NCBI RefSeq assembly: GCF_003387475.1
Contig: NZ_QUNO01000013.1
Coordinates: 1 to 64,000, forward strand
Direction of reading: 5' to 3'
DNA: 64,000 bases
From: Kutzneria buriramensis
Lineage (GTDB): Bacteria; Actinomycetota; Actinomycetes; Mycobacteriales; Pseudonocardiaceae
Translations under genes and position numbers: made by a program
Notes under the pieces: generated by a model
Seen by the model: only the letters and a program-made list of their open reading frames with translations
Told to the model about the DNA's origin: nothing
Databases searched by the model: none
Part shown: positions 1 to 64,000 of the stretch, in pieces
Layout: every line of letters starts with the position of its first letter
Position numbering within the stretch: the stretch's first letter is position 1

Positions 1-660
1 CACCGACACCACCACGGACTCCCCGCCACCACCCTCAACTGGGGACTCTGGCACACCGGCATGGCCACCACCCTCACCCACACCGACCTCGGCCGGATCG
101 GGCGGACCGGCATCGTGCCCATGTCCACGGCCCAGGGGCTGGCGCTGTTCGACGCGGCCCTGGGCCGGCCGGAGCCGGTGCTGGTGCCGACCGTGTTCGA
201 CCTGTCCGGGCTGACCGGACGCCCCGCGCTGTTCCGGAAGTTGTTGCCGGCCAGGGAAAGTCCGGCGACCGCCGCCGACTCCCTCACGGATCGGTTGGCC
301 GGCATGACATCCGAGCAGGTGCGGGAGACCGTGCGGGACGAGGTGCGGGCCCGCATCGCGGCGGTGCTCGGACACGCCTCGCCCGCGAGCATCGACGACC
401 GCAGCGGCCTGCTCGACCTCGGCTTCGACTCGTTGACGGCGGTGGAACTGCGCAACCAGCTGCACGAGATCACCGGACTGCGGCTGGAAACCACGCTGAC
501 CTTCGACTATCCCACGCCCGGTGAACTGGCCGACCACCTCGCCGAACTGCTGTCGCCAGCGGCGCAACCGGCGCGGATCGACACCGTGGACTCGACGCTG
601 AGCGCCACCTCCGACGACGAACTGTTCGACTTCATCGACAACGAACTGGGCATCTCCTGA
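1..660 (+). CDS. Type I polyketide synthase, C-terminal fragment (KR tail, ACP, docking domain)
   Basis: Only the last 219 codons are present; the frame is open from base 1, so the gene begins upstream of the window. The first residues (LNWGLWHTG) are the conserved tail of a ketoreductase domain, so the last module of this protein had a KR. An acyl carrier protein follows, with the phosphopantetheine serine at codon 144 in [11 protein letters not shown]. The protein ends in an acidic DELFDFIDNELG tail typical of class-1 C-terminal docking domains, which would dock onto the coiled-coil N terminus of the next PKS. The next gene starts 27 bp downstream, so the two are very probably co-transcribed. 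The internal ATG at 61 is not a real start, because conserved KR sequence precedes it. Confidence 0.95.
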   Translation, partial: HRHHHGLPATTLNWGLWHTGMATTLTHTDLGRIGRTGIVPMSTAQGLALFDAALGRPEPVLVPTVFDLSGLTGRPALFRKLLPARESPATAADSLTDRLAGMTSEQVRETVRDEVRARIAAVLGHASPASIDDRSGLLDLGFDSLTAVELRNQLHEITGLRLETTLTFDYPTPGELADHLAELLSPAAQPARIDTVDSTLSATSDDELFDFIDNELGIS

Positions 661-687
661 CCGGTTCCGGGGGACGGACGACATCGC

Positions 688-3600
688 ATGACGAGCAACG
701 AGGACAAGCTGCGGGACTACCTCCGCCGGGTGACCGGTGACCTGCAGAAGACGCGACAGCGCCTGCGGGACGTGGAAACCCGCGCCGGCGAGCCCATCGC
801 GATCATCGGCATGGCCTGCCGCTTCCCCGGCGGGGTGCGCACCCCGGCGGATCTCTGGCGGCTCGTCGACGGCGGCGTCGACGCGATCTCCGAGTTCCCG
901 ACCAATCGCGGCTGGCCGCTCGACGAGCTCTACGACCCCGATCCGGACCGGCCCGGCAAGGTCTACACCCGCGCCGGCGGCTTCCTGCACGACGCCGACC
1001 AGTTCGACGCCGCGTTCTTCGGGATCAACCCACGCGAGGCGGCGGCGATCGACCCGCAGCAGCGGCTGCTGCTGGAAACCTCCTGGGAGGCGGTGGAACG
1101 CGCCGGCATCGACCCGCTTTCGTTGCACGGCAGCCGAACCGGCGTCTTCACCGGGATCATGTACGACGACTACGCGTTGCGCCTGCTCGGCCGCACACCG
1201 GACGGCTTCGAGGGATACCTCGGCACCGGGAGTGCCGGCAGCGTCGCATCCGGTCGCGTGTCCTACACCTTCGGCCTGACCGGTCCGGCGGTCAGTGTCG
1301 ACACCGCCTGCTCGTCATCACTGGTCGCCATGCACCTCGCCGCCCAGGCCCTCCGCAACGACGAGTGCGAGCTGGCGCTGGCCGGCGGCGTCACGGTGAT
1401 GGCGACGCCGAACACGTTCATCGAGTTCAGCCGGCAGCGGGGCCTGTCCCCGGACGGGCGGTGCAAGGCCTTCGGGGCCGGCGCGGACGGCACCGGCTGG
1501 GCCGAAGGCGTCGGCATTCTCGCGCTGGAACGGCTGTCCGACGCCCGGCGCAACGGCCATCCCGTGCTGGCGGTGATCCGGGGTTCCGCGGTCAACCAGG
1601 ACGGCCGGAGCAGTCAGCTGACCGCGCCGAACGGGCCTTCGCAGCAACGCGTGATCCGCGCCGCACTCGCCGCGGCCGGGCTGCGACCGTCCGATGTGGA
1701 CGCCGTCGAGGCCCACGGCACCGGTACCACCCTCGGCGACCCCATCGAAGCCCACGCCCTACTCGCCACCTACGGCCAGAACCGCGAACAACCCCTGCTG
1801 CTCGGCTCGATCAAGTCCAACATCGGCCACACCCAGGCCGCCGCCGGCGCGGCCAGCGTGATCAAGCTGGTCGAGGCGCTGCGGCACGGGGTTCTGCCCA
1901 GGACACTGCACGTCGAACAGCCGTCACCGCAGGTGGACTGGTCGGCCGGAGCGGTGTCGCTGCTCACCGAGCCGGTCGCCTGGCCGGCCGGTGACCGGCC
2001 ACGGCGGGCCGGGGTGTCGGGGTTCGGGGTCGGCGGCACCAACGCCCACCTGATCCTGGAAGAGGCACCCGCCGCCGATCCCGTTGACGCTGCTCCGATC
2101 GACGCCGGCGATTCGATTGGCGCCGTGCCGCTGCTGGTGTCGGCCCGGTCCGCGACCGCGCTGGCCGACCAGGCGGCGCGGCTGCGTGAGTTCGTGCTGG
2201 CCGAGCCGGACGTGGCGGCCGCCGAGCTCGGCCGGGCGCTGTCGACCGAGCGGGCGGCCCTTCCCCACCGGGCGGCCGTGATCGGCGCCAACGCCGAGGA
2301 GCTGGCCGCCGGGCTGGCCGCACTGGCCGCCGGGGAGAGTGCCGCCACCGTGGTGCCGCCGGCTGTGGCCGAGTCCGGGCCGGTGGTGTTCGTCTTTCCC
2401 GGCCAGGGTTCGCAGTGGCCGGGCATGGCCCGGGAGCTGCTGGAAACGTCGCCGGTGTTCGCCGCGCAGCTGCACGCCTGCGCCGAGGCGCTGGCGCCGC
2501 ACGTGGACTGGTCGCTGCTCGACCTGATCTGCGGCACGGGCGACGCGCCGTCGCTGGAGCGGGTCGATGTGGTTCAGCCCGCGCTGTTCGCGGTGATGGT
2601 GTCGCTGGCCGAGCTGTGGCGCTCGCACGGCGTTCGACCGGCCGCCGTGGTGGGCCACTCCCAGGGCGAGATCGCGGCCGCCTACGTGTCCGGCGCGCTG
2701 TCGCTGGCCGATGCCGCGAAGGTGGTCGCGTTGCGCAGCAAGGCGATCCGCCGGATCGCGGGGACGGGCGGGATGGCCTCGGTGGCGCTGCCGGCCGACC
2801 GGGCCGCGGCGCGGATCGGGGCGGAACTGAGCGTGGCCGCCGTCAACGGTCCACAGTCGACCGTCATCTCCGGTGACGCGGACGCCCTCGCGCGGTTCGT
2901 GGCCGGCTGCCAGTCGGACGGCATCCGGGCCCGGGTCATCCCGGTGGACTACGCATCGCACTCGGCCGAGGTCGAGCCGCTGCGCGAACACCTGCTCGAC
3001 GTGCTCACCGACATCACGCCCAGCCGGGCCGAGGTGCCGTTCTACTCCACGGTCACCGCGAGGGAGGTGGACACCACTGGTCTCGACGCCGAGTACTGGT
3101 TCCGCAACCTGCGCGCCACGGTCCGCTTCGCCGACACCGTCGGGCACCTGATCGAACGCGGCCACCGGCTGTTCGTGGAGACCAGTCCGCACCCGGTGCT
3201 GACGGTCAGCGTGCAGGAGTCGCTGGACGAGGCCGACATCGGCGAAACGGCGCTGGCGACCGGATCGCTGCGTCGAGACGAGGGCGGCCGGACCCGCTTT
3301 CTCACCTCGCTTGCCACCGCGTACACCCACGGGGCGACCGTGGACTGGCGCACGGTGTTCGGTACCGGACCGGGCCGCCATCTGGACCTACCGACCTACC
3401 CGTTCCAGCACCGCAGGCACTGGCTGGACGCGCGGGAGGCGGCCGCCGACACGGCCGATCTCGGCCTGACCGCCACCGAACACGCTCTGCTCGGCGCCAG
3501 CATCCGGCTGGCCGACGGCGCCGGAACGCTGCTCACCGGCCACCTGGCGCCCCGGCATCAGCCCTGGGTGGCCGAACACAGTGTCGGCGACACCACGCTG

Positions 3601-6600
3601 GTCAGCGCGCCCACGTTCGTCGAACTGGCGCTGCGCGCCGCCGATCAGGTTGGCAGCGACCGGATCGAGGAGCTGCTCGTGGTGGCGCCGCTGGCGCTGC
3701 CGGCCGACGGAGTCGATGTGCAGGTCACGGTGGCCGAGCCCGACGGCACGGGGCGGCGCGAGTTCGCGGTGCATGCCCGGCACGGTGAGGACTGGACCCG
3801 GCACGCCACCGGCTACCTTGCCACTGGCTACCTTGCCACTGGCTACCTTGCCACTGGGGCACAAGAACCGGAGGGCCTGGCGGTCTGGCCACCGGCCGAC
3901 GCACAACCGGTGAATCTGGCCGGATTCTACGACCGGCTGGCCGATCTCGGGATCGGCTACGGGCCGAGCTACCACGGCCTGCGGGCGCTGTGGCGGGTCG
4001 GCGCCGACCTGTACGGCGAAGCGCGCCTGCCGGACGAGGTGGGCGTGGCCGGCTTCGGGCTGCATCCCGCGCTGCTCGACGCGGCCGTTCAGGTACTCGC
4101 CGCCGCCACCGTCGGCGAGCGGTCCGACCCGAGTTCGCCGGTGGCACTGCCGTTCGCCTGGACCGGGGTGGCGCTGCACGCGGTGGGCGCACGCGCCGTG
4201 CGGGTGCGGGTGTCGCCGATCGGGCCGGACACGGTCGCCGTGACCATCGCGGACCCGACCGGTGCTCCGGTCGCTGAGGTCGAGACGCTGGCCCTGCGTC
4301 CCGTCGACCTCGGCCGACTGGTCGTCGCACCCGAGCCGGCCCCGCGCACGGCACCCGTCCCGATGCGGCGGACGGCCGCGGACGCCGAGGCTGCCGGGCC
4401 GACCGACCGGCTCGCCGGCCTGCCCGACGCGGAGCGCGTCACCGCACTGCTGGACGTGATCCGTCGGACGGCGGCCGCGGTGTTGAAGTACGACGGGACC
4501 GAGGAGATCGAGTCGGGGCGGTCGTTCCGTGAAATCGGCTTCGACTCGCTGACCGCGGTGGAGCTGCGCGGCCGGCTGGCTGCGGCCACCGGCCTGCGGC
4601 TGCCGGCGACCCTGGTGTTCGATCACCCCACGCCGGCCGCCCTGGCCGGTCACCTCAGTGCCGAGATCGGCGGCGAACCGGTCACCGCACGGACGGCGGC
4701 GCGGGTGACACCGGTCGATGAGCCGATCGCCGTTGTCGGCATGGCGTGCCGGTATCCGGGCGGCGTGCGCTCGCCCGAGGACCTGTGGCAGCTGCTGATC
4801 GACGGTGTGGACGCGATCGGCGAGTTCCCCGCCAACCGCGGCTGGCGGCTGGATGAGCTCTACCACCCCGATCCGGACCACCAGGGCACCGTATACACCC
4901 GAAACGGCGGGTTCCTGTACGACGCCGACCAGTTCGACGCCGACTTCTTCGGCATCAATCCGCGGGAGGCGATGGCCACCGACCCGCAGCAGCGGCTGCT
5001 GCTGGAAACCGCGTGGGAGGCGGTGGAACGCGCCGGCATCGACCCGCTTTCGTTGCAGGGCAGTCGAACCGCCGTGTTCACCGGGGTCAACGTGAACGAC
5101 TACTGGGCCCGGCTGGAGAACAACACGCCGGCGGGCTTCGAAGGCTACCTCGGCACCGGCAACGCCAACAGCGTGGCGTCGGGCCGCGTCGCCTACGCGT
5201 TCGGACTGGTCGGGCCCGCCCTGACCGTGGACACCGCCTGTTCCTCCTCGGTCGTCGCGCTGCACCTGGCCGCGCAGGCGCTGCGCAACGGCGAGTGCGA
5301 TCTCGCGCTGGCCGGCGGGGTCACCGTGATGGCGACTCCGCATCTGTTGCTGGACTTCAGCCGGCAGCGCGGGCTGTCGCCGGACGGCCGGTGTCGCGCG
5401 TTCGCGGATTCCGCCGATGGCACCGGCTTCTCCGAGGGCGTGGGCCAGCTGGTGGTGGAGCGCCTGAGCGACGCCCGGCGCAACGGCCATCCGGTGCTGG
5501 CGATCGTCCGGGGCTCGGCCGTCAACTCCGACGGCGCCAGCAACGGCCTGACCGCGCCGAACGGCCCGTCCCAGCAACGCGTGATCCGTGCCGCGCTGGC
5601 CTCGGCCGGGCTCGGTCCGTCCGATGTGGACGCCGTCGAGGCGCACGGCACCGGCACCACCCTCGGCGACCCCATCGAGGCCCAGGCGCTGCTCGCCACG
5701 TACGGCCAGGATCGCGAGCGACCGCTGCTGCTCGGCTCGCTCAAGTCCAACATCGGCCACACGCAGGCCGCGGCGGCGGTGGGCGGCGTGATCAAGATGA
5801 TCATGGCCATGCGGCACGGGATCCTGCCGAAGACCCTGCACGTCGACGCGCCGTCCGAGCGGGTGGACTGGACGTCGGGATCGATCGACCTGCTGACCGA
5901 GCCGACGCCCTGGCCGCAGACCGATCACCCGCGCCGGGCCGGGGTGTCCGCGTTCGGCATCAGCGGCACCAACGCGCACGTCATCATCGAAGCCGCGCCG
6001 CCAGGTGAGGACCCAATCCCCGCCGCGGTGGACGGGCCGGTGCCGCTGGTGCTCACGGCCCGCGGGCCACTGGCCGGGCAGGCGGCCGTGCTGCACGCGC
6101 ACCTGGTCACGAACCCGGACGCCGACCTGGCCGCCATCGGCCGCACCCTGGTCACCAGCCGAGCCGGTCTGCCGCAGCGGGCCGCGGTCGTCGCGGCCGA
6201 CCGGGACGAGGCCCTGGCCGGCCTGAGCGCCCTGGCGAACGGCACCAGCGCACCGAACATCATTCGGGCCCGGGCCGGCGCGCCCGGCCGGATCGCGTTC
6301 CTGTTCACCGGCCAGGGCAGCCAACGACAGGGCATGGGCCAACGGCTCCACGACACGTACCCCACCTTCGCCACGGCCTTCGACGAGGTGTGCACGGCCC
6401 TCGGCCTCCCGATCACCGAGGCCATCCACGACACCGACCTCGTCAACCAGACCCGGTACACCCAGCCGGCGCTCTTCGCGTACCAAGTAGCCCTGCACCA
6501 CCTCGTCCAATCCTTCGGCATCACCCCCGACCACCTCATCGGCCACTCCATCGGCGAAATCGCCGCCGCACACATCGCCGGCATACTGAACCTCACCGAC

Positions 6601-9600
6601 GCCGCCACCCTCGTCACAACACGAGCCCGACTCATGCAAGCCCTCCCGACCGGCGGCGCCATGCTCGCCGTGCGATGCAGGCCGGAGCGGGTCGCGGAGC
6701 ATCTGGGCGATCGGGTGTCGATCGCGGCGATCAACGGGCCGAACGCGGTGGTGCTGTCCGGCGACGCCGAGGAACTCGCCGACATCGCGGCCGGACTGAC
6801 CGATGTGGACAGTCGATGGCTGCGGGTCAGCCACGCGTTCCACTCACCGCTGATGGAACCGATGCTGGCCGAATTCGCCGCGGTGGCCGCCGGACTCACC
6901 TTCCACGCGCCGCGCATCCCCATCGTGTCCACCGTGGACCCGGGCGCGTCGCTCGACTCGCCGGACTACTGGGTGCGGCAGGTGCGCGAGACCGTGCGGT
7001 TCGCGGACGGCATCCAGACCCTGCACGAACTGGGTGTGCGCACGTACCTGGAGATCGGGCCCGATGCCGTGCTCACCCCACTGGTCGATGCCATCCTCGA
7101 CGACGACACCGTCCTCATCCCGGCCCAGCGCAAGAACCGACCCGAGGTCGAGACGTTCGTCGGCGCGATCGCCTCGGCCCACGTACACGGAGTGGCCGTG
7201 AACTGGGCGCCGGTGTTCGGCGACCAGCCCGTGGTCGAACTGCCCACCTACGCGTTCCAGCACAAGCGGTTCTGGCTGGACGCACCGGCTGTCGTCGGCG
7301 ACGCCGGCGACCTGGGTCTCGGCGCGCTGCGACACCCGTTGCTCGGCGCCGTGATCCGGCCGGCCGACGGCGACGGGTTCCTGTTGACCGGGCGGATCGC
7401 GCTGCGCACGCACCCGTGGCTGGCCGGGCATGCGGTCGGCGGCGCGGTGCTGTTCCCAGGAACGGGATTCGTCGAACTGGCGCTCCAGGCCGGCCAGCGG
7501 GTCGGCTGCGACCGGATCGACGAACTCGTGCTCGCCGCGCCGCTCCTGCTGCCCGAGCACGGGGCGATCGATCTCCAGGTCGCCGTCAACCAAGCGGACG
7601 AACGCGGATTCCGCACGGTGGCGGTGCATTCCCGGCCGCACCGCGCGGACGACCCACTCGACCCGACACCGTGGACCACCAACGCGACGGGTCGGCTGAG
7701 CCCGACGTCGGAGCCAATCCGCGAAACGCTGGCCAACTGGCCGCCGGCCGGTGCCGACCACGTCGACACCGGCGGGCTGTACGCGGGATTCGCGGCCGTC
7801 GGATTCCAGTACGGGCCCGCCTTCCAGGGCTTCCAGACGGGCTGGCGACGCGGCGACGAGATCTTCGGCGAGATCACGCTTCCGGCCGAGCAGCGGGCGG
7901 ACGCCTCCGAGTTCGTCATCCACCCGGCCCTGCTGGACGCCGTCCTGCACGGGCTCGGCCTCGGCGCCCTCGACTCGGCCGGGCTGCCGTTCTCCTGGAC
8001 CGGGGTGACTCTGCACGCGGTCGGCACGACCGCGCTGCGGGTCCGGATCACGCCGGCCGGGGCGGACACCGTCGCGCTGCTCGTCGCCGATCCGAGCGGC
8101 GCCCCGGTCCTGACCGCGGACGCGCTCACCGTCCGGCCGCTCGACAAGGCCCAACTCACCGCGCTGCACCGGACCACGCCCGACGGCCTGTACCAAGTCG
8201 ACTGGTCGGTGCTTCCCGTTGTCGACAATCCGCCGCCGGCACGGATCCAGCTCATCGGCGGCGACCCGTTCGGCCTGGCCGACGTGCTGCCGGCCGATCA
8301 GCTCGACGACCCGGCCGAGGTTGTCGTCCTGTCGGTCGCCGGCGACCCCGAGCTGCCGCTCGACGTGGCGACGCACCGACTGACCGGTCGGGTGCTCGAT
8401 GTGCTGCAACGGTGGCTCGCCGACGAGCGGTTCGCCGCGAGCCGATTGGTGGTGCTGACCCGCGACGCGGTCGGCGTGGTGGGCGGGGATCCGGTCCGGG
8501 ATCTCGCCGCCGCCGCGGTTCGAGGCCTGGTCCGGTCCGCCCAGGCCGAGCATCCGGGCCGGATCACTCTGCTGGACATCGGCATCCGTGACTCCGCCGC
8601 GGCGTTGCCGGCGGCGCTGGCGAGCGACGAGCCCGTGCTGGCCGTCCGGGACGGCGCGCTGCACGCAACCCGGCTGTCCCGGCGCGCGCACGGCGGCCTG
8701 ATCGCACCCGCCGCCGACGCCTGGCGGCTCGGCCTGGACGGCCGGGGCACCCTGGAGCACCTCGCGCTCCAGGAGATCGAGGAACAGCCGCTGGGCGCCG
8801 GTCAGATCCGGGTGGCGATCCGCGCGGCCGGCCTGAACTTCCGGGACGTGCTGTTCGCGCTGGGCATGTACCCGGGCGAGATCCTGCTGGGCAGCGAAGG
8901 CGCGGGCGTCGTGACCGAGGTCGGTCCCGACGCGGCCGGGCTGTCCGTCGGCGACCGGGTGTTCGGGCTGTTCCCCGGCGCGATCGGCCCGGTCGCGGCG
9001 ACCGATCACCGGCTGGTCGGCCGGATGCCCGACCAGTGGAGTTTCGCGCAGGCGGCGGTGGTCCCCGCCGTGTGGCTCACCGCGTACTACAGCCTCGTCG
9101 ACCTGGCCGAACTCCGTCCGGGCGAGTCGATCCTGGTGCACGCGGCCACCGGCGGCGTGGGCATGGCGGCCGTGCAGCTGGCCCGGCACCTTGGCGCCGA
9201 CGTGTACGGCACGGCCAGCCCCGGCAAGTGGCCGGTGCTGCGGGAGCTGGGCCTGGCCGACGACCGGATCGCGTCGTCGCGGACGCTGGACTTCGCCAAC
9301 CGGTTCGGCGCCGTCGACGTGGTGCTGAACTCGCTGACCAAGGAGTTCGTGGACGCCTCGCTGGGGCTGCTCGGGCCGGGCGGGCGATTCGTCGAGATGG
9401 GCAAGGCGGACATCCGCGATCCGGATCGGGTCGCGGCCGAGCACCCCGGGGTCGCCTACCGGTTCTTCGAGCTGATGGACGCTGGCCCGGACCGCATCCA
9501 GCAGATGCTGACCGAACTGCTCGCGCTGTTCGAACGCGGTGCGCTGCGGCCGTCCCCGCACACCGCCTGGGACGTGCGCCAGGCACCGGACGCGTTCCGG

Positions 9601-10962
9601 TTCCTCAGTCAGGCCAAGCACATCGGCAAGGTGTTGCTGACCATTCCCCACGAACTCGACCCGAACGGCACCGTGCTGATCACCGGCGGCACCGGGGCCC
9701 TTGCCGCCAGCACCGCGCGGCACCTCGTCACCGCACACGGTGTCCGGCATCTGCTCCTGGCCAGCCGCGGCGGCCCGGCCGCCGCCGGCATCGACGAGCT
9801 GGTGACGGAGCTGACGGAGTTGGGCGCACGGGTCGACGTCGCCGCGGCCGATGTGTCCACACGGGACGGTGTGCTCGGTCTGCTGGCCAGGGTCGGTCAG
9901 GCGCACCCGCTCACCGCCGTGGTGCACACCGCAGGCGTGATCGACGACGGCGTGCTCGACTCGCTCACCCCGGAGCGGCTTGCCGCCGTGCTGCGGCCGA
10001 AGGTGGACGCGGCCTGGCATCTGCACGAGCTCACCCGGCACCTCGACCTGGCCGCGTTCGTGCTGTTCTCCTCGGTGGCCGGCGTGTTCGGCGGGGCCGG
10101 GCAGGGCAACTACGCCGCGGCCAACACCTTCCTCGACGCACTCGCCGAGCACCGCCGATCGCTCGGCCTGCCGGCGACCTCGATCGCATGGGGGCTGTGG
10201 GCACGCGCCAGCGGGATCACCGCCCGGCTCGACCGGGCCGAGCGCGATCGCCTGCGCCGGGCCGGACTGGTTCCGCTGGGCGACGAACAGGCCCTGCGCC
10301 TGTTCGACAGCGCGGTGGCGGCGGAGCGAGCCGGGCTGGTCGCCAGCGGGCTGGATCCGGCCGCGCTGCGCGACGCGGGGCCGCTGTTCCGCAGTTTGGC
10401 GGCAACCGCCGTGCCGCGCGCCGCCGAGGCGGCGGTCGACGAGGACAAGCTGCTCCGCCGCCTGGCCGGACTCGCCGACCCGGATCGGGCGGCGGCACTC
10501 GTCGACCTGGTCCGCGAGCAGGCGGCCACCGTGCTCGGCCATGCCGGCGCGCAGGCGGTCGACCCGGATCGGACGTTCAAGGAACTGGGTTTCGACTCGT
10601 TGACCGCGGTCGAGCTGCGCAACCGGCTCAGCGCGGCGACCGGCCTGCGGCTGGCACCCACTCTGATCTTCGACTACCCGACGGCGGAGGCGCTGGCCGG
10701 TCGGCTGGGCACCGAGCTGGTGCTCGAACCGGCTCCGTCCGATACCGACGAGGTGCTGGCCGAACTCGACCGGCTGGACCGCGCGCTGTCCGGTATCAGG
10801 CCGGACGACGCGACGCGCACCGAGATCGCCACGCGGCTGCGCCGGCTGGTCACCGACCTGGACCGGCTCGAAACCGCCCCGCCCGCACCGGCCGACCGGG
10901 TGTCGGCCCAGGAGATCTTCGACTTCATCGACAACGAAATCGGGCGACTGTCCGATCGGTAG
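688..10962 (+). CDS. Bimodular type I polyketide synthase: KS-AT(mmal)-DH(degenerate)-ACP / KS-AT(mal)-DH-ER-KR-ACP
   Basis: This 3424-residue protein adds two extender units. An N-terminal docking coiled coil (1-33) is followed by KS1 (about 35-460, active site TACSSS), AT1 (about 563-880; RVDVVQP and YASH motifs, the methylmalonyl signature), a DH-like domain (about 925-1220) and ACP1 (Ser1287). The DH motif HxxxGxxxxP is H964, D968, S973, so the Gly and Pro are lost, and there is no KR: this module should leave a beta-keto group. Module 2 has KS2 (about 1345-1775), AT2 (TRYTQP and HAFH, malonyl), intact DH2 (H2248, G2252, P2257), ER (about 2685-2985), KR (about 2993-3200; IDD motif, probably B-type) and ACP2 (Ser3304), so it is fully reducing. 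It ends in a docking tail ([10 protein letters not shown]). GGGGGACGG precedes the ATG. Confidence 0.97.
3811..3855 (+). repeat. Three perfect copies of a 15-bp in-frame tandem repeat inside the degenerate DH domain
   Basis: GGCTACCTTGCCACT occurs three times head to tail, encoding Gly-Tyr-Leu-Ala-Thr three times (residues 1042-1056 of the bimodular PKS). One copy matches the usual DH sequence after the His motif; the other two add ten residues. Because copies are identical to the base, the expansion looks recent, probably by slippage or unequal crossing-over. It lies in the DH domain whose active-site motif is also damaged. Confidence 0.97.
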
Positions 10963-10970
10963 GAGTGGCC

Positions 10971-13900
10971 ATGTCGGAACACGATGCGGACCGGGACAAG
11001 CTCGTCGACTACCTGCGACGGGTCGCCGAGGACCTGCGAGGCACCCGCGAACGGCTGCGCGAGCTGGAGACGGCGCGGCACGAGCCGATCGCCGTCATCG
11101 GCATGGCGTGCCGGTTCCCGGGTGGCGTGCGCACCCCGGCGGACCTGTGGCGGCTGGTGGCCGACGGCGTGGACGCGATCACCGAACTCCCGAAGGACCG
11201 CGGCTGGGATCTGGCCGGTCTCTACGATCCCGATCCGGACCACAGCGGCACCAGCTACACCAGGTCCGGCGGGTTCCTGACCGACGCGGACGAGTTCGAC
11301 GCCGAGTTCTTCGGCATCACGCCCCGTGAGGCGCTGGCCCTTGATCCGCAGCAGCGGCTGCTGCTGACCACCAGCTGGGAGGCGCTGGAACGGGCCGGCA
11401 TCCCGCCGCACACGCTGCGCGGAAGCCGGACCGGCGTGTTCGCCGGCCTGGTCGGGCAGGAGTACGTGCCGCTGTCCGCACCGCCGCCCGCCGGCCTCGA
11501 CGGCTACCTGCTCACCGGCAACGCGGCCAGCATCGCGTCCGGCCGGATCGCCTACACGTTCGGCTTCGAGGGGCCAACACTCACCGTGGACACGGCCTGT
11601 TCCTCGTCGCTGGTCGCCCTGCACCTGGCCGTCCGGGCGCTGCGCACCGGCGAGTGCGACCTGGCCCTGGCCGGCGGCGCGACCGTGATGGCCAATCCGG
11701 CGCTGCTGGTGGAGTTCAGCCGGCAGCGCGGGCTGTCCCCGGACGGCCGCTGCCGGGCCTTCGCCGCGGCGGCCGACGGCACCGGCTTCGCCGAAGGCGT
11801 CGGCCAGCTGGTGGTGGAACGGCTTTCCGACGCGCGGCGCAACGGCCATCCCGTGCTGGCGGTGATCCGGGGCTCCGCGATGAACGCCGACGGCGCCAGC
11901 AACGGCCTGACCGCGCCGAACGGGCCGGCCCAGCAACGGGTCATCGGCGCGGCGCTGGCCGACGCCGAGCTCGATCCGTCCGATGTGGACGTCGTCGAGG
12001 CGCACGGCACCGGCACGACGCTGGGCGATCCGATCGAGGCCCAGGCGTTGCTGGCGACCTACGGCCGGGACCGACCGCTCCCGCTGCTGCTCGGTTCGGT
12101 GAAGTCGAACATCGGCCACACCCAGGCCGCGGCCGGCGTGGCCGGCGTGATCAAGCTGATCCTGGCCATGCGGCACGGCATCGTGCCGAAGACACTGCAC
12201 GTGGACGCGCCGTCCGGGCACGTGGACTGGTCGGCCGGCGAGGTCGAGCTGCTGACCGACGCGGTCGACTGGCCCGAGGTGGATCGGCCGAGGCGCGCCG
12301 CGGTGTCCTCGTTCGGCATCAGCGGCACCAACGCGCACGTCATCCTGGAACAGGCGCCGGCCGAGACGCCCGAGGAGACCTCGAGGCCGGCGATTCTGCC
12401 GTTGGTGTTGTCCGCTCGCACCGAGCAAGCCCTGCGCCGGCAGGCCGCTCGACTGTCCGAATACGTCACGGCGAATCCCGACGTCCCGCTCGGGGACATC
12501 GGCGCCGCGCTCATCACCGGGCGGGCCGAGTTCAGGTACCGGGCGGTGCTGGCCGCCGCCGACCGCGCCGAGGCGTTGGCCGGCCTCGCCGCGGTGGCGG
12601 ACGGCGCGGCCGCCGCCACCGTGGTCCGGGGCGAACCCCGGCCCGGGGCGACGGCCTTCCTGTTCACCGGACAGGGCAGCCAGCGACTGGGCATGGGGCG
12701 CGAGCTCTACGCGAGCGAACCGGTGTTCGCGCGGGCGTTGGACGAGGTGTGCGCGCACCTGGACCCGTTCCTCGATCGACCGATAAGGAACGTGATCTTC
12801 GCCGAGCCCGGACACGCCGACGCCGCCCTGCTCGACCAGACCGCGTTCACCCAGGCCGCGCTGTTCGCCGTGGAAACCGCCCTGTACCGGTTGGTGCGGT
12901 CCTTCGGCGTCACCCCGGACTACCTCATCGGCCATTCCATCGGCGAGTTGGCCGCGGCGCACGCGGCGGGCGTCCTCGGCCTGGCCGACGCGGCCGTTCT
13001 GGTCGCGGCCAGGGGCAAGCTGATGCAGGCCGCACCCGGCGGCGGGGCCATGGTGTCCGTTCAGGCGGGCGAGGACATCGTCGCGCCGCTGCTGGCCGGT
13101 CAGGAGCACCTGGTGTCCGTCGCGGCCGTCAACGGTCCACGGTCGACGGTGGTGTCCGGGGACGCCGAGGCCGTCCGACGACTGGTCGCCGATCTGCGCG
13201 CGCAGGGCGTGAAGGCACGCCGTCTGCGGGTCAGTCACGCGTTCCACTCGCCGCACATGGACGGCGTGCTGGACATCTTCCGTGCGGTCGCCGGCAAGCT
13301 CAGCTTCGCGCCGCCACGGATTCCACTGGTGTCCAACGTGACCGGCGGCTTGGCCGGCGCCGCGCAGCTCGCGTCGCCGGACTACTGGACAGCCCATCTT
13401 CGCGGCGGCGTCCGCTTCCTGGACGGCATGCGGCTGCTGGAAGGGCTGGGCGCGAACCGCTTCGTCGAACTCGGCCCGGACGCGACCCTGTCCGGTCTCG
13501 GCGCGCAGTGTCTCACCGGCGCCACCCCCGACCCGGTGTTCGCGCCGGTTCTGCGCCCGGACCGGTCGGAGCTGACGACCGTGGCCACCGCCATCGGCGC
13601 GCTGCACGCGCGGGGGACGCGGGTCGACTGGCGCATCGGCCCCGTGCGCTATCGGCTGGACCTGCCCACCTATCCCTTCCAGTCCGACCGCTACTGGCTG
13701 GACCAGTCCGCACTCGGCGTGCGCACGTCATCGGCGGAAGGCCGGTTCCTCGCCGCGCTGGACCAGCCCGACAGCACCGAACTCGCCGACACCCTCGGCC
13801 TCGACGGACCGCTGCGGGCCGCGCTGGCGCGGCTGTGGCCGGCGCTGTCGGACTGGCGCGCCACGAATCGCGTCGAAGTGCCCGTCCCGCCCGAGCCCGC

Positions 13901-14186
13901 CGACTCGTCGTGGCTGCGGAAAGTTGTCGCCGCACCGGCCGCGGAACAGGAGACCCTGCTGCTCGACCTGCTGTGCCGGCACGTGGCCGCCGTCCTCGGT
14001 GCGTCACCGAAGCGGATCGACGGTGAACACAGCCTGATCGACCTGGGTTTCTCCTCGTTCACCGCGCTGGAACTGAGCAACCGGCTCAAGACCGAAGCCG
14101 GCGTGGACCTGCCGCCGATCGCCATCTACGACCACCCGACTCCGGCCGCGCTGGCGCGCTACCTCCGCGCCGAACTCACCGCGTGA
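10971..14186 (+). CDS. Monomodular type I polyketide synthase KS-AT(mal)-ACP, no TE
   Basis: A 1071-residue module. It starts with a docking coiled coil (1-36) suited to the tail of the preceding protein, then KS (about 38-465; TACSSS, EAHGTGT, KSNIGHT all intact), AT (about 558-870; [10 protein letters not shown] and HAFH motifs, malonyl-CoA) and ACP (Ser1029). Between AT and ACP lies a roughly 50-residue stretch ([18 protein letters not shown]... to WRATNR) resembling the dimerisation element normally found just before a KR, but the KR itself is missing. The ACP motif is LGFSSF, with Ser replacing the usual Asp before the modified serine. No thioesterase follows, so the chain would end as a beta-ketoacyl thioester. 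The ATG lies 8 bp after the previous stop, with AGGAG overlapping that stop codon. The same reading frame is open for almost 2 kb upstream, but that is antisense-like shadow of the preceding PKS. Confidence 0.96.
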
Positions 14187-14193
14187 TCGAATA

Positions 14194-14218
14194 GGAGGGT
14201 CGGGTCGCCCGGCCCTCC
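14194..14218 (+). terminator. Terminator-like hairpin after the PKS operon
   Basis: An 11-bp GC-rich stem (14194-14204 with 14208-14218, one G-T pair) and a 3-nt loop begin 7 bp after the last PKS stop codon. There is no T-run, as is common in actinomycetes. Read on the minus strand the same hairpin follows a domain-V-like stem, so it could instead be part of an old group II intron 3' end. Confidence 0.6.
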
Positions 14219-14222
14219 TCCC

Positions 14223-14258
14223 GAACCACCGGACATGCGGGCCCGCATCCGGCGGTTC
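14223..14258 (-). other. Long bulged hairpin resembling a degenerate group II intron domain V
   Basis: On the minus strand, 14258-14242 pairs with 14241-14223 as a 17-bp stem (one G-T wobble) broken only by a 2-nt bulge six pairs from the apex. Group II intron domain V has the same plan: about 34 nt with a 2-nt bulge. The usual GAAA tetraloop and the AGC triad are absent. A second GC-rich hairpin follows at 14218-14194 in the place of a domain VI. The flank 14260-14460 has no intact gene on either strand. I read this as a possible decayed intron remnant; a plain structured intergenic repeat is equally possible. Confidence 0.3.
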
Positions 14259-14463
14259 GTCGAGCCATGGTCCTGAGCCCGCGCCAACTACCGTGCAGTC
14301 CCGACAGACCGAGGCCGTCCCAGTAGGACCTGGGCAGTGAGCGCTGAAGGACAGCCGACCCAGCAATACGCAGGTACCCCTTGCCGCGGGCAGCCTACTC
14401 CCGCGTGGTGCGGTCAGGGATGCCGAGCTGGCGCGGGTTCCGACGCCTGGCCGCACAACGACA

Positions 14464-14496
14464 AGGGCGGTGGCCGGATCTCCCGGCCACCGCCCT
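14464..14496 (-). terminator. Terminator for the barrel-cyclase gene
   Basis: A perfect 14-bp stem (14464-14477 with 14483-14496) with a 5-nt loop starts 13 bp beyond the stop codon of the minus-strand gene at 14510. It separates that gene from the converging PKS operon. Confidence 0.8.
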
Positions 14497-14509
14497 GCCG
14501 CGAATCGGA

Positions 14510-15061
14510 TCAGCGACGATAGAGCACGATCGCGGACGCGTATTCCTTGTGCGGGACCACCGGCCGGAACTGCCGGAATCCGACCGCGCCGCGGAAGGGG
14601 CCCGCGACGCCCACCGCCGTGATGGTCGCCTGCTCGCCCGCGGTCAGCCGGGCGTCGTCGATGAGGCCGCCGGTGCGGATGACGTTGCCGTCCCGCAGCC
14701 GGATCTCCTCGCCGAAGTAGGCCACGAACCCGCCGTCCTCGCGCTGGTAGAGCATCTGGCCGACGCCCTTGCTCTGGCCGATCTTGTCGCCCTTGGCGTC
14801 AAAGAACTCGTACTCGACCTCGGCGTGGTCGTTCACCGTCGGGCTCTCCCCGGTGAAGTCCTTGTTGTTCGACTCGTACTTGAGCAACTTCTCGGCGAGG
14901 TCGACCAGTACCAGGGAATTGGCCGGATCGGCCAACCGGGGATCATCCTTCGCCGGCGCGAACGGCGGTGCCACCAGCTTGCTGATGGCGAACGAGGACA
15001 GCTCGGAGAGCACTGCCGTCACCGCGGCCGGTAGTCGCACTCCGCTGGTCCGCACGGTCAT
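14510..15061 (-). CDS. Allene-oxide-cyclase-barrel-like protein, possible AbyU-type polyketide cyclase
   Basis: A 183-residue protein. From about residue 85 on it has the repeated strand pattern of the allene oxide cyclase-like beta barrel: FFDAKGDKIGQSKG, then DGGFVAYFGEEIRLRDG, then GPFRGAVGFRQFRPV. The order and spacing (D-x-x-G-x-x-IG-x-S-x-G, DGG, Y, I-x-L-x-DG, GFRQ-aromatic) follow what I recall of AbyU, the barrel Diels-Alderase of abyssomicin. That comparison is from memory, not an alignment. About 60 N-terminal residues precede the barrel and are not a clear signal peptide. The gene converges on the PKS operon, 323 bp from its end, so a role in folding or cyclising the polyketide is plausible but inferred. 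AAGGGGACC is a good ribosome site for the ATG. Confidence 0.7.
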   Translation of the reverse strand: MTVRTSGVRLPAAVTAVLSELSSFAISKLVAPPFAPAKDDPRLADPANSLVLVDLAEKLLKYESNNKDFTGESPTVNDHAEVEYEFFDAKGDKIGQSKGVGQMLYQREDGGFVAYFGEEIRLRDGNVIRTGGLIDDARLTAGEQATITAVGVAGPFRGAVGFRQFRPVVPHKEYASAIVLYRR

Positions 15062-15416
15062 CAGTCGGTCCCCTTTGCTTGGCTACACCTGGCTGCCGGA
15101 CGAATCGGCTGTGCCACAACGTAGCCACCGCCGCTGAACCAGCCCTAAAGCTGACATTGGCCGACCCGGCCCATAGCCACCGGTCTGAACGATTCGGGTC
15201 ACAGCCGGAGCACCGCACGCCGCCGGTGCACCGCGGCGGCGCGGCCCTCGCCCTGGAAGTTGGCCAGTCAACCCCGGCCCCTGAGTTCCCCGCAGCCAGT
15301 GCCGGATGATGATATTGCCCATGTTCTGCGTGTCCTGCCTGCGAAACTGTGAGAGTCGACCAGGCTTGACAGGCCCGCCGGGACGCCGTCGAGCCGAACA
15401 GCGAAGGGAGCGGTCG
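15062..15416. other. Intergenic region between divergent genes
   Basis: These 355 bp separate the minus-strand barrel protein from the plus-strand SRPBCC gene and should hold both promoters. A TTGACA at 15366-15371 points right, toward the SRPBCC gene, but no convincing -10 box follows. I see no gene, tRNA or repeat here. Confidence 0.5.
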
Positions 15417-15938
15417 ATGCGGGTCCGAGCCACGCTCGCGGAACGTGCCGAGCCCCGCCCCGGCGACGACCTCGTGGCCCCCGCCGACGTCGTGATGGAC
15501 CGCGGCTTCACCGTCGAGGCGCCGCCGGAGGCGGTGTGGCCGTGGCTGGCCCAACTCGGCAAACGCCGCGCCGGCTGGTATCTCCCCCGCCGCGTCGAGC
15601 GTCTGCTGCCGCCGCGGCGGCGTGCGCTGCGACGGCTGGACCCCCGCTGGACGAACCTGCGCGTCGGCGACGTGATTCCCGACTACGGCGGCCGCGACGA
15701 GACGTTCGAGGTCGCGGCCGTCGATCCTCCGCGGTCGCTGGTCTACACCTCGCGCCGCGGCCACACCCTGGTCAGCTGGTCGATCACGCTGCGCCCGGCC
15801 GGTTCGGGAACGAGGGTGCTGCTCCGGCTCCGGCTGGCGCCGGTCAGACACCGGCGGCTCGCCGAGACCCTCGGTGAGTTCTTCGACTTCGCCACCATCG
15901 CCGGCATGGCGGCCGGGCTGCGCGAACGCCTCAAGTGA
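15417..15938 (+). CDS. SRPBCC (START-like) ligand-binding protein
   Basis: A 173-residue protein of the polyketide-cyclase/START-like superfamily, whose helix-grip fold binds small hydrophobic ligands. Typical features are the opening strand with EAPPEAVWPWLAQLG, the central WTNLRVGDVIPDYGG, and the late SWSITLRPAGSGTRVLLRLR strand pair followed by the long C-terminal helix. No substrate can be read from the sequence. The start at 15417 is chosen over an in-frame ATG at 15306 because GAAGGGAG sits directly before it and homology-like sequence begins just after. Its 3' end overlaps the convergent MDR gene by 8 bp. Location near the PKS is suggestive only. Confidence 0.8.
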   Translation: MRVRATLAERAEPRPGDDLVAPADVVMDRGFTVEAPPEAVWPWLAQLGKRRAGWYLPRRVERLLPPRRRALRRLDPRWTNLRVGDVIPDYGGRDETFEVAAVDPPRSLVYTSRRGHTLVSWSITLRPAGSGTRVLLRLRLAPVRHRRLAETLGEFFDFATIAGMAAGLRERLK

Positions 15939-16854
15939 CCTGGATGATCGTCTTGCCGGGCGTGCGGCGGTGGCGGGCGAACGCGGCGGCGGTCTCCGCG
16001 AGCGGCCGGACGTCGCCGACGATGGGCCTCAGGCGGCCCTCGCGGACCCGCTGAGCGAGGTCCGCCAGCCGGGCGCGGTCGGGTTCGACGACGAAGAACA
16101 CGGCACGGCCGTCCTTCGGTTGCGCGGTAGGCGGTGCGGCAATGGTGACGAGGGTGCCGCCGGGGCGTACCAGCGCGGTTGCCCGCTCCAGGATGTCGCC
16201 GCCGATGACGTCGAACACCACGTCGACCTCGCCGGCCCCCGACAGGGCGTCGACGTCCAGAAACTCATGTGCGCCAAGGCCGAGCACGACATCCCGGTCG
16301 TCGGACCGGCCGCTGCCGATCACCCGGGCTCCTGCCTCCCGCGCGAGTTGGACGGCGATCGAGCCGACACCGCCGGCGGCGCCGAGGATCAGGACGGTCT
16401 GGCCGACGGTGAGCCGGGCGTGGTCGAACAGGCCCTGCCACGCGGTCAGCCCGGAGATCGGCAGCGCCGCCGCCACGGTGTGGTCGATGTCGGCGGCCAG
16501 CGGCGCGAGGTTGCGGGCCTCGACGGCCGTGTACTCGGCGAGGGAACCGTTGCGGGTCCAGTCGGTCAGGCCGAACACCCGCTGGCCGACGGTGAGGCCG
16601 GTGGTGCCGTAGCCCAGCTCGACGACGACGCCGGACAGCTCGTGCCCGGGAACGCCGGGCGTGCGGTCACGGCCGGCTCGGTCGGTCCAGGTGGCGGGCC
16701 AGTCGAGCTCGCCGGGCGTGAAGCCGGCGGCGTGCACCCGCACGATCACGTCGTTCTCGGCAGCATGCGGATACGACAGGTCGGTCAGCGTCAGGCCGCC
16801 GACGCCGGCGTCACGATCCCGTACGACGATCGCTCGCATCGTCAGCTCAGCCAT
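15931..16854 (-). CDS. NADP-dependent MDR-family oxidoreductase (quinone oxidoreductase-like)
   Basis: A 307-residue medium-chain dehydrogenase/reductase. It has the N-terminal GroES-like part (GHELSGVVVELG, VGQRVFGLTDW) and a Rossmann core with LILGAAGGVGSIAVQLA. The cysteines and histidines that bind catalytic or structural zinc in alcohol dehydrogenases are missing, so it belongs with the zinc-free quinone oxidoreductase or enoyl-reductase branch, using NADPH to reduce activated double bonds or quinones. The start overlaps the end of the upstream HD-domain gene by 13 bp, implying translational coupling of the pair. The substrate is unknown. Confidence 0.85.
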   Translation of the reverse strand: MAELTMRAIVVRDRDAGVGGLTLTDLSYPHAAENDVIVRVHAAGFTPGELDWPATWTDRAGRDRTPGVPGHELSGVVVELGYGTTGLTVGQRVFGLTDWTRNGSLAEYTAVEARNLAPLAADIDHTVAAALPISGLTAWQGLFDHARLTVGQTVLILGAAGGVGSIAVQLAREAGARVIGSGRSDDRDVVLGLGAHEFLDVDALSGAGEVDVVFDVIGGDILERATALVRPGGTLVTIAAPPTAQPKDGRAVFFVVEPDRARLADLAQRVREGRLRPIVGDVRPLAETAAAFARHRRTPGKTIIQVT

Positions 16855-17480
16855 GGTGCGTCAAGGATGCGCTCGACGGAGGTCGAGGGCCGAAATCCGG
16901 GCATGAAGTGCGATACGACGTCTGCATTCACGGTTCCGATCGTAGTCTCGGGGCGGTCCCGCAGCCCCTCGAAGTAGGACCGCAGGAACTCGTTCTTGAA
17001 ATCGCCCCGCGGGTGCACGGCCAGGATCTCCTTCACCTGATCGGGGTCCAGGTCGTCCAGGCCGACACCAGCGACGTCGGTGAGCACGCCGAGGTGGATG
17101 GCGGCGATCTCCGGGCCCATCCGGCCGGGGATGCCTGGCGTGGTGTGCAGGGCGATCGCCGTCCACACGGTGTCCACGGCCGCGGCGGAGAAACCGTGCT
17201 CCAGCAGGAACTTCCGCCCGTGGTCCGCCCCGTCGACCTCGAACCGCTGCACCGCGTCGGAGTACGGCGTGTGCAGGCCGGCGTCGTGGAACATCGCGGC
17301 CAGGTACAGCAGGTCCGGGTCGGGCTTGATGCCCAGCCGCTCCGCGTGCAGCTGGCCGAAGAAGAAGACGCGGCGGGAGTGCCCGTGGATGAGCGGGCCG
17401 GCCGTCTCCAGGATGCGCCGGGACGCCTCGGCGGCCGCCTCCGTCCAGGGGACCTCCACGCCCGCGATGACCTTTGACAT
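16842..17480 (-). CDS. HD-domain protein (cyanamide-hydratase-like branch)
   Basis: A 212-residue metal-dependent phosphohydrolase-fold protein. The HD-type ligands are visible as LIHGHSRRVFFFG, MFHDAGLH and IALHTTPG. This pattern and length fit the HD proteins often annotated as cyanamide hydratase-like. The reading frame extends to an ATG at 17540, but conserved sequence starts at MSKVIAGVEV (17480). GGAGG is only one base from that ATG, an awkward spacing, so a GTG at 17513 cannot be excluded. It forms an overlapping pair with the MDR oxidoreductase downstream. The true substrate is unknown. Confidence 0.75.
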   Translation of the reverse strand: MSKVIAGVEVPWTEAAAEASRRILETAGPLIHGHSRRVFFFGQLHAERLGIKPDPDLLYLAAMFHDAGLHTPYSDAVQRFEVDGADHGRKFLLEHGFSAAAVDTVWTAIALHTTPGIPGRMGPEIAAIHLGVLTDVAGVGLDDLDPDQVKEILAVHPRGDFKNEFLRSYFEGLRDRPETTIGTVNADVVSHFMPGFRPSTSVERILDAPWLS

Positions 17481-17590
17481 GCCTCCATGCTGCCCCCGAC
17501 CGCCCGTTCGCACCGGTTGTCCGCAGGACACCAATCCCACGTATCAGGACATCGACCGGATCGGCCCCGGGCCCCGATTCGCCGGGCGAT

Positions 17591-17620
17591 TGACATGAAG
17601 GTCGGATCACTCCTACGCTC
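17591..17620 (+). promoter_or_regulatory. Candidate promoter for the secreted fucosidase gene
   Basis: TTGACA (17591-17596) is followed after 18 nt by TACGCT (17615-17620), a reasonable housekeeping-type promoter on the plus strand. It lies 190 bp upstream of the fucosidase start, giving a long leader. Nothing else is recognisable between 17481 and 17810. Confidence 0.4.
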
Positions 17621-17810
17621 GCGTGCGCTCGGCACGACCCGTTGGACACCCGGAAGGCCGGTTTGGCAAGCGGTCCAGCCCGGATCGTCATCTCCGACAT
17701 CGGCGTTTCGGCCCCAACACATCCGATCTATCGACCGCCACCCCGCCGCGTGGTAGTCGGCGACGCGCGACCGCGTCCGCCGGCGCTGACACGTGATTGC
17801 GGAGGTCACG

Positions 17811-19985
17811 ATGGGCCGCCTGAGGCGACTGCTTGCCTATGGAGCCGCGATGCTGGTCGCGGCGGGACTGGTGGTGGCGGCGCCGTCGGCGAACGCCGAC
17901 CTGCAGAACCCCCGGCAGGACTTCCTGCGCGCGTCCACCGCGGGCCTGTTCCTGCACTGGGGTGAACGCACCTCCCCCGCCCACACCGACTGCGGCGCCT
18001 GGGAGTCCGACGTGACCAAGGGCGGCTGGAGCGCCGACTACTGGGTCACCGAGGCCAAGAAGCTGCACGCGCAGTACATCGTGCTCGCCACGTTCCACAG
18101 CCGCCTCGGCTACGCGCGGCCGTGGCCGTCGGCGATCCCGGGCAGCTGCCACACCACCCGCGACTTCCTCGGTGAGCTGATCGCCGCCACCAAGAAGGCG
18201 GGCATGCGCACGATCCTGTACATGACCAACGACCCGCAGTGGCACAACGAGGGGCTGCCGGCCGGCAAGGACTGGCTCGACTCGGCCGGCTTCTCCAAAT
18301 ACGCCGGGCACAAGGTCGACCTGACCACCAACAACGGCTTCGGCGAGTTCAGCTACGACAACTTCCTCGAGGTCATGGACCGCTACCCGGACCTGGGCGG
18401 GTTCTGGATCGACAACGACAGCCAGTACTGGCTGGACCACAACCTCTACCAGCAGATCCAGGCCAAGCGGCCGAACTACACGCTCAGCAACAACAACGAA
18501 GACACGCCGATCATGGACATGGTCAGCAACGAGCAGAAGACCGGCATGACCCCGGCCTACGACTACCCGCAGGCGGTGTGGACGGCGGCGCCGCGGCTGA
18601 TCGAGGCCGACTACAAGCTGCCCGACACCGGTGCCTGGTGGTACACCGGCACCGACTCCACCGTCGACAAGGGGCTCAACGTCGGCCGCTACATCGCCAA
18701 CGCCGGCTCGTCGATCAAGTCGCTGATGGACGAGACCGCCATGGTCAACGGCAAGTTCCCGAGCAAACAGCTGGACTACAACAACTTCCTCAACGGCTAC
18801 CTGGACCAGATCTGGGGCTCGGTCACCGGCACCGAGGGCGGCGGCTACATGTACGGCGGCCTCCAGCCCGGCTTCTGGAACGACGGCTCGCAGGGCGTCA
18901 CCACGATCAGCAAGACCAACCCCGACCTCCAGTTCGTGCACGTGCTGACCAAGCCGTCCGGCAGCACGCTCAAGATCCGCGACAACGGGTACCAGGTCGC
19001 GAAGGTGACCAACTTCCGCACCGGCGCGTCCGTCTCCTTCACCCAGGGCAACGGCTATCTGACGCTGACCGGCCTGTCCGGCTGGGACCCGTACGACACC
19101 GTGTTCCAGGTCGACACCAACGGCCGCAGCGGCATCTACCCGGCGTCGACCTACACCATGAGCGCCACCGCCTCGGCCAGCGGGCACGCCGCCTCCGTCG
19201 CGGCCGACGGCAGCTACCTGACGTACTGGGACAACAACAAGACGCTGCCGGTGTCGCTGACCTACAACCTCGGTTCCTCCAAGCCGGTGCAGTATCTGGC
19301 GATCAACCAGCGTGAGGACTCGGTCAGCTACGCCCGGTCGGCCACCGAGCAGTCGGCGCGGATCAAGGCGTACAAGGTGTTCGTGTCGGCCAACGGCACC
19401 GACTGGGGCAGCGCGGTGGCCAGCGGAACGCTGCCCAGCCACCGCGGCGTGCAGTTCATCGACCTGCCCACCACCAGCGCGCGGTACGTGAAGCTGGAGG
19501 TCGACAGCACCTGGGCCGCGTCCAGCGATTCCACGCACTACAAGCTGCTGCGGATCGACGACTCGTGGATCGGGTCCAACTACGTCGGCGCCGCGACCCC
19601 GCCGGCCGCCGACCGGTACGAGGCGGAGAACGGCGCCTGCCAGGGCACCATCGACTCCAACCACACCGGCTACTCGGGCACCGGCTTCTGCAACACCACC
19701 AATGCCACCGGTTCGTCCATGGAGTGGACCGGCGTGCAGGGCTTCTCGGGCGACGTCACCCTCACGTTCCGGTACGCCAATGGCACGACCACCACCCGCA
19801 CGGCGACCCTGACCGTCAACGGGGCCGCGGCCGGCACCTTGTCCTTCGCTCCCACGGCGTCCTGGGACACCTGGGCGGATGCCACCGCGACCGTGCCCTT
19901 GAACGCCGGCACGAACACGATCCGGCTCACTTCCGCCGACGCCGGCGGCACACCCAACCTGGACTACCTGGAGGTCGCACACTAG
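17811..19985 (+). CDS. Secreted alpha-L-fucosidase-like glycoside hydrolase with two carbohydrate-binding modules
   Basis: A 724-residue exported enzyme. A clear signal peptide (1-27, charged start, hydrophobic core, cleavage after SANA) precedes a GH29-like catalytic barrel (about 30-430): GLFLHWG near the start, KKLHAQYIVLATFHS, and GGFWIDND carrying the expected nucleophile aspartate. An F5/8-type C (CBM32-like) domain covers about 445-595 (YLAINQRED, SARYVKLEVD). A CBM35/CBM6-like module fills about 600-724 (YEAENGACQG, TNTIRLTS, LDYLEVAH). It would release fucose from plant, fungal or host glycans outside the cell. The ATG at 17811 is chosen over the GTG at 17793 because GGAGG lies 7 bp before it. 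I cannot confirm the acid/base residue, so the exact family is less certain than the architecture. Confidence 0.85.
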   Translation: MGRLRRLLAYGAAMLVAAGLVVAAPSANADLQNPRQDFLRASTAGLFLHWGERTSPAHTDCGAWESDVTKGGWSADYWVTEAKKLHAQYIVLATFHSRLGYARPWPSAIPGSCHTTRDFLGELIAATKKAGMRTILYMTNDPQWHNEGLPAGKDWLDSAGFSKYAGHKVDLTTNNGFGEFSYDNFLEVMDRYPDLGGFWIDNDSQYWLDHNLYQQIQAKRPNYTLSNNNEDTPIMDMVSNEQKTGMTPAYDYPQAVWTAAPRLIEADYKLPDTGAWWYTGTDSTVDKGLNVGRYIANAGSSIKSLMDETAMVNGKFPSKQLDYNNFLNGYLDQIWGSVTGTEGGGYMYGGLQPGFWNDGSQGVTTISKTNPDLQFVHVLTKPSGSTLKIRDNGYQVAKVTNFRTGASVSFTQGNGYLTLTGLSGWDPYDTVFQVDTNGRSGIYPASTYTMSATASASGHAASVAADGSYLTYWDNNKTLPVSLTYNLGSSKPVQYLAINQREDSVSYARSATEQSARIKAYKVFVSANGTDWGSAVASGTLPSHRGVQFIDLPTTSARYVKLEVDSTWAASSDSTHYKLLRIDDSWIGSNYVGAATPPAADRYEAENGACQGTIDSNHTGYSGTGFCNTTNATGSSMEWTGVQGFSGDVTLTFRYANGTTTTRTATLTVNGAAAGTLSFAPTASWDTWADATATVPLNAGTNTIRLTSADAGGTPNLDYLEVAH

Positions 19986-19990
19986 GCGCC

Positions 19991-20173
19991 ATGCTCATCA
20001 AGCGCGCCGTCCTGGATGGGATCGCCGACGGTTCGATGACGATGGTGTTCCGGCGCTGGCGCACCGTGCGGGTTCGGGTGGGCACGCACCTGCGCACGGC
20101 CGTGGGGGTCCTGGTCGTCGAGTCGATCGACCAGGTCGCCCCGGCCGTCGTCCTGGCGGAGCTGGACTCCTGA
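19991..20173 (+). pseudogene. Truncated ASCH-domain-like protein, N-terminal 60 residues only
   Basis: The frame encodes MLIKRAVLDGIADGS, FRRW and RTAVGVLVVESID, which resembles the start of the ASCH-like RNA-binding-fold proteins common in actinobacteria. Those proteins are, from memory, two to three times longer; this frame stops after 60 codons. There is no clear ribosome site and it starts 5 bp after the fucosidase stop. I interpret it as a gene remnant truncated at its 3' end. Confidence 0.5.
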
Positions 20174-20200
20174 CGGTCCCTTGCCTCCCGAGCGCCCCGG

Positions 20201-20237
20201 CTGCGATTATCGTGACAAGGTGACACGTTAATCGCGG
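20201..20237 (+). promoter_or_regulatory. Inverted repeat upstream of the SnoaL-like gene, probable operator
   Basis: Two 14-nt arms (20201-20214 and 20224-20237) are inverted repeats matching at 12 of 14 positions, separated by 9 nt. The right arm ends 17 bp before the ATG of the SnoaL-like gene. Dyads of this size commonly bind dimeric repressors such as TetR-type proteins. No regulator gene is adjacent. Confidence 0.55.
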
Positions 20238-20254
20238 CCGGTGAGAGGCGTGGG

Positions 20255-20677
20255 ATGACCAAATCGCTCCGGGAGCTGTCGGACCGACTGGAGATCCAGG
20301 ACCTGCTGGTGGACTACAGCCACGCGGTCGACCGCCGGGAGTGGGACGCGCTCGACGTGATCTTCACCCCGGACGCCACCATCGACTTCCGCGCCACCGG
20401 CGGGGCGCACGGCGACCTGCCCGCGATCAAGGCGTTCCTGGCGAAGGCCCTGGCGAACTTCACCGTCTCGCAGCACCTGATCGCCCCCAGCAAGATCGAG
20501 CTGGCCGGGGACACCGCCACCGGGCGGACCATGTGCCACAACCCGATGGTGCTCGAGGGCGGCCGCGTGCTGTTCGTGGGCCTCTGGTACATCGACCGGT
20601 TCGTCCGCACCGAGAACGGCTGGCGCATCGCCGACCGCACACAGGAGCTCGCCTACTTCCACAACGCCCCCGGCTGA
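20255..20677 (+). CDS. SnoaL-like / NTF2-like fold protein
   Basis: A 140-residue cone-shaped alpha+beta protein of the SnoaL-like group (NTF2 superfamily). Helix LRELSDRLEIQDLLVDYSHAVDRREWDALDVIFTPDA is the classic opening of these proteins, and the strands GRTMCHNPMVL, VGLWYIDRFVRTENGWRIADRTQEL complete the fold. Members act as cyclases, dehydratases or ligand binders; Asp/His pairs in the pocket cannot be assigned by eye. GAGAGG lies before the ATG. A strong inverted repeat just upstream suggests control by a dimeric repressor. Both neighbours are gene fragments, so it may be the survivor of a decaying block. Confidence 0.8.
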   Translation: MTKSLRELSDRLEIQDLLVDYSHAVDRREWDALDVIFTPDATIDFRATGGAHGDLPAIKAFLAKALANFTVSQHLIAPSKIELAGDTATGRTMCHNPMVLEGGRVLFVGLWYIDRFVRTENGWRIADRTQELAYFHNAPG

Positions 20678-20701
20678 CGTCTGCCGAACCACATCGCTGA
20701 T

Positions 20702-20878
20702 CCACTCGCCGGTGCCGATGAGGAGGCCGAGAGCATCGGCGGCGTGCAGCTGCTGTCGCTCCCCCACCGCCGGCCCGGGCACACCACCGAGTTCTTCGCC
20801 ATCGGCACGGCCGTCAAGCCCCCGCGTGCCGACCACACCATCGCCGAGCCGCGACTCGTGCTGCCATTGCCGAACTGA
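20702..20878 (+). pseudogene. C-terminal fragment of a YbjQ-like (heavy-metal-binding domain) protein
   Basis: In the frame of the preceding gene, after its stop, the translation runs ADEEAESIGGVQLLSL, then HTTEFFAIGTAVKPP and RADHTIAEPRLVLPLPN before a stop. It looks like the end of YbjQ-family proteins, which finish with a 'GVQL...EF.A.GTAV' strand pair and a 'LVLPL' tail. No start codon or ribosome site exists for it, and the upstream two thirds are absent. It is a remnant; the family call is from pattern memory. Confidence 0.45.
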
Positions 20879-20997
20879 TGCGTCCGTTCGGTGGAAACCG
20901 TGGGAACCTCCTGCACCGGCGCCACCGCCCCGCCACTGTGTGAGGTGACCAGACCTCTCACCGACAAGGGGGACGGGGCCCACCGCCTCGACTGCAT

Positions 20998-23900
20998 ATG
21001 ACCGACATGTCCGGCGAAGGCGTTCGGGTGCTGGTCATCGCCAGTTCCGCGCGCGACGGTTCCGTACTGGCGATCGCGCGGAGCGCTCATGACCTGAGCG
21101 CGGCGCTGACCCAGCGGCTCGGCGTCAACCCTGGAGTGGTGCTGGATCCACCGGATGTCCGCACGATGGCGGCCGTCATCGGCGAGGAGGCGCGGCAGGC
21201 GGTATCGGTGCTGTGGGTCCACTTCGTCGGCTACGCGGTGATCGGCACCGGTGGGCGACTGTGCCTGGCAGCCGCCGACACCGGCGATCCGCTGCCGGAT
21301 TTGACCGAATACCAAGCACTCTCGGTCGGTTCGCTGTCGCAGGCGCTGGCCGCCGGTGGGGCGGCCACGGTGCTCGTGACGCTGGATTGCTTCCTGCCGC
21401 CCGACAGTGCGGCGACAGCGGAGGCCGCGCACGGTCCGTACGTCATCACGTCGGCGGGACCGCTGACTCTCGCCCCGAACGGTGCGCACACGGCGTTCAC
21501 TGGGGCCTTGATCGACCTGTTCCTCCGCGGCGACCCCGCCGCGCCACACCTGCTGACGCCGGACGCGGTGTACGACGCGATGTTCCGAGCGATGCGCGAG
21601 CAGAATCTGCCGCTCCCCCGCCGGCAGGCCGGCGGCAACGTCGTGCTCGCGACGAATCCGGCGGTGCCGTTCGACGCGCCGCCTCCGCCCGAACCCGCGC
21701 CCGATCGCTGCCCGTACCCCGGCCTGCGACCGTTCGGGATCGCCGACGCCGGCCTGTTCTTCGGGCGTCAGGAGATGACCGAACGGCTGCTGGCGCGGCT
21801 CGGCGACACCCCGTTGACGCTGGTCGGACCGGCCGGCTCGGGCAAGACCTCACTCCTGCACGCCGGACTGCTGCCGGCGCTGCCGGAGCCGCATGTCTGC
21901 CTGACGCCGGGCGCGAATCCGCTCCGAGCCCTGGGCGCGGTGGCCGGCCAGCCGATCGTGGTGGTCGACCAACTGGAGGAGTTGTTCACCCGCTGCACCG
22001 ATCCGCACGAGCGCGCGGAATTCGTGCAGAAGATCACCACTGTGCCGGACTGCCGGGTCGTTCTGGCGCTGCGGGCCGACTTCTACGCCCAGGCCGCCGC
22101 CTTCCCGGAACTACGCACGGCGCTGCGGGACAACCAGGTGCTCGTCGAACCCATGACGCAGGACGAGCTCCGCGCCGCCATCGAGGGACCGGCGGAGCTG
22201 GAACCCCGCCTCACCGAGGCGATCCTGGCGGAGGCGGCCGAGCTGCCGGCGTTGGCCCACGCCTTGCGGGCGACCTGGCAGCGGCGCGAGGGCGACCGGC
22301 TGACCGTCGCCGGCTACCGCGCCGCGGGCGGCGTCGAGAACGCCATCGCGACCTCGGCCGAGCAGGCGTACGGGGAGCTGGACGCGGCCGGGCAGGCGGC
22401 GGTGCGGCGCATCCTGCCCCGCCTCGTGCAGGTCGGCGACCAGGGTCCCGACACCGCCCGGCCGGTCGAGCTCGCGGCGCTCCTGGACGATGCCGCCGAG
22501 CCGGTGATCGACCGGTTCACCGAGGCCGGGCTGCTCACCGTGGACGGCGACACGGTCCGCGTCGCGCACGAAGTCCTGCCGCGGCACTGGCCCCGGCTGG
22601 CCGAGTGGGTGGACGCCGACCGGGACTGGCGGCACGCCCGGCGGCGGCTGGCCGCCGACGCCGAGGCCTGGGAACGTGCCGACCGCGACCCTTCCTTGCT
22701 GTACAAGGGAAACCGGCTCAAGGCAACCGCCCACCGGGCGGCGGAGTCCGCCGACGCGGAGCTCGAACCGGGATCCGCCGCTTTGATGGACGCCTCCTGG
22801 CGCCGGGACCGCCGCGACCACGGACGCCGCCGGCTCGTGGTGGCCGCCCTCGCCGTCCTCGCGCTGCTGGCCCCGATCGCGCTGGTCGGCGCCGCCGCGT
22901 TCCACGCCGAGGCGGCGCGAGCGGAGGACAGCGACCTCGCGCGGCACCTGGCGGCCCAGGCCGAGACCCTGCGGTCCAAGCATCCCGGCCTGGCCAAGCA
23001 GCTGAGCCTGCTGTCGTACCGGATCAACCCGGGCGTCGGCCGTGACGCGGTGCTGGCCAGCCAGCGCAGCCCCGGCACGATCGACGACGGCGAGACGGTG
23101 AAGGACATCGTGCCCGACGCCGACGGCCAGGTGCTGGCGCTGCCCACGGGCGACGGGATCACGCTGCGCGGCCACGGCGCGTCAGGACGGATCGGCGGCC
23201 TCCGCAGCGGCCCGACGGCGATCAGCGGCGACGGCACGCTGCTCGCCGCCTTCGACAGCACGGACCCGCAAAAGGGTTCGGGCGTGCTGCGGCTGTGGAC
23301 CATCACCGACCTCGCCCACCCCAGGCCGCGTGTCGCGCTGCCGGTGCCCGCCACCGTGACCTCGCTCGCCGTCACCCCGGACGGCAACACCCTGTTCGCG
23401 GGCCTGAACAGCGGCGACATCCTCGCCCTGGACATCGTCAACCGCGATGCGCCCAAGGTGCTGCCGCCCCTCAAGGTGCACACCGCGGCGGTCGACTCCA
23501 TCGCCGTCTCGCCCAAGCGCGGCCTGATGGCCAGCACGAGCGTCGACGGCGTGCTCCAGCTGTGGGACGTCAGCGATCCCGCCCGCCCGGCGCAGCTCAG
23601 GAAGGGCACCGTCGTGCCCTTCGACAGCGACGCCGGTGGGCATCCGCTGCATCGCGCCGCCTTCGACCGGACCGGGATGTTCCTGGCGATCCCGGGCAAG
23701 CCCGACGCCGACACGCCGGCGACGGGATTCCCGAGCGTGTGGAAGATGGACGATCCCCGGGCGCCGGTGCGAATCCCGTACGCCAGCGAGGTTTCCGACA
23801 TCGCCCCGCACGTCGACAGCTGCCTCGACAAGATGACCTCGGTCGCCTTCAGCCCGCGGTCCGGCCATGTCGTCGCCGTGTGTGACAAGAAGTGGCACAT

Positions 23901-25200
23901 GCTGCGGTACCGGACGAGTCCCGACTTCGGATCGACCGACGCGGAGACGAGCTCCGACCGCATGGACATCCCGGCCGGGGCCGCAGTCTTCAGCCCCAAG
24001 GGCGATCAGGTGTTGCAGGCGACCGACACCGGCGTGACCGTGTCGGACGTCGCCGAACCCGACCAGCCGGGGGCCAAGGGCCTCGTGCCGGAGATCCCCG
24101 GCACCGGCGGCCAGCTCGCCTACAGGGCCGCCGGCAAGAAGCAGCTCATCGCCATGCAGGGCGTCGGGGTGACCACCATCTGGGACGTGACCGACCCGTC
24201 CGCACCGACCAGGACCGCGGCGATCCCGGCTCCCGATCTGTTCACCGCCAACGGAATCGCGCTCAGCTCCGACGGCCGGCTGCTGGCCGCGCCCGAGCTC
24301 TACCCCGACGGCCAGCACTACGGCGTGGCCCTGCGCCGCACCAGCAGCCCGGGCGGCTCGGCGGTGGGCACGATCGACGTGCTGGACAACGGCATCGGCG
24401 CGCTGGCCTTCAGCCCCACCAAGCCGATCCTGGCGGTCTCCGACATCAACGGCCTGGCCGCGGGGAACGTCGCACCGAACTCCGTGCGGCTCTACAACGT
24501 CGCCGATCCCGGGCACCCCAAGCAGATCGCCCAGTTGCCGGTGGAGGCGTGGTCGTTCGCGTTCTCGCCGGACGGGGCGACGTTCACCGTGTCCGTGCTG
24601 GAGAACGATCCCGGCAAGACCGGCGCGGCAACCTGGATGGACCTGCGCGGCTACGACGTGAGCGATCCCGCTCACCCCAGGCAGTTGTGGCAGCAGCGGT
24701 TGCCGTCGGGCGTGCACGCCGACTTCGCGTACAGCCCGGACGGTTCCGTGCTCGCGGTGTTCGACAGCACGGGCACACTGCGACTGTGGCACGTCGACCA
24801 GCACCGGCCGGTCGGCACGCCGACCCAGGTCGGCATCGGCGAGCAGCCCGGCTACGGCCCGCTGGCGTTCAGCCCCGACGGCAAGCAGCTCGCCCTGATC
24901 GCCAGCTTCGCCAACGGCACGGACACGCTGGAGCGCCCCGAGATGTGGGACGTGTCCAATCCGGACAGTCCCACCCGGCAGTTCTACCTGCCGGCCGAGA
25001 GCTTCGGCTTCTACGCGCTGGCCATCAGCCCGGACGGCCGGACGCTGGCGATCTCGCGGGCCAGCGCCGGCGTGGATCTCTGGGACACCGATCCCGCGCA
25101 CCTCGTCACCGAGATCTGCGCCAGCGTGGGCGATCCGATCAGCCGCCAGCAGTGGGACCAGTACCTGCCGGGCCGCGACTACCAACCGCCGTGCGGGTGA
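20998..25200 (+). CDS. nSTAND1 NTPase with inactive caspase-like N terminus and C-terminal WD40 propeller
   Basis: A 1400-residue signalling ATPase. Residues 1-220 look like a caspase-like fold, but the catalytic pair is gone: the usual GHG reads GYA (Tyr79) and the usual D-C-C reads D-C-F (131-132). After a Pro-rich linker comes the nSTAND1 module: CPYPGLRPF at about 237, Walker A GPAGSGKTS at about 278, VVDQLEELF as Walker B, then a winged-helix and superhelical part. A hydrophobic helix (about 614-640) probably crosses the membrane. Residues about 690-1395 carry repeated WD-like units (LQLWDVSDP, TIWDVTDP, LRLWHVDQ, DLWDTDP). STAND proteins sense a ligand through repeats and oligomerise. 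With a dead protease head this one probably signals by scaffolding. It converges, 3 bp apart, on an M48 protease gene. The preceding 120 bp (20879-20997) hold nothing I recognise. Confidence 0.88.
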   Translation: MTDMSGEGVRVLVIASSARDGSVLAIARSAHDLSAALTQRLGVNPGVVLDPPDVRTMAAVIGEEARQAVSVLWVHFVGYAVIGTGGRLCLAAADTGDPLPDLTEYQALSVGSLSQALAAGGAATVLVTLDCFLPPDSAATAEAAHGPYVITSAGPLTLAPNGAHTAFTGALIDLFLRGDPAAPHLLTPDAVYDAMFRAMREQNLPLPRRQAGGNVVLATNPAVPFDAPPPPEPAPDRCPYPGLRPFGIADAGLFFGRQEMTERLLARLGDTPLTLVGPAGSGKTSLLHAGLLPALPEPHVCLTPGANPLRALGAVAGQPIVVVDQLEELFTRCTDPHERAEFVQKITTVPDCRVVLALRADFYAQAAAFPELRTALRDNQVLVEPMTQDELRAAIEGPAELEPRLTEAILAEAAELPALAHALRATWQRREGDRLTVAGYRAAGGVENAIATSAEQAYGELDAAGQAAVRRILPRLVQVGDQGPDTARPVELAALLDDAAEPVIDRFTEAGLLTVDGDTVRVAHEVLPRHWPRLAEWVDADRDWRHARRRLAADAEAWERADRDPSLLYKGNRLKATAHRAAESADAELEPGSAALMDASWRRDRRDHGRRRLVVAALAVLALLAPIALVGAAAFHAEAARAEDSDLARHLAAQAETLRSKHPGLAKQLSLLSYRINPGVGRDAVLASQRSPGTIDDGETVKDIVPDADGQVLALPTGDGITLRGHGASGRIGGLRSGPTAISGDGTLLAAFDSTDPQKGSGVLRLWTITDLAHPRPRVALPVPATVTSLAVTPDGNTLFAGLNSGDILALDIVNRDAPKVLPPLKVHTAAVDSIAVSPKRGLMASTSVDGVLQLWDVSDPARPAQLRKGTVVPFDSDAGGHPLHRAAFDRTGMFLAIPGKPDADTPATGFPSVWKMDDPRAPVRIPYASEVSDIAPHVDSCLDKMTSVAFSPRSGHVVAVCDKKWHMLRYRTSPDFGSTDAETSSDRMDIPAGAAVFSPKGDQVLQATDTGVTVSDVAEPDQPGAKGLVPEIPGTGGQLAYRAAGKKQLIAMQGVGVTTIWDVTDPSAPTRTAAIPAPDLFTANGIALSSDGRLLAAPELYPDGQHYGVALRRTSSPGGSAVGTIDVLDNGIGALAFSPTKPILAVSDINGLAAGNVAPNSVRLYNVADPGHPKQIAQLPVEAWSFAFSPDGATFTVSVLENDPGKTGAATWMDLRGYDVSDPAHPRQLWQQRLPSGVHADFAYSPDGSVLAVFDSTGTLRLWHVDQHRPVGTPTQVGIGEQPGYGPLAFSPDGKQLALIASFANGTDTLERPEMWDVSNPDSPTRQFYLPAESFGFYALAISPDGRTLAISRASAGVDLWDTDPAHLVTEICASVGDPISRQQWDQYLPGRDYQPPCG

Positions 25201-25203
25201 GGA

Positions 25204-28008
25204 TCAGCGGCGGCCCATCAGCTGCTCCAGCCGGGCCAACACCGCGTTGGCCGACTGCTCGGCGCCGTCGAACTCGTCGAGCGCGTGGAGCAGCAAGGAC
25301 TCCGGCCCCTGCTGCTTGATGGCGTCCCGGCAGTCCTTGCTGCCCTGCCCGAGCTGGGTGATGAAGTCGCGCCACTGCGTCTGCGCCTGCGCGTCGGGCA
25401 CCCGGAAGAGGCGGTCGGCGTCCGCCGCGAGCCGGCCGAACTCGACGCAGACGGGCAGCAGCGGCGAGACGTCGGATCCGGCGTTGTTCAGCACCTTCAG
25501 GTAGCGGCCCTCCACGCCGTCGAGACGCACGTTGACGTCCTCGCCTCCGTAGGCGAACCACGCGTAGGCCTGCGCGGCTCGAGTTCGGTCGCTGACAGGT
25601 AGGTCGGCGGCGGTGTGGAACAGCTGAGCCACGTCGATGCTGGAGTCCTGCGACTGCCGGCCGGTCCACTGCACGATGCCGATCGCCGCGACCACGACGG
25701 CAACCGTGCCCAGGGTGCCGACGACTGCGCGGCGGCCCGTCAACGTGCGGCTGGTCGACAGCGCTCGTTCGTCGGTGGACCGGCGCAGTGTCCCGATCGC
25801 CGCCGCGATGACGGCGGCGATGGCGCCGACCACGGACACCGGCGTCAGCACGAAGTCGACGGCGAACGTGGTGCCGGTGGAATGCCAGCCACAGCTGGAT
25901 TCCAACGTGCTCAACGGGCCGATGCAGCCGTCGACCGACATCAGCACGAGCATGCCCGCGAAGCCCACCACCGCGGCGGTTTCCGCCGCGATGAGCGTGG
26001 TCAGCAGCCGATGCCGCGTCGCCCGCACGCCGGCGACCGCCGCGGCCACCACCACGGCAGCGACCACCGCCACCAGCACCCACGTGAGGTAGATCAGCAT
26101 GTACATCTCGTTGGCGCTCGCCGGTACCGGACGCCAGGTGTGCAGGTACGCCTGCACGACCGCGACGGCGATCCACGCCGCCACCCCGGCCAGCACCCCC
26201 GGGAGGAGCACGCGCCGCAGCCGGGGCAGCGAGGTGTCCGACGTCGACGCGCCCCGGACGTCCTGAACCGCCGCGCGCAGCCAGCGCGGCGCGCCGTCGG
26301 CGGGACGGATCGTCCACGCCAGCAGCGGCACGATCCACAACGCGCCCACGGCGGTGAGCACCAGCGCGGGATCGGTGAAGCCCTGCACGATCGGAATGCC
26401 CACCGCGACCGCGGCCAGCAGGTCCTCGTGGGCGGCGACCGGACCGCCGACACCAGCGGCGAGAATGAACTGACTCTGTTCGATGCCGAACGGCCAGCCG
26501 TTCGTGTAGAGGATTCCGTCGCTGCGCCACCACAGGAACCACGACGAGAGCGCCAGCCCGGCCGTGGCCAGGCACGCCACCGTCGCCGGCCGGATCGACG
26601 CCCCGCGCCAGGTCGTCGTCCACAGGTACGCGGCCTGCCCGATCCACCAGAACACCCCGGCGCCGGCGAGCACCACGAGCAGCAGGGCCTCCGGGTGCGG
26701 CGGCAGCCATTCCGTAACGGCGACCTGGTTCAGGGCCAGCTCGCCGGCGGCCATGCCGGCTCCCAGCCACAGCCCGGCTCGCACGCCGGAGGGCACCCGG
26801 CGGGACGTCAGCACGGCGTGCGCCACCGCCCGCCACAGCGCGAACCCGGCCACGCCGACGACCAGGCCGGCGGCGGCCAGCGGCAGCGCCTGGTCCAGCC
26901 AGCCGCTGACCAGGCCGTCACGGGCCAAAGCGGCCTCCACGTCCGACCGCAGCTGCGAGTTGATCAGCGTGGCGGCGACGCCGGTCAGGAACATCGGCAA
27001 CGCGCGGACGCCGAACAGCACCGCCGGGTCGGTCATCGCGTCCTGCCGCAGGTCCCATCGCGGATGCGTCCGCCACAGCTCCGCGAACTGGCCGAGCAAC
27101 CGGCGGAACCGGCCGGTGGGGCGCGGCGACGGGATGTCCCAGGCCCGTTCGGCCGCGCCCCAGCGTGCCGCGGCCAGGTCGGCGTGGATCTCCCTGCTGC
27201 GCAGGACATCCGATCGCGCCAGGTACAGCAGCGCGACCAGGAAGACCACCAGCAGAACCTCGCGCAGCCCGAACGGCTCGTCGCTGCTCCACCACGAGGA
27301 GGAGAAGCCCTGCACGAGCGCGGTCACCGCCCAGACCGCGTAGGGAATCAGAACCGCGCCGAGAAAAGCCCGCCACAGCGCGACAGTCGCATAGGTGAGG
27401 GTGACGTCGCCGTGGCGGATGTGGGCCAGTTCGTGCAGCAGCACCGCCCGGAACCGGTCGGGGTCCGTGGTCGCGCGCACCAACAGTCCACTGTGGATGC
27501 ACACCGTCGGCCGGCGGCTGCTGCCGAACACCACTGCCCCGCCGGCGATCGACGTGCGATCGACCACGACCCGCGGCACGTCCGAGAGGCCGGCGGTGAG
27601 CGCCGCTTCCTCGATCAGCCGCCGCGCGACGTCGTGATCGAGCGCCTTCAGCCGGCGCCGACGCACCTTCCAGCGCGGCGTGAGCAGGAACAGCACGCCG
27701 GCCACGACCAGCACCAGCAACGGCCAGGCCACGACCAGCCACCAGGGCGGCCCCGGCTGGTAGTGCGCCATGCACTCGTCGTAGGCCTGCTTCTGTTGCA
27801 CGATAACGAGTTCGATCTGAAGTATGCCCGAATCCGGGTCCGCCCCGGCGGCCAGCTCGCAGCCGACGCCCGCCGCCCCGCTGAGGCCGGCGACGACGTC
27901 CCGCATCATCGATCCGCTGGCCACCAACAGCAGCACCGCCAGCAGCGCGAACCGCACCGTGGTGCCCGCGCCCAGCACCCGCTCGTCGAACCGGGACGAG
28001 GCGGCCAT
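25204..28008 (-). CDS. Large M48-family membrane metalloprotease
   Basis: A 934-residue integral membrane protease. Two helices (about 19-37 and 90-109) flank an extracytoplasmic loop, then the cytoplasmic M48 domain holds LLHELAHIRHGD (zinc ligands His192 and His196, catalytic Glu193) and SREIHADLAAARWG, giving the third zinc ligand. Many more membrane segments follow (at least eight), ending in a roughly 150-residue soluble tail. This is much longer than HtpX (about 290 residues). The ATG at 28008 overlaps the stop of the upstream small gene as ATGA, so the two are translationally coupled. An in-frame extension to 28281 is shadow of that gene. Targets are unknown. A role in membrane-protein quality control is the family norm. 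Confidence 0.85.
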   Translation of the reverse strand: MAASSRFDERVLGAGTTVRFALLAVLLLVASGSMMRDVVAGLSGAAGVGCELAAGADPDSGILQIELVIVQQKQAYDECMAHYQPGPPWWLVVAWPLLVLVVAGVLFLLTPRWKVRRRRLKALDHDVARRLIEEAALTAGLSDVPRVVVDRTSIAGGAVVFGSSRRPTVCIHSGLLVRATTDPDRFRAVLLHELAHIRHGDVTLTYATVALWRAFLGAVLIPYAVWAVTALVQGFSSSWWSSDEPFGLREVLLVVFLVALLYLARSDVLRSREIHADLAAARWGAAERAWDIPSPRPTGRFRRLLGQFAELWRTHPRWDLRQDAMTDPAVLFGVRALPMFLTGVAATLINSQLRSDVEAALARDGLVSGWLDQALPLAAAGLVVGVAGFALWRAVAHAVLTSRRVPSGVRAGLWLGAGMAAGELALNQVAVTEWLPPHPEALLLVVLAGAGVFWWIGQAAYLWTTTWRGASIRPATVACLATAGLALSSWFLWWRSDGILYTNGWPFGIEQSQFILAAGVGGPVAAHEDLLAAVAVGIPIVQGFTDPALVLTAVGALWIVPLLAWTIRPADGAPRWLRAAVQDVRGASTSDTSLPRLRRVLLPGVLAGVAAWIAVAVVQAYLHTWRPVPASANEMYMLIYLTWVLVAVVAAVVVAAAVAGVRATRHRLLTTLIAAETAAVVGFAGMLVLMSVDGCIGPLSTLESSCGWHSTGTTFAVDFVLTPVSVVGAIAAVIAAAIGTLRRSTDERALSTSRTLTGRRAVVGTLGTVAVVVAAIGIVQWTGRQSQDSSIDVAQLFHTAADLPVSDRTRAAQAYAWFAYGGEDVNVRLDGVEGRYLKVLNNAGSDVSPLLPVCVEFGRLAADADRLFRVPDAQAQTQWRDFITQLGQGSKDCRDAIKQQGPESLLLHALDEFDGAEQSANAVLARLEQLMGRR

Positions 28009-28499
28009 CAGCCCGCCGCGCCGTCCGAACCGGTGCGCTTCAGCCGTTTCGCCACCGCGTCGGCGATCTCCACCGCCCGCGCCGGCGCCAGGCCCTGCTC
28101 CAGCGCCGCGTCCAGCACCTGCTGGCGCAGCTCCGCGACCCGATCGTCGGTCGGCGGCGGCAGCACCGCCTCCTTCTCCCTCTTGCGGAAGGCCTTGCGC
28201 AGCAACGTCTTCGTCCCGCTCACCGCGCCGTCCACCGCCGTGCCGGCCGCCTTCTTCGCCGCCGCGTCCAGGATCAGCCACACCACCGGCGTCACCATCG
28301 CCGCCGCGTCGCCCCAGCCGAACCCGAGCGGATCACGCTTGCCGCCCTGCCCGAGACGCCGCACCACCGTGTCGTCGTCGAACTCCGCCAGGCCCTCCAC
28401 GACGACCAGTTCCTCCGGCGCGACCGCGGCCACGACGTCACGGACCACGTCCCGGACCCGGTCCCCGTCCGGCGCGTATCCGGTCCCCGTGTCATCCAT
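28008..28499 (-). CDS. Small partner protein of the M48 protease, unknown function
   Basis: A 163-residue protein with no family I can name. It begins with VRDVVRDVVAAVAPEEL and EGLAEFDDDTVVRRLGQ, has a hydrophobic stretch (MVTPVVWLILDAAAKKAAG, about 68-86), then a Lys/Arg-rich segment and an amphipathic C-terminal helix pair. It is translated just before, and coupled to, the M48 protease, so it is likely an accessory, adaptor or regulator of that enzyme. The hydrophobic stretch could anchor it to the membrane. The ATG is followed by acidic MDDTG and preceded by a GA-rich leader. Confidence 0.65.
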   Translation of the reverse strand: MDDTGTGYAPDGDRVRDVVRDVVAAVAPEELVVVEGLAEFDDDTVVRRLGQGGKRDPLGFGWGDAAAMVTPVVWLILDAAAKKAAGTAVDGAVSGTKTLLRKAFRKREKEAVLPPPTDDRVAELRQQVLDAALEQGLAPARAVEIADAVAKRLKRTGSDGAAG

Positions 28500-28627
28500 C
28501 GCGTCCCCTCACGCCGTCGACCTCGATCATCGGCAGTGTGTCGGGACGGGTCGCCCGCGCTCACGCAAATGGCGTGACACCACCGGGATGGAGCAGCATC
28601 AGTCCCGGCTACGAGGGATTCACGGAT

Positions 28628-28972
28628 TCAGTGCACGTGGCTGCGCCAGTCCTCCGGCACGCGGTCGGCCGGGCCCGGCACCGTGGCGTCCACGGGACGG
28701 TGCTGCGGGTCGGCCAGCCGCGGACCGTCGTAGAACTCCTCGGTCTGGTAGTTCCAGAACCACCCCTCGCCCGGCTCGAAGCTCTGGATGAACGGGTGGC
28801 CGCTCGCCGCGGCGTGCGCGCTGGCGTGCTGGGCCGGGGACGAATCGCAGCACCCGATGTGGCCGCACTCGGCGCACCGCCGCAGGTGCACCCACCAACC
28901 GCCGGCCGCGTCGCACTCTACGCAGCCGGTGCCGCTCGGCGCGGCCGTCGGGTCGATTCCCGGCACGGTCAT
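28628..28972 (-). CDS. UBP-type zinc finger protein
   Basis: A 114-residue protein with a bacterial UBP-type zinc finger: CVECDAAGGWWVHLRRCAECGHIGCCDSS followed by QHASAHAAASGHPFIQS supplies the Cys/His ligands in the expected order. In eukaryotes this fold binds the ubiquitin tail; in actinobacteria, which lack ubiquitin except Pup, its ligand is unknown. The ATG overlaps the stop of the histidine kinase (ATGA), making it the third gene of a coupled operon with the receiver-flavoprotein. It is probably a binding module for one of these partners. Confidence 0.88.
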   Translation of the reverse strand: MTVPGIDPTAAPSGTGCVECDAAGGWWVHLRRCAECGHIGCCDSSPAQHASAHAAASGHPFIQSFEPGEGWFWNYQTEEFYDGPRLADPQHRPVDATVPGPADRVPEDWRSHVH

Positions 28973-30405
28973 GAGGTTGCCTCCTGGGCGGTGAGGGGAA
29001 TGCGCACCCGGAACCGGGTGTCGCCGGGCACGGACTCGACGGACAGGTCACCGTGGTGCTTGTTGACCACGATGCGCCACGAGATGTCCAGGCCCAGCCC
29101 GGTGCCGGAGCCGACCGGCTTGGTGGTGAAGAACGGCTCGAAGATCCGGCCCTTGATCTCCGCCGGGATGCCCGGCCCGGTGTCCCGGATCTCGACCAGC
29201 AGCCGGTCGTTCTCCCGGGCCGTGCGCACGGTCAGCGTGCCGGCGCCGCCCATCGCGTCGACGGCGTTGTCGATCAGGTTCGTCCACACCTGGTTGAGCT
29301 CGGCGGCGTAGACCGGCACCTCGGGCAGGTCGTGGTCGTAGTCCTTGACGACGGTGACGCCGTCGCCGATCTTGCGGCCCAGCATCAGCAGCGTGCTGTC
29401 CAGCAGCTCGTGCACGTCGACCGGGCGGAACGGCGCCCGGTCCAGCTGCGAGTACTGCTTGGCCGCCGCGACCAGGGTGGACACCCGCGTGGTCGAGTCC
29501 TCGATCTCGGACATCAGCAGCTCGGTCTCGATGGTGTAGTTCAGCCACCGGACCGCGCCCTCGAGGATCGAGTCGTCCACGGTGCGGGCCACCGTCTCCA
29601 GCCAGGCCACGTCCAGCCCGGCCTGTACGAACGTCGGCGCGAGGTCCCACCCGCCGGCGATGTCGTGCGCCTCGAACCAGTCGCCGAGCTCGTCCTCCAG
29701 GTCGGCGGCCTCCAGCGGTTCCAGCGGCCGCGCCTTGGCCACCTGCTCGACGGCCTGCTCCTGGAGCTGGATCAGTTTCTCCAGCACCACCCGGTCGTAC
29801 GGGCCGGCGGCGATGATGCCCAGCTTGTGCCGCATGCCGGCGACCCGCTCCCGCAGCGTGGCGGTGGCGCGGACGGCCGCGGCGGCCGGGTTGTTCAGCT
29901 CGTGGGTCAGGCCCGCGGACAGCGACCCCAGCGCCAGCAGCCGCTCCCGCTGCCCGACCGCCTGCTGGGTGTTCTGCATGCCGAAGAACAGGCCCTCCAG
30001 CATGTGCAGCGCCATCGGGAACCACTCCCGCATGAGCTGCTCGAACAGCACGGCGTCCAGCACGAAGAACCGCGACGGCGCGGTCACCCGCATCGAGTTG
30101 TCGTACGTCTGCGGCACGCGGTCGCCGAGGAACGCCCGCCACGCGCCGGCGTACACGCCGCGATGGGTGGTGCGGCTGATCTCCACGTCCTCCGCGCCGA
30201 CCCGCCGGGACAGCGCGAGGCCGCCCTCGATCATCACGTAGAAGCAGGTCGCCGGGTCACCCTCGTGGTAGACCGGGCCGGGCTCGAAGTGCTCGATGTG
30301 GCCGTGCAGGCACAGCCACTCCAGCTGCTCGGCGTCCAGCTTCTCGAACAGGAATAGCGTGCGCAGCTCGTCGATGTCGCACGGCAGACGTCCGGCGTCG
30401 GTCAT
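28969..30405 (-). CDS. Histidine kinase with N-terminal cyclic-nucleotide-binding-like domain
   Basis: A 478-residue soluble sensor kinase. Residues about 15-130 form a cNMP-binding-like barrel (PGPVYHEGDPATCFYVMIEGGLAL). Residues about 165-480 hold the kinase: LSAGLTHELNNPAAAAVR with the phospho-accepting histidine, then N box LNQVWTNLIDNAVDAM, G1 IRDTGPGIP, F box FEPFFTTKP and G2 GSGTGLGLDIS. There are no membrane segments, so it senses a cytoplasmic cue. It starts with ATGA on the stop of the receiver-flavoprotein gene, whose receiver domain is the obvious phosphotransfer partner. The longer frame to 30780 is antisense-like shadow of that gene. Confidence 0.9.
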   Translation of the reverse strand: MTDAGRLPCDIDELRTLFLFEKLDAEQLEWLCLHGHIEHFEPGPVYHEGDPATCFYVMIEGGLALSRRVGAEDVEISRTTHRGVYAGAWRAFLGDRVPQTYDNSMRVTAPSRFFVLDAVLFEQLMREWFPMALHMLEGLFFGMQNTQQAVGQRERLLALGSLSAGLTHELNNPAAAAVRATATLRERVAGMRHKLGIIAAGPYDRVVLEKLIQLQEQAVEQVAKARPLEPLEAADLEDELGDWFEAHDIAGGWDLAPTFVQAGLDVAWLETVARTVDDSILEGAVRWLNYTIETELLMSEIEDSTTRVSTLVAAAKQYSQLDRAPFRPVDVHELLDSTLLMLGRKIGDGVTVVKDYDHDLPEVPVYAAELNQVWTNLIDNAVDAMGGAGTLTVRTARENDRLLVEIRDTGPGIPAEIKGRIFEPFFTTKPVGSGTGLGLDISWRIVVNKHHGDLSVESVPGDTRFRVRIPLTAQEATS

Positions 30406-32075
30406 GTCCGCTCCAGGTATCGGTGCACCAGCATGACCGCCATGGCACCCTCCCCGACCGCGGAGGCGACCCGCTTGCCCGAATCGCAGCGTACGTCGCC
30501 GGCGACGAACACGCCCGGCACGTTGGTCTCCAGGTGGTAGGGCTGGCGGTCCAGCGGCCAGTCGCGCAGCGCCGTGCCGACCGCGAGGTCCGGTCCGGCG
30601 ACGACGAAGCCGCGCTCGTCGCGGGCGATCACGCCGTCCAGCCAGTCGGTGCGCGGCGCCGCGCCGATGAACGCGAACAGGAAGGAGGCGTCGACCACCT
30701 CCCGCGTGCCGGTGTCGTTGTGCCGCAGGGTGATCTTCTCCAGGTGGTCGCCGCCGTGCGCCTCCACGACCTCGGTGCACGTCAGCACCGAGATGTTCGG
30801 GATGGCCGCGATCTGCTGGATCAGGTAGTGCGACATCGACTGGGTCAGCGAGTCCGCGCGGACGACGATCGTCACCGACCGGGCCGTCCGCGACAGGTAC
30901 ACCGCCGCCTGGCCCGCCGAGTTCGCGCCGCCGACGATGAAGATGTCCTGCTTGGAGCAGTTGGTCGCCTCGGTCAGCGCCGACCCGTAGTACACGCCGC
31001 GGCCGGTGAACTCGTCCAGGCCGGGCGCGGCGAGCTGCCGGTAGGACACGCCCGTGGCCAGGATCACCGCGTGCGCGTCGACCGCGTCGCCGTCGGCGAA
31101 GCGCACCGTGCGGGCCGAGCCGTTCACCTCGACGCCGACGACGTCGCGAGTGGTGATCAGCTCCGCGCCGAAGCGGGTCGCCTGCCGGCGGGCCCGATCG
31201 GCCAGCTGCGCGCCGGACACGCCGTCCGGGAAGCCCAGGTAGTTCTCGATCCGGGAGCTCTGGCCGGCCTGCCCGCCGGTGGCCGTGCGCTCGATCAACA
31301 CCGTGCGCAGGCCCTCGGAGGCGCCGTAGACGGCCGCGCCGAGGCCGGCCGGACCGCCGCCGACGATCGCCAGGTCGTAGAACCGTTCGGACGGCTTGGT
31401 GCTCAAGCCGACACGGTTGGCCAGTTCCGCGTCGGTCGGCGCCACCAGGGCGTCACCCGTCGTGGTGATGACCACCGGCAGGGTCCGCCCGTCCGCGCCG
31501 GCCGCCGTGAGCAGGCGCTCGCCCTCCGGCTCGTCGACCTGGTACCAGCGGTAGGGCACCTGATTGCGGGCGAGGAACTCCCGCACCTCGGAGGAGCGGG
31601 CCGACCACTGGTGGCCGACGACCTTGGTCTCCGGCTCTCGGCGGTGGTCTGCCGTCGCCCACGCGTCGAGCAGGGAGTCGACCACCGGGTACAGCTTCTC
31701 CTCCGGCGGGTCCCACGGCTTGAGCAGGTAGTGGTCGAGGTCGACCACGTTGATCGCGTCGATGGCCGCGCCCGTGTCGGCGTACGCCGTGAGCAGCACG
31801 CGGCGGGCGTCCGGGTACAGGTCCATCGCCTGCTCGAGGAACTCGATGCCGTTCATGTCCGGCATCCGGTAGTCGGCCACCAGCACCGCGACCAGCTCGC
31901 CACGCAGCGTCATCTCGCGCAGCGTGTCCAGGGCTTGGCGGCCGGACTCGGCGCGGATCACGCGGTGCTGGTCGCCGTAACGACGGCGCAGGTCGCGGGC
32001 GACCGCCCGGGACACCCCCGGGTCGTCGTCGACAGTGAGGATCGCGGGCCGGGCGGGGCGGGTCGGCGTGGTCAC
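30402..32075 (-). CDS. Response-regulator receiver fused to thioredoxin-reductase-like flavoprotein
   Basis: A 557-residue fusion. Residues 1-135 are a CheY-like receiver: VDDD acidic pocket, VADYRMPD with the phosphoacceptor Asp, and YLLKPWDP with the conserved Lys. Residues about 150-215 are glutaredoxin-like but carry WSARSS instead of a CxxC. Residues about 220-557 are a thioredoxin-reductase-type FAD/NAD(P)H enzyme (IVGGGPAGLGAAVYGAS, IVGGANSAGQAA, GVFVAGDVR) in which the redox CATC is replaced by GSAL. Both thiol motifs are therefore missing, so it probably moves electrons from NADPH to FAD and then to something other than thioredoxin, under control of phosphorylation. The start is GTG at 32075. 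It heads the operon with the kinase and zinc-finger genes. Confidence 0.9.
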   Translation of the reverse strand: MTTPTRPARPAILTVDDDPGVSRAVARDLRRRYGDQHRVIRAESGRQALDTLREMTLRGELVAVLVADYRMPDMNGIEFLEQAMDLYPDARRVLLTAYADTGAAIDAINVVDLDHYLLKPWDPPEEKLYPVVDSLLDAWATADHRREPETKVVGHQWSARSSEVREFLARNQVPYRWYQVDEPEGERLLTAAGADGRTLPVVITTTGDALVAPTDAELANRVGLSTKPSERFYDLAIVGGGPAGLGAAVYGASEGLRTVLIERTATGGQAGQSSRIENYLGFPDGVSGAQLADRARRQATRFGAELITTRDVVGVEVNGSARTVRFADGDAVDAHAVILATGVSYRQLAAPGLDEFTGRGVYYGSALTEATNCSKQDIFIVGGANSAGQAAVYLSRTARSVTIVVRADSLTQSMSHYLIQQIAAIPNISVLTCTEVVEAHGGDHLEKITLRHNDTGTREVVDASFLFAFIGAAPRTDWLDGVIARDERGFVVAGPDLAVGTALRDWPLDRQPYHLETNVPGVFVAGDVRCDSGKRVASAVGEGAMAVMLVHRYLERT

Positions 32076-32371
32076 GCGGTCGTCGCCGGTCTGTCACGGT
32101 CATACACGCCGCAACCTTACGTCCGGTTCGGTGGTGATCACCAACGTTGCGGAGGTTGGGTGCCTGTTTTGCCGGCGGGGGTGCTGGCCGCCAGCGGTTG
32201 CGCCGTCAGTCCCGTCGGGTGCCCCGCTCCGCCCCACCACCCAGTGACCGCGGCGCCAAGGGATGTGGACCTGGCCCCGTCTGCCACGCGCCGCCGGGGC
32301 GACATGCGCATCGGAAGCGCTTACCGCCACCTTTGGAGAACGGTCATTCCATCGTGCTTCGCCCCGACACC

Positions 32372-32386
32372 GTTGCAGTATGCAAC
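32372..32386. promoter_or_regulatory. Short perfect palindrome in the 318-bp gap 32076-32393
   Basis: GTTGCA-GTA-TGCAAC is a perfect 6-bp dyad with a 3-nt centre, a typical size for a MarR- or GntR-type operator. It lies 8 bp beyond the stop of the NrfD-like gene and about 300 bp upstream of the receiver-flavoprotein start. The rest of the gap (32076-32371) should contain the promoter of that operon, but I see no clear boxes, gene or terminator. Confidence 0.35.
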
Positions 32387-32393
32387 ACTTCCA

Positions 32394-33314
32394 CTAGGCG
32401 GTGGGCGTGACTGTGCGCTGACGCTGGGGCACGACGGTGTATTTGGGGTCCTCGGCGGAGGCCATGCCGGCGTGGAAGATGCCCCACCGGGTGGCGGCGG
32501 AGGCGGCCAGCAGAGCCGCGCCGGAGAGGGCGCTGACCAGGCGGCTTCGGCGGCCGACCAGGGCGCCGACGGCGCCAGCTAGGGCGAGGCCCTGGGCGGC
32601 CCGGATGAACGGCTTGGCCTTGGGGGTGTCGAAGGACTCGGCGACCATGCCCATGCGCTTACGCATCCGTTCGAACGCCAGCAGCTCGACGGCGACGCCG
32701 CCGACGGCAAGGTTGCGGGCGGGCACGGTTTCGGCGACGGGGGCGGCCAGCAGGCCGAGACCGCCGGCGGCAGTGGCGGCGGAGCCGACGAACACGAACG
32801 GCATCTCCCGGTGGCCTTCGTGCCAAGCCGGGACGGAGGTGTCGGTGATCAACGCGGCGGTGTACGTGGCGACGCCGGAACCGAGCAGGGCGGCGGCAGC
32901 GGTGGCGAGACCGCCGATCCGGGGCAGGCGGCCGGACCAGGCCGACAGGGCCGAGACGCCGGCGGCGGGGACGTACGCGGCGAGCAGCCACGAGCCGACG
33001 CTCATGGGCGACGTCACCTTGAACACCCGCAGCATGTTCAGGAACCGCGCGGGGCGGCCCAGGTCGTGCACGAGGGCGACGAGCGACAGGCCGGCGGCGG
33101 CGACCGCGCCGGTCTTGGCGACACGGGCCAGGGCGAGCCGGCCGGTGGCGTCGGAACCGACGGCGACCAGCGACGACATGCCGGCGAGGCCGCCGAGGAA
33201 CAGGTAGCCGGCGATGTCGAGCGGCTCCCACACCGGCGGATTGATGATCGGCTGCCCGTAGTACGAGGTGAACTCCGCCTCCGGCACCATGGGCCGCTCG
33301 CCACGCCGGCTCAT
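32394..33314 (-). CDS. nrfD: NrfD-family membrane anchor of formate dehydrogenase
   Basis: A 306-residue membrane subunit of the NrfD/PsrC (polysulfide reductase) type. After a short cytoplasmic start (TSYYGQPIINPPVWEPLDIAGYLFLGGLAGMSS) it has about eight hydrophobic segments. LGRPARFLNMLRVFKVTSPMSVGSW is the conserved NrfD signature, and EGHREMPFVFVGSAATAAGG follows. It carries no haem ligands and would pass electrons from the iron-sulfur subunit to menaquinone. The ATG overlaps the FdhB stop (ATGA). An upstream ATG at 33383 lies inside FdhB and is not used. Confidence 0.9.
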   Translation of the reverse strand: MSRRGERPMVPEAEFTSYYGQPIINPPVWEPLDIAGYLFLGGLAGMSSLVAVGSDATGRLALARVAKTGAVAAAGLSLVALVHDLGRPARFLNMLRVFKVTSPMSVGSWLLAAYVPAAGVSALSAWSGRLPRIGGLATAAAALLGSGVATYTAALITDTSVPAWHEGHREMPFVFVGSAATAAGGLGLLAAPVAETVPARNLAVGGVAVELLAFERMRKRMGMVAESFDTPKAKPFIRAAQGLALAGAVGALVGRRSRLVSALSGAALLAASAATRWGIFHAGMASAEDPKYTVVPQRQRTVTPTA

Positions 33315-34108
33315 CGCCCCACCCCGAACGCCAAGGCGACACCGGCGACGGCGGTGAGGGCGGCGAGCCCGACCTGACGCCACATGGTGCCGAGATCCCG
33401 GGTGGGCACAACGGGATCGGGCGGCAGGCCGTACACCTCGGGCTCGGCCAGCAGCAGGAAGAACGCGCCGTCGCCGCCGACGCCGTCGGTGGGATCCTCG
33501 CCGTACAGACGAGCCTCGGTGACGCCGGCGCCCTGCAGCTCCGAGACGCGCAGGGCGGCCCGCTCACGGAGTTCGTCCAACGGACCGAACTGGATCGAAT
33601 CGGTCGGACATGCCTTGGCACAGGCCGGTTCCTGGCCGCCGCTGATACGGTCGTAGCACAGCGTGCACTTCCAGGCGCGGCCGTCCTCCTCACGCCGGTC
33701 GATCACGCCGTACGGGCAGGCCGGAACGCAGTAGCCGCAACCGTTGCAGATGTCCTCCTGCACCACGACGGTGCCGAACTCGGTGCGGAACAAGGAACCC
33801 GTCGGGCAGACGTCCAGGCAGCCGGCATGCGTGCAGTGCTTGCACACGTCGGAGGCCATCAGCCACTGGAGATCGCCGCCGGCGGCCATGGCCAGCGCGT
33901 CCGGGTTCTCCACGGGCTTGCGCTGCTCGATGAAGGCCACGTGCCGCCAGGTGTCGGCGCTCAGCCCGACCGTGTTGTCGTACGACATGCCGGTCAGGTT
34001 GAGGCCATCCTCCGGCACGAGGTTCCACTCCTTGCACGCCACCTCGCACGCCTTGCAGCCGATGCACACCGAGGTGTCGGTGAAGAAGCCCATCCGCGGA
34101 GTGTCCAT
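33311..34108 (-). CDS. fdhB: Formate dehydrogenase iron-sulfur subunit
   Basis: A 265-residue electron-transfer subunit with four [4Fe-4S] cluster motifs: CIGCKACEVAC, CKHCTHAGCLDVCP, CNGCGYCVPACP, and CTLC with CAKACP. A hydrophobic C-terminal helix (GLAALTAVAGVALAFG) anchors it next to the NrfD subunit. It carries electrons from the molybdenum site of FdhA to the membrane. Two in-frame ATGs occur at 34114 and 34108; the second is preferred because GGGGGA lies 6 nt before it, while it abuts the first. It starts 17 bp after FdhA. Confidence 0.93.
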   Translation of the reverse strand: MDTPRMGFFTDTSVCIGCKACEVACKEWNLVPEDGLNLTGMSYDNTVGLSADTWRHVAFIEQRKPVENPDALAMAAGGDLQWLMASDVCKHCTHAGCLDVCPTGSLFRTEFGTVVVQEDICNGCGYCVPACPYGVIDRREEDGRAWKCTLCYDRISGGQEPACAKACPTDSIQFGPLDELRERAALRVSELQGAGVTEARLYGEDPTDGVGGDGAFFLLLAEPEVYGLPPDPVVPTRDLGTMWRQVGLAALTAVAGVALAFGVGR

Positions 34109-34125
34109 GTCCATTCCCCCGGGTC

Positions 34126-37100
34126 CTACGGCTCCATGCCGGTGTCTTCGGTGATGCCGGCCCGCCGCTGGTACTCCCGCACCAGCTCCAGCCGCGCCTT
34201 GCCGGTCGGCCGCCGTCCCGGCCGCACGTCGCAGGACAACGCCTTCACCTCCTGGATGTGCGTGTTCGGGTCCAGACTGATCGAAGCCAGCTCGTTGGCG
34301 GCGTCGCCGACGCTGTACCCGTTGGGGCCCCAGTGATACGGCAGCCCGACCTGGTGCAGCTGCCGGCCCTGCACGGTCAGCGGCGTCATCCGCTCGGTGA
34401 CCATCACCCGCGCCTCGATCGCGCCGCGCGCGGTGACGATCGTCGCCCAGCCCATGTGCTCCAACCCGCGCTCGGCGGCCAGTTCGGGCGACACCTCGCA
34501 GAACATCTCCGGCTGCAGCTCGGACAGGTACGGCAGCCACCGGCTCATGCCGCCGGCGGTGTGGTGCTCGGTGAGGCGATAGGTCGTTGCGACGTAAGGG
34601 AACACGTCCGAGCCGATCGGGTGCATCCGGTTGTCGGGATGCTTGAACGGCTTGACCTGCCGCACCGGGTTGCGCTGCTGCTGGTACAGCAGGTTCTCGA
34701 ACGGCGAGTCCTGCGGCTCGTAGTGCGTCGGCAGCGGCCCGTCGGTCAGGCCGGCCGGCGCGTACAGCCAGGCCTTGCCGTCGGCCTGCATGACGAACGC
34801 GTCGGTGCCGGACAGCGCCTCGGCGCCGCGGGCGCCCTCGGGCGGCTGGTAGTCCGGCGCCTTGTCGGGGACGAAGTCGGGCACATCGTGCCCCTTCCAC
34901 TTCCTCTCCTCGGCGTCCCACCACACCAGCGTCTTGCGTTCGCTCCAAGGCTTTCCGTCCGGATCGGCGGACGCGCGGTTGTACAGGATCCGGCGGTTCG
35001 CCGGCCACGCCCAACCCCACTCGGGCGCCACCCAGCTCTGGTGCGCTCCCGGTTTGCGCCGGGCGGCCTGGTTCTCGCCGTCGGCGTAGACGCCGCAGTA
35101 GATCCAGCAGCCGCACATGGTGGAGCCGTCGTCCTTGAGCTCCAGGTAGGAGGACAGCGGCTTCCCATCGGGGCCGAAGCCGTTGATCTCGGCCAGCACC
35201 GCCTCGGCGTCCGGCTCCGCGATGGCGCCCTTGCACGGGTAGTCCCAGGTCAGGTCCAGTATCGGCCGGTCGGCCTCGTCGGTGGAGCCCGCCAGCTTCT
35301 CGCGGATGATCCGGCCGAGGTGGTAGGTGAACCACAGCTCGCTGCGGGCGTCGCCGGGCGGCTCGACGGCCTGGTGGTGCCACTGCAACATCCGCTGCGT
35401 GTTGGTGAAGCTGCCGTCCTTCTCGGTGTGCGCGGCGGCCGGCATGAAGAACACCTCGGTGCCGATGTCCTCGGTGCGCAGCTCGCCGGAGTCGATCTCC
35501 GGCCCGTCCTTCCACCACGTGGCCGACTCGATGAGCGAGAAGTCCCGCACCACCAACCAGTCCAGCTCGGCCATGCCCAGTCGCTGCAACTTGGCGTTGG
35601 ACGAGCCGACGGCCGGGTTCTCCCCCAGCACGAAGTAGCCCTTGCAGTCGCCGGCCAGCTGTGCCATCACCGTCTCGTACGTGCTGTGGCTGCCGGTCAG
35701 CCGCGGCAGGTAGTCGAAGCAGAAGTCGTTGTCCGCCCTGGCCGCCGGCCCCCACCACGACTTGAGCATGCTGACCAGGTACGACCGCATCTCCGCCCAG
35801 AAACCCTTGTCCACGGACTCGGCCTCGATGAACTTGTCCAGGTCCTCGTTGCCGTGCGCGTGCGGCATGGGGATGTAGCCGGGCAGGATGTTGAACAGCG
35901 TCGGGATGTCGGTGGAGCCCTGGATGGAGGCGTGTCCGCGCAGCGCGAGAATGCCGCCGCCGGGACGGCCCATGTTGCCCAGCAGGCTCTGGAGGATCGA
36001 CGCCGTGCGGATGTACTGCACGCCGACGGTGTGCTGGGTCCAGCCGACCGAGTAGACGAACGCGGTGGTCCGGTCGCGGCCGGAGTTGGCGGTGAGCAGC
36101 TCGGCCACCTGCCGGAACTTGTCCGGCGGGATGCCGCAGATCTGCTCGACGGTTTCCGGTGTGTAGCGGGCGAAGTGGCGCTTGAGGATCTGGAACACGC
36201 AGCGCGGGTGTTGCAGCGTCTTGTCGGTTTCGGGCTGGTCGACGGCGGCGCCGCCGGAGCCGTGGGCCTCGCCGCGCCCGGCCGAGGACACCTTGTCCTC
36301 GTACTCCAGGTCACGCTCGCCGGAGGCGGCCTGCACCTCGGTTCCCTCGTACTGCCACGTGTTCACGTCGTAGTTGCGCGACTCCGGGTCCAGCCCGGAG
36401 AACACCCCGTCCAGGTCCTCGGTGTCGACGAAGTCCTCGCCGACGATCGCGGCCGCGTTGGTGTAGGCCACCATGTACTCGCGGAAGTACTTCTCCTCGG
36501 TCAGCACGTGGTTCACCAGGGCGCCGAGGAACGCGATGTCGGTGCCGGCGCGCAGCGGGACGTGCAGGTCCGCCATGGCGCTGGTGCGCGTGAACCGCGG
36601 GTCGACGTGGATCACCTTGGCCCCGCGGGCCTTGGCCTCCATCACCCACTGGAACCCGACCGGGTGGCACTCGGCCATGTTCGAGCCCTCGATGAGGATG
36701 CAGTCGGAGTTCTGGAGGTCCTGCTGGAACGTCGTGGCGCCGCCGCGACCGAAGGAGGTCCCCAGACCGGGAACCGTGGCGGAGTGTCAAATACGGGCCT
36801 GGTTCTCGATCTGGATCGCCCCGAGCGCGGTGAACAGCTTCTTGAGAAGGTAGTTCTCCTCGTTGTCCAGGGTCGCCCCGCCGAGGCTGGCGACGCCCAG
36901 CGTGCGGCGGGTCCGCTTGCCGTCGACCTCCCACTGCCAGCCGTCGCGACGGGACTTCAGCACCCGGTCGGCGATCATGTCCATGGCGGTGTCGAGGTCG
37001 AGCTGCTCCCAGTCCGTGCCGTGCGGCCGGCGGTACAGCACCTTGTTCGTACGGGCCGACCCGGTGACCAGCTGCTTGCTGGCCGATCCCTTGGGGCACA

Positions 37101-37353
37101 ACCGCCCGCGGCTGACCGGCGAGTCCGGGTCGCCCTCGATCTGGACGACCTTCTCGTCCTTGACGTAGATCTGCTGGCCGCAGCCGACCGCGCAGTACGG
37201 GCAGATCGACTTCACGACCCGGTCGGCGCTGTGCGTGCGGGCCTCGATGCGGGCGCTGCCGTCGCTCTTGGCCGCCGCACCCCGGCCCAGGAGGTCGCCC
37301 TGGGTGGCCTGCCGGTACACCGGCCAGCCCTCGATCCACCGCCGCACGCCCAC
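34126..37353 (-). CDS. fdhA: Selenocysteine-containing formate dehydrogenase, catalytic subunit (UGA read through at 36787-36789)
   Basis: One 1075-residue gene that gene-finders would split at an in-frame UGA. The N-terminal part has the [4Fe-4S] motif CPYCAVGC...RLCPKG. The UGA (codon 189) sits in ARI-Sec-HSATVPGL, where the residue after Sec is the catalytic His of the family; the frame then continues directly into FGRGGATTFQQ, DCILIEGSNMAECHP and the molybdopterin-binding remainder. It oxidises formate to CO2 at a Mo/W bis-MGD centre. The start is the GTG at 37353, 7 nt after GGAGG, matching the usual GVRRWIEGWPVYRQ opening. A SECIS-like hairpin follows the UGA. It lies 4 bp downstream of selB, in an operon with the Sec machinery, and precedes fdhB and nrfD. 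Confidence 0.95.
36757..36789 (-). promoter_or_regulatory. UGA selenocysteine codon with adjacent SECIS-like hairpin
   Basis: On the minus strand UGA (36789-36787) is followed 11 nt later by a 7-bp stem (36775-36769 with 36763-36757, one G-U pair) capped by the loop GGUCU. This loop is the same as in the E. coli fdhF SECIS element, where the loop bases contact SelB. Distance from UGA to stem is also like fdhF. This supports recoding by the SelB encoded 4 bp upstream. Confidence 0.88.
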
Positions 37354-37357
37354 GCGG

Positions 37358-39082
37358 TCACCTCCCTGGTGACGGGCAAGTACCCGGCTTCCCACCGGGT
37401 AAACCGATCACTTCGCGCCGGGTGTCCGGCAGCCGGCGGGTCCGGCCGGTTCGATCCAACTCCTCCAACAGCGGGACCGCGACTCGACGGGTGGTGTCCA
37501 GCGCCCGCCGGGCCTCACTCACCGTGAACGGGCTCGGCAGCCCGGCCAGCACCTTCGCGGCGGCGTCGTGGACGCCCGGTCCGAGGACGACGCCGTCGGC
37601 GATCTGGGTCAGCCGGCCGGCCCGCACGGCGGCGGCGAGCTCGCGTTTGCCCAGGCCCAGGGCGTGCAGCTGGTCGGCTTCCGGCGCACGGAACGGGGCC
37701 TCGGCGAGATCCCGCTCCACTTTGCGGAGACCCTGCTCGACCGCGGCCGGCAGCGCCTCGGGTGCCCGGCCGAGGCGGTCGATCAGCGCGGGGACGAGCT
37801 CCAGCGACGGCAGGTCCAGCCGACGTCGCAGCGCCTCCGCCGGCATCTCGGCCGCCAGCGGGTGCTCCGCGAGCCAGGCGCTGACCGTCTCCTTCGCACG
37901 GTCACCGAGATCGCGCCAGTGCTCGGGGTGGACCAGCCACTGACTGACGCGTCTGCCCTGGTCGGGCCACCCCATCGCGGCCGCGTCGGCCGCCGGCACG
38001 AAGCCGCGGCCGGCCAGGTGGTCGAGCGGGCGGTTCAGCTCCCGGGCGCGGGCGGCGGCCGCGCCGCGGCGGGTCAGCGGCGGCGGCCAGACCTCCAGGA
38101 CGTCGAAGCCGGCGGCGATGCGGTGCTCGCCGGGGTCGCGCAGCAGGCCTCGATCGCCGGTACGCAGGGGAAGCGGCGTTGTGAGCGCGATCCGCGCGTG
38201 AACGTCGTCGAGCAGCCGGACCCGCACCGGTACGGCCGCCGATCCCAGGTGCAGCACCAGGTTCTGATGCACCTTGCCCGGCGACCGCAGCCGGACGTCG
38301 ATCTCCGCCGTGCGACGCCACGCCCCGGGCGTGAGGAGTGCCTCGCCACGGCGGATCTCCTCACGGTCCATGCCGCGGAGGTTGACCGCGACCCGGGCGG
38401 TTGCCGTGACGACGTCGCGGTCCGTGCCCAGCGATTGCAGCCCGCGCACCTGCACGGACCGGCCGTCGGGCAGCGCGAGTTCGTCGCCGACGCGAATCGT
38501 GCCGGCGGCCAGCGTCCCGGTGACGACCGTGCCGGCACCTCGAATCGTGAACGACCGGTCCACCCACAACCGGACATCCGCCGCGATATCGGGCGTCGGC
38601 AGCCTCGACGCCAGGCGGGTCAGGGCGTCGAGCAGCTCGGGCACTCCCCCGCCGGTCTGCCCGCTGACGGGCAGCGACGGGATGCCCGCGAGCGAGGTGC
38701 CGGCAAGGCGGTTGAGGACGTCGGCCCGCACCGGTGCGGGATCCGCCCGGTCCGCCTTGGTCACGGCGAGCAGCCCGTGCCGGACGCCGAGCGCGTCCAG
38801 CGCCGCCACGTGCTCGGCGGTCTGCGGCATCCAGCCCTCGTCCGCCGCGACCACCAGCAGCGCCGCCGGCACCGGCCCGATGCCGGCGAGCATGTTCGGC
38901 ACGAACCGCTCGTGTCCCGGCACGTCGACGAAGGCGATGTCGCCCGTCCAGGCGAAGCCCAGGTCGATGGTCAGGCCCCGGCGGCGCTCCTCCGCCCAGC
39001 GGTCCGGCTCCATCCCGGTCAGCGCCCGGACCAGCGTCGACTTGCCGTGGTCGACGTGACCGGCAGTGGCGATCACGTGCAT
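37358..39082 (-). CDS. selB: Selenocysteine-specific elongation factor
   Basis: A 574-residue GTPase that delivers Sec-tRNA-Sec to the ribosome at UGA codons followed by a SECIS. The N-terminal G domain has GHVDHGKST (G1), DVPGHERFV (G3) and TKAD (G4), followed by EF-Tu-like domains 2-3 and an extended C-terminal winged-helix region (about 390-574) that reads the SECIS hairpin. The start at 39082 ([15 protein letters not shown]) is chosen because the G domain begins there; the frame extends to 39910 only as shadow of selA. It overlaps the end of selA by 10 bp and stops 4 bp before fdhA. Confidence 0.96.
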
Positions 39083-40365
39083 CGGCGCACGGCCTCGATC
39101 AGGTCGCCGTCGCGGTCCTCGGGGATCGTGCGCAGGTCGAGCAGGCAGCGGCCGCGCTCCACCCGTCCGACGACGGCCCTCGCGCGCAAGGCGGCGGCGA
39201 AGCTTTCGGGCAGGCTGACGGCCGCGCTCGGCAGCTCGACGCCGGGGGCCCCGCCGCCACCGACGGCGGCGGCGGATTCGACGGCAACGGCGTCGATGCC
39301 GGTCAGCGCGGCCGCGATCCGCTCGGCCCGGGCCATCAGCTGGCCGGCGTCGGCCTCCAAGGCCTTGAGCACCGGCGGTGTCGGGCCCCGCAGGGTCGCC
39401 TCCAGCGCGGCCAGGGTGAGCTTGTCCACCCGCAGCGCCCGGGCGGACGGATGCCGCCGCAGCCGCTCCACCAGCGACGCCTCGCCGAACAGCAGGCCCG
39501 CCTGCGGGCCGCCGAGCAACTTGTCGCCACTGGCCGTGACCAGCGCGGCGCCGGCGTGCAACGCCGTGGCGACGTCCGGTTCGTCCGGGAGCAGCGGATG
39601 CGGCGCCAGCAGCCCGGATCCGACGTCCACGATCACCGGCACCCCGAGCCCGGTCAGATCGCCGATGGCGACCGCGCTGGTGAAGCCGCGAACTTCGAAG
39701 TTGGAGGGATGGACCTTCAGCACGAACGCGGTGTCCGGGCCGATCGCGGCCGCGTAGTCGGCGCGGTGGGTGCGGTTCGTCGTGCCGACCTCCCGCAGCC
39801 TGGCCCCGGTCGACGCCAGCAGCTCGGGGATGCGGAAGCCGTCGCCGATCTCGACCAGCTCGCCGCGGCTGATCACGATCTCCCGGCCCTGGGCGAGGGC
39901 GAGTGCGCACAGCAGCAGTGCCGCCGCGTTGTTGTTGACGACGTGCACCGCGCCGGCCGCGGGAACCGCCGAGGCCAACGCCTCCAACGCTCCACGCCCG
40001 CGCCGGGCCCGCGCCCCAGTGGCAAGGTCGAACTCCACGTCCGTGCTGCCGGCGGCGTCGGCGACGGCCGCAACCGCGGCGTCCGACAGCGGCGCCCGGC
40101 CGAGGTTGGTGTGCACGACCACGCCGGTGGCGTTCAGCACCGGGTGCAGCGAGGAAGCCGTGCGCGGCAAGGAAGCCAGCACGTCGTCGAGCACGGCCTC
40201 GGGAGCGATCTCGCCGCGGCGAGCCCGCTCCTGCGCGGCGACGACCCGGGCTTTCACCAGCTCGTGGCCGAGCTCCGCCGCCGTCTTGACCAGCGCCGGA
40301 TGGGCCAGCAGCGCGTCGGTGCGGGCGATGCGACGCCTAGGGTCGTCATTACGTGGGTCAGACAT
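39073..40365 (-). CDS. selA: L-seryl-tRNA(Sec) selenium transferase
   Basis: A 430-residue PLP enzyme that converts Ser-tRNA-Sec to Sec-tRNA-Sec using selenophosphate. Family marks are LNATGVVVHTNLGRAPLS, the VHVVNNNAAALLL segment, EVGTTNRTH, IVDVGSGLL and the PLP lysine in SGDKLLGGPQAG. The start at 40365 (MSDPRNDDPRRR) matches the usual N terminus; its A is also the last base of the tRNA-Sec CCA end, so there is no normal leader or ribosome site unless tRNA sequence serves as one. A longer start at 40416 would lie within the tRNA gene. It forms an operon with selB and fdhA. Confidence 0.95.
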   Translation of the reverse strand: MSDPRNDDPRRRIARTDALLAHPALVKTAAELGHELVKARVVAAQERARRGEIAPEAVLDDVLASLPRTASSLHPVLNATGVVVHTNLGRAPLSDAAVAAVADAAGSTDVEFDLATGARARRGRGALEALASAVPAAGAVHVVNNNAAALLLCALALAQGREIVISRGELVEIGDGFRIPELLASTGARLREVGTTNRTHRADYAAAIGPDTAFVLKVHPSNFEVRGFTSAVAIGDLTGLGVPVIVDVGSGLLAPHPLLPDEPDVATALHAGAALVTASGDKLLGGPQAGLLFGEASLVERLRRHPSARALRVDKLTLAALEATLRGPTPPVLKALEADAGQLMARAERIAAALTGIDAVAVESAAAVGGGGAPGVELPSAAVSLPESFAAALRARAVVGRVERGRCLLDLRTIPEDRDGDLIEAVRRCT

Positions 40366-40459
40366 GGCGGAGACGGACGGGAATCGAACCCGCCAGCGAC
40401 AGTGCCTGCCGCTCAACGGTTTTGAAGACCGCGCCGGCCACCAGGCCGGGTACGCCTCC
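40365..40459 (-). tRNA. selC: tRNA-Sec (anticodon UCA)
   Basis: A 95-nt tRNA on the minus strand. The acceptor arm begins GGAGGCG and pairs with CGTCTCC (one G-U), then discriminator G and an encoded CCA. The anticodon stem-loop CGGT-CTTCAAA-ACCG puts UCA in the middle of the 7-nt loop, so it reads UGA. The T arm has GGGTTCGATTCCC, and the long variable arm between 40411 and 40393 is typical of tRNA-Sec. The final A of CCA is the A of the selA start codon. Confidence 0.96.
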
Positions 40460-40513
40460 CTTGACCATGCCGCTCATCCTGCCAAAGCCGCCGTGCTCGC
40501 GCAGGATGAGTGC

Positions 40514-41494
40514 GTGAGCCTGCGACTGACCCAGTACGCCCACGGCGGCGGCTGCGCGTGCAAGATCCCGCCCGGCGAGCTGGAGGACGTGGTTCGCGGC
40601 CTGACCGGCAAGGCCGGCGACGACCTGATCGTCGGCCTGGACGACGGCGACGACGCGGCGGTGGTGCGGATCCGTGACGACCTCGCCGTCGTCGCCACCA
40701 CCGACTTCTTCACGCCGGTGGTGGACGATCCGTATGACTGGGGCCGCATCGCCGCCGCCAACGCGCTCTCCGACGTGTACGCGATGGGCGGCACGCCGGT
40801 CGTGGCGGTCAATCTCCTGGGCTGGCCAAGGGACACGCTGCCGATCGACCTCACCGCGGAGGTCCTGCGCGGCGGCATGGACGTCTGCACCGCCGCCGGC
40901 TGCTTCCTCGCCGGCGGGCACAGCATCGACGACCCCGAGCCGAAGTACGGCCTCGCCGTGACCGGCACCGCCCACCCCGACCGGCTCATGCGCAACGACG
41001 CCGGCCGGCCCGGGATTCCCTTGTCACTGACCAAACCCCTGGGCATCGGCGTGCTCAACTCCCGGCACAAGGCCACCGGCGAGCGGTTCGCGGCCGCGAT
41101 CGACGTGATGACCATCCTCAACGCCGGCGCCGCCGAGGCGGCGCTGAACGCGGGCATCACGTGCGCCACCGACGTCACCGGATTCGGCCTGCTGGGCCAT
41201 CTCTACAAGCTCGCGCGGGCCAGCGGCGTGACGGCAGTGATCAACTCCGCTGCGGTCACGTACGTCGAGGGTGCTCGCGAGGCGCTGGCCGACGGCTACG
41301 TCAGCGGAGGCACGAAACGTAACCTCGACTGGGTCCGCCCGCACGCCGACCTCGACGCCATCGGCGAGGACGAGGCGTTGCTGCTCGCCGACGCCCAGAC
41401 GTCCGGCGGCCTGCTGCTCGCCGGCGAGATCCCCGGTGCGCCGGTGATCGGCGAGCTGCGGCCGTTGGGCGAGCACCACATCGTCGTGCGCTGA
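40514..41494 (+). CDS. selD: Selenide, water dikinase
   Basis: A 326-residue enzyme making selenophosphate from selenide and ATP. The glycine-rich loop HGGGCACKIPP contains the catalytic Cys and Lys. Further family marks are VVATTDFFTPVVDDPYDWG, LSDVYAMGG, LAGGHSIDDPEPKYGL and DVTGFGLLGHL. The start is GTG at 40514, after AGGATGAG. The same frame is open upstream to 39770 only because it is shadow of selA. It is divergent from tRNA-Sec/selA across a 54-bp gap, which must hold back-to-back promoters; a TTGACC at 40461-40466 is a weak -35 candidate for this gene. Confidence 0.96.
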   Translation: MSLRLTQYAHGGGCACKIPPGELEDVVRGLTGKAGDDLIVGLDDGDDAAVVRIRDDLAVVATTDFFTPVVDDPYDWGRIAAANALSDVYAMGGTPVVAVNLLGWPRDTLPIDLTAEVLRGGMDVCTAAGCFLAGGHSIDDPEPKYGLAVTGTAHPDRLMRNDAGRPGIPLSLTKPLGIGVLNSRHKATGERFAAAIDVMTILNAGAAEAALNAGITCATDVTGFGLLGHLYKLARASGVTAVINSAAVTYVEGAREALADGYVSGGTKRNLDWVRPHADLDAIGEDEALLLADAQTSGGLLLAGEIPGAPVIGELRPLGEHHIVVR

Positions 41495-41519
41495 CCGGCT
41501 TTCGACGCCCTGGTCCACC

Positions 41520-41640
41520 TCGTACAGACCCTTCGCGAGCTGCTCGATGGCGACGAGTCGGTCGCGCTCCTTGAGCGCCGGCGGCGTGCCTCGGACCAGC
41601 TTGCGCGGCGGTGATTTACCGAACGCGCGGCGGTGTCTCG
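41520..41640 (-). pseudogene. Possible coding remnant downstream of selD
   Basis: In the minus-strand frame read from about 41640, the translation gives GKSPPRKLVRGTPPALKERD and then RLVAIEQLAKGLYEVDQG, with nearly 90% G or C at third codon positions, as in real genes here. It has no start codon and then runs antisense through selD, so it cannot be an intact gene. I do not recognise the family. It may be a leftover of a displaced gene. Confidence 0.25.
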
Positions 41641-41707
41641 CACGTCACAAGGTGTGAGCACGAACCCGATCGGTGTAAGGCGACCGCCAGTGGGTACCTG
41701 CGCAGTT

Positions 41708-41740
41708 CCCGGGACGGCGCATCCCGATCGCCGTCCCGGG
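41708..41740. terminator. Bidirectional terminator between selD and the SDR gene
   Basis: A perfect 12-bp stem (41708-41719 with 41729-41740) with a 9-nt loop lies 2 bp after the SDR stop on the minus strand and 213 bp after selD. It can serve both converging genes. Confidence 0.75.
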
Positions 41741-41742
41741 TC

Positions 41743-42528
41743 TCAGCCGTACCAGCCGCCGTCCGCGGCCAGCACGGCGCCGGTGACGTAGGCGGACAGC
41801 GGGCTGGCCAGGTAGGCGACGAGGGCGGCGTACTCCTCGGGCCGGCCGATGCGGCCGACGTCGTTGGGCGCGAGGGCCTCGACCAGGCGGGGCTCGACCT
41901 CCTCCCACGTGTCGCCGAACCCGTGCTGGCGGCCGAGTTCCACCAGCCGCGGCACACTGGCCGGGGTGAGGATGCCGCCGGCCGCGACGGCGTTCGAGGT
42001 GACGCCGGTGTGCTTCAGCTCCCGGGCCAGGGACTTGGCCAGCGCGTTGCGGGCCCCGTTCGTGGCGGCGTAGTGCGGCTGCGAGGCGGCCGGCACGGCG
42101 CCGAGGACGCTGCCGATCTGGATCACCCGCCCCCAGCCGCGCTCGCGCATCGCCGGCACGAGTCGCTGGATCATCCGCACGCCGGTCAGCACGTTGACGT
42201 TGTAGATGTCGGCCCAGTCCTGGGCCGACGTGGTGGTCCACCCGAGGCTCGGGTCGTACGTGCCGATGTTGTTGACGAGGATGTCCACCGGCCCGGCGGC
42301 CGCGTGCACCTCGTCGGCGCCGCGATCGGTGCCCAGGTCGCCGAGCACGTGCGAGGCGTCGCCGCCCGCGTCGCGGATCGCCTTGGCCACGGCGACGGTT
42401 CGGGCGTGGTCGCGGCCGTGCACGACCACCGAGGCCCCTTCGGCGGCCAGCCGCGTGGCGATGGCCTCGCCCAGCCCCGAGCTGGATCCGGTGACGAGGG
42501 CGCGCTTCCCGCCCAACTGGAGATCCAT
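41743..42528 (-). CDS. Short-chain dehydrogenase/reductase
   Basis: A 261-residue classical SDR. Visible motifs are the NAD(P)-binding TGSSSGLG near residue 15, NNIGTYD for the structural NNAG, catalytic Ser in IQIGSV, the YxxxN variant YAATNGARNALAKSL, and the C-terminal VTGAVLAADGGWYG. The catalytic YxxxK reads Y-A-A-T-N, so the usual Lys is Asn; this may weaken or alter catalysis. The substrate is unknown. The start at 42528 (MDLQLGGKRALVTG) follows AAAGGA; the frame upstream is not homologous. It is divergent from the MDMPI-type gene. Confidence 0.85.
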   Translation of the reverse strand: MDLQLGGKRALVTGSSSGLGEAIATRLAAEGASVVVHGRDHARTVAVAKAIRDAGGDASHVLGDLGTDRGADEVHAAAGPVDILVNNIGTYDPSLGWTTTSAQDWADIYNVNVLTGVRMIQRLVPAMRERGWGRVIQIGSVLGAVPAASQPHYAATNGARNALAKSLARELKHTGVTSNAVAAGGILTPASVPRLVELGRQHGFGDTWEEVEPRLVEALAPNDVGRIGRPEEYAALVAYLASPLSAYVTGAVLAADGGWYG

Positions 42529-42682
42529 TGGGAATCCTTTCCTCCGACTGCGATCGAGCCTGCCGAAGAAAAAATGGACCAGCAAGTACAGAACTCGGCG
42601 AACCCTCAGCCGGAGGTATGACGGCCGCTCCGACCGTGGCCCGATGCGCACGGACGGGCGCCGGCCGTAGCGTCCGTCCGCG

Positions 42683-43414
42683 ATGAACTACGCGACGGAA
42701 CTCCTCGACCAGAGCGACCTGTTCGGCAGCCTGATCCGAGGCGCGGACCTGCGCGGCGGCGTGCCGACGTGTCCGGAGTGGACTTTCGGCCAGCTGGCCG
42801 AGCACGTCGGCCGGGGACACCGGTGGGCGGCGCGGATCGTCCGCGACGGTAGCTACCTCGACGCCGGGACGATCCCGGACGGCGTGCTGCCGGCCGACAC
42901 CGCCGAGGCCGTCCGCTGGCCGTGGGAAGGCGCGCGCATCCTGCTCGACGCCGTCGCCGACGCCGGCCTCGACACTCCCGTGTGGACGGTCCTCGGGCCG
43001 CGGCCGGCGCGCTGGTGGGTGCGGCGCCGGCTGCACGAGACGATCGTGCACCGGGCCGACGCCACCCTGGCCCGCGGCCTGCGCTTCGACGTGCGGCCGG
43101 AGCTCGCGGCCGACGCGATCGACGAGTGGCTGGGCAATGCCGCCGACGAGGTGTTCGAGGAACCGCTGCCGCTCGCGATGGGCGTGACCATGGCGGTCCG
43201 GATCACCGACGCGCCGCACGAGTGGGCCGTCACCGGCGAGGCCGGCGGACTCTGGGTCCGCACCGGTCACCGCGCCGGCGACCTCACCGTGAGCGGTCGG
43301 GCCGTCGATGTGCTGCTGGCGCTCGTGCGCCGGCTGCCCGCCGACCGGGCCGGCGTCCGGGTCGAGGGCGATCCGGCGCTCTGGGAGCGCTGGCTGGCCG
43401 GAACCCCGCTATAG
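42683..43414 (+). CDS. MDMPI-type (mycothiol-dependent maleylpyruvate isomerase family) protein
   Basis: A 243-residue DinB-fold protein of the actinobacterial family named after mycothiol-dependent maleylpyruvate isomerase. TCPEWTFGQLAEHVGRGHRWAARIV near the start and RRRLHETIVHRADATLARG in the middle supply the three metal-binding histidines (two visible as EHVGRGH and one pair in HETIVHR). The C-terminal half matches the second MDMPI domain. Such proteins use mycothiol as a thiol cofactor; the true substrate here is unknown. The 3' end overlaps the converging hydrolase gene by 6 bp. Confidence 0.8.
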   Translation: MNYATELLDQSDLFGSLIRGADLRGGVPTCPEWTFGQLAEHVGRGHRWAARIVRDGSYLDAGTIPDGVLPADTAEAVRWPWEGARILLDAVADAGLDTPVWTVLGPRPARWWVRRRLHETIVHRADATLARGLRFDVRPELAADAIDEWLGNAADEVFEEPLPLAMGVTMAVRITDAPHEWAVTGEAGGLWVRTGHRAGDLTVSGRAVDVLLALVRRLPADRAGVRVEGDPALWERWLAGTPL

Positions 43415-44143
43415 CGCCGCGGCCACCTCGTCGATCACGTCCGCCAACTCCGCCGGCCGGGCCAGAAACGGCGAGTGGCCGCCGGGCAGGCGCCGCACCA
43501 GCGTGGGCATCTCGTCGTCGATCGCGCGCTTGATGAAGACCTCCGGGATGTTCCGGTCGTCGTCGCACGCGATCAGCGCCGACGGCAGCTTCTGCCACGA
43601 CGCGCGGGTCTGCGCGTCCGTGAACGCCCGGGCGCTCTGCGGCCGCAGCCGGGCGGTGGTCGCGGCGGCCAATTCCGTTGGCACGTCGAAGTAAGCGGCG
43701 TCGGTGATCTGGTCGGGCACCGGCACCATCCGCCAGTCCGCCGGGAACCAGGGACCGCCCAGCGGCGTCACGAGGGCCTCCCCCACCTCCAGCATCTGCG
43801 CCGCCAGGTAGATGAGCCGCTCCACGTTCGGCGCGGTCTCGGCGGCCTCGGACATCGGCACGCCGCCGTAGGAGTGCCCGAGCACCGTCACCGGGCCGTC
43901 GATCGCGCCCAGTGCCTCCCCCACCACCTCGGCGTCGTCGTACATGCCGACCTCGGGATCGCTCCACGTGCTCGGCAGGTCGACGGTGAAGACACGCCAG
44001 CCGTGGCGCTCCAGGTGGGGCGTGAGCTCGTCCCAGCACCACGCGCCGTGCCAGGCGCCGTGCACCAGCAGGATGTTCTTCGGCGAACTGTTCAACTGAG
44101 CTTCCTTCGACCGCGCACTGGTGGTGATCGTGGCGGTAATCAT
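43409..44143 (-). CDS. Alpha/beta hydrolase
   Basis: A 244-residue alpha/beta hydrolase. ILLVHGAWHGAWCWDELTPHLE is the oxyanion-hole region of the esterase/salicylate-esterase-like branch, VTVLGHSYGGVPM holds the nucleophile Ser, and the late PGGHSPFLARPAEL holds the catalytic His. The substrate is unknown. The start is taken at the ATG 44143; about 20 poorly conserved residues precede the core, so a slightly later start is possible. It lies downstream of the TetR gene, separated by a hairpin, and may have its own promoter. Confidence 0.85.
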   Translation of the reverse strand: MITATITTSARSKEAQLNSSPKNILLVHGAWHGAWCWDELTPHLERHGWRVFTVDLPSTWSDPEVGMYDDAEVVGEALGAIDGPVTVLGHSYGGVPMSEAAETAPNVERLIYLAAQMLEVGEALVTPLGGPWFPADWRMVPVPDQITDAAYFDVPTELAAATTARLRPQSARAFTDAQTRASWQKLPSALIACDDDRNIPEVFIKRAIDDEMPTLVRRLPGGHSPFLARPAELADVIDEVAAAL

Positions 44144-44205
44144 TGCGCGCCAAGGGTCCCGGGCACGGTCGCGCCGATCAAAGGGGCAGCGAACGGAGGC
44201 CGGTT

Positions 44206-44232
44206 CCGTCCCGACACCACAGATCGGGACGG
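44206..44232 (-). terminator. Hairpin after the TetR gene
   Basis: A 9-bp perfect stem (44206-44214 with 44224-44232) with a 9-nt loop begins 12 bp past the TetR stop codon and before the hydrolase start at 44143. It could end the TetR transcript or attenuate read-through into the hydrolase. Confidence 0.55.
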
Positions 44233-44244
44233 CCGTGTCCGGTA

Positions 44245-44829
44245 TCAGGCGGCCGCGAGGTGGTCCAGGCAGAAGTCCAATGCCGACTCCAGGTGCTGCG
44301 ACGAGCCGGTGGCCATCAGGATCGCCACCCCGCCCTGGATCGCCGCGAGCACCGCCGACGAAGCCGCCTTGGCGTCGAGTCCCGCGCGGATGTGGCCGTT
44401 CGCCTGCATCTGCTCGATGCCCACCTCGACCTGCCGCTGCCACTGCCTGAGCAGCTCGCGGGTCACCGCCTGCGCCGCCGGTGTGTGCCGGTCGATCTCG
44501 GTGATCAGCGCCCCGAGCGGGCAGTTCGTGCCCTGCCGCCGGTACCGCTCCACCACCGCGTCCCGCCACTGCCGCCACGCCGACCAGGACGTGAGCTCCC
44601 CCAGGTACGGCTGCTGGTCCTCGAGCACGCGGTCGGCCTCGCGCTGGGCGACCGCCACCAGCAGCTCCTCCCTTCCCTCCGGGAAGTAGTGGAACAGCTG
44701 GCCCTTGCCGGTGCCGCTGCGCCGGCACACGTCCTCCAGCGTCACCACCGCCACGCCGCGCTCGCGGATCTCGGCCGCCGCGGCGTCCACGATCCGCTGC
44801 CGGGTCGCGGCCCCCTTCTTCGTGAGCAC
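44245..44829 (-). CDS. TetR-family transcriptional regulator
   Basis: A 194-residue repressor. The N-terminal helix-turn-helix (about 8-52) reads TRQRIVDAAAAEIRERGVAVVTLEDVCRRSGTGKGQLFHYFPEGREELL, a textbook TetR pattern. The C-terminal part (CPLGALITEIDR, WQRQVEVGIEQMQANGHI) matches the ligand-binding domain of the LmrA/YxaF-like subgroup. The start is GTG at 44829, immediately next to an imperfect dyad that is probably its own operator. It likely controls itself and the following hydrolase. Confidence 0.9.
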   Translation of the reverse strand: MLTKKGAATRQRIVDAAAAEIRERGVAVVTLEDVCRRSGTGKGQLFHYFPEGREELLVAVAQREADRVLEDQQPYLGELTSWSAWRQWRDAVVERYRRQGTNCPLGALITEIDRHTPAAQAVTRELLRQWQRQVEVGIEQMQANGHIRAGLDAKAASSAVLAAIQGGVAILMATGSSQHLESALDFCLDHLAAA

Positions 44830-44858
44830 GGAATCGATTGTACTATTGAGTCCATTCC
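44830..44858. promoter_or_regulatory. Dyad next to the TetR start, probable autoregulatory operator
   Basis: A 29-bp imperfect palindrome with outer arms GGAAT/ATTCC and further matching bases inside ends one base before the TetR GTG start. Its AT-rich centre stands out against the surrounding GC-rich DNA. Binding here would block initiation of the TetR transcript. Confidence 0.5.
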
Positions 44859-44861
44859 GGA

Positions 44862-44892
44862 GGAGCCCGCCCGCGCCGGGCGGGCGGGCTCC
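44862..44892 (-). terminator. Terminator after the sialidase-like gene
   Basis: A perfect 13-bp GC-rich stem (44862-44874 with 44880-44892) and 5-nt loop begin 8 bp past the stop codon at 44901. Confidence 0.85.
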
Positions 44893-44900
44893 CCTGTCGG

Positions 44901-47054
44901 TCAGCTCGCGGTGAGCGCCGTGTCGTCGATGACGAACGACGTCTGCCGCGAGTTGTTCTCGGTGCCGGAGAAGCTGATGGTGACGGTCTGGCCGGCGAGC
45001 GAGGAGACGTCGAACGTCTGCTGCGCGTAACCGGTGTTCTTGTTCAGGTTGGAGAACGTGGCCAGGGTCGTCGTGCCGGCCTTGACGGTCAGCTTGTCGA
45101 CCTGGGTGGTCGTGGTGGTCTCGGCGGTGTCGATGTGCAGCCAGAACGACAGGCTGGCGTGGCAGCCGGCCGGGATGGTGACCGACTGGGTCAGGGTGTC
45201 GGTGTGCGTGCTGCCGTAACCGTCGAGCCACGCGTCCCAGCTACCGGTGCGCGCGGGTTCGGACGGACCGTTCTGGCCGATCACGGCGGGGGTCGCGGTC
45301 CAGGTCGTGTTGCCGGACTCGAAGCCGGGGTTCCCCAGTTTCTGGCCCGGGCTGGGACATCCGCCGCCAACGGGGTTGATCGTCCACGTGAAGGTGGCGC
45401 TCCCGCTGGCGTTGGTGGTGTCGGTGGCGGTCACCGTGACGGTGCCCGTCCCGGCGGTGGTGGGCGTGCCGGAGATCAGGCCGGTGCCGGAGTTGATGGA
45501 CAGGCCGGCCGGCAGGCCGGTGGCGGAGTAGGTCAGGGTCTGGCCGGAGGCCGAGTCGGAAGCCGCGATCTGCAAGGAGGTCGCGGTGCCGACGGTGCCG
45601 GTCTGATTGCCGGGGTTGGTGACCGTGACGGTGTTGCCGCCGTTGCCGCCGCCGATCGGCAGGCCGCCGATGGTCGCGTACATCCCGACGTCGAACGTGG
45701 AGCCGCTGGGCGCGTGCGCCACCGGGATGACCGTGACGGCGTTGCCGCCGGCGAGCACGGACGTGGAGATGTAGTCGCCGAACATGCGGCCCTGCGAGGT
45801 GTTCGGCAGCCACGCCAACGTCATCGGCCCGGCGAGCTGGGTCGGCGCCGACCACGTGGTGCCGCCGTCGGCGGACGACACGAACGCGGCGTTGAGCTGG
45901 CAGGTGGTGTCCGTGCAGTTGGCCTGCGGGTAGTAGTAGTACGTCACGCCGATCCGGGCGGTGCCGCCCGAACTGGACGGATCCACGCCGATGCCGGGCG
46001 TGAAGTGGTCGGCGGTGCTGGTGGCGGCGTCGATCGGCAGCCGGGCCGGCGCGCTCCACGACGTGCCGTTGGTCGACGTGGACATGATGATGTCGTTGCT
46101 GGGGCAGCCGGAGCGGAACCGGCAGTCCGCCCACACCACGTAGACCTTGCCGGCGGAGTCGATCTCCGCCGACGGCAGCGGGCTCTCCCGCAGCGTGTCC
46201 AGCGGCCCGAAGTCGTTGTCCTCCAACCCGGCGACGGGGTGGTGGCTGACGGTCGCGATCTGCACGCTGGAACCCCAACTCGCGCCGCCGTTGGTGGACA
46301 CGAACGACCGCTCGGCGTTGGCGCTGGCACTGGAGAACGGCACGACCACGGTCCCGTTGGGCTGCACGACCGGCTGGCCGCCCAGGCCGCTGGGGTTGTC
46401 GGCCGGGCTGAGCTGGCTGCCCCAGGTCAGGCCGCCGTCGGTGGAGGTCCGCATGTGCTCGGCGTCGCCGGCGTTGGCGTCGTCGTACTCGGTGTAGCAG
46501 TGGCCGTAGAACGGGCTGGCCGGATGGTCGTCGCAGACCGTCCAGTTCTTGTCGAAGAAGGTGCCGGTGGCCGACACGGCGACCGGGTTGCCCCACGTCT
46601 TGGCGTCGGTGGAACGGCTCAGCTCCACGTCCACGGCGCCGGACGCGGCGATCCCCAGCCAGGAGATCATCCAGACGTTGTCCTTGGCGTCGTAGGCGAC
46701 CGAGGCGTCGCTGACCTGACCGTAGGGGCCGCCGGTGTTGGCGGTGGTGCCCGGCAGGAAGCCGCGCGCCCACGTCTGGCCGCCGTCGGTGGACGTGGTC
46801 CAGCCGATGTTGGACGCGCCGCCGCCGGTCACCCGGCCGACCTGGAACGTGCCGACGATGGTGTTGCCGAAGCTGAAGGTGTCCGGCTCCACTTCGGTCG
46901 AATGCTGGGCCTGGGCGTCGGAATAGGGGTCGGTGCTGACCTGGTTCAGCGACACCGCGGCGCGGGCGGCGGTCGCCGGCGTGGTGAAAGCCGTCAGCGA
47001 GGCCAGGGCGGCGACGGCGAGGGTGAGGACTCTGCTGCGGATCGATCTGGACAT
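44901..47054 (-). CDS. Secreted sialidase/BNR-repeat protein with Ig-like and C-terminal binding domain
   Basis: A 717-residue exported protein. The signal peptide (about 1-30, ending TPATAARA) is followed by a six-bladed sialidase-type propeller (about 35-460) with repeated Asp-box units such as STDGGQTW, STDGGLTWG, STNGGASWG and SADGGTTWS. Then comes a putative Ig domain (about 470-555: LPAGLSINSGTGLISGTPT) and a C-terminal jelly-roll-like domain (about 565-717: NPGFESGNTTWTA, FVIDDTAL) that probably binds carbohydrate or protein. The sialidase arginine triad cannot be confirmed by eye, so it may be a non-enzymatic propeller. CAGGAG precedes the ATG at 47054. Confidence 0.8.
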   Translation of the reverse strand: MSRSIRSRVLTLAVAALASLTAFTTPATAARAAVSLNQVSTDPYSDAQAQHSTEVEPDTFSFGNTIVGTFQVGRVTGGGASNIGWTTSTDGGQTWARGFLPGTTANTGGPYGQVSDASVAYDAKDNVWMISWLGIAASGAVDVELSRSTDAKTWGNPVAVSATGTFFDKNWTVCDDHPASPFYGHCYTEYDDANAGDAEHMRTSTDGGLTWGSQLSPADNPSGLGGQPVVQPNGTVVVPFSSASANAERSFVSTNGGASWGSSVQIATVSHHPVAGLEDNDFGPLDTLRESPLPSAEIDSAGKVYVVWADCRFRSGCPSNDIIMSTSTNGTSWSAPARLPIDAATSTADHFTPGIGVDPSSSGGTARIGVTYYYYPQANCTDTTCQLNAAFVSSADGGTTWSAPTQLAGPMTLAWLPNTSQGRMFGDYISTSVLAGGNAVTVIPVAHAPSGSTFDVGMYATIGGLPIGGGNGGNTVTVTNPGNQTGTVGTATSLQIAASDSASGQTLTYSATGLPAGLSINSGTGLISGTPTTAGTGTVTVTATDTTNASGSATFTWTINPVGGGCPSPGQKLGNPGFESGNTTWTATPAVIGQNGPSEPARTGSWDAWLDGYGSTHTDTLTQSVTIPAGCHASLSFWLHIDTAETTTTTQVDKLTVKAGTTTLATFSNLNKNTGYAQQTFDVSSLAGQTVTISFSGTENNSRQTSFVIDDTALTAS

Positions 47055-47202
47055 GGCACTCCTGTCGTTGTCGAACAGGGCGGGGATCGCACGACATGCC
47101 AAGAGCGTGATCGGGCGGAATCATCCGCGTGCCAAGGGAAATCCGCCAGCATCGGTCGACGGGTAGCGCCGCGTTGACATTTGACAGGCCTGTAGAAGCA
47201 AC

Positions 47203-47242
47203 GGTGAGGGGCGGGCCGGCTGTCGCCGACCCGCCCCTCACC
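47203..47242 (-). terminator. Terminator of the peptide-export operon
   Basis: A perfect 13-bp stem (47203-47215 with 47230-47242) with a 14-nt loop starts 24 bp beyond the precursor-peptide stop codon. It marks the end of the operon 49762-47267. Confidence 0.85.
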
Positions 47243-47266
47243 TGCGGGAATCCACGAGCTGCGGGC

Positions 47267-47389
47267 TCAGTCGCCGACGCAGATGGCACACGGGGAGACG
47301 GCGGTCTGGTCGCAGACCACGCTGCCGGCGCCGCCGAAGACCTCGTCGAGCTGGGCCTCGGTCAGCTCGATCACGGGCTGGGTGTCCAT
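47267..47389 (-). CDS. Double-glycine leader precursor peptide (candidate new bacteriocin/RiPP)
   Basis: A 40-residue peptide. The first 20 residues form an acidic leader with IELTEAQLDEVFGG, the classic pattern (E-L-x-x-x-x-L-x-x-V-x-GG) recognised by C39 peptidases. Cleavage after Gly20 would free a 20-residue core beginning AGSVVC, containing Cys26, Cys34 and Cys37, two Ser/Thr-type hydroxyl residues between or before them, and ending CVGD. It overlaps the last 19 bp of the peptidase-exporter gene, and GGAAG lies 7 nt before its ATG. No lanthionine or other tailoring enzyme is adjacent, so the core may be exported unmodified, disulfide-linked or modified by an enzyme elsewhere. It is too short for most gene callers. 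Confidence 0.85.
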   Translation of the reverse strand: MDTQPVIELTEAQLDEVFGGAGSVVCDQTAVSPCAICVGD

Positions 47390-49587
47390 GTAGTCACTTC
47401 CTTTCTGGATAGTGCTGCCGACCGGCCGTTGCCGTTCGGGGACCGGGGAGCCACCTGGGCGGCGACCAGATGCGCGTACTTTCCGCCCTGGGCAACGAGT
47501 TCGTCGTGTTTGCCGGCTTCGGCGATCCGGCCGCCGTCGAGCACGAGGATCTGGTCGGCGTCGCGCACGGTGCTGAGCCGGTGGGCGATGACGATCTGCA
47601 CGCACGGCAGGTCCGCCAGGTTGGCGTGGATGCGGGCCTCGGTGGCCGCGTCGAGGTGGCTGGTCGCCTCGTCGAGCAGGAGCACCGCCGGCTTGCGCAC
47701 GACCGCTCGGGCCAGCGCCAGCCGCTGCCGCTGCCCGCCGGACAGGCCGGTGCCGCGCTGGGCGAGCTGGGTGGCATACCGGTTGGGCATGGCCATGATC
47801 TCGTCGTGCAGGCAGGCCAGTCGGGCGGCGCGCTCGATGTCGGCGACCGGGATGTCGTCGTAGACGGTGATGTTGTCGAGGATGGAGCCGGAGAACACGA
47901 ACGGCTCCTGGAGCACCGCGCCGATCTGCCGGCGCAACTCCCGTGGGTCGAAGGATTCCACCGGCACGCCGTCGAACCGGATCCGGCCGGCGGTCGGCTG
48001 GTACAGGCCGAGCAGCAGCATGCCGAGGGTGGTCTTGCCGGAGCCGGTCGCGCCGACGATCGCCACCCGCTGCCCGGGCCGGATGGCCACGGAGACCTTG
48101 TCCAGCACGGCATTGCTGTACGTGTCGTAGCGGAAGCCGACCTCGTCGACGTCGACGTTGCCGCGCAGTTCCGCGTGGACGGCGTCCTTCGGCGCCCGTT
48201 CCGGCGCGGTGTCCCAGACGTCGGCGAGGCGTTGCAGCTGCGCGCCGGCGAGTTGCAGCCGCTGCCCGTTGGACACGACCGTCGCCAGCGGCGAGACGAT
48301 CGAGGAGGAGAGCCAGATGACGGCGACCATCGTGCCCGCGGTCATCGCGCCGTCCAGCACGCGGCTCGCGCACAGCCACAGCACCAGCATCGGCGTCAGC
48401 AGCCGCAGCGCGCCCGTGCAGGACTCGATGACCGACGCCAGGTAGCTCCGCCGGAGCGTCGCCTTCATCCAGCCACGCACGAGGTCGGCGATCTGGCTGA
48501 GGGCCCGCTCCTCGGCCGCCAGCGCCTTGATGGTGGTGATGCCCTCCAGCGCCTCGACCAGGTTGCCCTGGGTGTGCGCCTGCGCGGCGAGGTCGGCGGC
48601 CATGCGTTCGCGAACCGGGCGGGTCGTCAGGCACAGCAACAGAATCACGACGATCACGATGCCCGCGACCACCACCGCGACCACCGGGTCGAACAGCGCC
48701 AGCAGGGCGATGTAGGACAGCACCAGCACCGCGTCCAGCAGCGAGCCCAGCGTCTGGCTCGTCATCAACTCCCGGATCACGGCGATGCTGGCGAACCGGG
48801 TCATGATGTCGCCGGTGCTGCGCTGCTCGAAGTACCGCAGCGGCAGGCGCAGCAGGTGGCCGGTGAACCGGACCAGCGCCGTGGAGTCCAGGCGTCCCTG
48901 GAGGAACACCAGCAGGGACGACCGCAGCAGGCCGGTCACCAGCTGCGAGACCGTCACCGCGGCGACGCCGAGACCGAGCAGTTCCAGCAGGGGTGTCGTA
49001 CGGAACTGCTCGATCTCGTCGACGGCCATCTCCGCGGAGATCGGCATGACCACCACGAGGAACTGGGCGACCACCGTCACGGCCAGGACCTGCGCCAGCA
49101 GCCGCATCGTGCCGGGCAGGCTCAGCAGCGACTTGAGGTAGCTGGACCAGAACGGCTCCACCGCCGCCTTCGTCCGGGCGAACGACTCGCCCGGACGGAA
49201 GGTCATCGCCACCTTGCCCAGCCCGGCACGGAACTCCGCCGGCGTGAGCGTGCGCCGGCCGACCGCCGGGTCGACGATGCGCACCGACCGGGTGGTGATC
49301 CGCTCGACCACCACGAAGTGGTTGTTCTGCCAGTGGACCACCGCCGGCAGGGCCAGCCCGTCGACGGCGTCGGCCGGGTAGCCGGCCGCCTCCAGCCCGA
49401 GGGCGCGGGCCGCCCGCACGATCGCGCCGGCGCTGGTGCCGTCCCGGCCCGGGGTGAACGTCTCGCGCAATTCCCGCACCGAGGTCTCGTGCCCGAAACC
49501 GCCGAGAATCATCGCGAGGCAGGCCAGGCCGCATTCGGCGTTGCTGGCCTGGAGCACGAGCGGCACCCGCCGGCGGTCAGACTCCAC
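47371..49587 (-). CDS. Peptidase-containing ABC exporter (C39 peptidase, PCAT)
   Basis: A 738-residue exporter that cuts the leader of its peptide cargo and pumps the core out. The N-terminal C39 protease (about 5-140) has QASNAECGLACLAMI with the catalytic Cys, NNHFVVVERI with the His and DPAVGRR with the Asp. Six membrane helices follow (about 160-440), then the ATPase (about 480-720): Walker A GATGSGKTT, signature LSGGQRQRLALARA, Walker B VLLLDEATSHLD. The start is GTG at 49587 after GGGGGA, overlapping the upstream small gene by 11 bp. It directly precedes and overlaps the precursor gene, its obvious substrate. Confidence 0.93.
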   Translation of the reverse strand: MESDRRRVPLVLQASNAECGLACLAMILGGFGHETSVRELRETFTPGRDGTSAGAIVRAARALGLEAAGYPADAVDGLALPAVVHWQNNHFVVVERITTRSVRIVDPAVGRRTLTPAEFRAGLGKVAMTFRPGESFARTKAAVEPFWSSYLKSLLSLPGTMRLLAQVLAVTVVAQFLVVVMPISAEMAVDEIEQFRTTPLLELLGLGVAAVTVSQLVTGLLRSSLLVFLQGRLDSTALVRFTGHLLRLPLRYFEQRSTGDIMTRFASIAVIRELMTSQTLGSLLDAVLVLSYIALLALFDPVVAVVVAGIVIVVILLLCLTTRPVRERMAADLAAQAHTQGNLVEALEGITTIKALAAEERALSQIADLVRGWMKATLRRSYLASVIESCTGALRLLTPMLVLWLCASRVLDGAMTAGTMVAVIWLSSSIVSPLATVVSNGQRLQLAGAQLQRLADVWDTAPERAPKDAVHAELRGNVDVDEVGFRYDTYSNAVLDKVSVAIRPGQRVAIVGATGSGKTTLGMLLLGLYQPTAGRIRFDGVPVESFDPRELRRQIGAVLQEPFVFSGSILDNITVYDDIPVADIERAARLACLHDEIMAMPNRYATQLAQRGTGLSGGQRQRLALARAVVRKPAVLLLDEATSHLDAATEARIHANLADLPCVQIVIAHRLSTVRDADQILVLDGGRIAEAGKHDELVAQGGKYAHLVAAQVAPRSPNGNGRSAALSRKEVTTWTPSP

Positions 49588-49762
49588 AGATCCCCCACAC
49601 CAGAACGATGACGCCGATGAGGAAAGCCAGCGCGACCAGCAGACCGAGCCAGAGCGTGCGCATGACCGGCGGGCGGACCTCGCGCGGGAACATGTCGTCC
49701 CCGGCCGGTTCCGGTTGATCCGCCTGAACGGTGAACAATAACCGCCGACTGAGCCGCGCCAT
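49577..49762 (-). CDS. Small single-helix membrane protein of the peptide-export operon
   Basis: A 61-residue protein: 30 polar residues (MARLSRRLLFTVQADQPEP), then one strong hydrophobic helix (about 35-58, LWLGLLVALAFLIGVIVLVW) ending ICGV. No homology is recognised. Position as first gene of the operon, overlapping the exporter by 11 bp, fits an immunity protein or exporter helper; this is inference. A MerR-type promoter lies about 50 bp upstream. The ribosome site (GGGGTGGGAA) is acceptable. Confidence 0.6.
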   Translation of the reverse strand: MARLSRRLLFTVQADQPEPAGDDMFPREVRPPVMRTLWLGLLVALAFLIGVIVLVWGICGV

Positions 49763-49809
49763 GCCGTTCCCACCCCATTCCCCGGAAAGGGAGAAATTGT
49801 CTCCCCACC

Positions 49810-49840
49810 AGTGTCGCCGTTGAACACGACTTCAAGTCAA
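49810..49840 (-). promoter_or_regulatory. MerR-type promoter of the peptide-export operon
   Basis: On the minus strand TTGACT (49840-49835) is followed by a 19-nt spacer and GACACT (49815-49810). The spacer begins TGAAGTCG and ends in TTCAACGGC; the first 14 bases and the TTCAA part are the same as in the sites at 51503 and 55472. Spacers of 19-20 nt are the hallmark of promoters twisted open by MerR-family activators. Confidence 0.55.
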
Positions 49841-49853
49841 CGGCGAAATTCCG

Positions 49854-51263
49854 TCATCTCGTCGACGCGGCCACCGGCGCCGCGACCGGCACCACGCGCG
49901 CCCGCCGGCGGCGGGTCAGCAGCGACACGGGGATGATCACGAGGCTCACACCGAGCCCGATCAGCGTCACCGATGCGCCCCACTGCAGGCCGCCGAACAC
50001 CAGCAGCACCAGGTTGAACACCGCCAGCACGATCGCCAGCGCGGCCGCCGCCCGTGGCAGCCGGAAGCTGCCCGCGCGGCCCTCGGGGCGTCGGCGCAGC
50101 ACCAGGTAGGCGATCGGCAGCAGCACGAACACGATGAGGTAGCCGAAGTTCGCCGCCGCCACCACGTTGACCACGTCGGTGCCGAACACGACCAGCATGA
50201 TGGTGATCACCGTGGCGTCCAGGGCGATCGAGCCGACCGGGGCGCCGCGGCGGTTGATGCGGGCGAAGAACGTGGGCAGATGGCCGTCCTGGGCCATCTG
50301 GTACACCGTCCGCGACGAGCCGATGACGAACGTCTCGGCGCCGAGGACCAGCACGGCGGCCAGGCCGAGGCCGACGATGAGCTTGCCGGCCGGGCCGAGG
50401 AGCGCGCCGCCGGCGCTGGCGAAGGCCTCCAGCGGGTCGGCCTCGATGCCGGTCAGCCCGACCAGGCCGAACAGCGCCACCGGGACGGCCGCGAACGCGA
50501 CCAGGCAGATGATCGCCGACAGCGACATGACGCGGCCCATGTACCGCTCCGGCTTGCGGATCTCGGCGCACACCGTGGACGCCATCTCCGCGGCGTACGA
50601 GGACCAGGTCGCGACGAAGCCCCACTTGAGCAGCAGCGCGGTCACGCCGCCGAAGGTCTGCGGGGCGGCGGCCGGCAGCGCCGGCGCGAGGCGTGCGACG
50701 TCGAAGGCGGCGGGGTGCAGCAGCGGGCCGACCAGGATGATCACCAGCACCGCCACGGCGACGAGGGCCAGGCCGGCGTTGACCGCCGTGGAGAGCTTCA
50801 GGCCCATCGCGGTGATCATGTACAGCGCCGCGCCGATCACGAGCGCCAGCACGACCGGGTTGACGCCGGGCCACAGCAGGTCGCGCAAATAGGTGGCGGC
50901 CAGGATGAGGTTGACGGCGATGCCCGGCGTCCAGGCGAACCAGTAGCACCAGGCCGATAGCGCGCCCAGCGTCGGCGACCCGTTGGGGACGGCGCGGAAG
51001 GCGAACTGCGCGGTGCCGCCGGCCCGCTCCGGGAACCGGGCGGCGAGCTCGGCGACCAGCGCGCACTGGAGGCCGCCGATGACGGCGGTGCCGATCCAGA
51101 CCCAGATCGACACGGTGCCGATGTCGCCGGCCATCGCGCCCAGCGAGACGACGACCATCAGCGCGCCGCCGGTGGCGATGAGCACCGAGGCCCACCACGA
51201 GGACGTCACGGGGAGCCGGCTCCGGCCCGGGAACAGCGACACGGCGTTTTCGTTCGTCGACAA
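49854..51263 (-). CDS. APC-family amino acid permease
   Basis: A 469-residue transporter with about 12 membrane helices. SSWWASVLIATGGALMVVVSLGAMAGDIG opens the APC fold and the consensus GWxxYAAEMASTVCAEIRKPERYMGRV segment (WSSYAAEMASTVCAEIRKP) matches the amino acid/polyamine/organocation permeases. The likely start is the TTG at 51263, 6 nt after AGGAGG; the frame also has a GTG at 51281 upstream of that ribosome site. It stops 13 bp before the peptide-operon promoter region, with no terminator, so read-through is possible. Substrate not predictable. Confidence 0.85.
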   Translation of the reverse strand: MSTNENAVSLFPGRSRLPVTSSWWASVLIATGGALMVVVSLGAMAGDIGTVSIWVWIGTAVIGGLQCALVAELAARFPERAGGTAQFAFRAVPNGSPTLGALSAWCYWFAWTPGIAVNLILAATYLRDLLWPGVNPVVLALVIGAALYMITAMGLKLSTAVNAGLALVAVAVLVIILVGPLLHPAAFDVARLAPALPAAAPQTFGGVTALLLKWGFVATWSSYAAEMASTVCAEIRKPERYMGRVMSLSAIICLVAFAAVPVALFGLVGLTGIEADPLEAFASAGGALLGPAGKLIVGLGLAAVLVLGAETFVIGSSRTVYQMAQDGHLPTFFARINRRGAPVGSIALDATVITIMLVVFGTDVVNVVAAANFGYLIVFVLLPIAYLVLRRRPEGRAGSFRLPRAAAALAIVLAVFNLVLLVFGGLQWGASVTLIGLGVSLVIIPVSLLTRRRRARVVPVAAPVAASTR

Positions 51264-51502
51264 CTCCTGCCTCCTGACCACTGATTGCGGAGGAGACAGG
51301 CGCGTCCTGGCCGGTGCCGTACTGGTCAGAAGCTCGGAGCGAGCCGCGAATATGAGCGAGTGCCACTTCTCCCGCGATTACGCCGCTCGGTCGAAATGCG
51401 ATTCGCCGTCCCCAGTGGGAGTTGAACCTAACACGCGAACATCCCATGTACGGAAAATGAACCGGAACGGCGGAATGGTTGTCGGCGACGGGAGCAGGGG
51501 GC

Positions 51503-51533
51503 TTGACTTGAAGTCGCCTTCAATTGGTATACG
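51503..51533 (+). promoter_or_regulatory. MerR-type promoter pointing right, antisense to the YnfA-like gene
   Basis: TTGACT (51503-51508), 19-nt spacer, then TATACG (51528-51533): a well-formed MerR-type promoter. The first 21 bases match the 49840 site at 19 positions. Transcription would start near 51540 and run antisense through the YnfA-like gene at 51534-51917; no plus-strand gene is recognisable downstream. The remaining gap (51264-51502) shows nothing else. Confidence 0.5.
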
Positions 51534-51917
51534 TCAGAATTGGCGCGTGTCCTGATGCGTGACCGGCGTTTCCGCGGCGGCCGAGGCGGCCCGGTCCGGC
51601 CCGAGCATGATGACCGCGACGCCGACCAGGCAGATCACCGCGCCGACGACGTCCCAGCGGTCCGGCCGGAAGCCGTCGAACACCACGCCCCAGAGCAGCG
51701 AGCCGACGATGAAGACGCCGCCGTACGCGGCGAGCACCCGGCCGAAGTTCATGTCGGGCTGGAGGGTGGCGACGAAGCCGTACAGGGCGAGGCTGAGCAG
51801 TCCGCCGGCGATCCACAGCAGGCCGCGGTGCTCCCGCAGGCCCTGCCAGACCAGCCAGGAGCCGCCGATCTCGGTGACGGCGGACAGCGCGAACAGGACG
51901 ATGGAACGTAAAACCAT
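51534..51917 (-). CDS. YnfA-family (UPF0060) small membrane protein
   Basis: A 127-residue protein with four hydrophobic helices. [52 protein letters not shown] and [24 protein letters not shown] are the conserved blocks of the YnfA family, which resembles small multidrug resistance efflux proteins. It is about 20 residues longer than usual at the C terminus (the tail after MLGPDR is polar). Its end abuts a right-pointing MerR-type promoter, which would make antisense RNA. It lies 58 bp downstream of the P-type ATPase stop on the opposite side (same strand, next gene upstream is the ATPase). Confidence 0.88.
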
Positions 51918-51975
51918 GGCCCCGAGCCTAGGCGGGGCGCCGGCGGTCGACGCCGGGCCCCGCCGCGCTGTCGCC

Positions 51976-54165
51976 CTATCGGTTGACGTTCTCGGTCACG
52001 CAGCACTCGCACGGGGATTCGGGTTTCGGTGCGACGAACCGTGGCAGCGGCCGGCCGCTGAGCAGCCGCAGCCCGTTTCCGATGATCAGCAGCGCGTACG
52101 CCTCGTTGAGGAGGACGCCCTCGGTCAGCGTGAAGGCTCCGGTCATCGCCGCGACCGCCAGCACGGCGATGGCGACGATCGACAGCGTCACGTTCTGCGC
52201 GATGACCCGCCGGGCGCGCTGGGCCAGCGCGATCGTGTACGGCAGCTTGGTCAGGTCGTCGGCCATCAGCGCGACGTCGGCCGTCTCCAGGGCGACATCC
52301 GTGCCGGCGGCGCCCATCACGACCGCCACATCGGCCGCGGCCAGCGCGGGCGCGTCGTTCGTGCCGTCGCCGACCATCGCGACGGCGCCGAACTCCGCCC
52401 GCGCCAGGCTCACCGCGTCCTTCTTGTCCGCCGGCATCAGCTCCGCCTTGACGGTCTCGATACCGAGACGGTCCGCGATCGCACGTGCGACCCGCGTGCG
52501 GTCGCCGGTGAGCATGACCGTGTGGGTGACACCCAACGCGCGGATTCCCTCGACGGCGACCCGCGCGTCCGGCCGCAACTCGTCGGCGACGCCCAGCAAC
52601 CCGAGCAGCTCACCGTCCCGTCGCACGGCCACCGGCGTCGCCCCGGCCTCCTCGATCTCACCGAGCACGGCGGCGGCTCGCTCGTCCAGTTCGGCAACGC
52701 GACCGACACTGACCAGGGCCCCGTCGACCGTCGCCTCGGCACCGACGCCGGGGACGACCCGCACGTCCGCCGCCGGTCGGACGACGATGCCGCGGTCGCG
52801 GGCCGCCCGTACGACGGCGTCGGCGATGGGGTGCGTGGCACCGGCCTCGACGGTGGCCGCAAGTTCTAGAAGTTGTTTTTCCGTAAAGGTTTCGAGCGGT
52901 CGGAGTGCCGTCAGCACGGGCCGGCCGGCGGTGAGCGTGCCGGTCTTGTCGAAGGCCACCGCCCGCACCGCTGCGAGCCGTTCGAGGTAGGCGCCACCCT
53001 TGATGAGCACGCCGTCCCGGGCGGCCCGGGCGACGGAGGCGACGACGCTCACCGGCACCGACAACACCAGCGAGCAGGAGCAGGACACGATCAGCACCAC
53101 CAGCGCGCGGTAGAACGCCTCGCCGGCCGGCAGCCCGAACAGCAGCGGTCCCGCGACGGCCACCCCGATCGCCGCGACGATCATCAGCGGCGTGTAGACG
53201 GCGCCGAAGCGGTCGGCGAACCGCTGCGCCCGCCCCTTGTTCTGCTGGGCCTGCTCCACCTCGCGGATCACCCGCGCCAGCACTGTGTCCTGGAACGGCG
53301 TCGCCACGCGGACGCGGAGCACCGCCGGCCCGTTGAGGGTGCCGCCGTACACGGCAACGCCCGTGACGGCCTCGACGGGCATCGACTCACCGGTGATGGC
53401 CGACGCGTCGATCCACGACGACCCCTCGGTGACCTCGCCGTCGGTGGGCACTCGCGAACCCGGGCGCACCAGAACGATGTCGCCGACGGCCAACTCCTCG
53501 ACGCCGACGGTTTTGGCCGTGCCGTCGGGATTGAGCCGCTCGGCCCGTTGCGGGCTCAGATCCATCAGCCGCTGGATCGACTTGCGGGCCTTGTCGGCGA
53601 CGTAGCTCTCGAGCACGACGCCGAGCGAGAAGATCACCACCACGCAGTCGGCCTCGGTCGCCCGCCCCAGCGGGATCGCGCCGGCGACCGCGACGATCAG
53701 CAGCACGTTGAGGGAGAAGCGTTTGCTGCGGGCCATCGTCCACGCGGTGCGCAGTGGGTAGACGATGCCGATCGCGATGGACCCCAGCGCCACCGGTGCC
53801 GCGACGGTGTCCGAGCCGGTGATCCGCTCGGTCGTCTCGCCGATGACCAGAAGCAGTGCCGCGATGGCGAGGAACACCAGTTCTGGCCGGAGCCACCACC
53901 GGGTCCGGGCGACCCGCTGCTCCGGTTCCAGCGTGAGACCGGAGGCCGCGGCGGTGCGCACCAGCGCGCGGTCATCCACAGTGGACTCCGCGTCGATGGC
54001 CAGCGTGCCGGTGGCCGCCAGCATCCGTACCTCACGGACGCCGGGAAACCGTTGCAGCGGCGTCAGATCGCTCGCGCACTCGACACATCCCGAGACCACT
54101 CGGAACCGCCGGGTCCGCACGCCGGCTTCCGGTGGCGCCCCCGCGCCGTCCACCACGAGTCCCAT
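51976..54165 (-). CDS. Heavy-metal P1B-type ATPase with CSC in place of the CPC motif
   Basis: A 729-residue cation pump. An HMA-like N-terminal segment ([12 protein letters not shown], about 24-35) precedes the membrane region. The ATPase core is intact: TGES, phosphorylation loop [11 protein letters not shown], the HP dipeptide in [18 protein letters not shown]. The metal-path motif in helix 6, normally CPC, reads [14 protein letters not shown]: the proline is Ser (codons at 53074-53082). The C terminus is Cys-rich ([14 protein letters not shown]). Likely substrates are soft divalent or monovalent metals (Zn, Cd, Pb, Cu), but with an altered motif this is open. A MerR regulator gene lies directly upstream on the same strand. 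Confidence 0.9.
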
Positions 54166-54211
54166 GATGTGTCACCCGCCCCGTATTGTCGGTGTGCACC
54201 GCACTCCCGGT

Positions 54212-54535
54212 TCACGTCAGATCGGCGTCCAGCTCGGCCACCAGCTCGCGCAGCTGCCGGATCTGCTCCTCGACCTGCCCGCGCCGGGCCGCGATCGCCC
54301 CGCGCCACTCCCCCACCGGCGTCAGCAGCCGTTCGATGTCGGTGAGGCTGAACCCGATGATCCGCAGCGTTCGGATCACCGACAGCCGGTGCAGCACCGC
54401 AGGCGCGTAGTGCCGCCGCCCGCCGATCCGCACCCCTTCGGCGATCAGGCCGCGACTTTCGTAGTACCGCAAGGCGGAAGCCGAGACGGCGGCCGCCTCC
54501 GCGACCCGGTCGATCGGCAGCAGCGACGCGCTCAC
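54212..54535 (-). CDS. Short MerR-family regulator
   Basis: A 107-residue MerR protein. The winged helix-turn-helix reads LPIDRVAEAAAVSASALRYYESRGLIAEGVRIGGRRHY, followed by the dimerisation helix (EWRGAIAARRGQVEEQIRQLRELVAELD). It ends without the usual Cys-containing metal-binding C terminus, unlike its close paralogue at 55482. GTG is the start codon (54535). It sits between the methyltransferase terminator and the P-type ATPase, 46 bp before the latter, and may regulate that pump. Confidence 0.88.
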   Translation of the reverse strand: MSASLLPIDRVAEAAAVSASALRYYESRGLIAEGVRIGGRRHYAPAVLHRLSVIRTLRIIGFSLTDIERLLTPVGEWRGAIAARRGQVEEQIRQLRELVAELDADLT

Positions 54536-54566
54536 GATTCACCCCCTCGCGTCCGAGGCGGCTCGC

Positions 54567-54599
54567 GGCTCGTGCGGGGCCAGCGTCCCCGCACGAGCC
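54567..54599 (-). terminator. Terminator after the methyltransferase gene
   Basis: A perfect 13-bp stem (54567-54579 with 54587-54599) and 7-nt loop lies 21 bp past the methyltransferase stop and 31 bp before the MerR start, so the two are probably separate transcripts. Confidence 0.8.
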
Positions 54600-54620
54600 A
54601 CCGCCGTCGCACCTGCCCGA

Positions 54621-55334
54621 TCAGCAGCCGCATCCATCGGACTTGCCGACCGACACCGTCGCGGGCGACGTCTTGTCGGTGATCGGCCGCACGGCGCGGC
54701 CGATCACCATCGCCTCGATGAACTCCCACGCCCCGGGCATCTTCGTCTCCTGGAGGTCCTCGATGTCGAACGACGAGTCCCGCAGGGTCTGCACGGTGGG
54801 GCGGTTGCAGTGGCACTCGTTGCCGAACCAGTACCAGCCCTTCTGGATGATGTCCTGCTTGCGGGCGACCCGCGGGTCGGCGTTGCGCACGTGCTCCAGG
54901 AACAGGTACTGCCCGCCGGGCTTGAGCACCCGCCGGATCTCGGCCAGGGCCGGCCCGGGGTCTCTGACCGTGCAGAGGATCATCGCCGCGGCGACGGTGT
55001 CGATGCTCGCGTCGGCGAACGGCAGCTTCTCCGCGCCGGCGACGGTCAGCTGCACCCGCTTCGGGTAGTTCCGGATCTTCTCCTCCAGCTTGGCCACCAT
55101 GTGCGGGTACGGCTCGGTGAGCACCAGCTCGGTGACCGCATCGGGATAGTGCGCCAGGTTCAGGCCGGTGCCGGTGCCCAGCTCGACCGTCTTGCCGTAC
55201 GCGGGCTTGAGGAACTCGTGCCGCTTGTCGGCGAGCCCCGCGGCCTCGACCTTGGCGAGGAACTTGTCGTACATGCCGGCGAAGACGTACTTGCCCCAGG
55301 TGGCGTCGTAGGCCTTCTTCAGAACGTTCGTCAT
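54621..55334 (-). CDS. Class I SAM methyltransferase, METTL7/TMT1-like
   Basis: A 237-residue SAM-dependent methyltransferase. Motif I is VELGTGTGLNLAHYP, followed by LVLTEPYPHM, post-I AGAEKLPFADASIDTV and KPGGQYLFLEHV. The C-terminal layout (GNECHCNRPTVQTLRDSSF, then a W-E-F and VIGRAVRP ending) resembles METTL7/TMT1 alkyl-thiol methyltransferases, which methylate small thiols and hydrogen sulfide; this likeness is from memory. It ends with SDGCGC, a Cys pair of possible metal-binding role. GGGGAGG lies 5 nt before the ATG. A MerR-type promoter lies about 110 bp upstream, next to a divergent MerR gene. Confidence 0.8.
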   Translation of the reverse strand: MTNVLKKAYDATWGKYVFAGMYDKFLAKVEAAGLADKRHEFLKPAYGKTVELGTGTGLNLAHYPDAVTELVLTEPYPHMVAKLEEKIRNYPKRVQLTVAGAEKLPFADASIDTVAAAMILCTVRDPGPALAEIRRVLKPGGQYLFLEHVRNADPRVARKQDIIQKGWYWFGNECHCNRPTVQTLRDSSFDIEDLQETKMPGAWEFIEAMVIGRAVRPITDKTSPATVSVGKSDGCGC

Positions 55335-55441
55335 CTGGTCCTCCCCAGGTCCGAAATGGGATGTGCCCGGAAATCCCCTTAGCACGTTCGGCGGTCTAGT
55401 TGTCCCGTCAAGAGTCTGGACTCCCGCTTATCGCTGGACGT

Positions 55442-55472
55442 AGTCTCCTCGCTCAAGTCGACTTCAAGTCAA
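55442..55472 (-). promoter_or_regulatory. MerR-type promoter in the methyltransferase/MerR intergenic region
   Basis: On the minus strand TTGACT (55472-55467), 19-nt spacer starting TGAAGTCGACTTGAG, then GAGACT (55447-55442). The centre is a dyad (CTTGAAGTCGACTTGAG) of the size bound by SoxR/MerR proteins. It faces the methyltransferase and its edge is 10 bp from the start of the divergent MerR gene, so it may also autoregulate that gene. The first 14 bases are identical to the sites at 49840 and 51503. Confidence 0.6.
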
Positions 55473-55481
55473 GGGGGAGCC

Positions 55482-55943
55482 TTGAACAACGAGTTGGTGT
55501 CCATAGACAAGATCTCCCGACAGTCCGGGCTGGCCTCCTCCGCGCTGCGCTACTACGAGCGCTGCGGGCTGATCAGCGAGGGCGTGAAGGTCGGCGGCCG
55601 CCGCCATTACCCGCTCTCGATCCTGCACCGGCTGTCGGTGATCAAGGTGTGCCAGAGCGTCGGGTTCAGCCTGGCCGAGATCGCCGAGCTGCTCAACGGA
55701 ACCCCAGGTCAGGACGGCACCTGGCGGGAGCTGGCGCGGCTGCGGCGGCAGGAGATCCAGGACCAGATCCGGCGGCTGAACGATCTTTCCGAGCTGCTCG
55801 ACAGCGCCATGCGATGTCCGTGCACGGAGCTGCCCGACTGCCCGAGCCTGGCGCCGCAGGGCGATCTCGCCCGGCGCACCTCAGAGCATCATGAGAATTC
55901 TCCGGGCATTCGCGGCGCGCGCCAACTGCACCCCTTGGGCTGA
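55482..55943 (+). CDS. MerR-family regulator with Cys-rich C terminus
   Basis: A 153-residue MerR protein. The DNA-binding domain (SIDKISRQSGLASSALRYYERCGLISEGVKVGGRRHY) is close to that of the shorter paralogue at 54212. After the dimerisation helix comes MRCPCTELPDCPSL, a three-Cys cluster suited to binding a metal or an iron-sulfur cluster, as in SoxR. The tail after it is unconserved. Start codons are all non-ATG: TTG 55482 (very near GGGGGAG), TTG 55494 or GTG 55497; I use 55482. It is divergent from the methyltransferase and is the best candidate to bind the MerR-type sites in this region. Confidence 0.85.
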   Translation: MNNELVSIDKISRQSGLASSALRYYERCGLISEGVKVGGRRHYPLSILHRLSVIKVCQSVGFSLAEIAELLNGTPGQDGTWRELARLRRQEIQDQIRRLNDLSELLDSAMRCPCTELPDCPSLAPQGDLARRTSEHHENSPGIRGARQLHPLG

Positions 55944-55952
55944 GCGAGTGAA

Positions 55953-55996
55953 CGGCGTGACCCGATGTATCCGAATACGCGGAATCGGTCACGCCG
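55953..55996 (+). terminator. Terminator after the MerR gene
   Basis: A 10-bp perfect stem (55953-55962 with 55987-55996) encloses further pairing (GTAT/ATAC) in its loop. It begins 10 bp after the MerR stop. The gap to the RCC1 gene (55997-56218) holds no gene; TGTGACGGTTGCTCACT at 56164-56180 is a small dyad before the RCC1 start. Confidence 0.75.
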
Positions 55997-56218
55997 CCGA
56001 CCGGATCAACGTGCCTCAAGGGTCGACGTATTCGACGGGACGCCGCGTATTACCGAATCGTAAATTCGGGGCGGCTCGACCTCGGTGCGCACTCCGGCGC
56101 GTGGCAGCCCGCCCCGACCCATGAGCCAGCCTCGCGTCAAAGGGCAGCGGAGTGACGGGATTGTGACGGTTGCTCACTAATCTCCCCCCACGGAATTCGA
56201 CGAGGGGAGACCACTGCG

Positions 56219-57376
56219 ATGAGTGGGCGTTATGGGGGCGGGCTCCGGTCCGTGCTGGTGATCTCGCTGGGGGTGGCGCTGTCGGCGTCCGTCGCCTCGG
56301 TGGCGACGGCGGCGCCGGCCGTGACCAGCGTGCAGACCTGGGGCAACGACGGCGGTTTCGGCGCCTCGACGCCGACGGCGGTGCCCGGGGCGGCCGCCGC
56401 GGTCGCGATCGCCGCCGGTGAGAACCACAGTCTGGCGGTGATGCCCGACGGCACGGTGCGGGTCTGGGGCGCCAACAGCCACGGCCAGCTCGGCGACGGC
56501 ACCACCACCGCCAGGCCGACACCGGTGAGTCTGCCGGGCCTCACCGGCGTGAAATCGGTCGCCGGCGGCCGGTCGCACAGCCTGGCGTTGATGCGTGACG
56601 GAACCGTGCGCGCTTGGGGCGACAACTTCGACGGCGCCCTCGGTGACGGCACCACGACGACCCGGCTCTCCCCGGTCACGGTGCCTGGGTTGACGGGGGT
56701 GACGGCCGTGTCGGCCGGCGACAGCTTCAGCCTGGCGCTGCTGTCGAACGGCACCGTACGTGCATGGGGTCACAACAGCGCCGGCCAGCTCGGCGACGGC
56801 ACCACCACACCCCGGTCCACGCCGGTCACCGTGGCCGGCCTGACCGGCGTCAAGGCGATCTCCGCCGGCAACTGGTTCAGCCTGGCGTTGCTGGCCGACG
56901 GCACCGTCCGCGCCTGGGGCTTCAACTACGACGGCGAACTCGGCGACGGCACCACCACCGACCGGCTCACGCCGGTGCCGGTGTCGGGGTTGACCGGGGT
57001 GAAGGCGATCTCCGGCGGCAGCTACTTCAGCCTGGCCGCGCTGAGCGACGGCACCGCGCGGTCGTGGGGCAGCAACGGCTTCAGCGAGCTCGGCAACGGC
57101 GGTGGCGGCAACCGGTCGACTCCCGGCGTCGTCACGGGGCTGACCGGCGTCGCCACGGTCTCGGCCGGCGACGGGTACGGCCTGGCGTTGCAGACCGCCG
57201 GCACGGTTCAGGCGTGGGGCGACAACCGGTACGGCAACGTCGGGGACGGCACGACCACCACCCGCTCGACTCCGGTGCCGATTCTCTTCGGTGTCACCGC
57301 GATCTCGGCCGGCGGCCCGCAGACCTACGGCGGTGTCGCCCCGCTGGGCAGCCACGCTCTGGCGCTCCAGGGCTGA
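56219..57376 (+). CDS. Secreted RCC1-repeat beta-propeller protein
   Basis: A 385-residue exported protein. After a signal peptide (about 1-32, ending VATAAPA) come seven RCC1-type repeats of roughly 50 residues, each with a 'G-x-x-H/F-SLAL...DGTV-x-x-WG-x-N...LGDGTTT' core; WG pairs mark each blade. Seven blades give a complete propeller and leave no extra domain. In bacteria such proteins are surface or extracellular binding platforms; no enzyme activity is visible. GAGGGGAG precedes the ATG. The repeats are similar at DNA level, so copy number could change by recombination. Confidence 0.88.
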   Translation: MSGRYGGGLRSVLVISLGVALSASVASVATAAPAVTSVQTWGNDGGFGASTPTAVPGAAAAVAIAAGENHSLAVMPDGTVRVWGANSHGQLGDGTTTARPTPVSLPGLTGVKSVAGGRSHSLALMRDGTVRAWGDNFDGALGDGTTTTRLSPVTVPGLTGVTAVSAGDSFSLALLSNGTVRAWGHNSAGQLGDGTTTPRSTPVTVAGLTGVKAISAGNWFSLALLADGTVRAWGFNYDGELGDGTTTDRLTPVPVSGLTGVKAISGGSYFSLAALSDGTARSWGSNGFSELGNGGGGNRSTPGVVTGLTGVATVSAGDGYGLALQTAGTVQAWGDNRYGNVGDGTTTTRSTPVPILFGVTAISAGGPQTYGGVAPLGSHALALQG

Positions 57377-57385
57377 TCGAACACC

Positions 57386-57422
57386 CGCGTGCGGCCCCCG
57401 CCCGAGGCGGAGGCCGCACGCG
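57386..57422. terminator. Bidirectional terminator between RCC1 and solute-binding protein genes
   Basis: A perfect 11-bp stem (57386-57396 with 57412-57422) with a 15-nt loop sits in the 53-bp gap between the two converging genes. Confidence 0.85.
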
Positions 57423-57429
57423 ACGGTCG

Positions 57430-59190
57430 TCAGTGCTTCGGGTCGAGCCAGACGTTGGTCGGGTCGATCACCCCGTTGGGGTACCAGTTGGCGTTGTGCA
57501 GGGCCGTGGTGTGCAGGTACACGGCGAACTGGTGGCCCATCGGGATCACCGCGGCGTCGGTCAGCGCCTGCACCTCGGCCTGGTGGAACAGGTTGTTGGC
57601 CGTGGTCCGGTCCGGGCTGGAGAACGCCTGCTGGAGCAGGCCGTTGGTGACCGAGCTGTTGTAGAACCCGTAGTCGTTGCCGAAGGTCGGCGAGTTGGCG
57701 GTGTAGCCGGAGCCGTCCAGCAGCGGACTCAGGTACGTCCGGGCGTTGTCGCCCAGCCAGTCCGGACGCCAGTTGACGGCGGCGATGTCCCACGCGCCCT
57801 GGCGGGCGTAGTCGGCGTTGGACATGTACTTCGGGTAGAAGTCGCTGCGCGGCACCTGGGTCAGCTGCAGGGTGATGCCGGCGCGGGCCAGCGCGGTCTG
57901 GAGCGACTTCGCGACGGCGGGCTGGGTGCCGGCGTCACCGTGGATCATCTTCAGGGTCAGGCCGTTCGGGTAGCCGGCCTGGGCCAGCAGCTGCTTTGCC
58001 TTGTCCGGGTCGCCCTGGTCGTTCGTGCTGGGGTACAGGCAGAACGGCTGGTACGCGCCGCTGGACGGGGCCAGGATCTGGCACGTGGTCTGGGCGATGT
58101 TCGGGCCGCCGATGACGTTGATCTCGTCGGCCTTGTTCACCGCGTACTCCAGCGCCTGCCGCACCAGCACGTTGCTGGTGGCGCCGTTGTTGTTGGGGCT
58201 GATGATGTTGATCGCCACGTACGGCTCCAGCAGGCCGACGTCCATGACCTCCAGCCGCGGGTCGTGCGCGGCGGCCAGCGCGCCCAGCTGGGCCGACGGC
58301 GGCGGCACGTCCCACTGGCTGTCGGCCGCGCCGCCGGTGATGGCGTCGAAGGTCTGCTGCTGGTTCAGGCCCTCCTCGACGTGGATGCCGTCGACGTAGG
58401 CCTTGCGCACCTGGTCGGTCCGCGGGTTCCAGGCGGGGTTGCGGCCCAGGGTGATCTCCTTGTTGGCGGTGTAGCCGGTGATCCGGTACGGGCCGTCGGA
58501 GATCACGTGCTGCCGGAAGTCGGCGCTGTCCGGCAGGTACTTCAGGTACTCACGCGGCGCCGGCGAGGCGAACGTCAGCGCCATGATGTCCAGGAAGTCC
58601 GGGATGGCCTGCACCAGCTGGAACACCACCGTGCGGTCGTTGACCGCCCGCACGCCGGCGATGGTGTTGCCCTGGATGTACCTCGCGATGGACGGGATGT
58701 CCGGGGTCACCTTCGCGAACCCGTCGCAGAAGGCCTTCATGCCGACGATGGTGTCGGTGAAGTACTGCAACGCGCCGGCGCCGACCGCCGGGTTGCACAG
58801 CCGCTTGATGCCGAGCACCTCGTCCTGCGCGGTCACCTGCCGGCGGCCGGACGGCGCGTCCCAGTCCACGCCCGGCTTGATGTGGAACGTGTAGGTCTTG
58901 CCGTCCTTGCTGACGCCGCCGTTGGCCTGCGTCGGCACCTCGGCGGCGATGTCGGCCACGATGGCGGAGGCCTGCGACACGTCCCGGCTGGCCGGCGCGG
59001 TCACCAGCTGCCGCGAGTAGGCGCGCTCCAGGACGAAGGTGGGGCCGTAGTAGCCGCTGGCGGTGTCGAGGTGGTCGATGTCGGCGCTGCCGGCGAGGGT
59101 GAGGGTGCCGCCGTAGTGCACGGACTGCCCGGGGGGACACAGCGTGGCGAGGACGGCGGCCACGGCACCGATGACGGTGCTCTTGACCAT
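57430..59190 (-). CDS. ABC-transporter solute-binding protein, family 5 (peptide type)
   Basis: A 586-residue exported binding protein. A short hydrophobic signal segment (about 4-17) is followed by LCPPG, a poor lipobox. The family 5 features follow: GGTLTLAGSADIDHLDTA, the YTFHIKPGVDWDAPSGR segment, VRQALEYAVNKADEI and the C-terminal ANWYPNGVIDPTNVWLDPKH. Family 5 proteins bind oligopeptides, nickel or siderophore-like ligands. No permease or ATPase is in the window on this side. It is the last gene of the NRPS-MbtH-LLM operon (8 bp after the LLM gene), so it may bind the NRPS product. TTAGGAGA is a strong ribosome site. Confidence 0.9.
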   Translation of the reverse strand: MVKSTVIGAVAAVLATLCPPGQSVHYGGTLTLAGSADIDHLDTASGYYGPTFVLERAYSRQLVTAPASRDVSQASAIVADIAAEVPTQANGGVSKDGKTYTFHIKPGVDWDAPSGRRQVTAQDEVLGIKRLCNPAVGAGALQYFTDTIVGMKAFCDGFAKVTPDIPSIARYIQGNTIAGVRAVNDRTVVFQLVQAIPDFLDIMALTFASPAPREYLKYLPDSADFRQHVISDGPYRITGYTANKEITLGRNPAWNPRTDQVRKAYVDGIHVEEGLNQQQTFDAITGGAADSQWDVPPPSAQLGALAAAHDPRLEVMDVGLLEPYVAINIISPNNNGATSNVLVRQALEYAVNKADEINVIGGPNIAQTTCQILAPSSGAYQPFCLYPSTNDQGDPDKAKQLLAQAGYPNGLTLKMIHGDAGTQPAVAKSLQTALARAGITLQLTQVPRSDFYPKYMSNADYARQGAWDIAAVNWRPDWLGDNARTYLSPLLDGSGYTANSPTFGNDYGFYNSSVTNGLLQQAFSSPDRTTANNLFHQAEVQALTDAAVIPMGHQFAVYLHTTALHNANWYPNGVIDPTNVWLDPKH

Positions 59191-59198
59191 GGTTTCTC

Positions 59199-60209
59199 CT
59201 AACTGGGGACGGGGTTCGCGGCGAGCTGTTCGGCCAGCCGCAGGGCGGTCCGGGCGTGGTGCAGGTCGTCGGCTTCACGCGGCACGTCGAGCACGATCGT
59301 GCGCACGCCGAGGTCGAAGTACCGCGCCAGGAGCGCGGCCACGTCCTCGTAGGTGCCGACCAGGTACGGACAGAACGTCTTGTAGACCTTGAACGGGTGC
59401 AGCCAGTAGCAGCCGAGCGGTCCCGTGGAGGAAAGGGCGTCCCGGGAAAGGCCGATGTGCCACTGGGATTCGACCTGCTCGGCGGCGACGCGGTGCAGCT
59501 GCTCCCCCAGCTCGTCGGACGGGAAGCGCTCGTGCGCGATCCGCCAGGCGTCGACGGCGCTGTCCCGCGCGATGATGCCGAGCCGAATTCCGTTGCCGGC
59601 CAAGGGTTGCGCTGAGGCGTCGTAGGTGTCGACGGCCCGCGGGTAGGCGAGCCTGGTGGCCCCCAACGCCTCCTGGGCCCTCTCACACGCCTCGGAGGTG
59701 CCGGACACCAGGATTCCCGGCATCAGCGCGGGATCCATCGCCGGCTCGATCGACGCCGCATTGAGACTGTAGTGCCGGCCCAGGTGGGTCACCGGCCGCT
59801 TGCCGACCAGCAGCTTCTTGACGATCTTGGCGTACTCGACGAGCCGGTCGTAGCGCTCGTCGTGGTCGATCAGGTCGCCGAGCTCCCGCAGGTGCCCGGC
59901 GAACCCGCCGGTGACCAGGTTGAGGTCGACCGACCGGCCGTACAGGAAGGCGATGCTGCTGATCATGCGGGCCACGCTGTACGGGTGCATGTACAGCGGC
60001 TGCACGGCCACCAGCGGCACCAGCCGCTCGGTGGCGGCGATCATCGCCTGCGCCGTCGCCCACGGGTCCACCAGCGTGTTGTCGGTGTACACCAGCAGAC
60101 CCCGGCAGTCGGCGTCCTCGGTCCACCGCGCCACGTCCACGATCCGCCGCCGGAACGCCTCCGGCGTGATCTCGTGCGAGGACGGGCAGGTGGTGTAGAC
60201 GGTGATCAC
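59199..60209 (-). CDS. LLM-class (luciferase-like) flavin-dependent monooxygenase
   Basis: A 336-residue TIM-barrel flavoenzyme of the bacterial luciferase/alkanesulfonate monooxygenase class. Marks are FRRRIVDVARWTEDADCRGLLVYTDN, LVPLVAVQPLYMHPYSVARMISSIAFLYGRSVDLNLVTGGF and RYDRLVEYAKIVKKLL. It would use reduced FMN and O2 to hydroxylate or oxidise an amino acid or NRPS-bound intermediate. The GTG start overlaps the MbtH stop as GTGA. The operon position between MbtH and the binding protein ties it to the NRPS pathway. The actual substrate is unknown. Confidence 0.9.
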   Translation of the reverse strand: MITVYTTCPSSHEITPEAFRRRIVDVARWTEDADCRGLLVYTDNTLVDPWATAQAMIAATERLVPLVAVQPLYMHPYSVARMISSIAFLYGRSVDLNLVTGGFAGHLRELGDLIDHDERYDRLVEYAKIVKKLLVGKRPVTHLGRHYSLNAASIEPAMDPALMPGILVSGTSEACERAQEALGATRLAYPRAVDTYDASAQPLAGNGIRLGIIARDSAVDAWRIAHERFPSDELGEQLHRVAAEQVESQWHIGLSRDALSSTGPLGCYWLHPFKVYKTFCPYLVGTYEDVAALLARYFDLGVRTIVLDVPREADDLHHARTALRLAEQLAANPVPS

Positions 60210-60391
60210 TGAGCGCTCCGGAGGCTGAGCGGCCGCAGATCCGTCCAGATCTGGGCGATGTGGTCGAGGCACTCCTGCCGGCTGCCCTCGAAGCCGACGG
60301 GCCACCAGCCGGCCGGGACCTGCCGCCCGGCGAACCAGACGGAGTGCTGCTCCTCGTCGTTGCGGACGACGGCGAACAGTTCGGTGCTCAT
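60206..60391 (-). CDS. mbtH: MbtH-like NRPS accessory protein
   Basis: A 61-residue MbtH-family protein, which binds NRPS adenylation domains and activates or stabilises them. The signature is complete: FAVVRNDEEQHSVWFAGRQVPAGW with a W-P-V-G-F and CLDHIAQIWTDLRP. The ATG overlaps the NRPS stop (ATGA), so it is made in step with its partner. Confidence 0.95.
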   Translation of the reverse strand: MSTELFAVVRNDEEQHSVWFAGRQVPAGWWPVGFEGSRQECLDHIAQIWTDLRPLSLRSAQ

Positions 60392-63300
60392 CGGGCGCTC
60401 CCCACTTCGGCCGCGAGGATCGCGGCGAGCTGGCTGACCTGGTCGGGGTCGAGGAATGTCGTCGCCCCGCCGGGCAGTTCGTGCTGGCGGACCGGGCCGG
60501 TGAGGATCTTGGACCAGCCCATGTCCGGCGGCGTCGGGTTCTCGGCGGGTAGCACGAACACGTGCGCCTCGCCGTCGTAGTCGGGCAGCGTGCGGGCGGT
60601 GATCGCCCGCGCGTTGGCCTGGTACACCGCGAGCAGCCGCTTGGCGTCGTCCACACTGGACACGTCCGCCCGGCTGGAGCCGCGGTTGAGCACGTAGTCC
60701 ACCTGCCGGTCGGTGTCACCCAGCGCGGCCAGCTCGTCGTAGTCGAGGTCGAGACCCTCGCCGAGCATGTGCTGCACCAGCGCCGTCGAGTCGTTGAGCA
60801 GGATGCGCGGCGCCGGGTCGAACGGGTTGGCCACGATCAGCCCGAGGAAGTCCACCTGCTCCCCCTCGGACCGGAGCCGACGCGCGGTCTCCACGGCCAC
60901 CGACGCGCCCATGCACCAGCCGGCCAGGTTGTACGGGCCGTGCGGCTGGATGGCCCGCAGCTCGGTCAGGTAGGCGTCGACCAGGTCGGCCAGCGAGTCG
61001 CGCAGCGGCTCGCCCGGCTCCATGCCCGAGGCCCGCACCGCCTGCACGGTGACCTTGCCGTCCAGCTCGCGGCTGAGCGGCGCGTAGCCGAAGACGTGGC
61101 CGCCGAGGGGGTGGAACAGGAACAACGTCGGGCGGCCGGTCTCGTTGAGCGGCATCACCAACGGGTTCTGCCCGGGCTTGTCCCGGTCGATCAGCGCCGC
61201 CAGCCGGTGGATCGTGCTGGCGTGGATCATCGCGGCGACCGGCAGCTCGACCTGGAGCCGCTCGCGCACCTTCAGCACGACGCGCAGCGCCCGCAGCGAA
61301 TGCCCGCCCAGGTCGAAGAAGTTGGCGTGCACGCCGACGGCCGGCAGCTCCAGCACCTCGCGCCAGATCTCGGCCAGCACCCGCTCGGTCTCGGTGCCGG
61401 GCTCGGTGGTGTCGCCGCCGACGCTGGCCTCGCCGCCGATGGCCGGCAGCGCCTTGCGGTCGACCTTGCCGTTCGGGGTCTTCGGCAGCTCGTCGAGGAA
61501 CACCCAGGCCTGCGGCACCATGTAGTGCGGCAGCGCCTGCGAGCACCACTCCCGCAGCTTGGCGCCGTCGATCTCGTTGCGAGCGACGACGTAGCCGACG
61601 AGGATGCGCTCGCCGTCGGACCCCATCGGGGCGGCCGCGACACCCATCGACACGTCCGGGTGGGTGTCGATGCGGGCCTCGATCTCCTCCAGCTCGATCC
61701 GGTAGCCGCGCACCTTCACCTGGAGGTCGACCCGCTCCAGGTACTCGTACGTGCCGTCGTCCAGCGTCCGCACCAGGTCGCCGGTCCGGTAGAGCCGGGA
61801 ACCGTTGCCGGAGAAGGGATCCGGCACGAACCGGTCCGCGGTCAGGTCGGGCCGCCGGTGGTAGGCGCGGGCCACGCCGTCGCCGCCGATGTGCAGCTCG
61901 CCGGGCACGCCCGGGAACACCGGCGCCATCTGCTTGTCCAGGATCCACATGGTGGTGTTGCCGAGCGGGCGGCCGATCGGCACCATCGAGCCGGTCGCCG
62001 CGACCCGCTGCACGGCCGACCACACGGTGGTCTCCGTCGGCCCGTAGACGTTCCACACCGGCACGCCGTCGGCGGTGAGCCGGTCGGCGAGCTCGCGGGG
62101 GAACGCCTCGCCGCCGCAGAGCACGTGGCTCATGCCGTACGGGCGCCAGCCGGCGTCGAGCAGCATCCGCCACATCGCCGGCGGCCCCTGGGCGGCCAGC
62201 CCCGGCTCGGACTCGATGAGCGAGCGGAGCTCCGTGCCGTCGGAGACCTGCTCGCGGGCGGCCAGCAGCACCGAGCCGCCGCGGATCAGCGGCAGGAACA
62301 CCTCGTTGACGTGGATGTCGAAGCTGATCGAGGTGGTGGCCAGGTGCACCATGTCCTCGTCGGCGTCGAGCACCTCGCCCAGCGACTCCAGCAGGTTGAT
62401 CACGGCCCGGTGGCGCACCTGCACGCCCTTGGGCAGACCCGTGGAACCGGAGGTGTAGATCGTGTACGCGATGTCGTCGCCGGACACCTCGACCGGCGCG
62501 GCGGCGCCGTCGTGCTCGGCCGCCGCCTCCACGGACAGCGCCTGCGGCTTCAGCTCGGCGGCGACGGCGGCGGACGCCTCGTCGTACAGCAGCACCGCCG
62601 ACTCGCTGTGCTCGGCGATGTACCGCAGCCGGTCGATCGGGTACTCCGGGTCGAGCGGCACGTAGTTCGCGCCGATCCGCAGCACGCCCAGCAGAGCCGG
62701 CAGCAGCAGGCGGTTCCGGTTCATACACACGCCGACCGGGTCGCCGCGCTTCACGCCCGCCGCGGCCAGGTAGCCGCCGATGCGGCCGGCGAGGTCGTGC
62801 AGCTCGTCGTAGTCGAGCTCGCCGTCGACCGCGCGCACCGCCAGCTCCGAGCCGGTCTCGATGCGCTGGTACAGGCCGGCCGGACCGTCCAGCGCCAGCT
62901 TGGGACCGGCGGCGTGCGCGGCCAGGGCGTCGAGGTCCTCGTCGGCCAGCGCCGAGGTCGCCACCACCGAGGACTCCGGGTCGGTGGCGATCCGCTCCAG
63001 CACGGCCAGGTAGCCGCGGCTGATCCGGTCCACGTCGGCCGGGTCGAAGCGCCCGGCGTCGTAGCGGATCTGGAGCCGCAGCGAGGAGCCGTCCGGGGTC
63101 ATCACGAAGCCGGAGGTGATCGGGAAGTTGGTGTGCTCGTAGTAGGCGCCGATGTCGAAGGACAGGTCGTCCTGGCTGGACAGGCCCTCGTAGCTGCGGA
63201 ACCGCCGGAAGTCGAAGACGATGTCGAACGGGTTCCAGCCGGTGTGCTCGACCATCGCCGCCAGCGGGTACCGGCGGTGCGGCAGGATCGCCGTCTCCTT

Positions 63301-64000
63301 GGCGAACACCGAGGCGACGAACCCGCTCCAGGAGTCGGCCAGTTCCAGGCGGAACGGGTAGGTGCCGATGAACAGGCCCTTGACCTGCTCGGCGTCGCTG
63401 GTCTCGGGGCGGCCGTTGCCGATCACGCCGGTGATCACGTCGTGCCGGCCGAGCAGCGCCGCCGACACGCGCAGGTGCGCCGCCAGCAGCACGGTCCGCA
63501 CGGGGACGCGCAGCCGCTCGGCCAGCTCGGTGACGCCGACGACCGTCTTGTCGGGCGCGTCGTGCCAGCTCACCTCGACGGTGCCGATGGCGTCCGCGCG
63601 CTTGGTCGGGGTCGGCAGCAGCGCGGGCTCGGCGCCGGCCAGCTCGCCCTGCCAGAACTCCTCGGCGTCCTCGTCGTCCAGCGCGTCCAGCTCCAGGGCG
63701 ACGAAGTCGCGGAACCGGGTGCGCGGCGTGGCGAACTGCGGGTCCCGGCCCTGGCGAGCCGCCGCGTAGCCGGCGAAGAGCTCGGCGACGGCCGAGTGCA
63801 GGCTCCAGCCGTCCATGATCGCGTGGTGGAAGCTCCACCAGAAGTGGAACTCGTTCTCGCCGACCAGGTGCACGACGAACCGGAACAGCGGGGCGCTGCT
63901 GAGGTCGAACGCGTTGCCGACCTCCGTCCGCCGCCAGCGTTCCAGCGTCCCGTCGAGGTCCTGGTGGCCGCGCAGGTCGATGACCTCGAACGGGACCTCG
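60388..64000 (-). CDS. Nonribosomal peptide synthetase, last module C-A-PCP-TE (N terminus beyond the window)
   Basis: About 1204 residues of the C-terminal end are visible; the frame is open to base 64000, so the gene starts outside. Condensation domain (from the edge to about 62910): FHHAIMDGWSLHS is intact. Adenylation domain (about 62890-61400): YTIYTSGSTGLPKG, YGPTETT, GELHIGG, YRTGDL, NGKVDRKAL. Reading the pocket by eye gives D-I-N-Q-L-G-V-V-W-K, close to known glycine codes. PCP: FFDLGGHSLRALRV. Thioesterase (about 61130-60420): nucleophile elbow GWCMGAS has Cys (codon 60913-60915) where Ser is usual. It makes and releases the peptide; MbtH, an LLM monooxygenase and a binding protein follow in the same operon. 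The GTG at 63873 is internal. Confidence 0.95.
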   Translation of the reverse strand, partial: EVPFEVIDLRGHQDLDGTLERWRRTEVGNAFDLSSAPLFRFVVHLVGENEFHFWWSFHHAIMDGWSLHSAVAELFAGYAAARQGRDPQFATPRTRFRDFVALELDALDDEDAEEFWQGELAGAEPALLPTPTKRADAIGTVEVSWHDAPDKTVVGVTELAERLRVPVRTVLLAAHLRVSAALLGRHDVITGVIGNGRPETSDAEQVKGLFIGTYPFRLELADSWSGFVASVFAKETAILPHRRYPLAAMVEHTGWNPFDIVFDFRRFRSYEGLSSQDDLSFDIGAYYEHTNFPITSGFVMTPDGSSLRLQIRYDAGRFDPADVDRISRGYLAVLERIATDPESSVVATSALADEDLDALAAHAAGPKLALDGPAGLYQRIETGSELAVRAVDGELDYDELHDLAGRIGGYLAAAGVKRGDPVGVCMNRNRLLLPALLGVLRIGANYVPLDPEYPIDRLRYIAEHSESAVLLYDEASAAVAAELKPQALSVEAAAEHDGAAAPVEVSGDDIAYTIYTSGSTGLPKGVQVRHRAVINLLESLGEVLDADEDMVHLATTSISFDIHVNEVFLPLIRGGSVLLAAREQVSDGTELRSLIESEPGLAAQGPPAMWRMLLDAGWRPYGMSHVLCGGEAFPRELADRLTADGVPVWNVYGPTETTVWSAVQRVAATGSMVPIGRPLGNTTMWILDKQMAPVFPGVPGELHIGGDGVARAYHRRPDLTADRFVPDPFSGNGSRLYRTGDLVRTLDDGTYEYLERVDLQVKVRGYRIELEEIEARIDTHPDVSMGVAAAPMGSDGERILVGYVVARNEIDGAKLREWCSQALPHYMVPQAWVFLDELPKTPNGKVDRKALPAIGGEASVGGDTTEPGTETERVLAEIWREVLELPAVGVHANFFDLGGHSLRALRVVLKVRERLQVELPVAAMIHASTIHRLAALIDRDKPGQNPLVMPLNETGRPTLFLFHPLGGHVFGYAPLSRELDGKVTVQAVRASGMEPGEPLRDSLADLVDAYLTELRAIQPHGPYNLAGWCMGASVAVETARRLRSEGEQVDFLGLIVANPFDPAPRILLNDSTALVQHMLGEGLDLDYDELAALGDTDRQVDYVLNRGSSRADVSSVDDAKRLLAVYQANARAITARTLPDYDGEAHVFVLPAENPTPPDMGWSKILTGPVRQHELPGGATTFLDPDQVSQLAAILAAEVGSAR

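Follow-up and report, generated by a model that had tools for sequence, protein, structure and literature searches.

Three copies of a MerR-type promoter element around a SoxR-like regulator gene in Kutzneria buriramensis

The window analysed here, a contig stretch of 64,000 nucleotides from Kutzneria buriramensis, carries the 14-mer TTGACTTGAAGTCG in three exact copies, at 49840(-), 51503(+) and 55472(-), termed sites A, B and C. The features of this region are as follows:

47267..47389 (-): 40-aa precursor peptide with a double-glycine leader and the core AGSVVCDQTAVSPCAICVGD, containing C-x7-C-x2-C (GG-leader peptide scan)
47371..49587 (-): C39-peptidase ABC exporter (PF03412, PF00664, PF00005)
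49577..49762 (-): orf61, the ORF nearest to site A on its downstream side, encoding a small protein that contains a hydrophobic segment (no family matched)
49810..49840 (-): site A, MerR-type promoter by sequence (-35 TTGACT 49840-49835, dyad 49835-49820, 19-nt spacer, -10 GACACT 49815-49810)
49854..51281 (-): amino acid permease family protein (PF13520; orthologues 64-71% identical in the loci of seven relatives)
51503..51533 (+): site B, orphan operator (TTGACT, dyad TTGAA-N6-TTCAA, box TATACG 51528-51533)
51534..51917 (-): YnfA family membrane protein (NF002586, 147.2 bits against a cut-off of 114; PF02694; GC3 0.94)
51976..54165 (-): heavy-metal P1B-type ATPase with CSC replacing CPC (TIGR01525, 540.8 bits against a cut-off of 346.25; motif)
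54212..54535 (-): MerR2, 107-aa MerR paralogue with no cysteine at all (NCBIfam and Pfam searches; alignment with MerR1)
54621..55334 (-): class I SAM methyltransferase, first behind site C (Pfam; orthologues 75-83% identical in seven relatives; structure model)
55442..55472 (-): site C, MerR-type promoter by sequence of the methyltransferase operon, divergent from the adjoining merR1 (-10 GAGACT 55447-55442)
55482..55943 (+): MerR1, SoxR-like MerR-family regulator with C112-x-C114-x5-C120 (Pfam MerR, NCBIfam, alignments)

The three-copy element is real. Base composition (71.5% GC) predicts 4.5e-5 copies of the 14-mer in 64 kb and 0.008 in a genome, and dinucleotide shuffling of the window yielded no exact copy in 100 shuffles, bearing out the proposal of an earlier note that a 14-base identity found three times in under 6 kb exceeds chance. 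That note had also held that many unrelated copies across the genome would speak against a local regulon; in the whole 11.97-Mb genome, neither the 14-mer with up to one mismatch nor the 21-nt degenerate operator TTGACTTGAAGNCGNNTTSAR with up to two revealed a fourth copy, and all three sites fall within 5.7 kb around MerR1. When three mismatches are allowed, the 14-mer has five matches in the window against 1.89 expected, a count that includes site C read in reverse; this is unremarkable, so the strength of the observation lies in exactness and conservation. That the copies reflect chance or a functionless repeat that has spread, a reading whose only support is the lack of a gene in front of site B, is rejected as vanishingly improbable given the shuffles, the restriction to three genomic copies, and the retention of operator and spacing across other genera as well as in one genome from another family.

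MerR promoters are a textbook promoter type, recognized here by a spacer of 19-20 bp, a dyad inside the spacer centred 7-8 bp past the -35 box, and an adjoining merR-family gene. The element consists of a -35 box, the dyad TTGAA-N6-TTCAA, a 19-nt spacer and a -10 box. The sites of this genome and of seven relatives, 23 in all, were aligned in rows that are mostly orthologous promoters and hence not independent; NANNNT occurs at exactly 19 nt in 22 of them, and no other spacing from 13 to 29 nt accounts for more than three. The second half-site reads TTCAA at A and B and TTGAG at C, and at A and B the dyad is centred 7 bp past TTGACT, the distance described for CueR and CadR-PbrR sites (PMC5045206). 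With a merR-family gene adjoining as well, the element is, as judged from its sequence, a MerR-type promoter with a long spacer. The -10-like box reported earlier 19 nt after TTGACT holds at A (GACACT) and C (GAGACT), both of which conform to NANNNT, but not at B, where TATACG makes this the sole site of the 23 to depart from it.

Site B also differs in what it faces. It points antisense into YnfA, and no gene was found in front of it. The right-pointing start proposed earlier at 51503 does not hold up: the plus-strand ORF listed there, 51540-51911, is antisense to a YnfA gene that scores above its family cut-off. In the relatives the gene order is permease-site-methyltransferase, of which site B is probably a leftover.

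Several observations link the operator to MerR1, whose start codon lies 9 nt beyond site C. In a clade drawn using MerR1 as reference, the operator was present within 160 nt around the merR start at 19 of 30 fetched loci (18 of 29 when the window's own locus is removed) as opposed to 0 of 553 control windows, and all 19 sites point away from merR. A separate tally over a subset of the merR and site rows, in which 18 of 88 merR rows have one of 61 sites within 150 nt, is set aside in favour of the 30-locus test. Judged by these sequences, the operator accompanies the clade of the 55482 MerR. The suggestion of a local MerR regulon is well supported by the missing further genomic copies, the strict 19-nt spacing, the operators at same-clade merR genes and those at the orthologous methyltransferase in all seven relatives.

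Two other candidate regulators have to be weighed. MerR2, alone or together with MerR1, might work the three sites while MerR1 acts elsewhere; the two proteins are 46-48% identical and have the stretch SALRYYE in common, and merR2 is itself a gene of the site C operon. We regard this as unlikely, however, as MerR2 lacks both the C-terminal loop and any cysteine, the gene adjoining the site is merR1, and it was MerR1 that drew the clade with upstream sites. Alternatively, a distant regulator such as another SoxR-like protein could use the sites, with the MerR pair as bystanders: the genome holds 12 matches to MerR1, including one at C3:530964 with 35% identity, and the operator type is common, occurring with up to one mismatch in 117 of 390 genomes of the family. 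The confinement of every genomic site to the surroundings of MerR1 makes this distinctly unlikely. Two findings from the relatives' clusters count against MerR1: of the six merR1-like genes fetched (L006-L011), none has a site upstream, and all seven clusters contain a different MerR type, MerR139, which could be the binder there; a search of the window revealed no MerR139 match above 35% identity.

Genome-wide searches of the seven relatives returned 20 sites, 19 of which lie at the orthologous methyltransferase (seven), an NRPS operon beside the ATPase (seven) or SAM-cycle genes (five). The NRPS is of cysteine type and adjoins an orthologous P-type ATPase; the cluster was found in six Pseudonocardiaceae genomes and in one of another family. 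Among the A-domains read, that of L042 aligned poorly (DLYTILI--K) and is not counted. In G836, the genome from another family, the methyltransferase-site-merR1 arrangement is as at site C. The present genome holds no orthologue of the cysteine NRPS (best match 32%), and the NRPS at 60.4-63.9 kb in the window was rejected as a counterpart given that same 32% and its A-domain signature, DINQLGVV.

The operon behind site C has the order methyltransferase-MerR2-ATPase-YnfA. CPC is the commonest metal motif of heavy-metal P-type ATPases; the ATPase here scores above the heavy-metal cut-off but has CSC at that position, as do the five relatives read (L138 not counted). A literature search for the term CSC motif returned no paper. 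In the methyltransferase, C121 and C174 are invariant among 21 homologues. Its nearest solved structures are generic, the best being a phospholipid N-methyltransferase at 24%, and a fold search with its model likewise listed generic class I enzymes; the listed matches, whether by sequence or by fold, include no thiol methyltransferase.

Site A precedes orf61, the C39 exporter and the Cys-rich GG-leader peptide. The exporter combines a C39 domain with ABC domains and has a GG-leader peptide encoded alongside, the hallmarks of a peptidase-containing ABC exporter with such a substrate; it scores 574.5 bits against a cut-off of 853.3 for the NHLP bacteriocin exporter family TIGR03796. Two PADLOC matches, both partial and within the C-terminal ATPase region, were set aside. 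The two closest relatives of the exporter (G204 and G171; 64-65% identity) reside in ArsR-type metal loci with MerA or a MerB-like lyase, MerA being above cut-off in one. Among 14 exporter loci scanned for GG peptides, C-x7-C-x1-2-C peptides were found near the exporter only in the window, G204 (two) and G171; a stricter scan, covering ten of them, had failed to pick up even the peptide of the window. That the exporter-peptide pair occurs next to MerA or a MerB-like gene suggests that peptide export serves metal defence. The operator is absent at the two close relatives. Of six wider loci fetched around distant exporters, the four inspected by eye did not resemble metal loci, and a search of plasmid records with the exporter gave no match at 1e-140. 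Two distant exporter loci (L160, L161) contain other peptide-precursor-like genes. The stretches fetched from the seven relatives yielded no orthologue of the exporter, so that site A is seen in one genome only.

Taken together, sequence, spacing, uniqueness, conservation, the MerR1-clade link and gene content make it reasonably likely that MerR1 runs a dedicated local regulon with A and C as its promoters; from these we infer binding, activation, ligand and job, as well as the roles of MerR2 and site B. Besides the findings on merR1-like genes and MerR139 in the relatives, the restriction of site A to one genome, the missing operator at the exporter's two close relatives and the generic structural matches of the methyltransferase count against it. 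The three promoter copies would probably constitute a small private circuit that jointly switches on metal pumping, the methyltransferase and Cys-peptide export. MerR1 would bind the dyad within the 19-nt spacer and keep the promoters off until, upon sensing ligand via C112, C114 and C120, it distorts the DNA and thereby makes them usable by RNA polymerase. Site C would then drive methyltransferase, MerR2, P-type ATPase and YnfA, with merR1 controlling itself, and site A would drive orf61, the exporter and the trithiol peptide. Pump and exported cysteine peptide would remove a soft metal, the methyltransferase would cap a reactive thiol or metalloid, and MerR2, a DNA-reading half with no sensor, might damp the response. 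Our best guess for the ligand is a soft metal of the Hg/Cu/Cd/Zn class or, alternatively, a reactive thiol compound, the most likely job being soft-metal removal plus such capping.

The same regulon may instead answer to a thiol antibiotic or redox stress, the site C operon protecting against a cysteine-bearing product of the kind that the relatives' clusters apparently make. The relatives' operator covers cysteine-type NRPS, methyltransferase and SAM-cycle genes, that NRPS lacks an orthologue here, and MerR1 is nearest to SoxR; on the other hand, the heavy-metal-type ATPase and the exporter's relatives in metal loci favour metal, and MerR1 lacks one of SoxR's four cluster cysteines. We hold this to be a serious but minority possibility. 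We propose tentatively, and with some doubt, that MerR-controlled export of a short, ribosomally made C-x7-C-x1-2-C trithiol peptide, released from its double-glycine leader, provides an extracellular soft-metal trap coupled to the CSC-type ATPase and methyltransferase, while in relatives the operator drives a cysteine-type NRPS/PKS product instead. If so, one control module would command two unrelated routes to an exported thiol chelator, and the exported Cys peptides of the G204 and G171 metal loci would represent the same unrecognised resistance strategy. The operator offers a direct handle on the ligand, which would in turn hint at the role of the relatives' NRPS cluster.

Comparison with known systems reveals both likenesses and differences. 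The sites resemble metal-type MerR promoters (MerR, CueR, CadR/PbrR) in having a dyad between the -35 and -10 boxes, a 19-nt spacer, a dyad centre 7 bp past -35, an adjoining regulator gene and a P-type ATPase behind the site. MerR1, however, falls below every curated cut-off (CueR 61.8 bits against 147.4, MerR 58/150.85, ZntR 34.7/167.95, CadR-PbrR 35/151.45), and to our knowledge a methyltransferase, YnfA and an exporter-peptide operon are not usual targets of such promoters. SoxR is the best family of MerR1 by score (84.3 bits), provides its best solved structure (2zhg) and has three of its four cluster cysteines in MerR1, but an alanine at the first of these and a score below the TIGR01950 cut-off of 116.9 rule out SoxR proper. 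The G204 and G171 mer loci match in the exporter and in the peptide directly behind it, and differ in carrying ArsR regulators, DUF169, and MerA or MerB-like genes in place of the MerR operator.

The motifs of the methyltransferase may resemble those of METTL7/TMT1 thiol methyltransferases, and its two invariant cysteines are a further likeness; its listed matches include no such enzyme. METTL7/TMT1 enzymes methylate alkyl thiols (PMC7921093). Holomycin and gliotoxin, dithiol antibiotics, are described as subject to self-protection through S-methylation; similarly, the relatives' methyltransferase adjoins genes for a thiol-bearing product, although no such product is known here. We know of no described mer, cue or sox operon that corresponds to a three-site regulon of methyltransferase, unusual-motif metal ATPase, sensor-less second MerR and exported Cys peptide, and nothing recognisable as such came up in searches of an open-access library. 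The promoter type is well known, and the gene set behind it unusual.

The element TTGACTTGAAGTCG occurs as three exact copies in the window and in none of 100 dinucleotide shuffles of it, bearing out the earlier note's claim of one MerR-type promoter element repeated at three loci. Likewise, the genome scan which that note had proposed (11.97 Mb, 65 contigs) returned these three sites alone, with no fourth match to TTGACTTGAAGTCG at up to one mismatch or to TTGACTTGAAGNCGNNTTSAR at up to two. The sites and their surrounding genes are as follows.

49577-49762, minus strand: orf61
49840, minus strand: site A
49854-51281, minus strand: amino acid permease
51503, plus strand: site B
51534-51917, minus strand: YnfA
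51976-54165, minus strand: P-type ATPase
54212-54535, minus strand: MerR2, a 107-aa MerR paralogue
55334, minus strand: methyltransferase start
55472, minus strand: site C
55482-55943, plus strand: MerR1, a cysteine-bearing MerR protein

All three sites run from TTGACT through TGAA-N6-TT(C/G)A(A/G) to a -10 box, and the end of the -35 box is shared with the dyad TTGAA-N6-TTCAA, whose centre lies 7 bp past that box. When these were aligned with 20 sites from seven relatives (six Pseudonocardiaceae and G836, of another family), many of the 23 being orthologous promoters and hence non-independent, NANNNT fell exactly 19 nt downstream in 22, compared with at most three at any other spacing from 13 to 29, the -10 having played no part in site finding. 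The -10-like box previously placed at 19 nt stands, the sole departure being site B (TATACG).

With up to one mismatch, TTGACTTGAA-N6-TTCAA is present in 117 of 390 family genomes (reversed control pattern: 6), and exact operator matches are present in 23 of 396 phylum genomes (control: 2); the operator type is thus general, and the window one case of it. The seven relatives are those encoding an orthologous methyltransferase (75-83% identity), the next-best matches in a sample of 348 order genomes standing at 45-46%. Their 20 sites, identified by exact scan for TTGACTTRAA-N6-TTSAR, comprise seven at the methyltransferase and seven adjoining an orthologous P-type ATPase (66-68% identity), one of each per genome, five assigned to the SAM cycle, and one (G295, contig C30) adjoining another merR gene and tallied outside these groups.

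SAM-cycle sites in the relatives
G239 and G214: S-adenosylhomocysteine hydrolase behind the operator, both above cut-off
G088: SAM synthetase behind the operator, above cut-off
G083: SAM synthetase behind the operator, gene cut by the contig end (137.7 of 309.4 bits)
G295, contig C57: site stops at the contig edge, assigned by gene order alone

The ATPase-side sites are directed at a ferredoxin-NRPS operon, and in G836 straight at the NRPS. The adenylation-domain codes, DLYNLSLIWK (loci L041 and L037), DLYNMSLIWK (L038) and DLWNMSLIW (G836), are ones we take to be cysteine codes; the L042 domain aligned poorly and yielded no code. The L042 NRPS comprises condensation, adenylation, carrier and thioesterase domains, and the PKS of L038 and L001 is KS-AT-DH-KR. 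L042 also contains a second MerR-type promoter (5158-5191, plus strand; TTGACC-TTGGAGTGCGGTCCAACCT-TTACCG). It adjoins the ferredoxin site in the opposite orientation, is directed at the P-type ATPase and probably serves a different MerR. Six relatives share the divergent order permease-site-methyltransferase; the order in G836, methyltransferase-site-merR1, is that of site C.

In the window, the regulon is flanked by large PKS and NRPS genes (688-10962 and 60388-63999, the latter continuing into G000:C13 past 64000); they match those of the relatives at 32-42% only, and genome-wide operator scans placed no MerR-type site before them. Directly downstream of merR1, 56219-57376 encodes a secreted-looking protein with RCC1-like repeats, as read by eye.

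The merR1 gene diverges from site C, its start codon (55482) lying 9 nt beyond. Among 30 strand-oriented loci from a MerR1 protein search, scanned over 160 nt ending just within the matched gene with at most 3 of 15 fixed bases wrong, 19 (the window's own counted) carry the operator near the clade merR start, versus 0 of 553 same-size control windows from the same loci; in all 19 the site is directed away from merR, like site C. Counted against a link between MerR1 and the operator are the missing operator in this stretch at the merR1-like genes of six loci from the relatives' clusters (L006-L011) and the occurrence of a different MerR type, MerR139, in all seven clusters. No window match to MerR139 above 35% identity was seen; the MerR1 clade itself is represented both in the window and across all seven clusters (46-60% identity). 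MerR1 scored under each family's cut-off as SoxR, CueR, MerR, ZntR or CadR-PbrR. A CxCx5C loop is present in nine of ten aligned MerR proteins, the tenth being MerR2, which is devoid of cysteine.

The minus-strand genes downstream of site C encode the methyltransferase, MerR2, the P-type ATPase and YnfA. The ATPase, of P1B type, stands above two heavy-metal family cut-offs and bears CSC where CPC is usual, as do the five relatives' ATPases read (L040, L041, L042, L102, G836). The relatives' CSC ATPases have cysteine-rich C-terminal tails (CGDDCGCG). The methyltransferase model (mean pLDDT 85.8) is closest to phosphatidylethanolamine N-methyltransferase (24% identity), and C121 and C174 are invariant across 21 homologues. 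Presumably, the enzyme resembles the METTL7 proteins. These are described as thiol methyltransferases in PMC7921093.

Site A precedes orf61 and an ABC exporter with a C39 peptidase domain, followed by a peptide of 40 residues that combines a ELTEAQLDEVFGG leader with a C-x7-C-x2-C core. Exporter matches at or below 1e-140 occur in 9 of 249 family genomes, the window's among them, identity after the window falling from 65% (G204) and 64% (G171) to at most 46%. Both of these genomes encode C-x7-C-x-C peptides behind the exporter, within metal loci.

L150:2171-11344 (G204): two ArsR-type regulators, heavy-metal P-type ATPase, DUF169, and a MerB-like lyase adjoining the peptides (PF03243 above cut-off; NCBIfam MerB below, 84 of 200 bits)
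L151:3587-9624 (G171): two ArsR-type regulators, DUF169 and mercuric reductase MerA (590.1 bits; cut-off 454.45)

It is possible that the exporter and Cys-rich GG peptides of G204 and G171 constitute a peptide-export branch of metal resistance; the MerR operator was found at neither exporter locus. At 1e-170, matches besides the window's number 1 in 150 order and 3 in 148 class genomes (45-48% identity), with no C-x7-C-x1-2-C-type peptide found beside them. As the exporter is absent from the fetched stretches of all seven methyltransferase relatives, its pairing with site A is known from one genome.

Site B is directed right, and the right-pointing start formerly proposed at 51503 fails, the open frame there being antisense to YnfA. 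The site lies 222 nt upstream of, and divergent from, the permease start, a place occupied in six relatives by the methyltransferase promoter. We read site B as a relic or spare; it may instead be an antisense promoter. Sites B and C (51503-55472) are inverted copies on either side of the methyltransferase-YnfA block, whose orientation relative to the permease is unlike that in the six relatives, and an inversion between the two copies is therefore possible.

Beyond the gene content, the link to the MerR1 clade, and the sequence, spacing, conservation and uniqueness of the sites, all of which the analysis shows, we infer a mechanism in which MerR1 would occupy the spacer dyads and repress until a putative ligand, by binding MerR1, distorted the promoter into a usable form; predicted outputs are metal pumping, methylation and trithiol-peptide export, and MerR2 may have a role. 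A soft metal and a thiol compound are not necessarily mutually exclusive as signals, since thiols bind soft metals and the product of the relatives' cluster seems to contain cysteine.

To our knowledge, no described MerR regulon has this gene content, and none was recognised in the open-access literature, judged from search listings. The nearest family to MerR1 is SoxR, whose first cluster cysteine is replaced by alanine in MerR1, whereas the other three, C112, C114 and C120, are common to both and are the only ones kept. MerR promoters typically have a 19-20 bp spacer with the palindrome inside, according to PMC9909328, and CueR and CadR-PbrR sites, as given in PMC5045206, share with the window element the 7-bp distance of the dyad centre from the -35. 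The window promoter itself is unremarkable for the MerR type, and what seems new is the content of the regulon.
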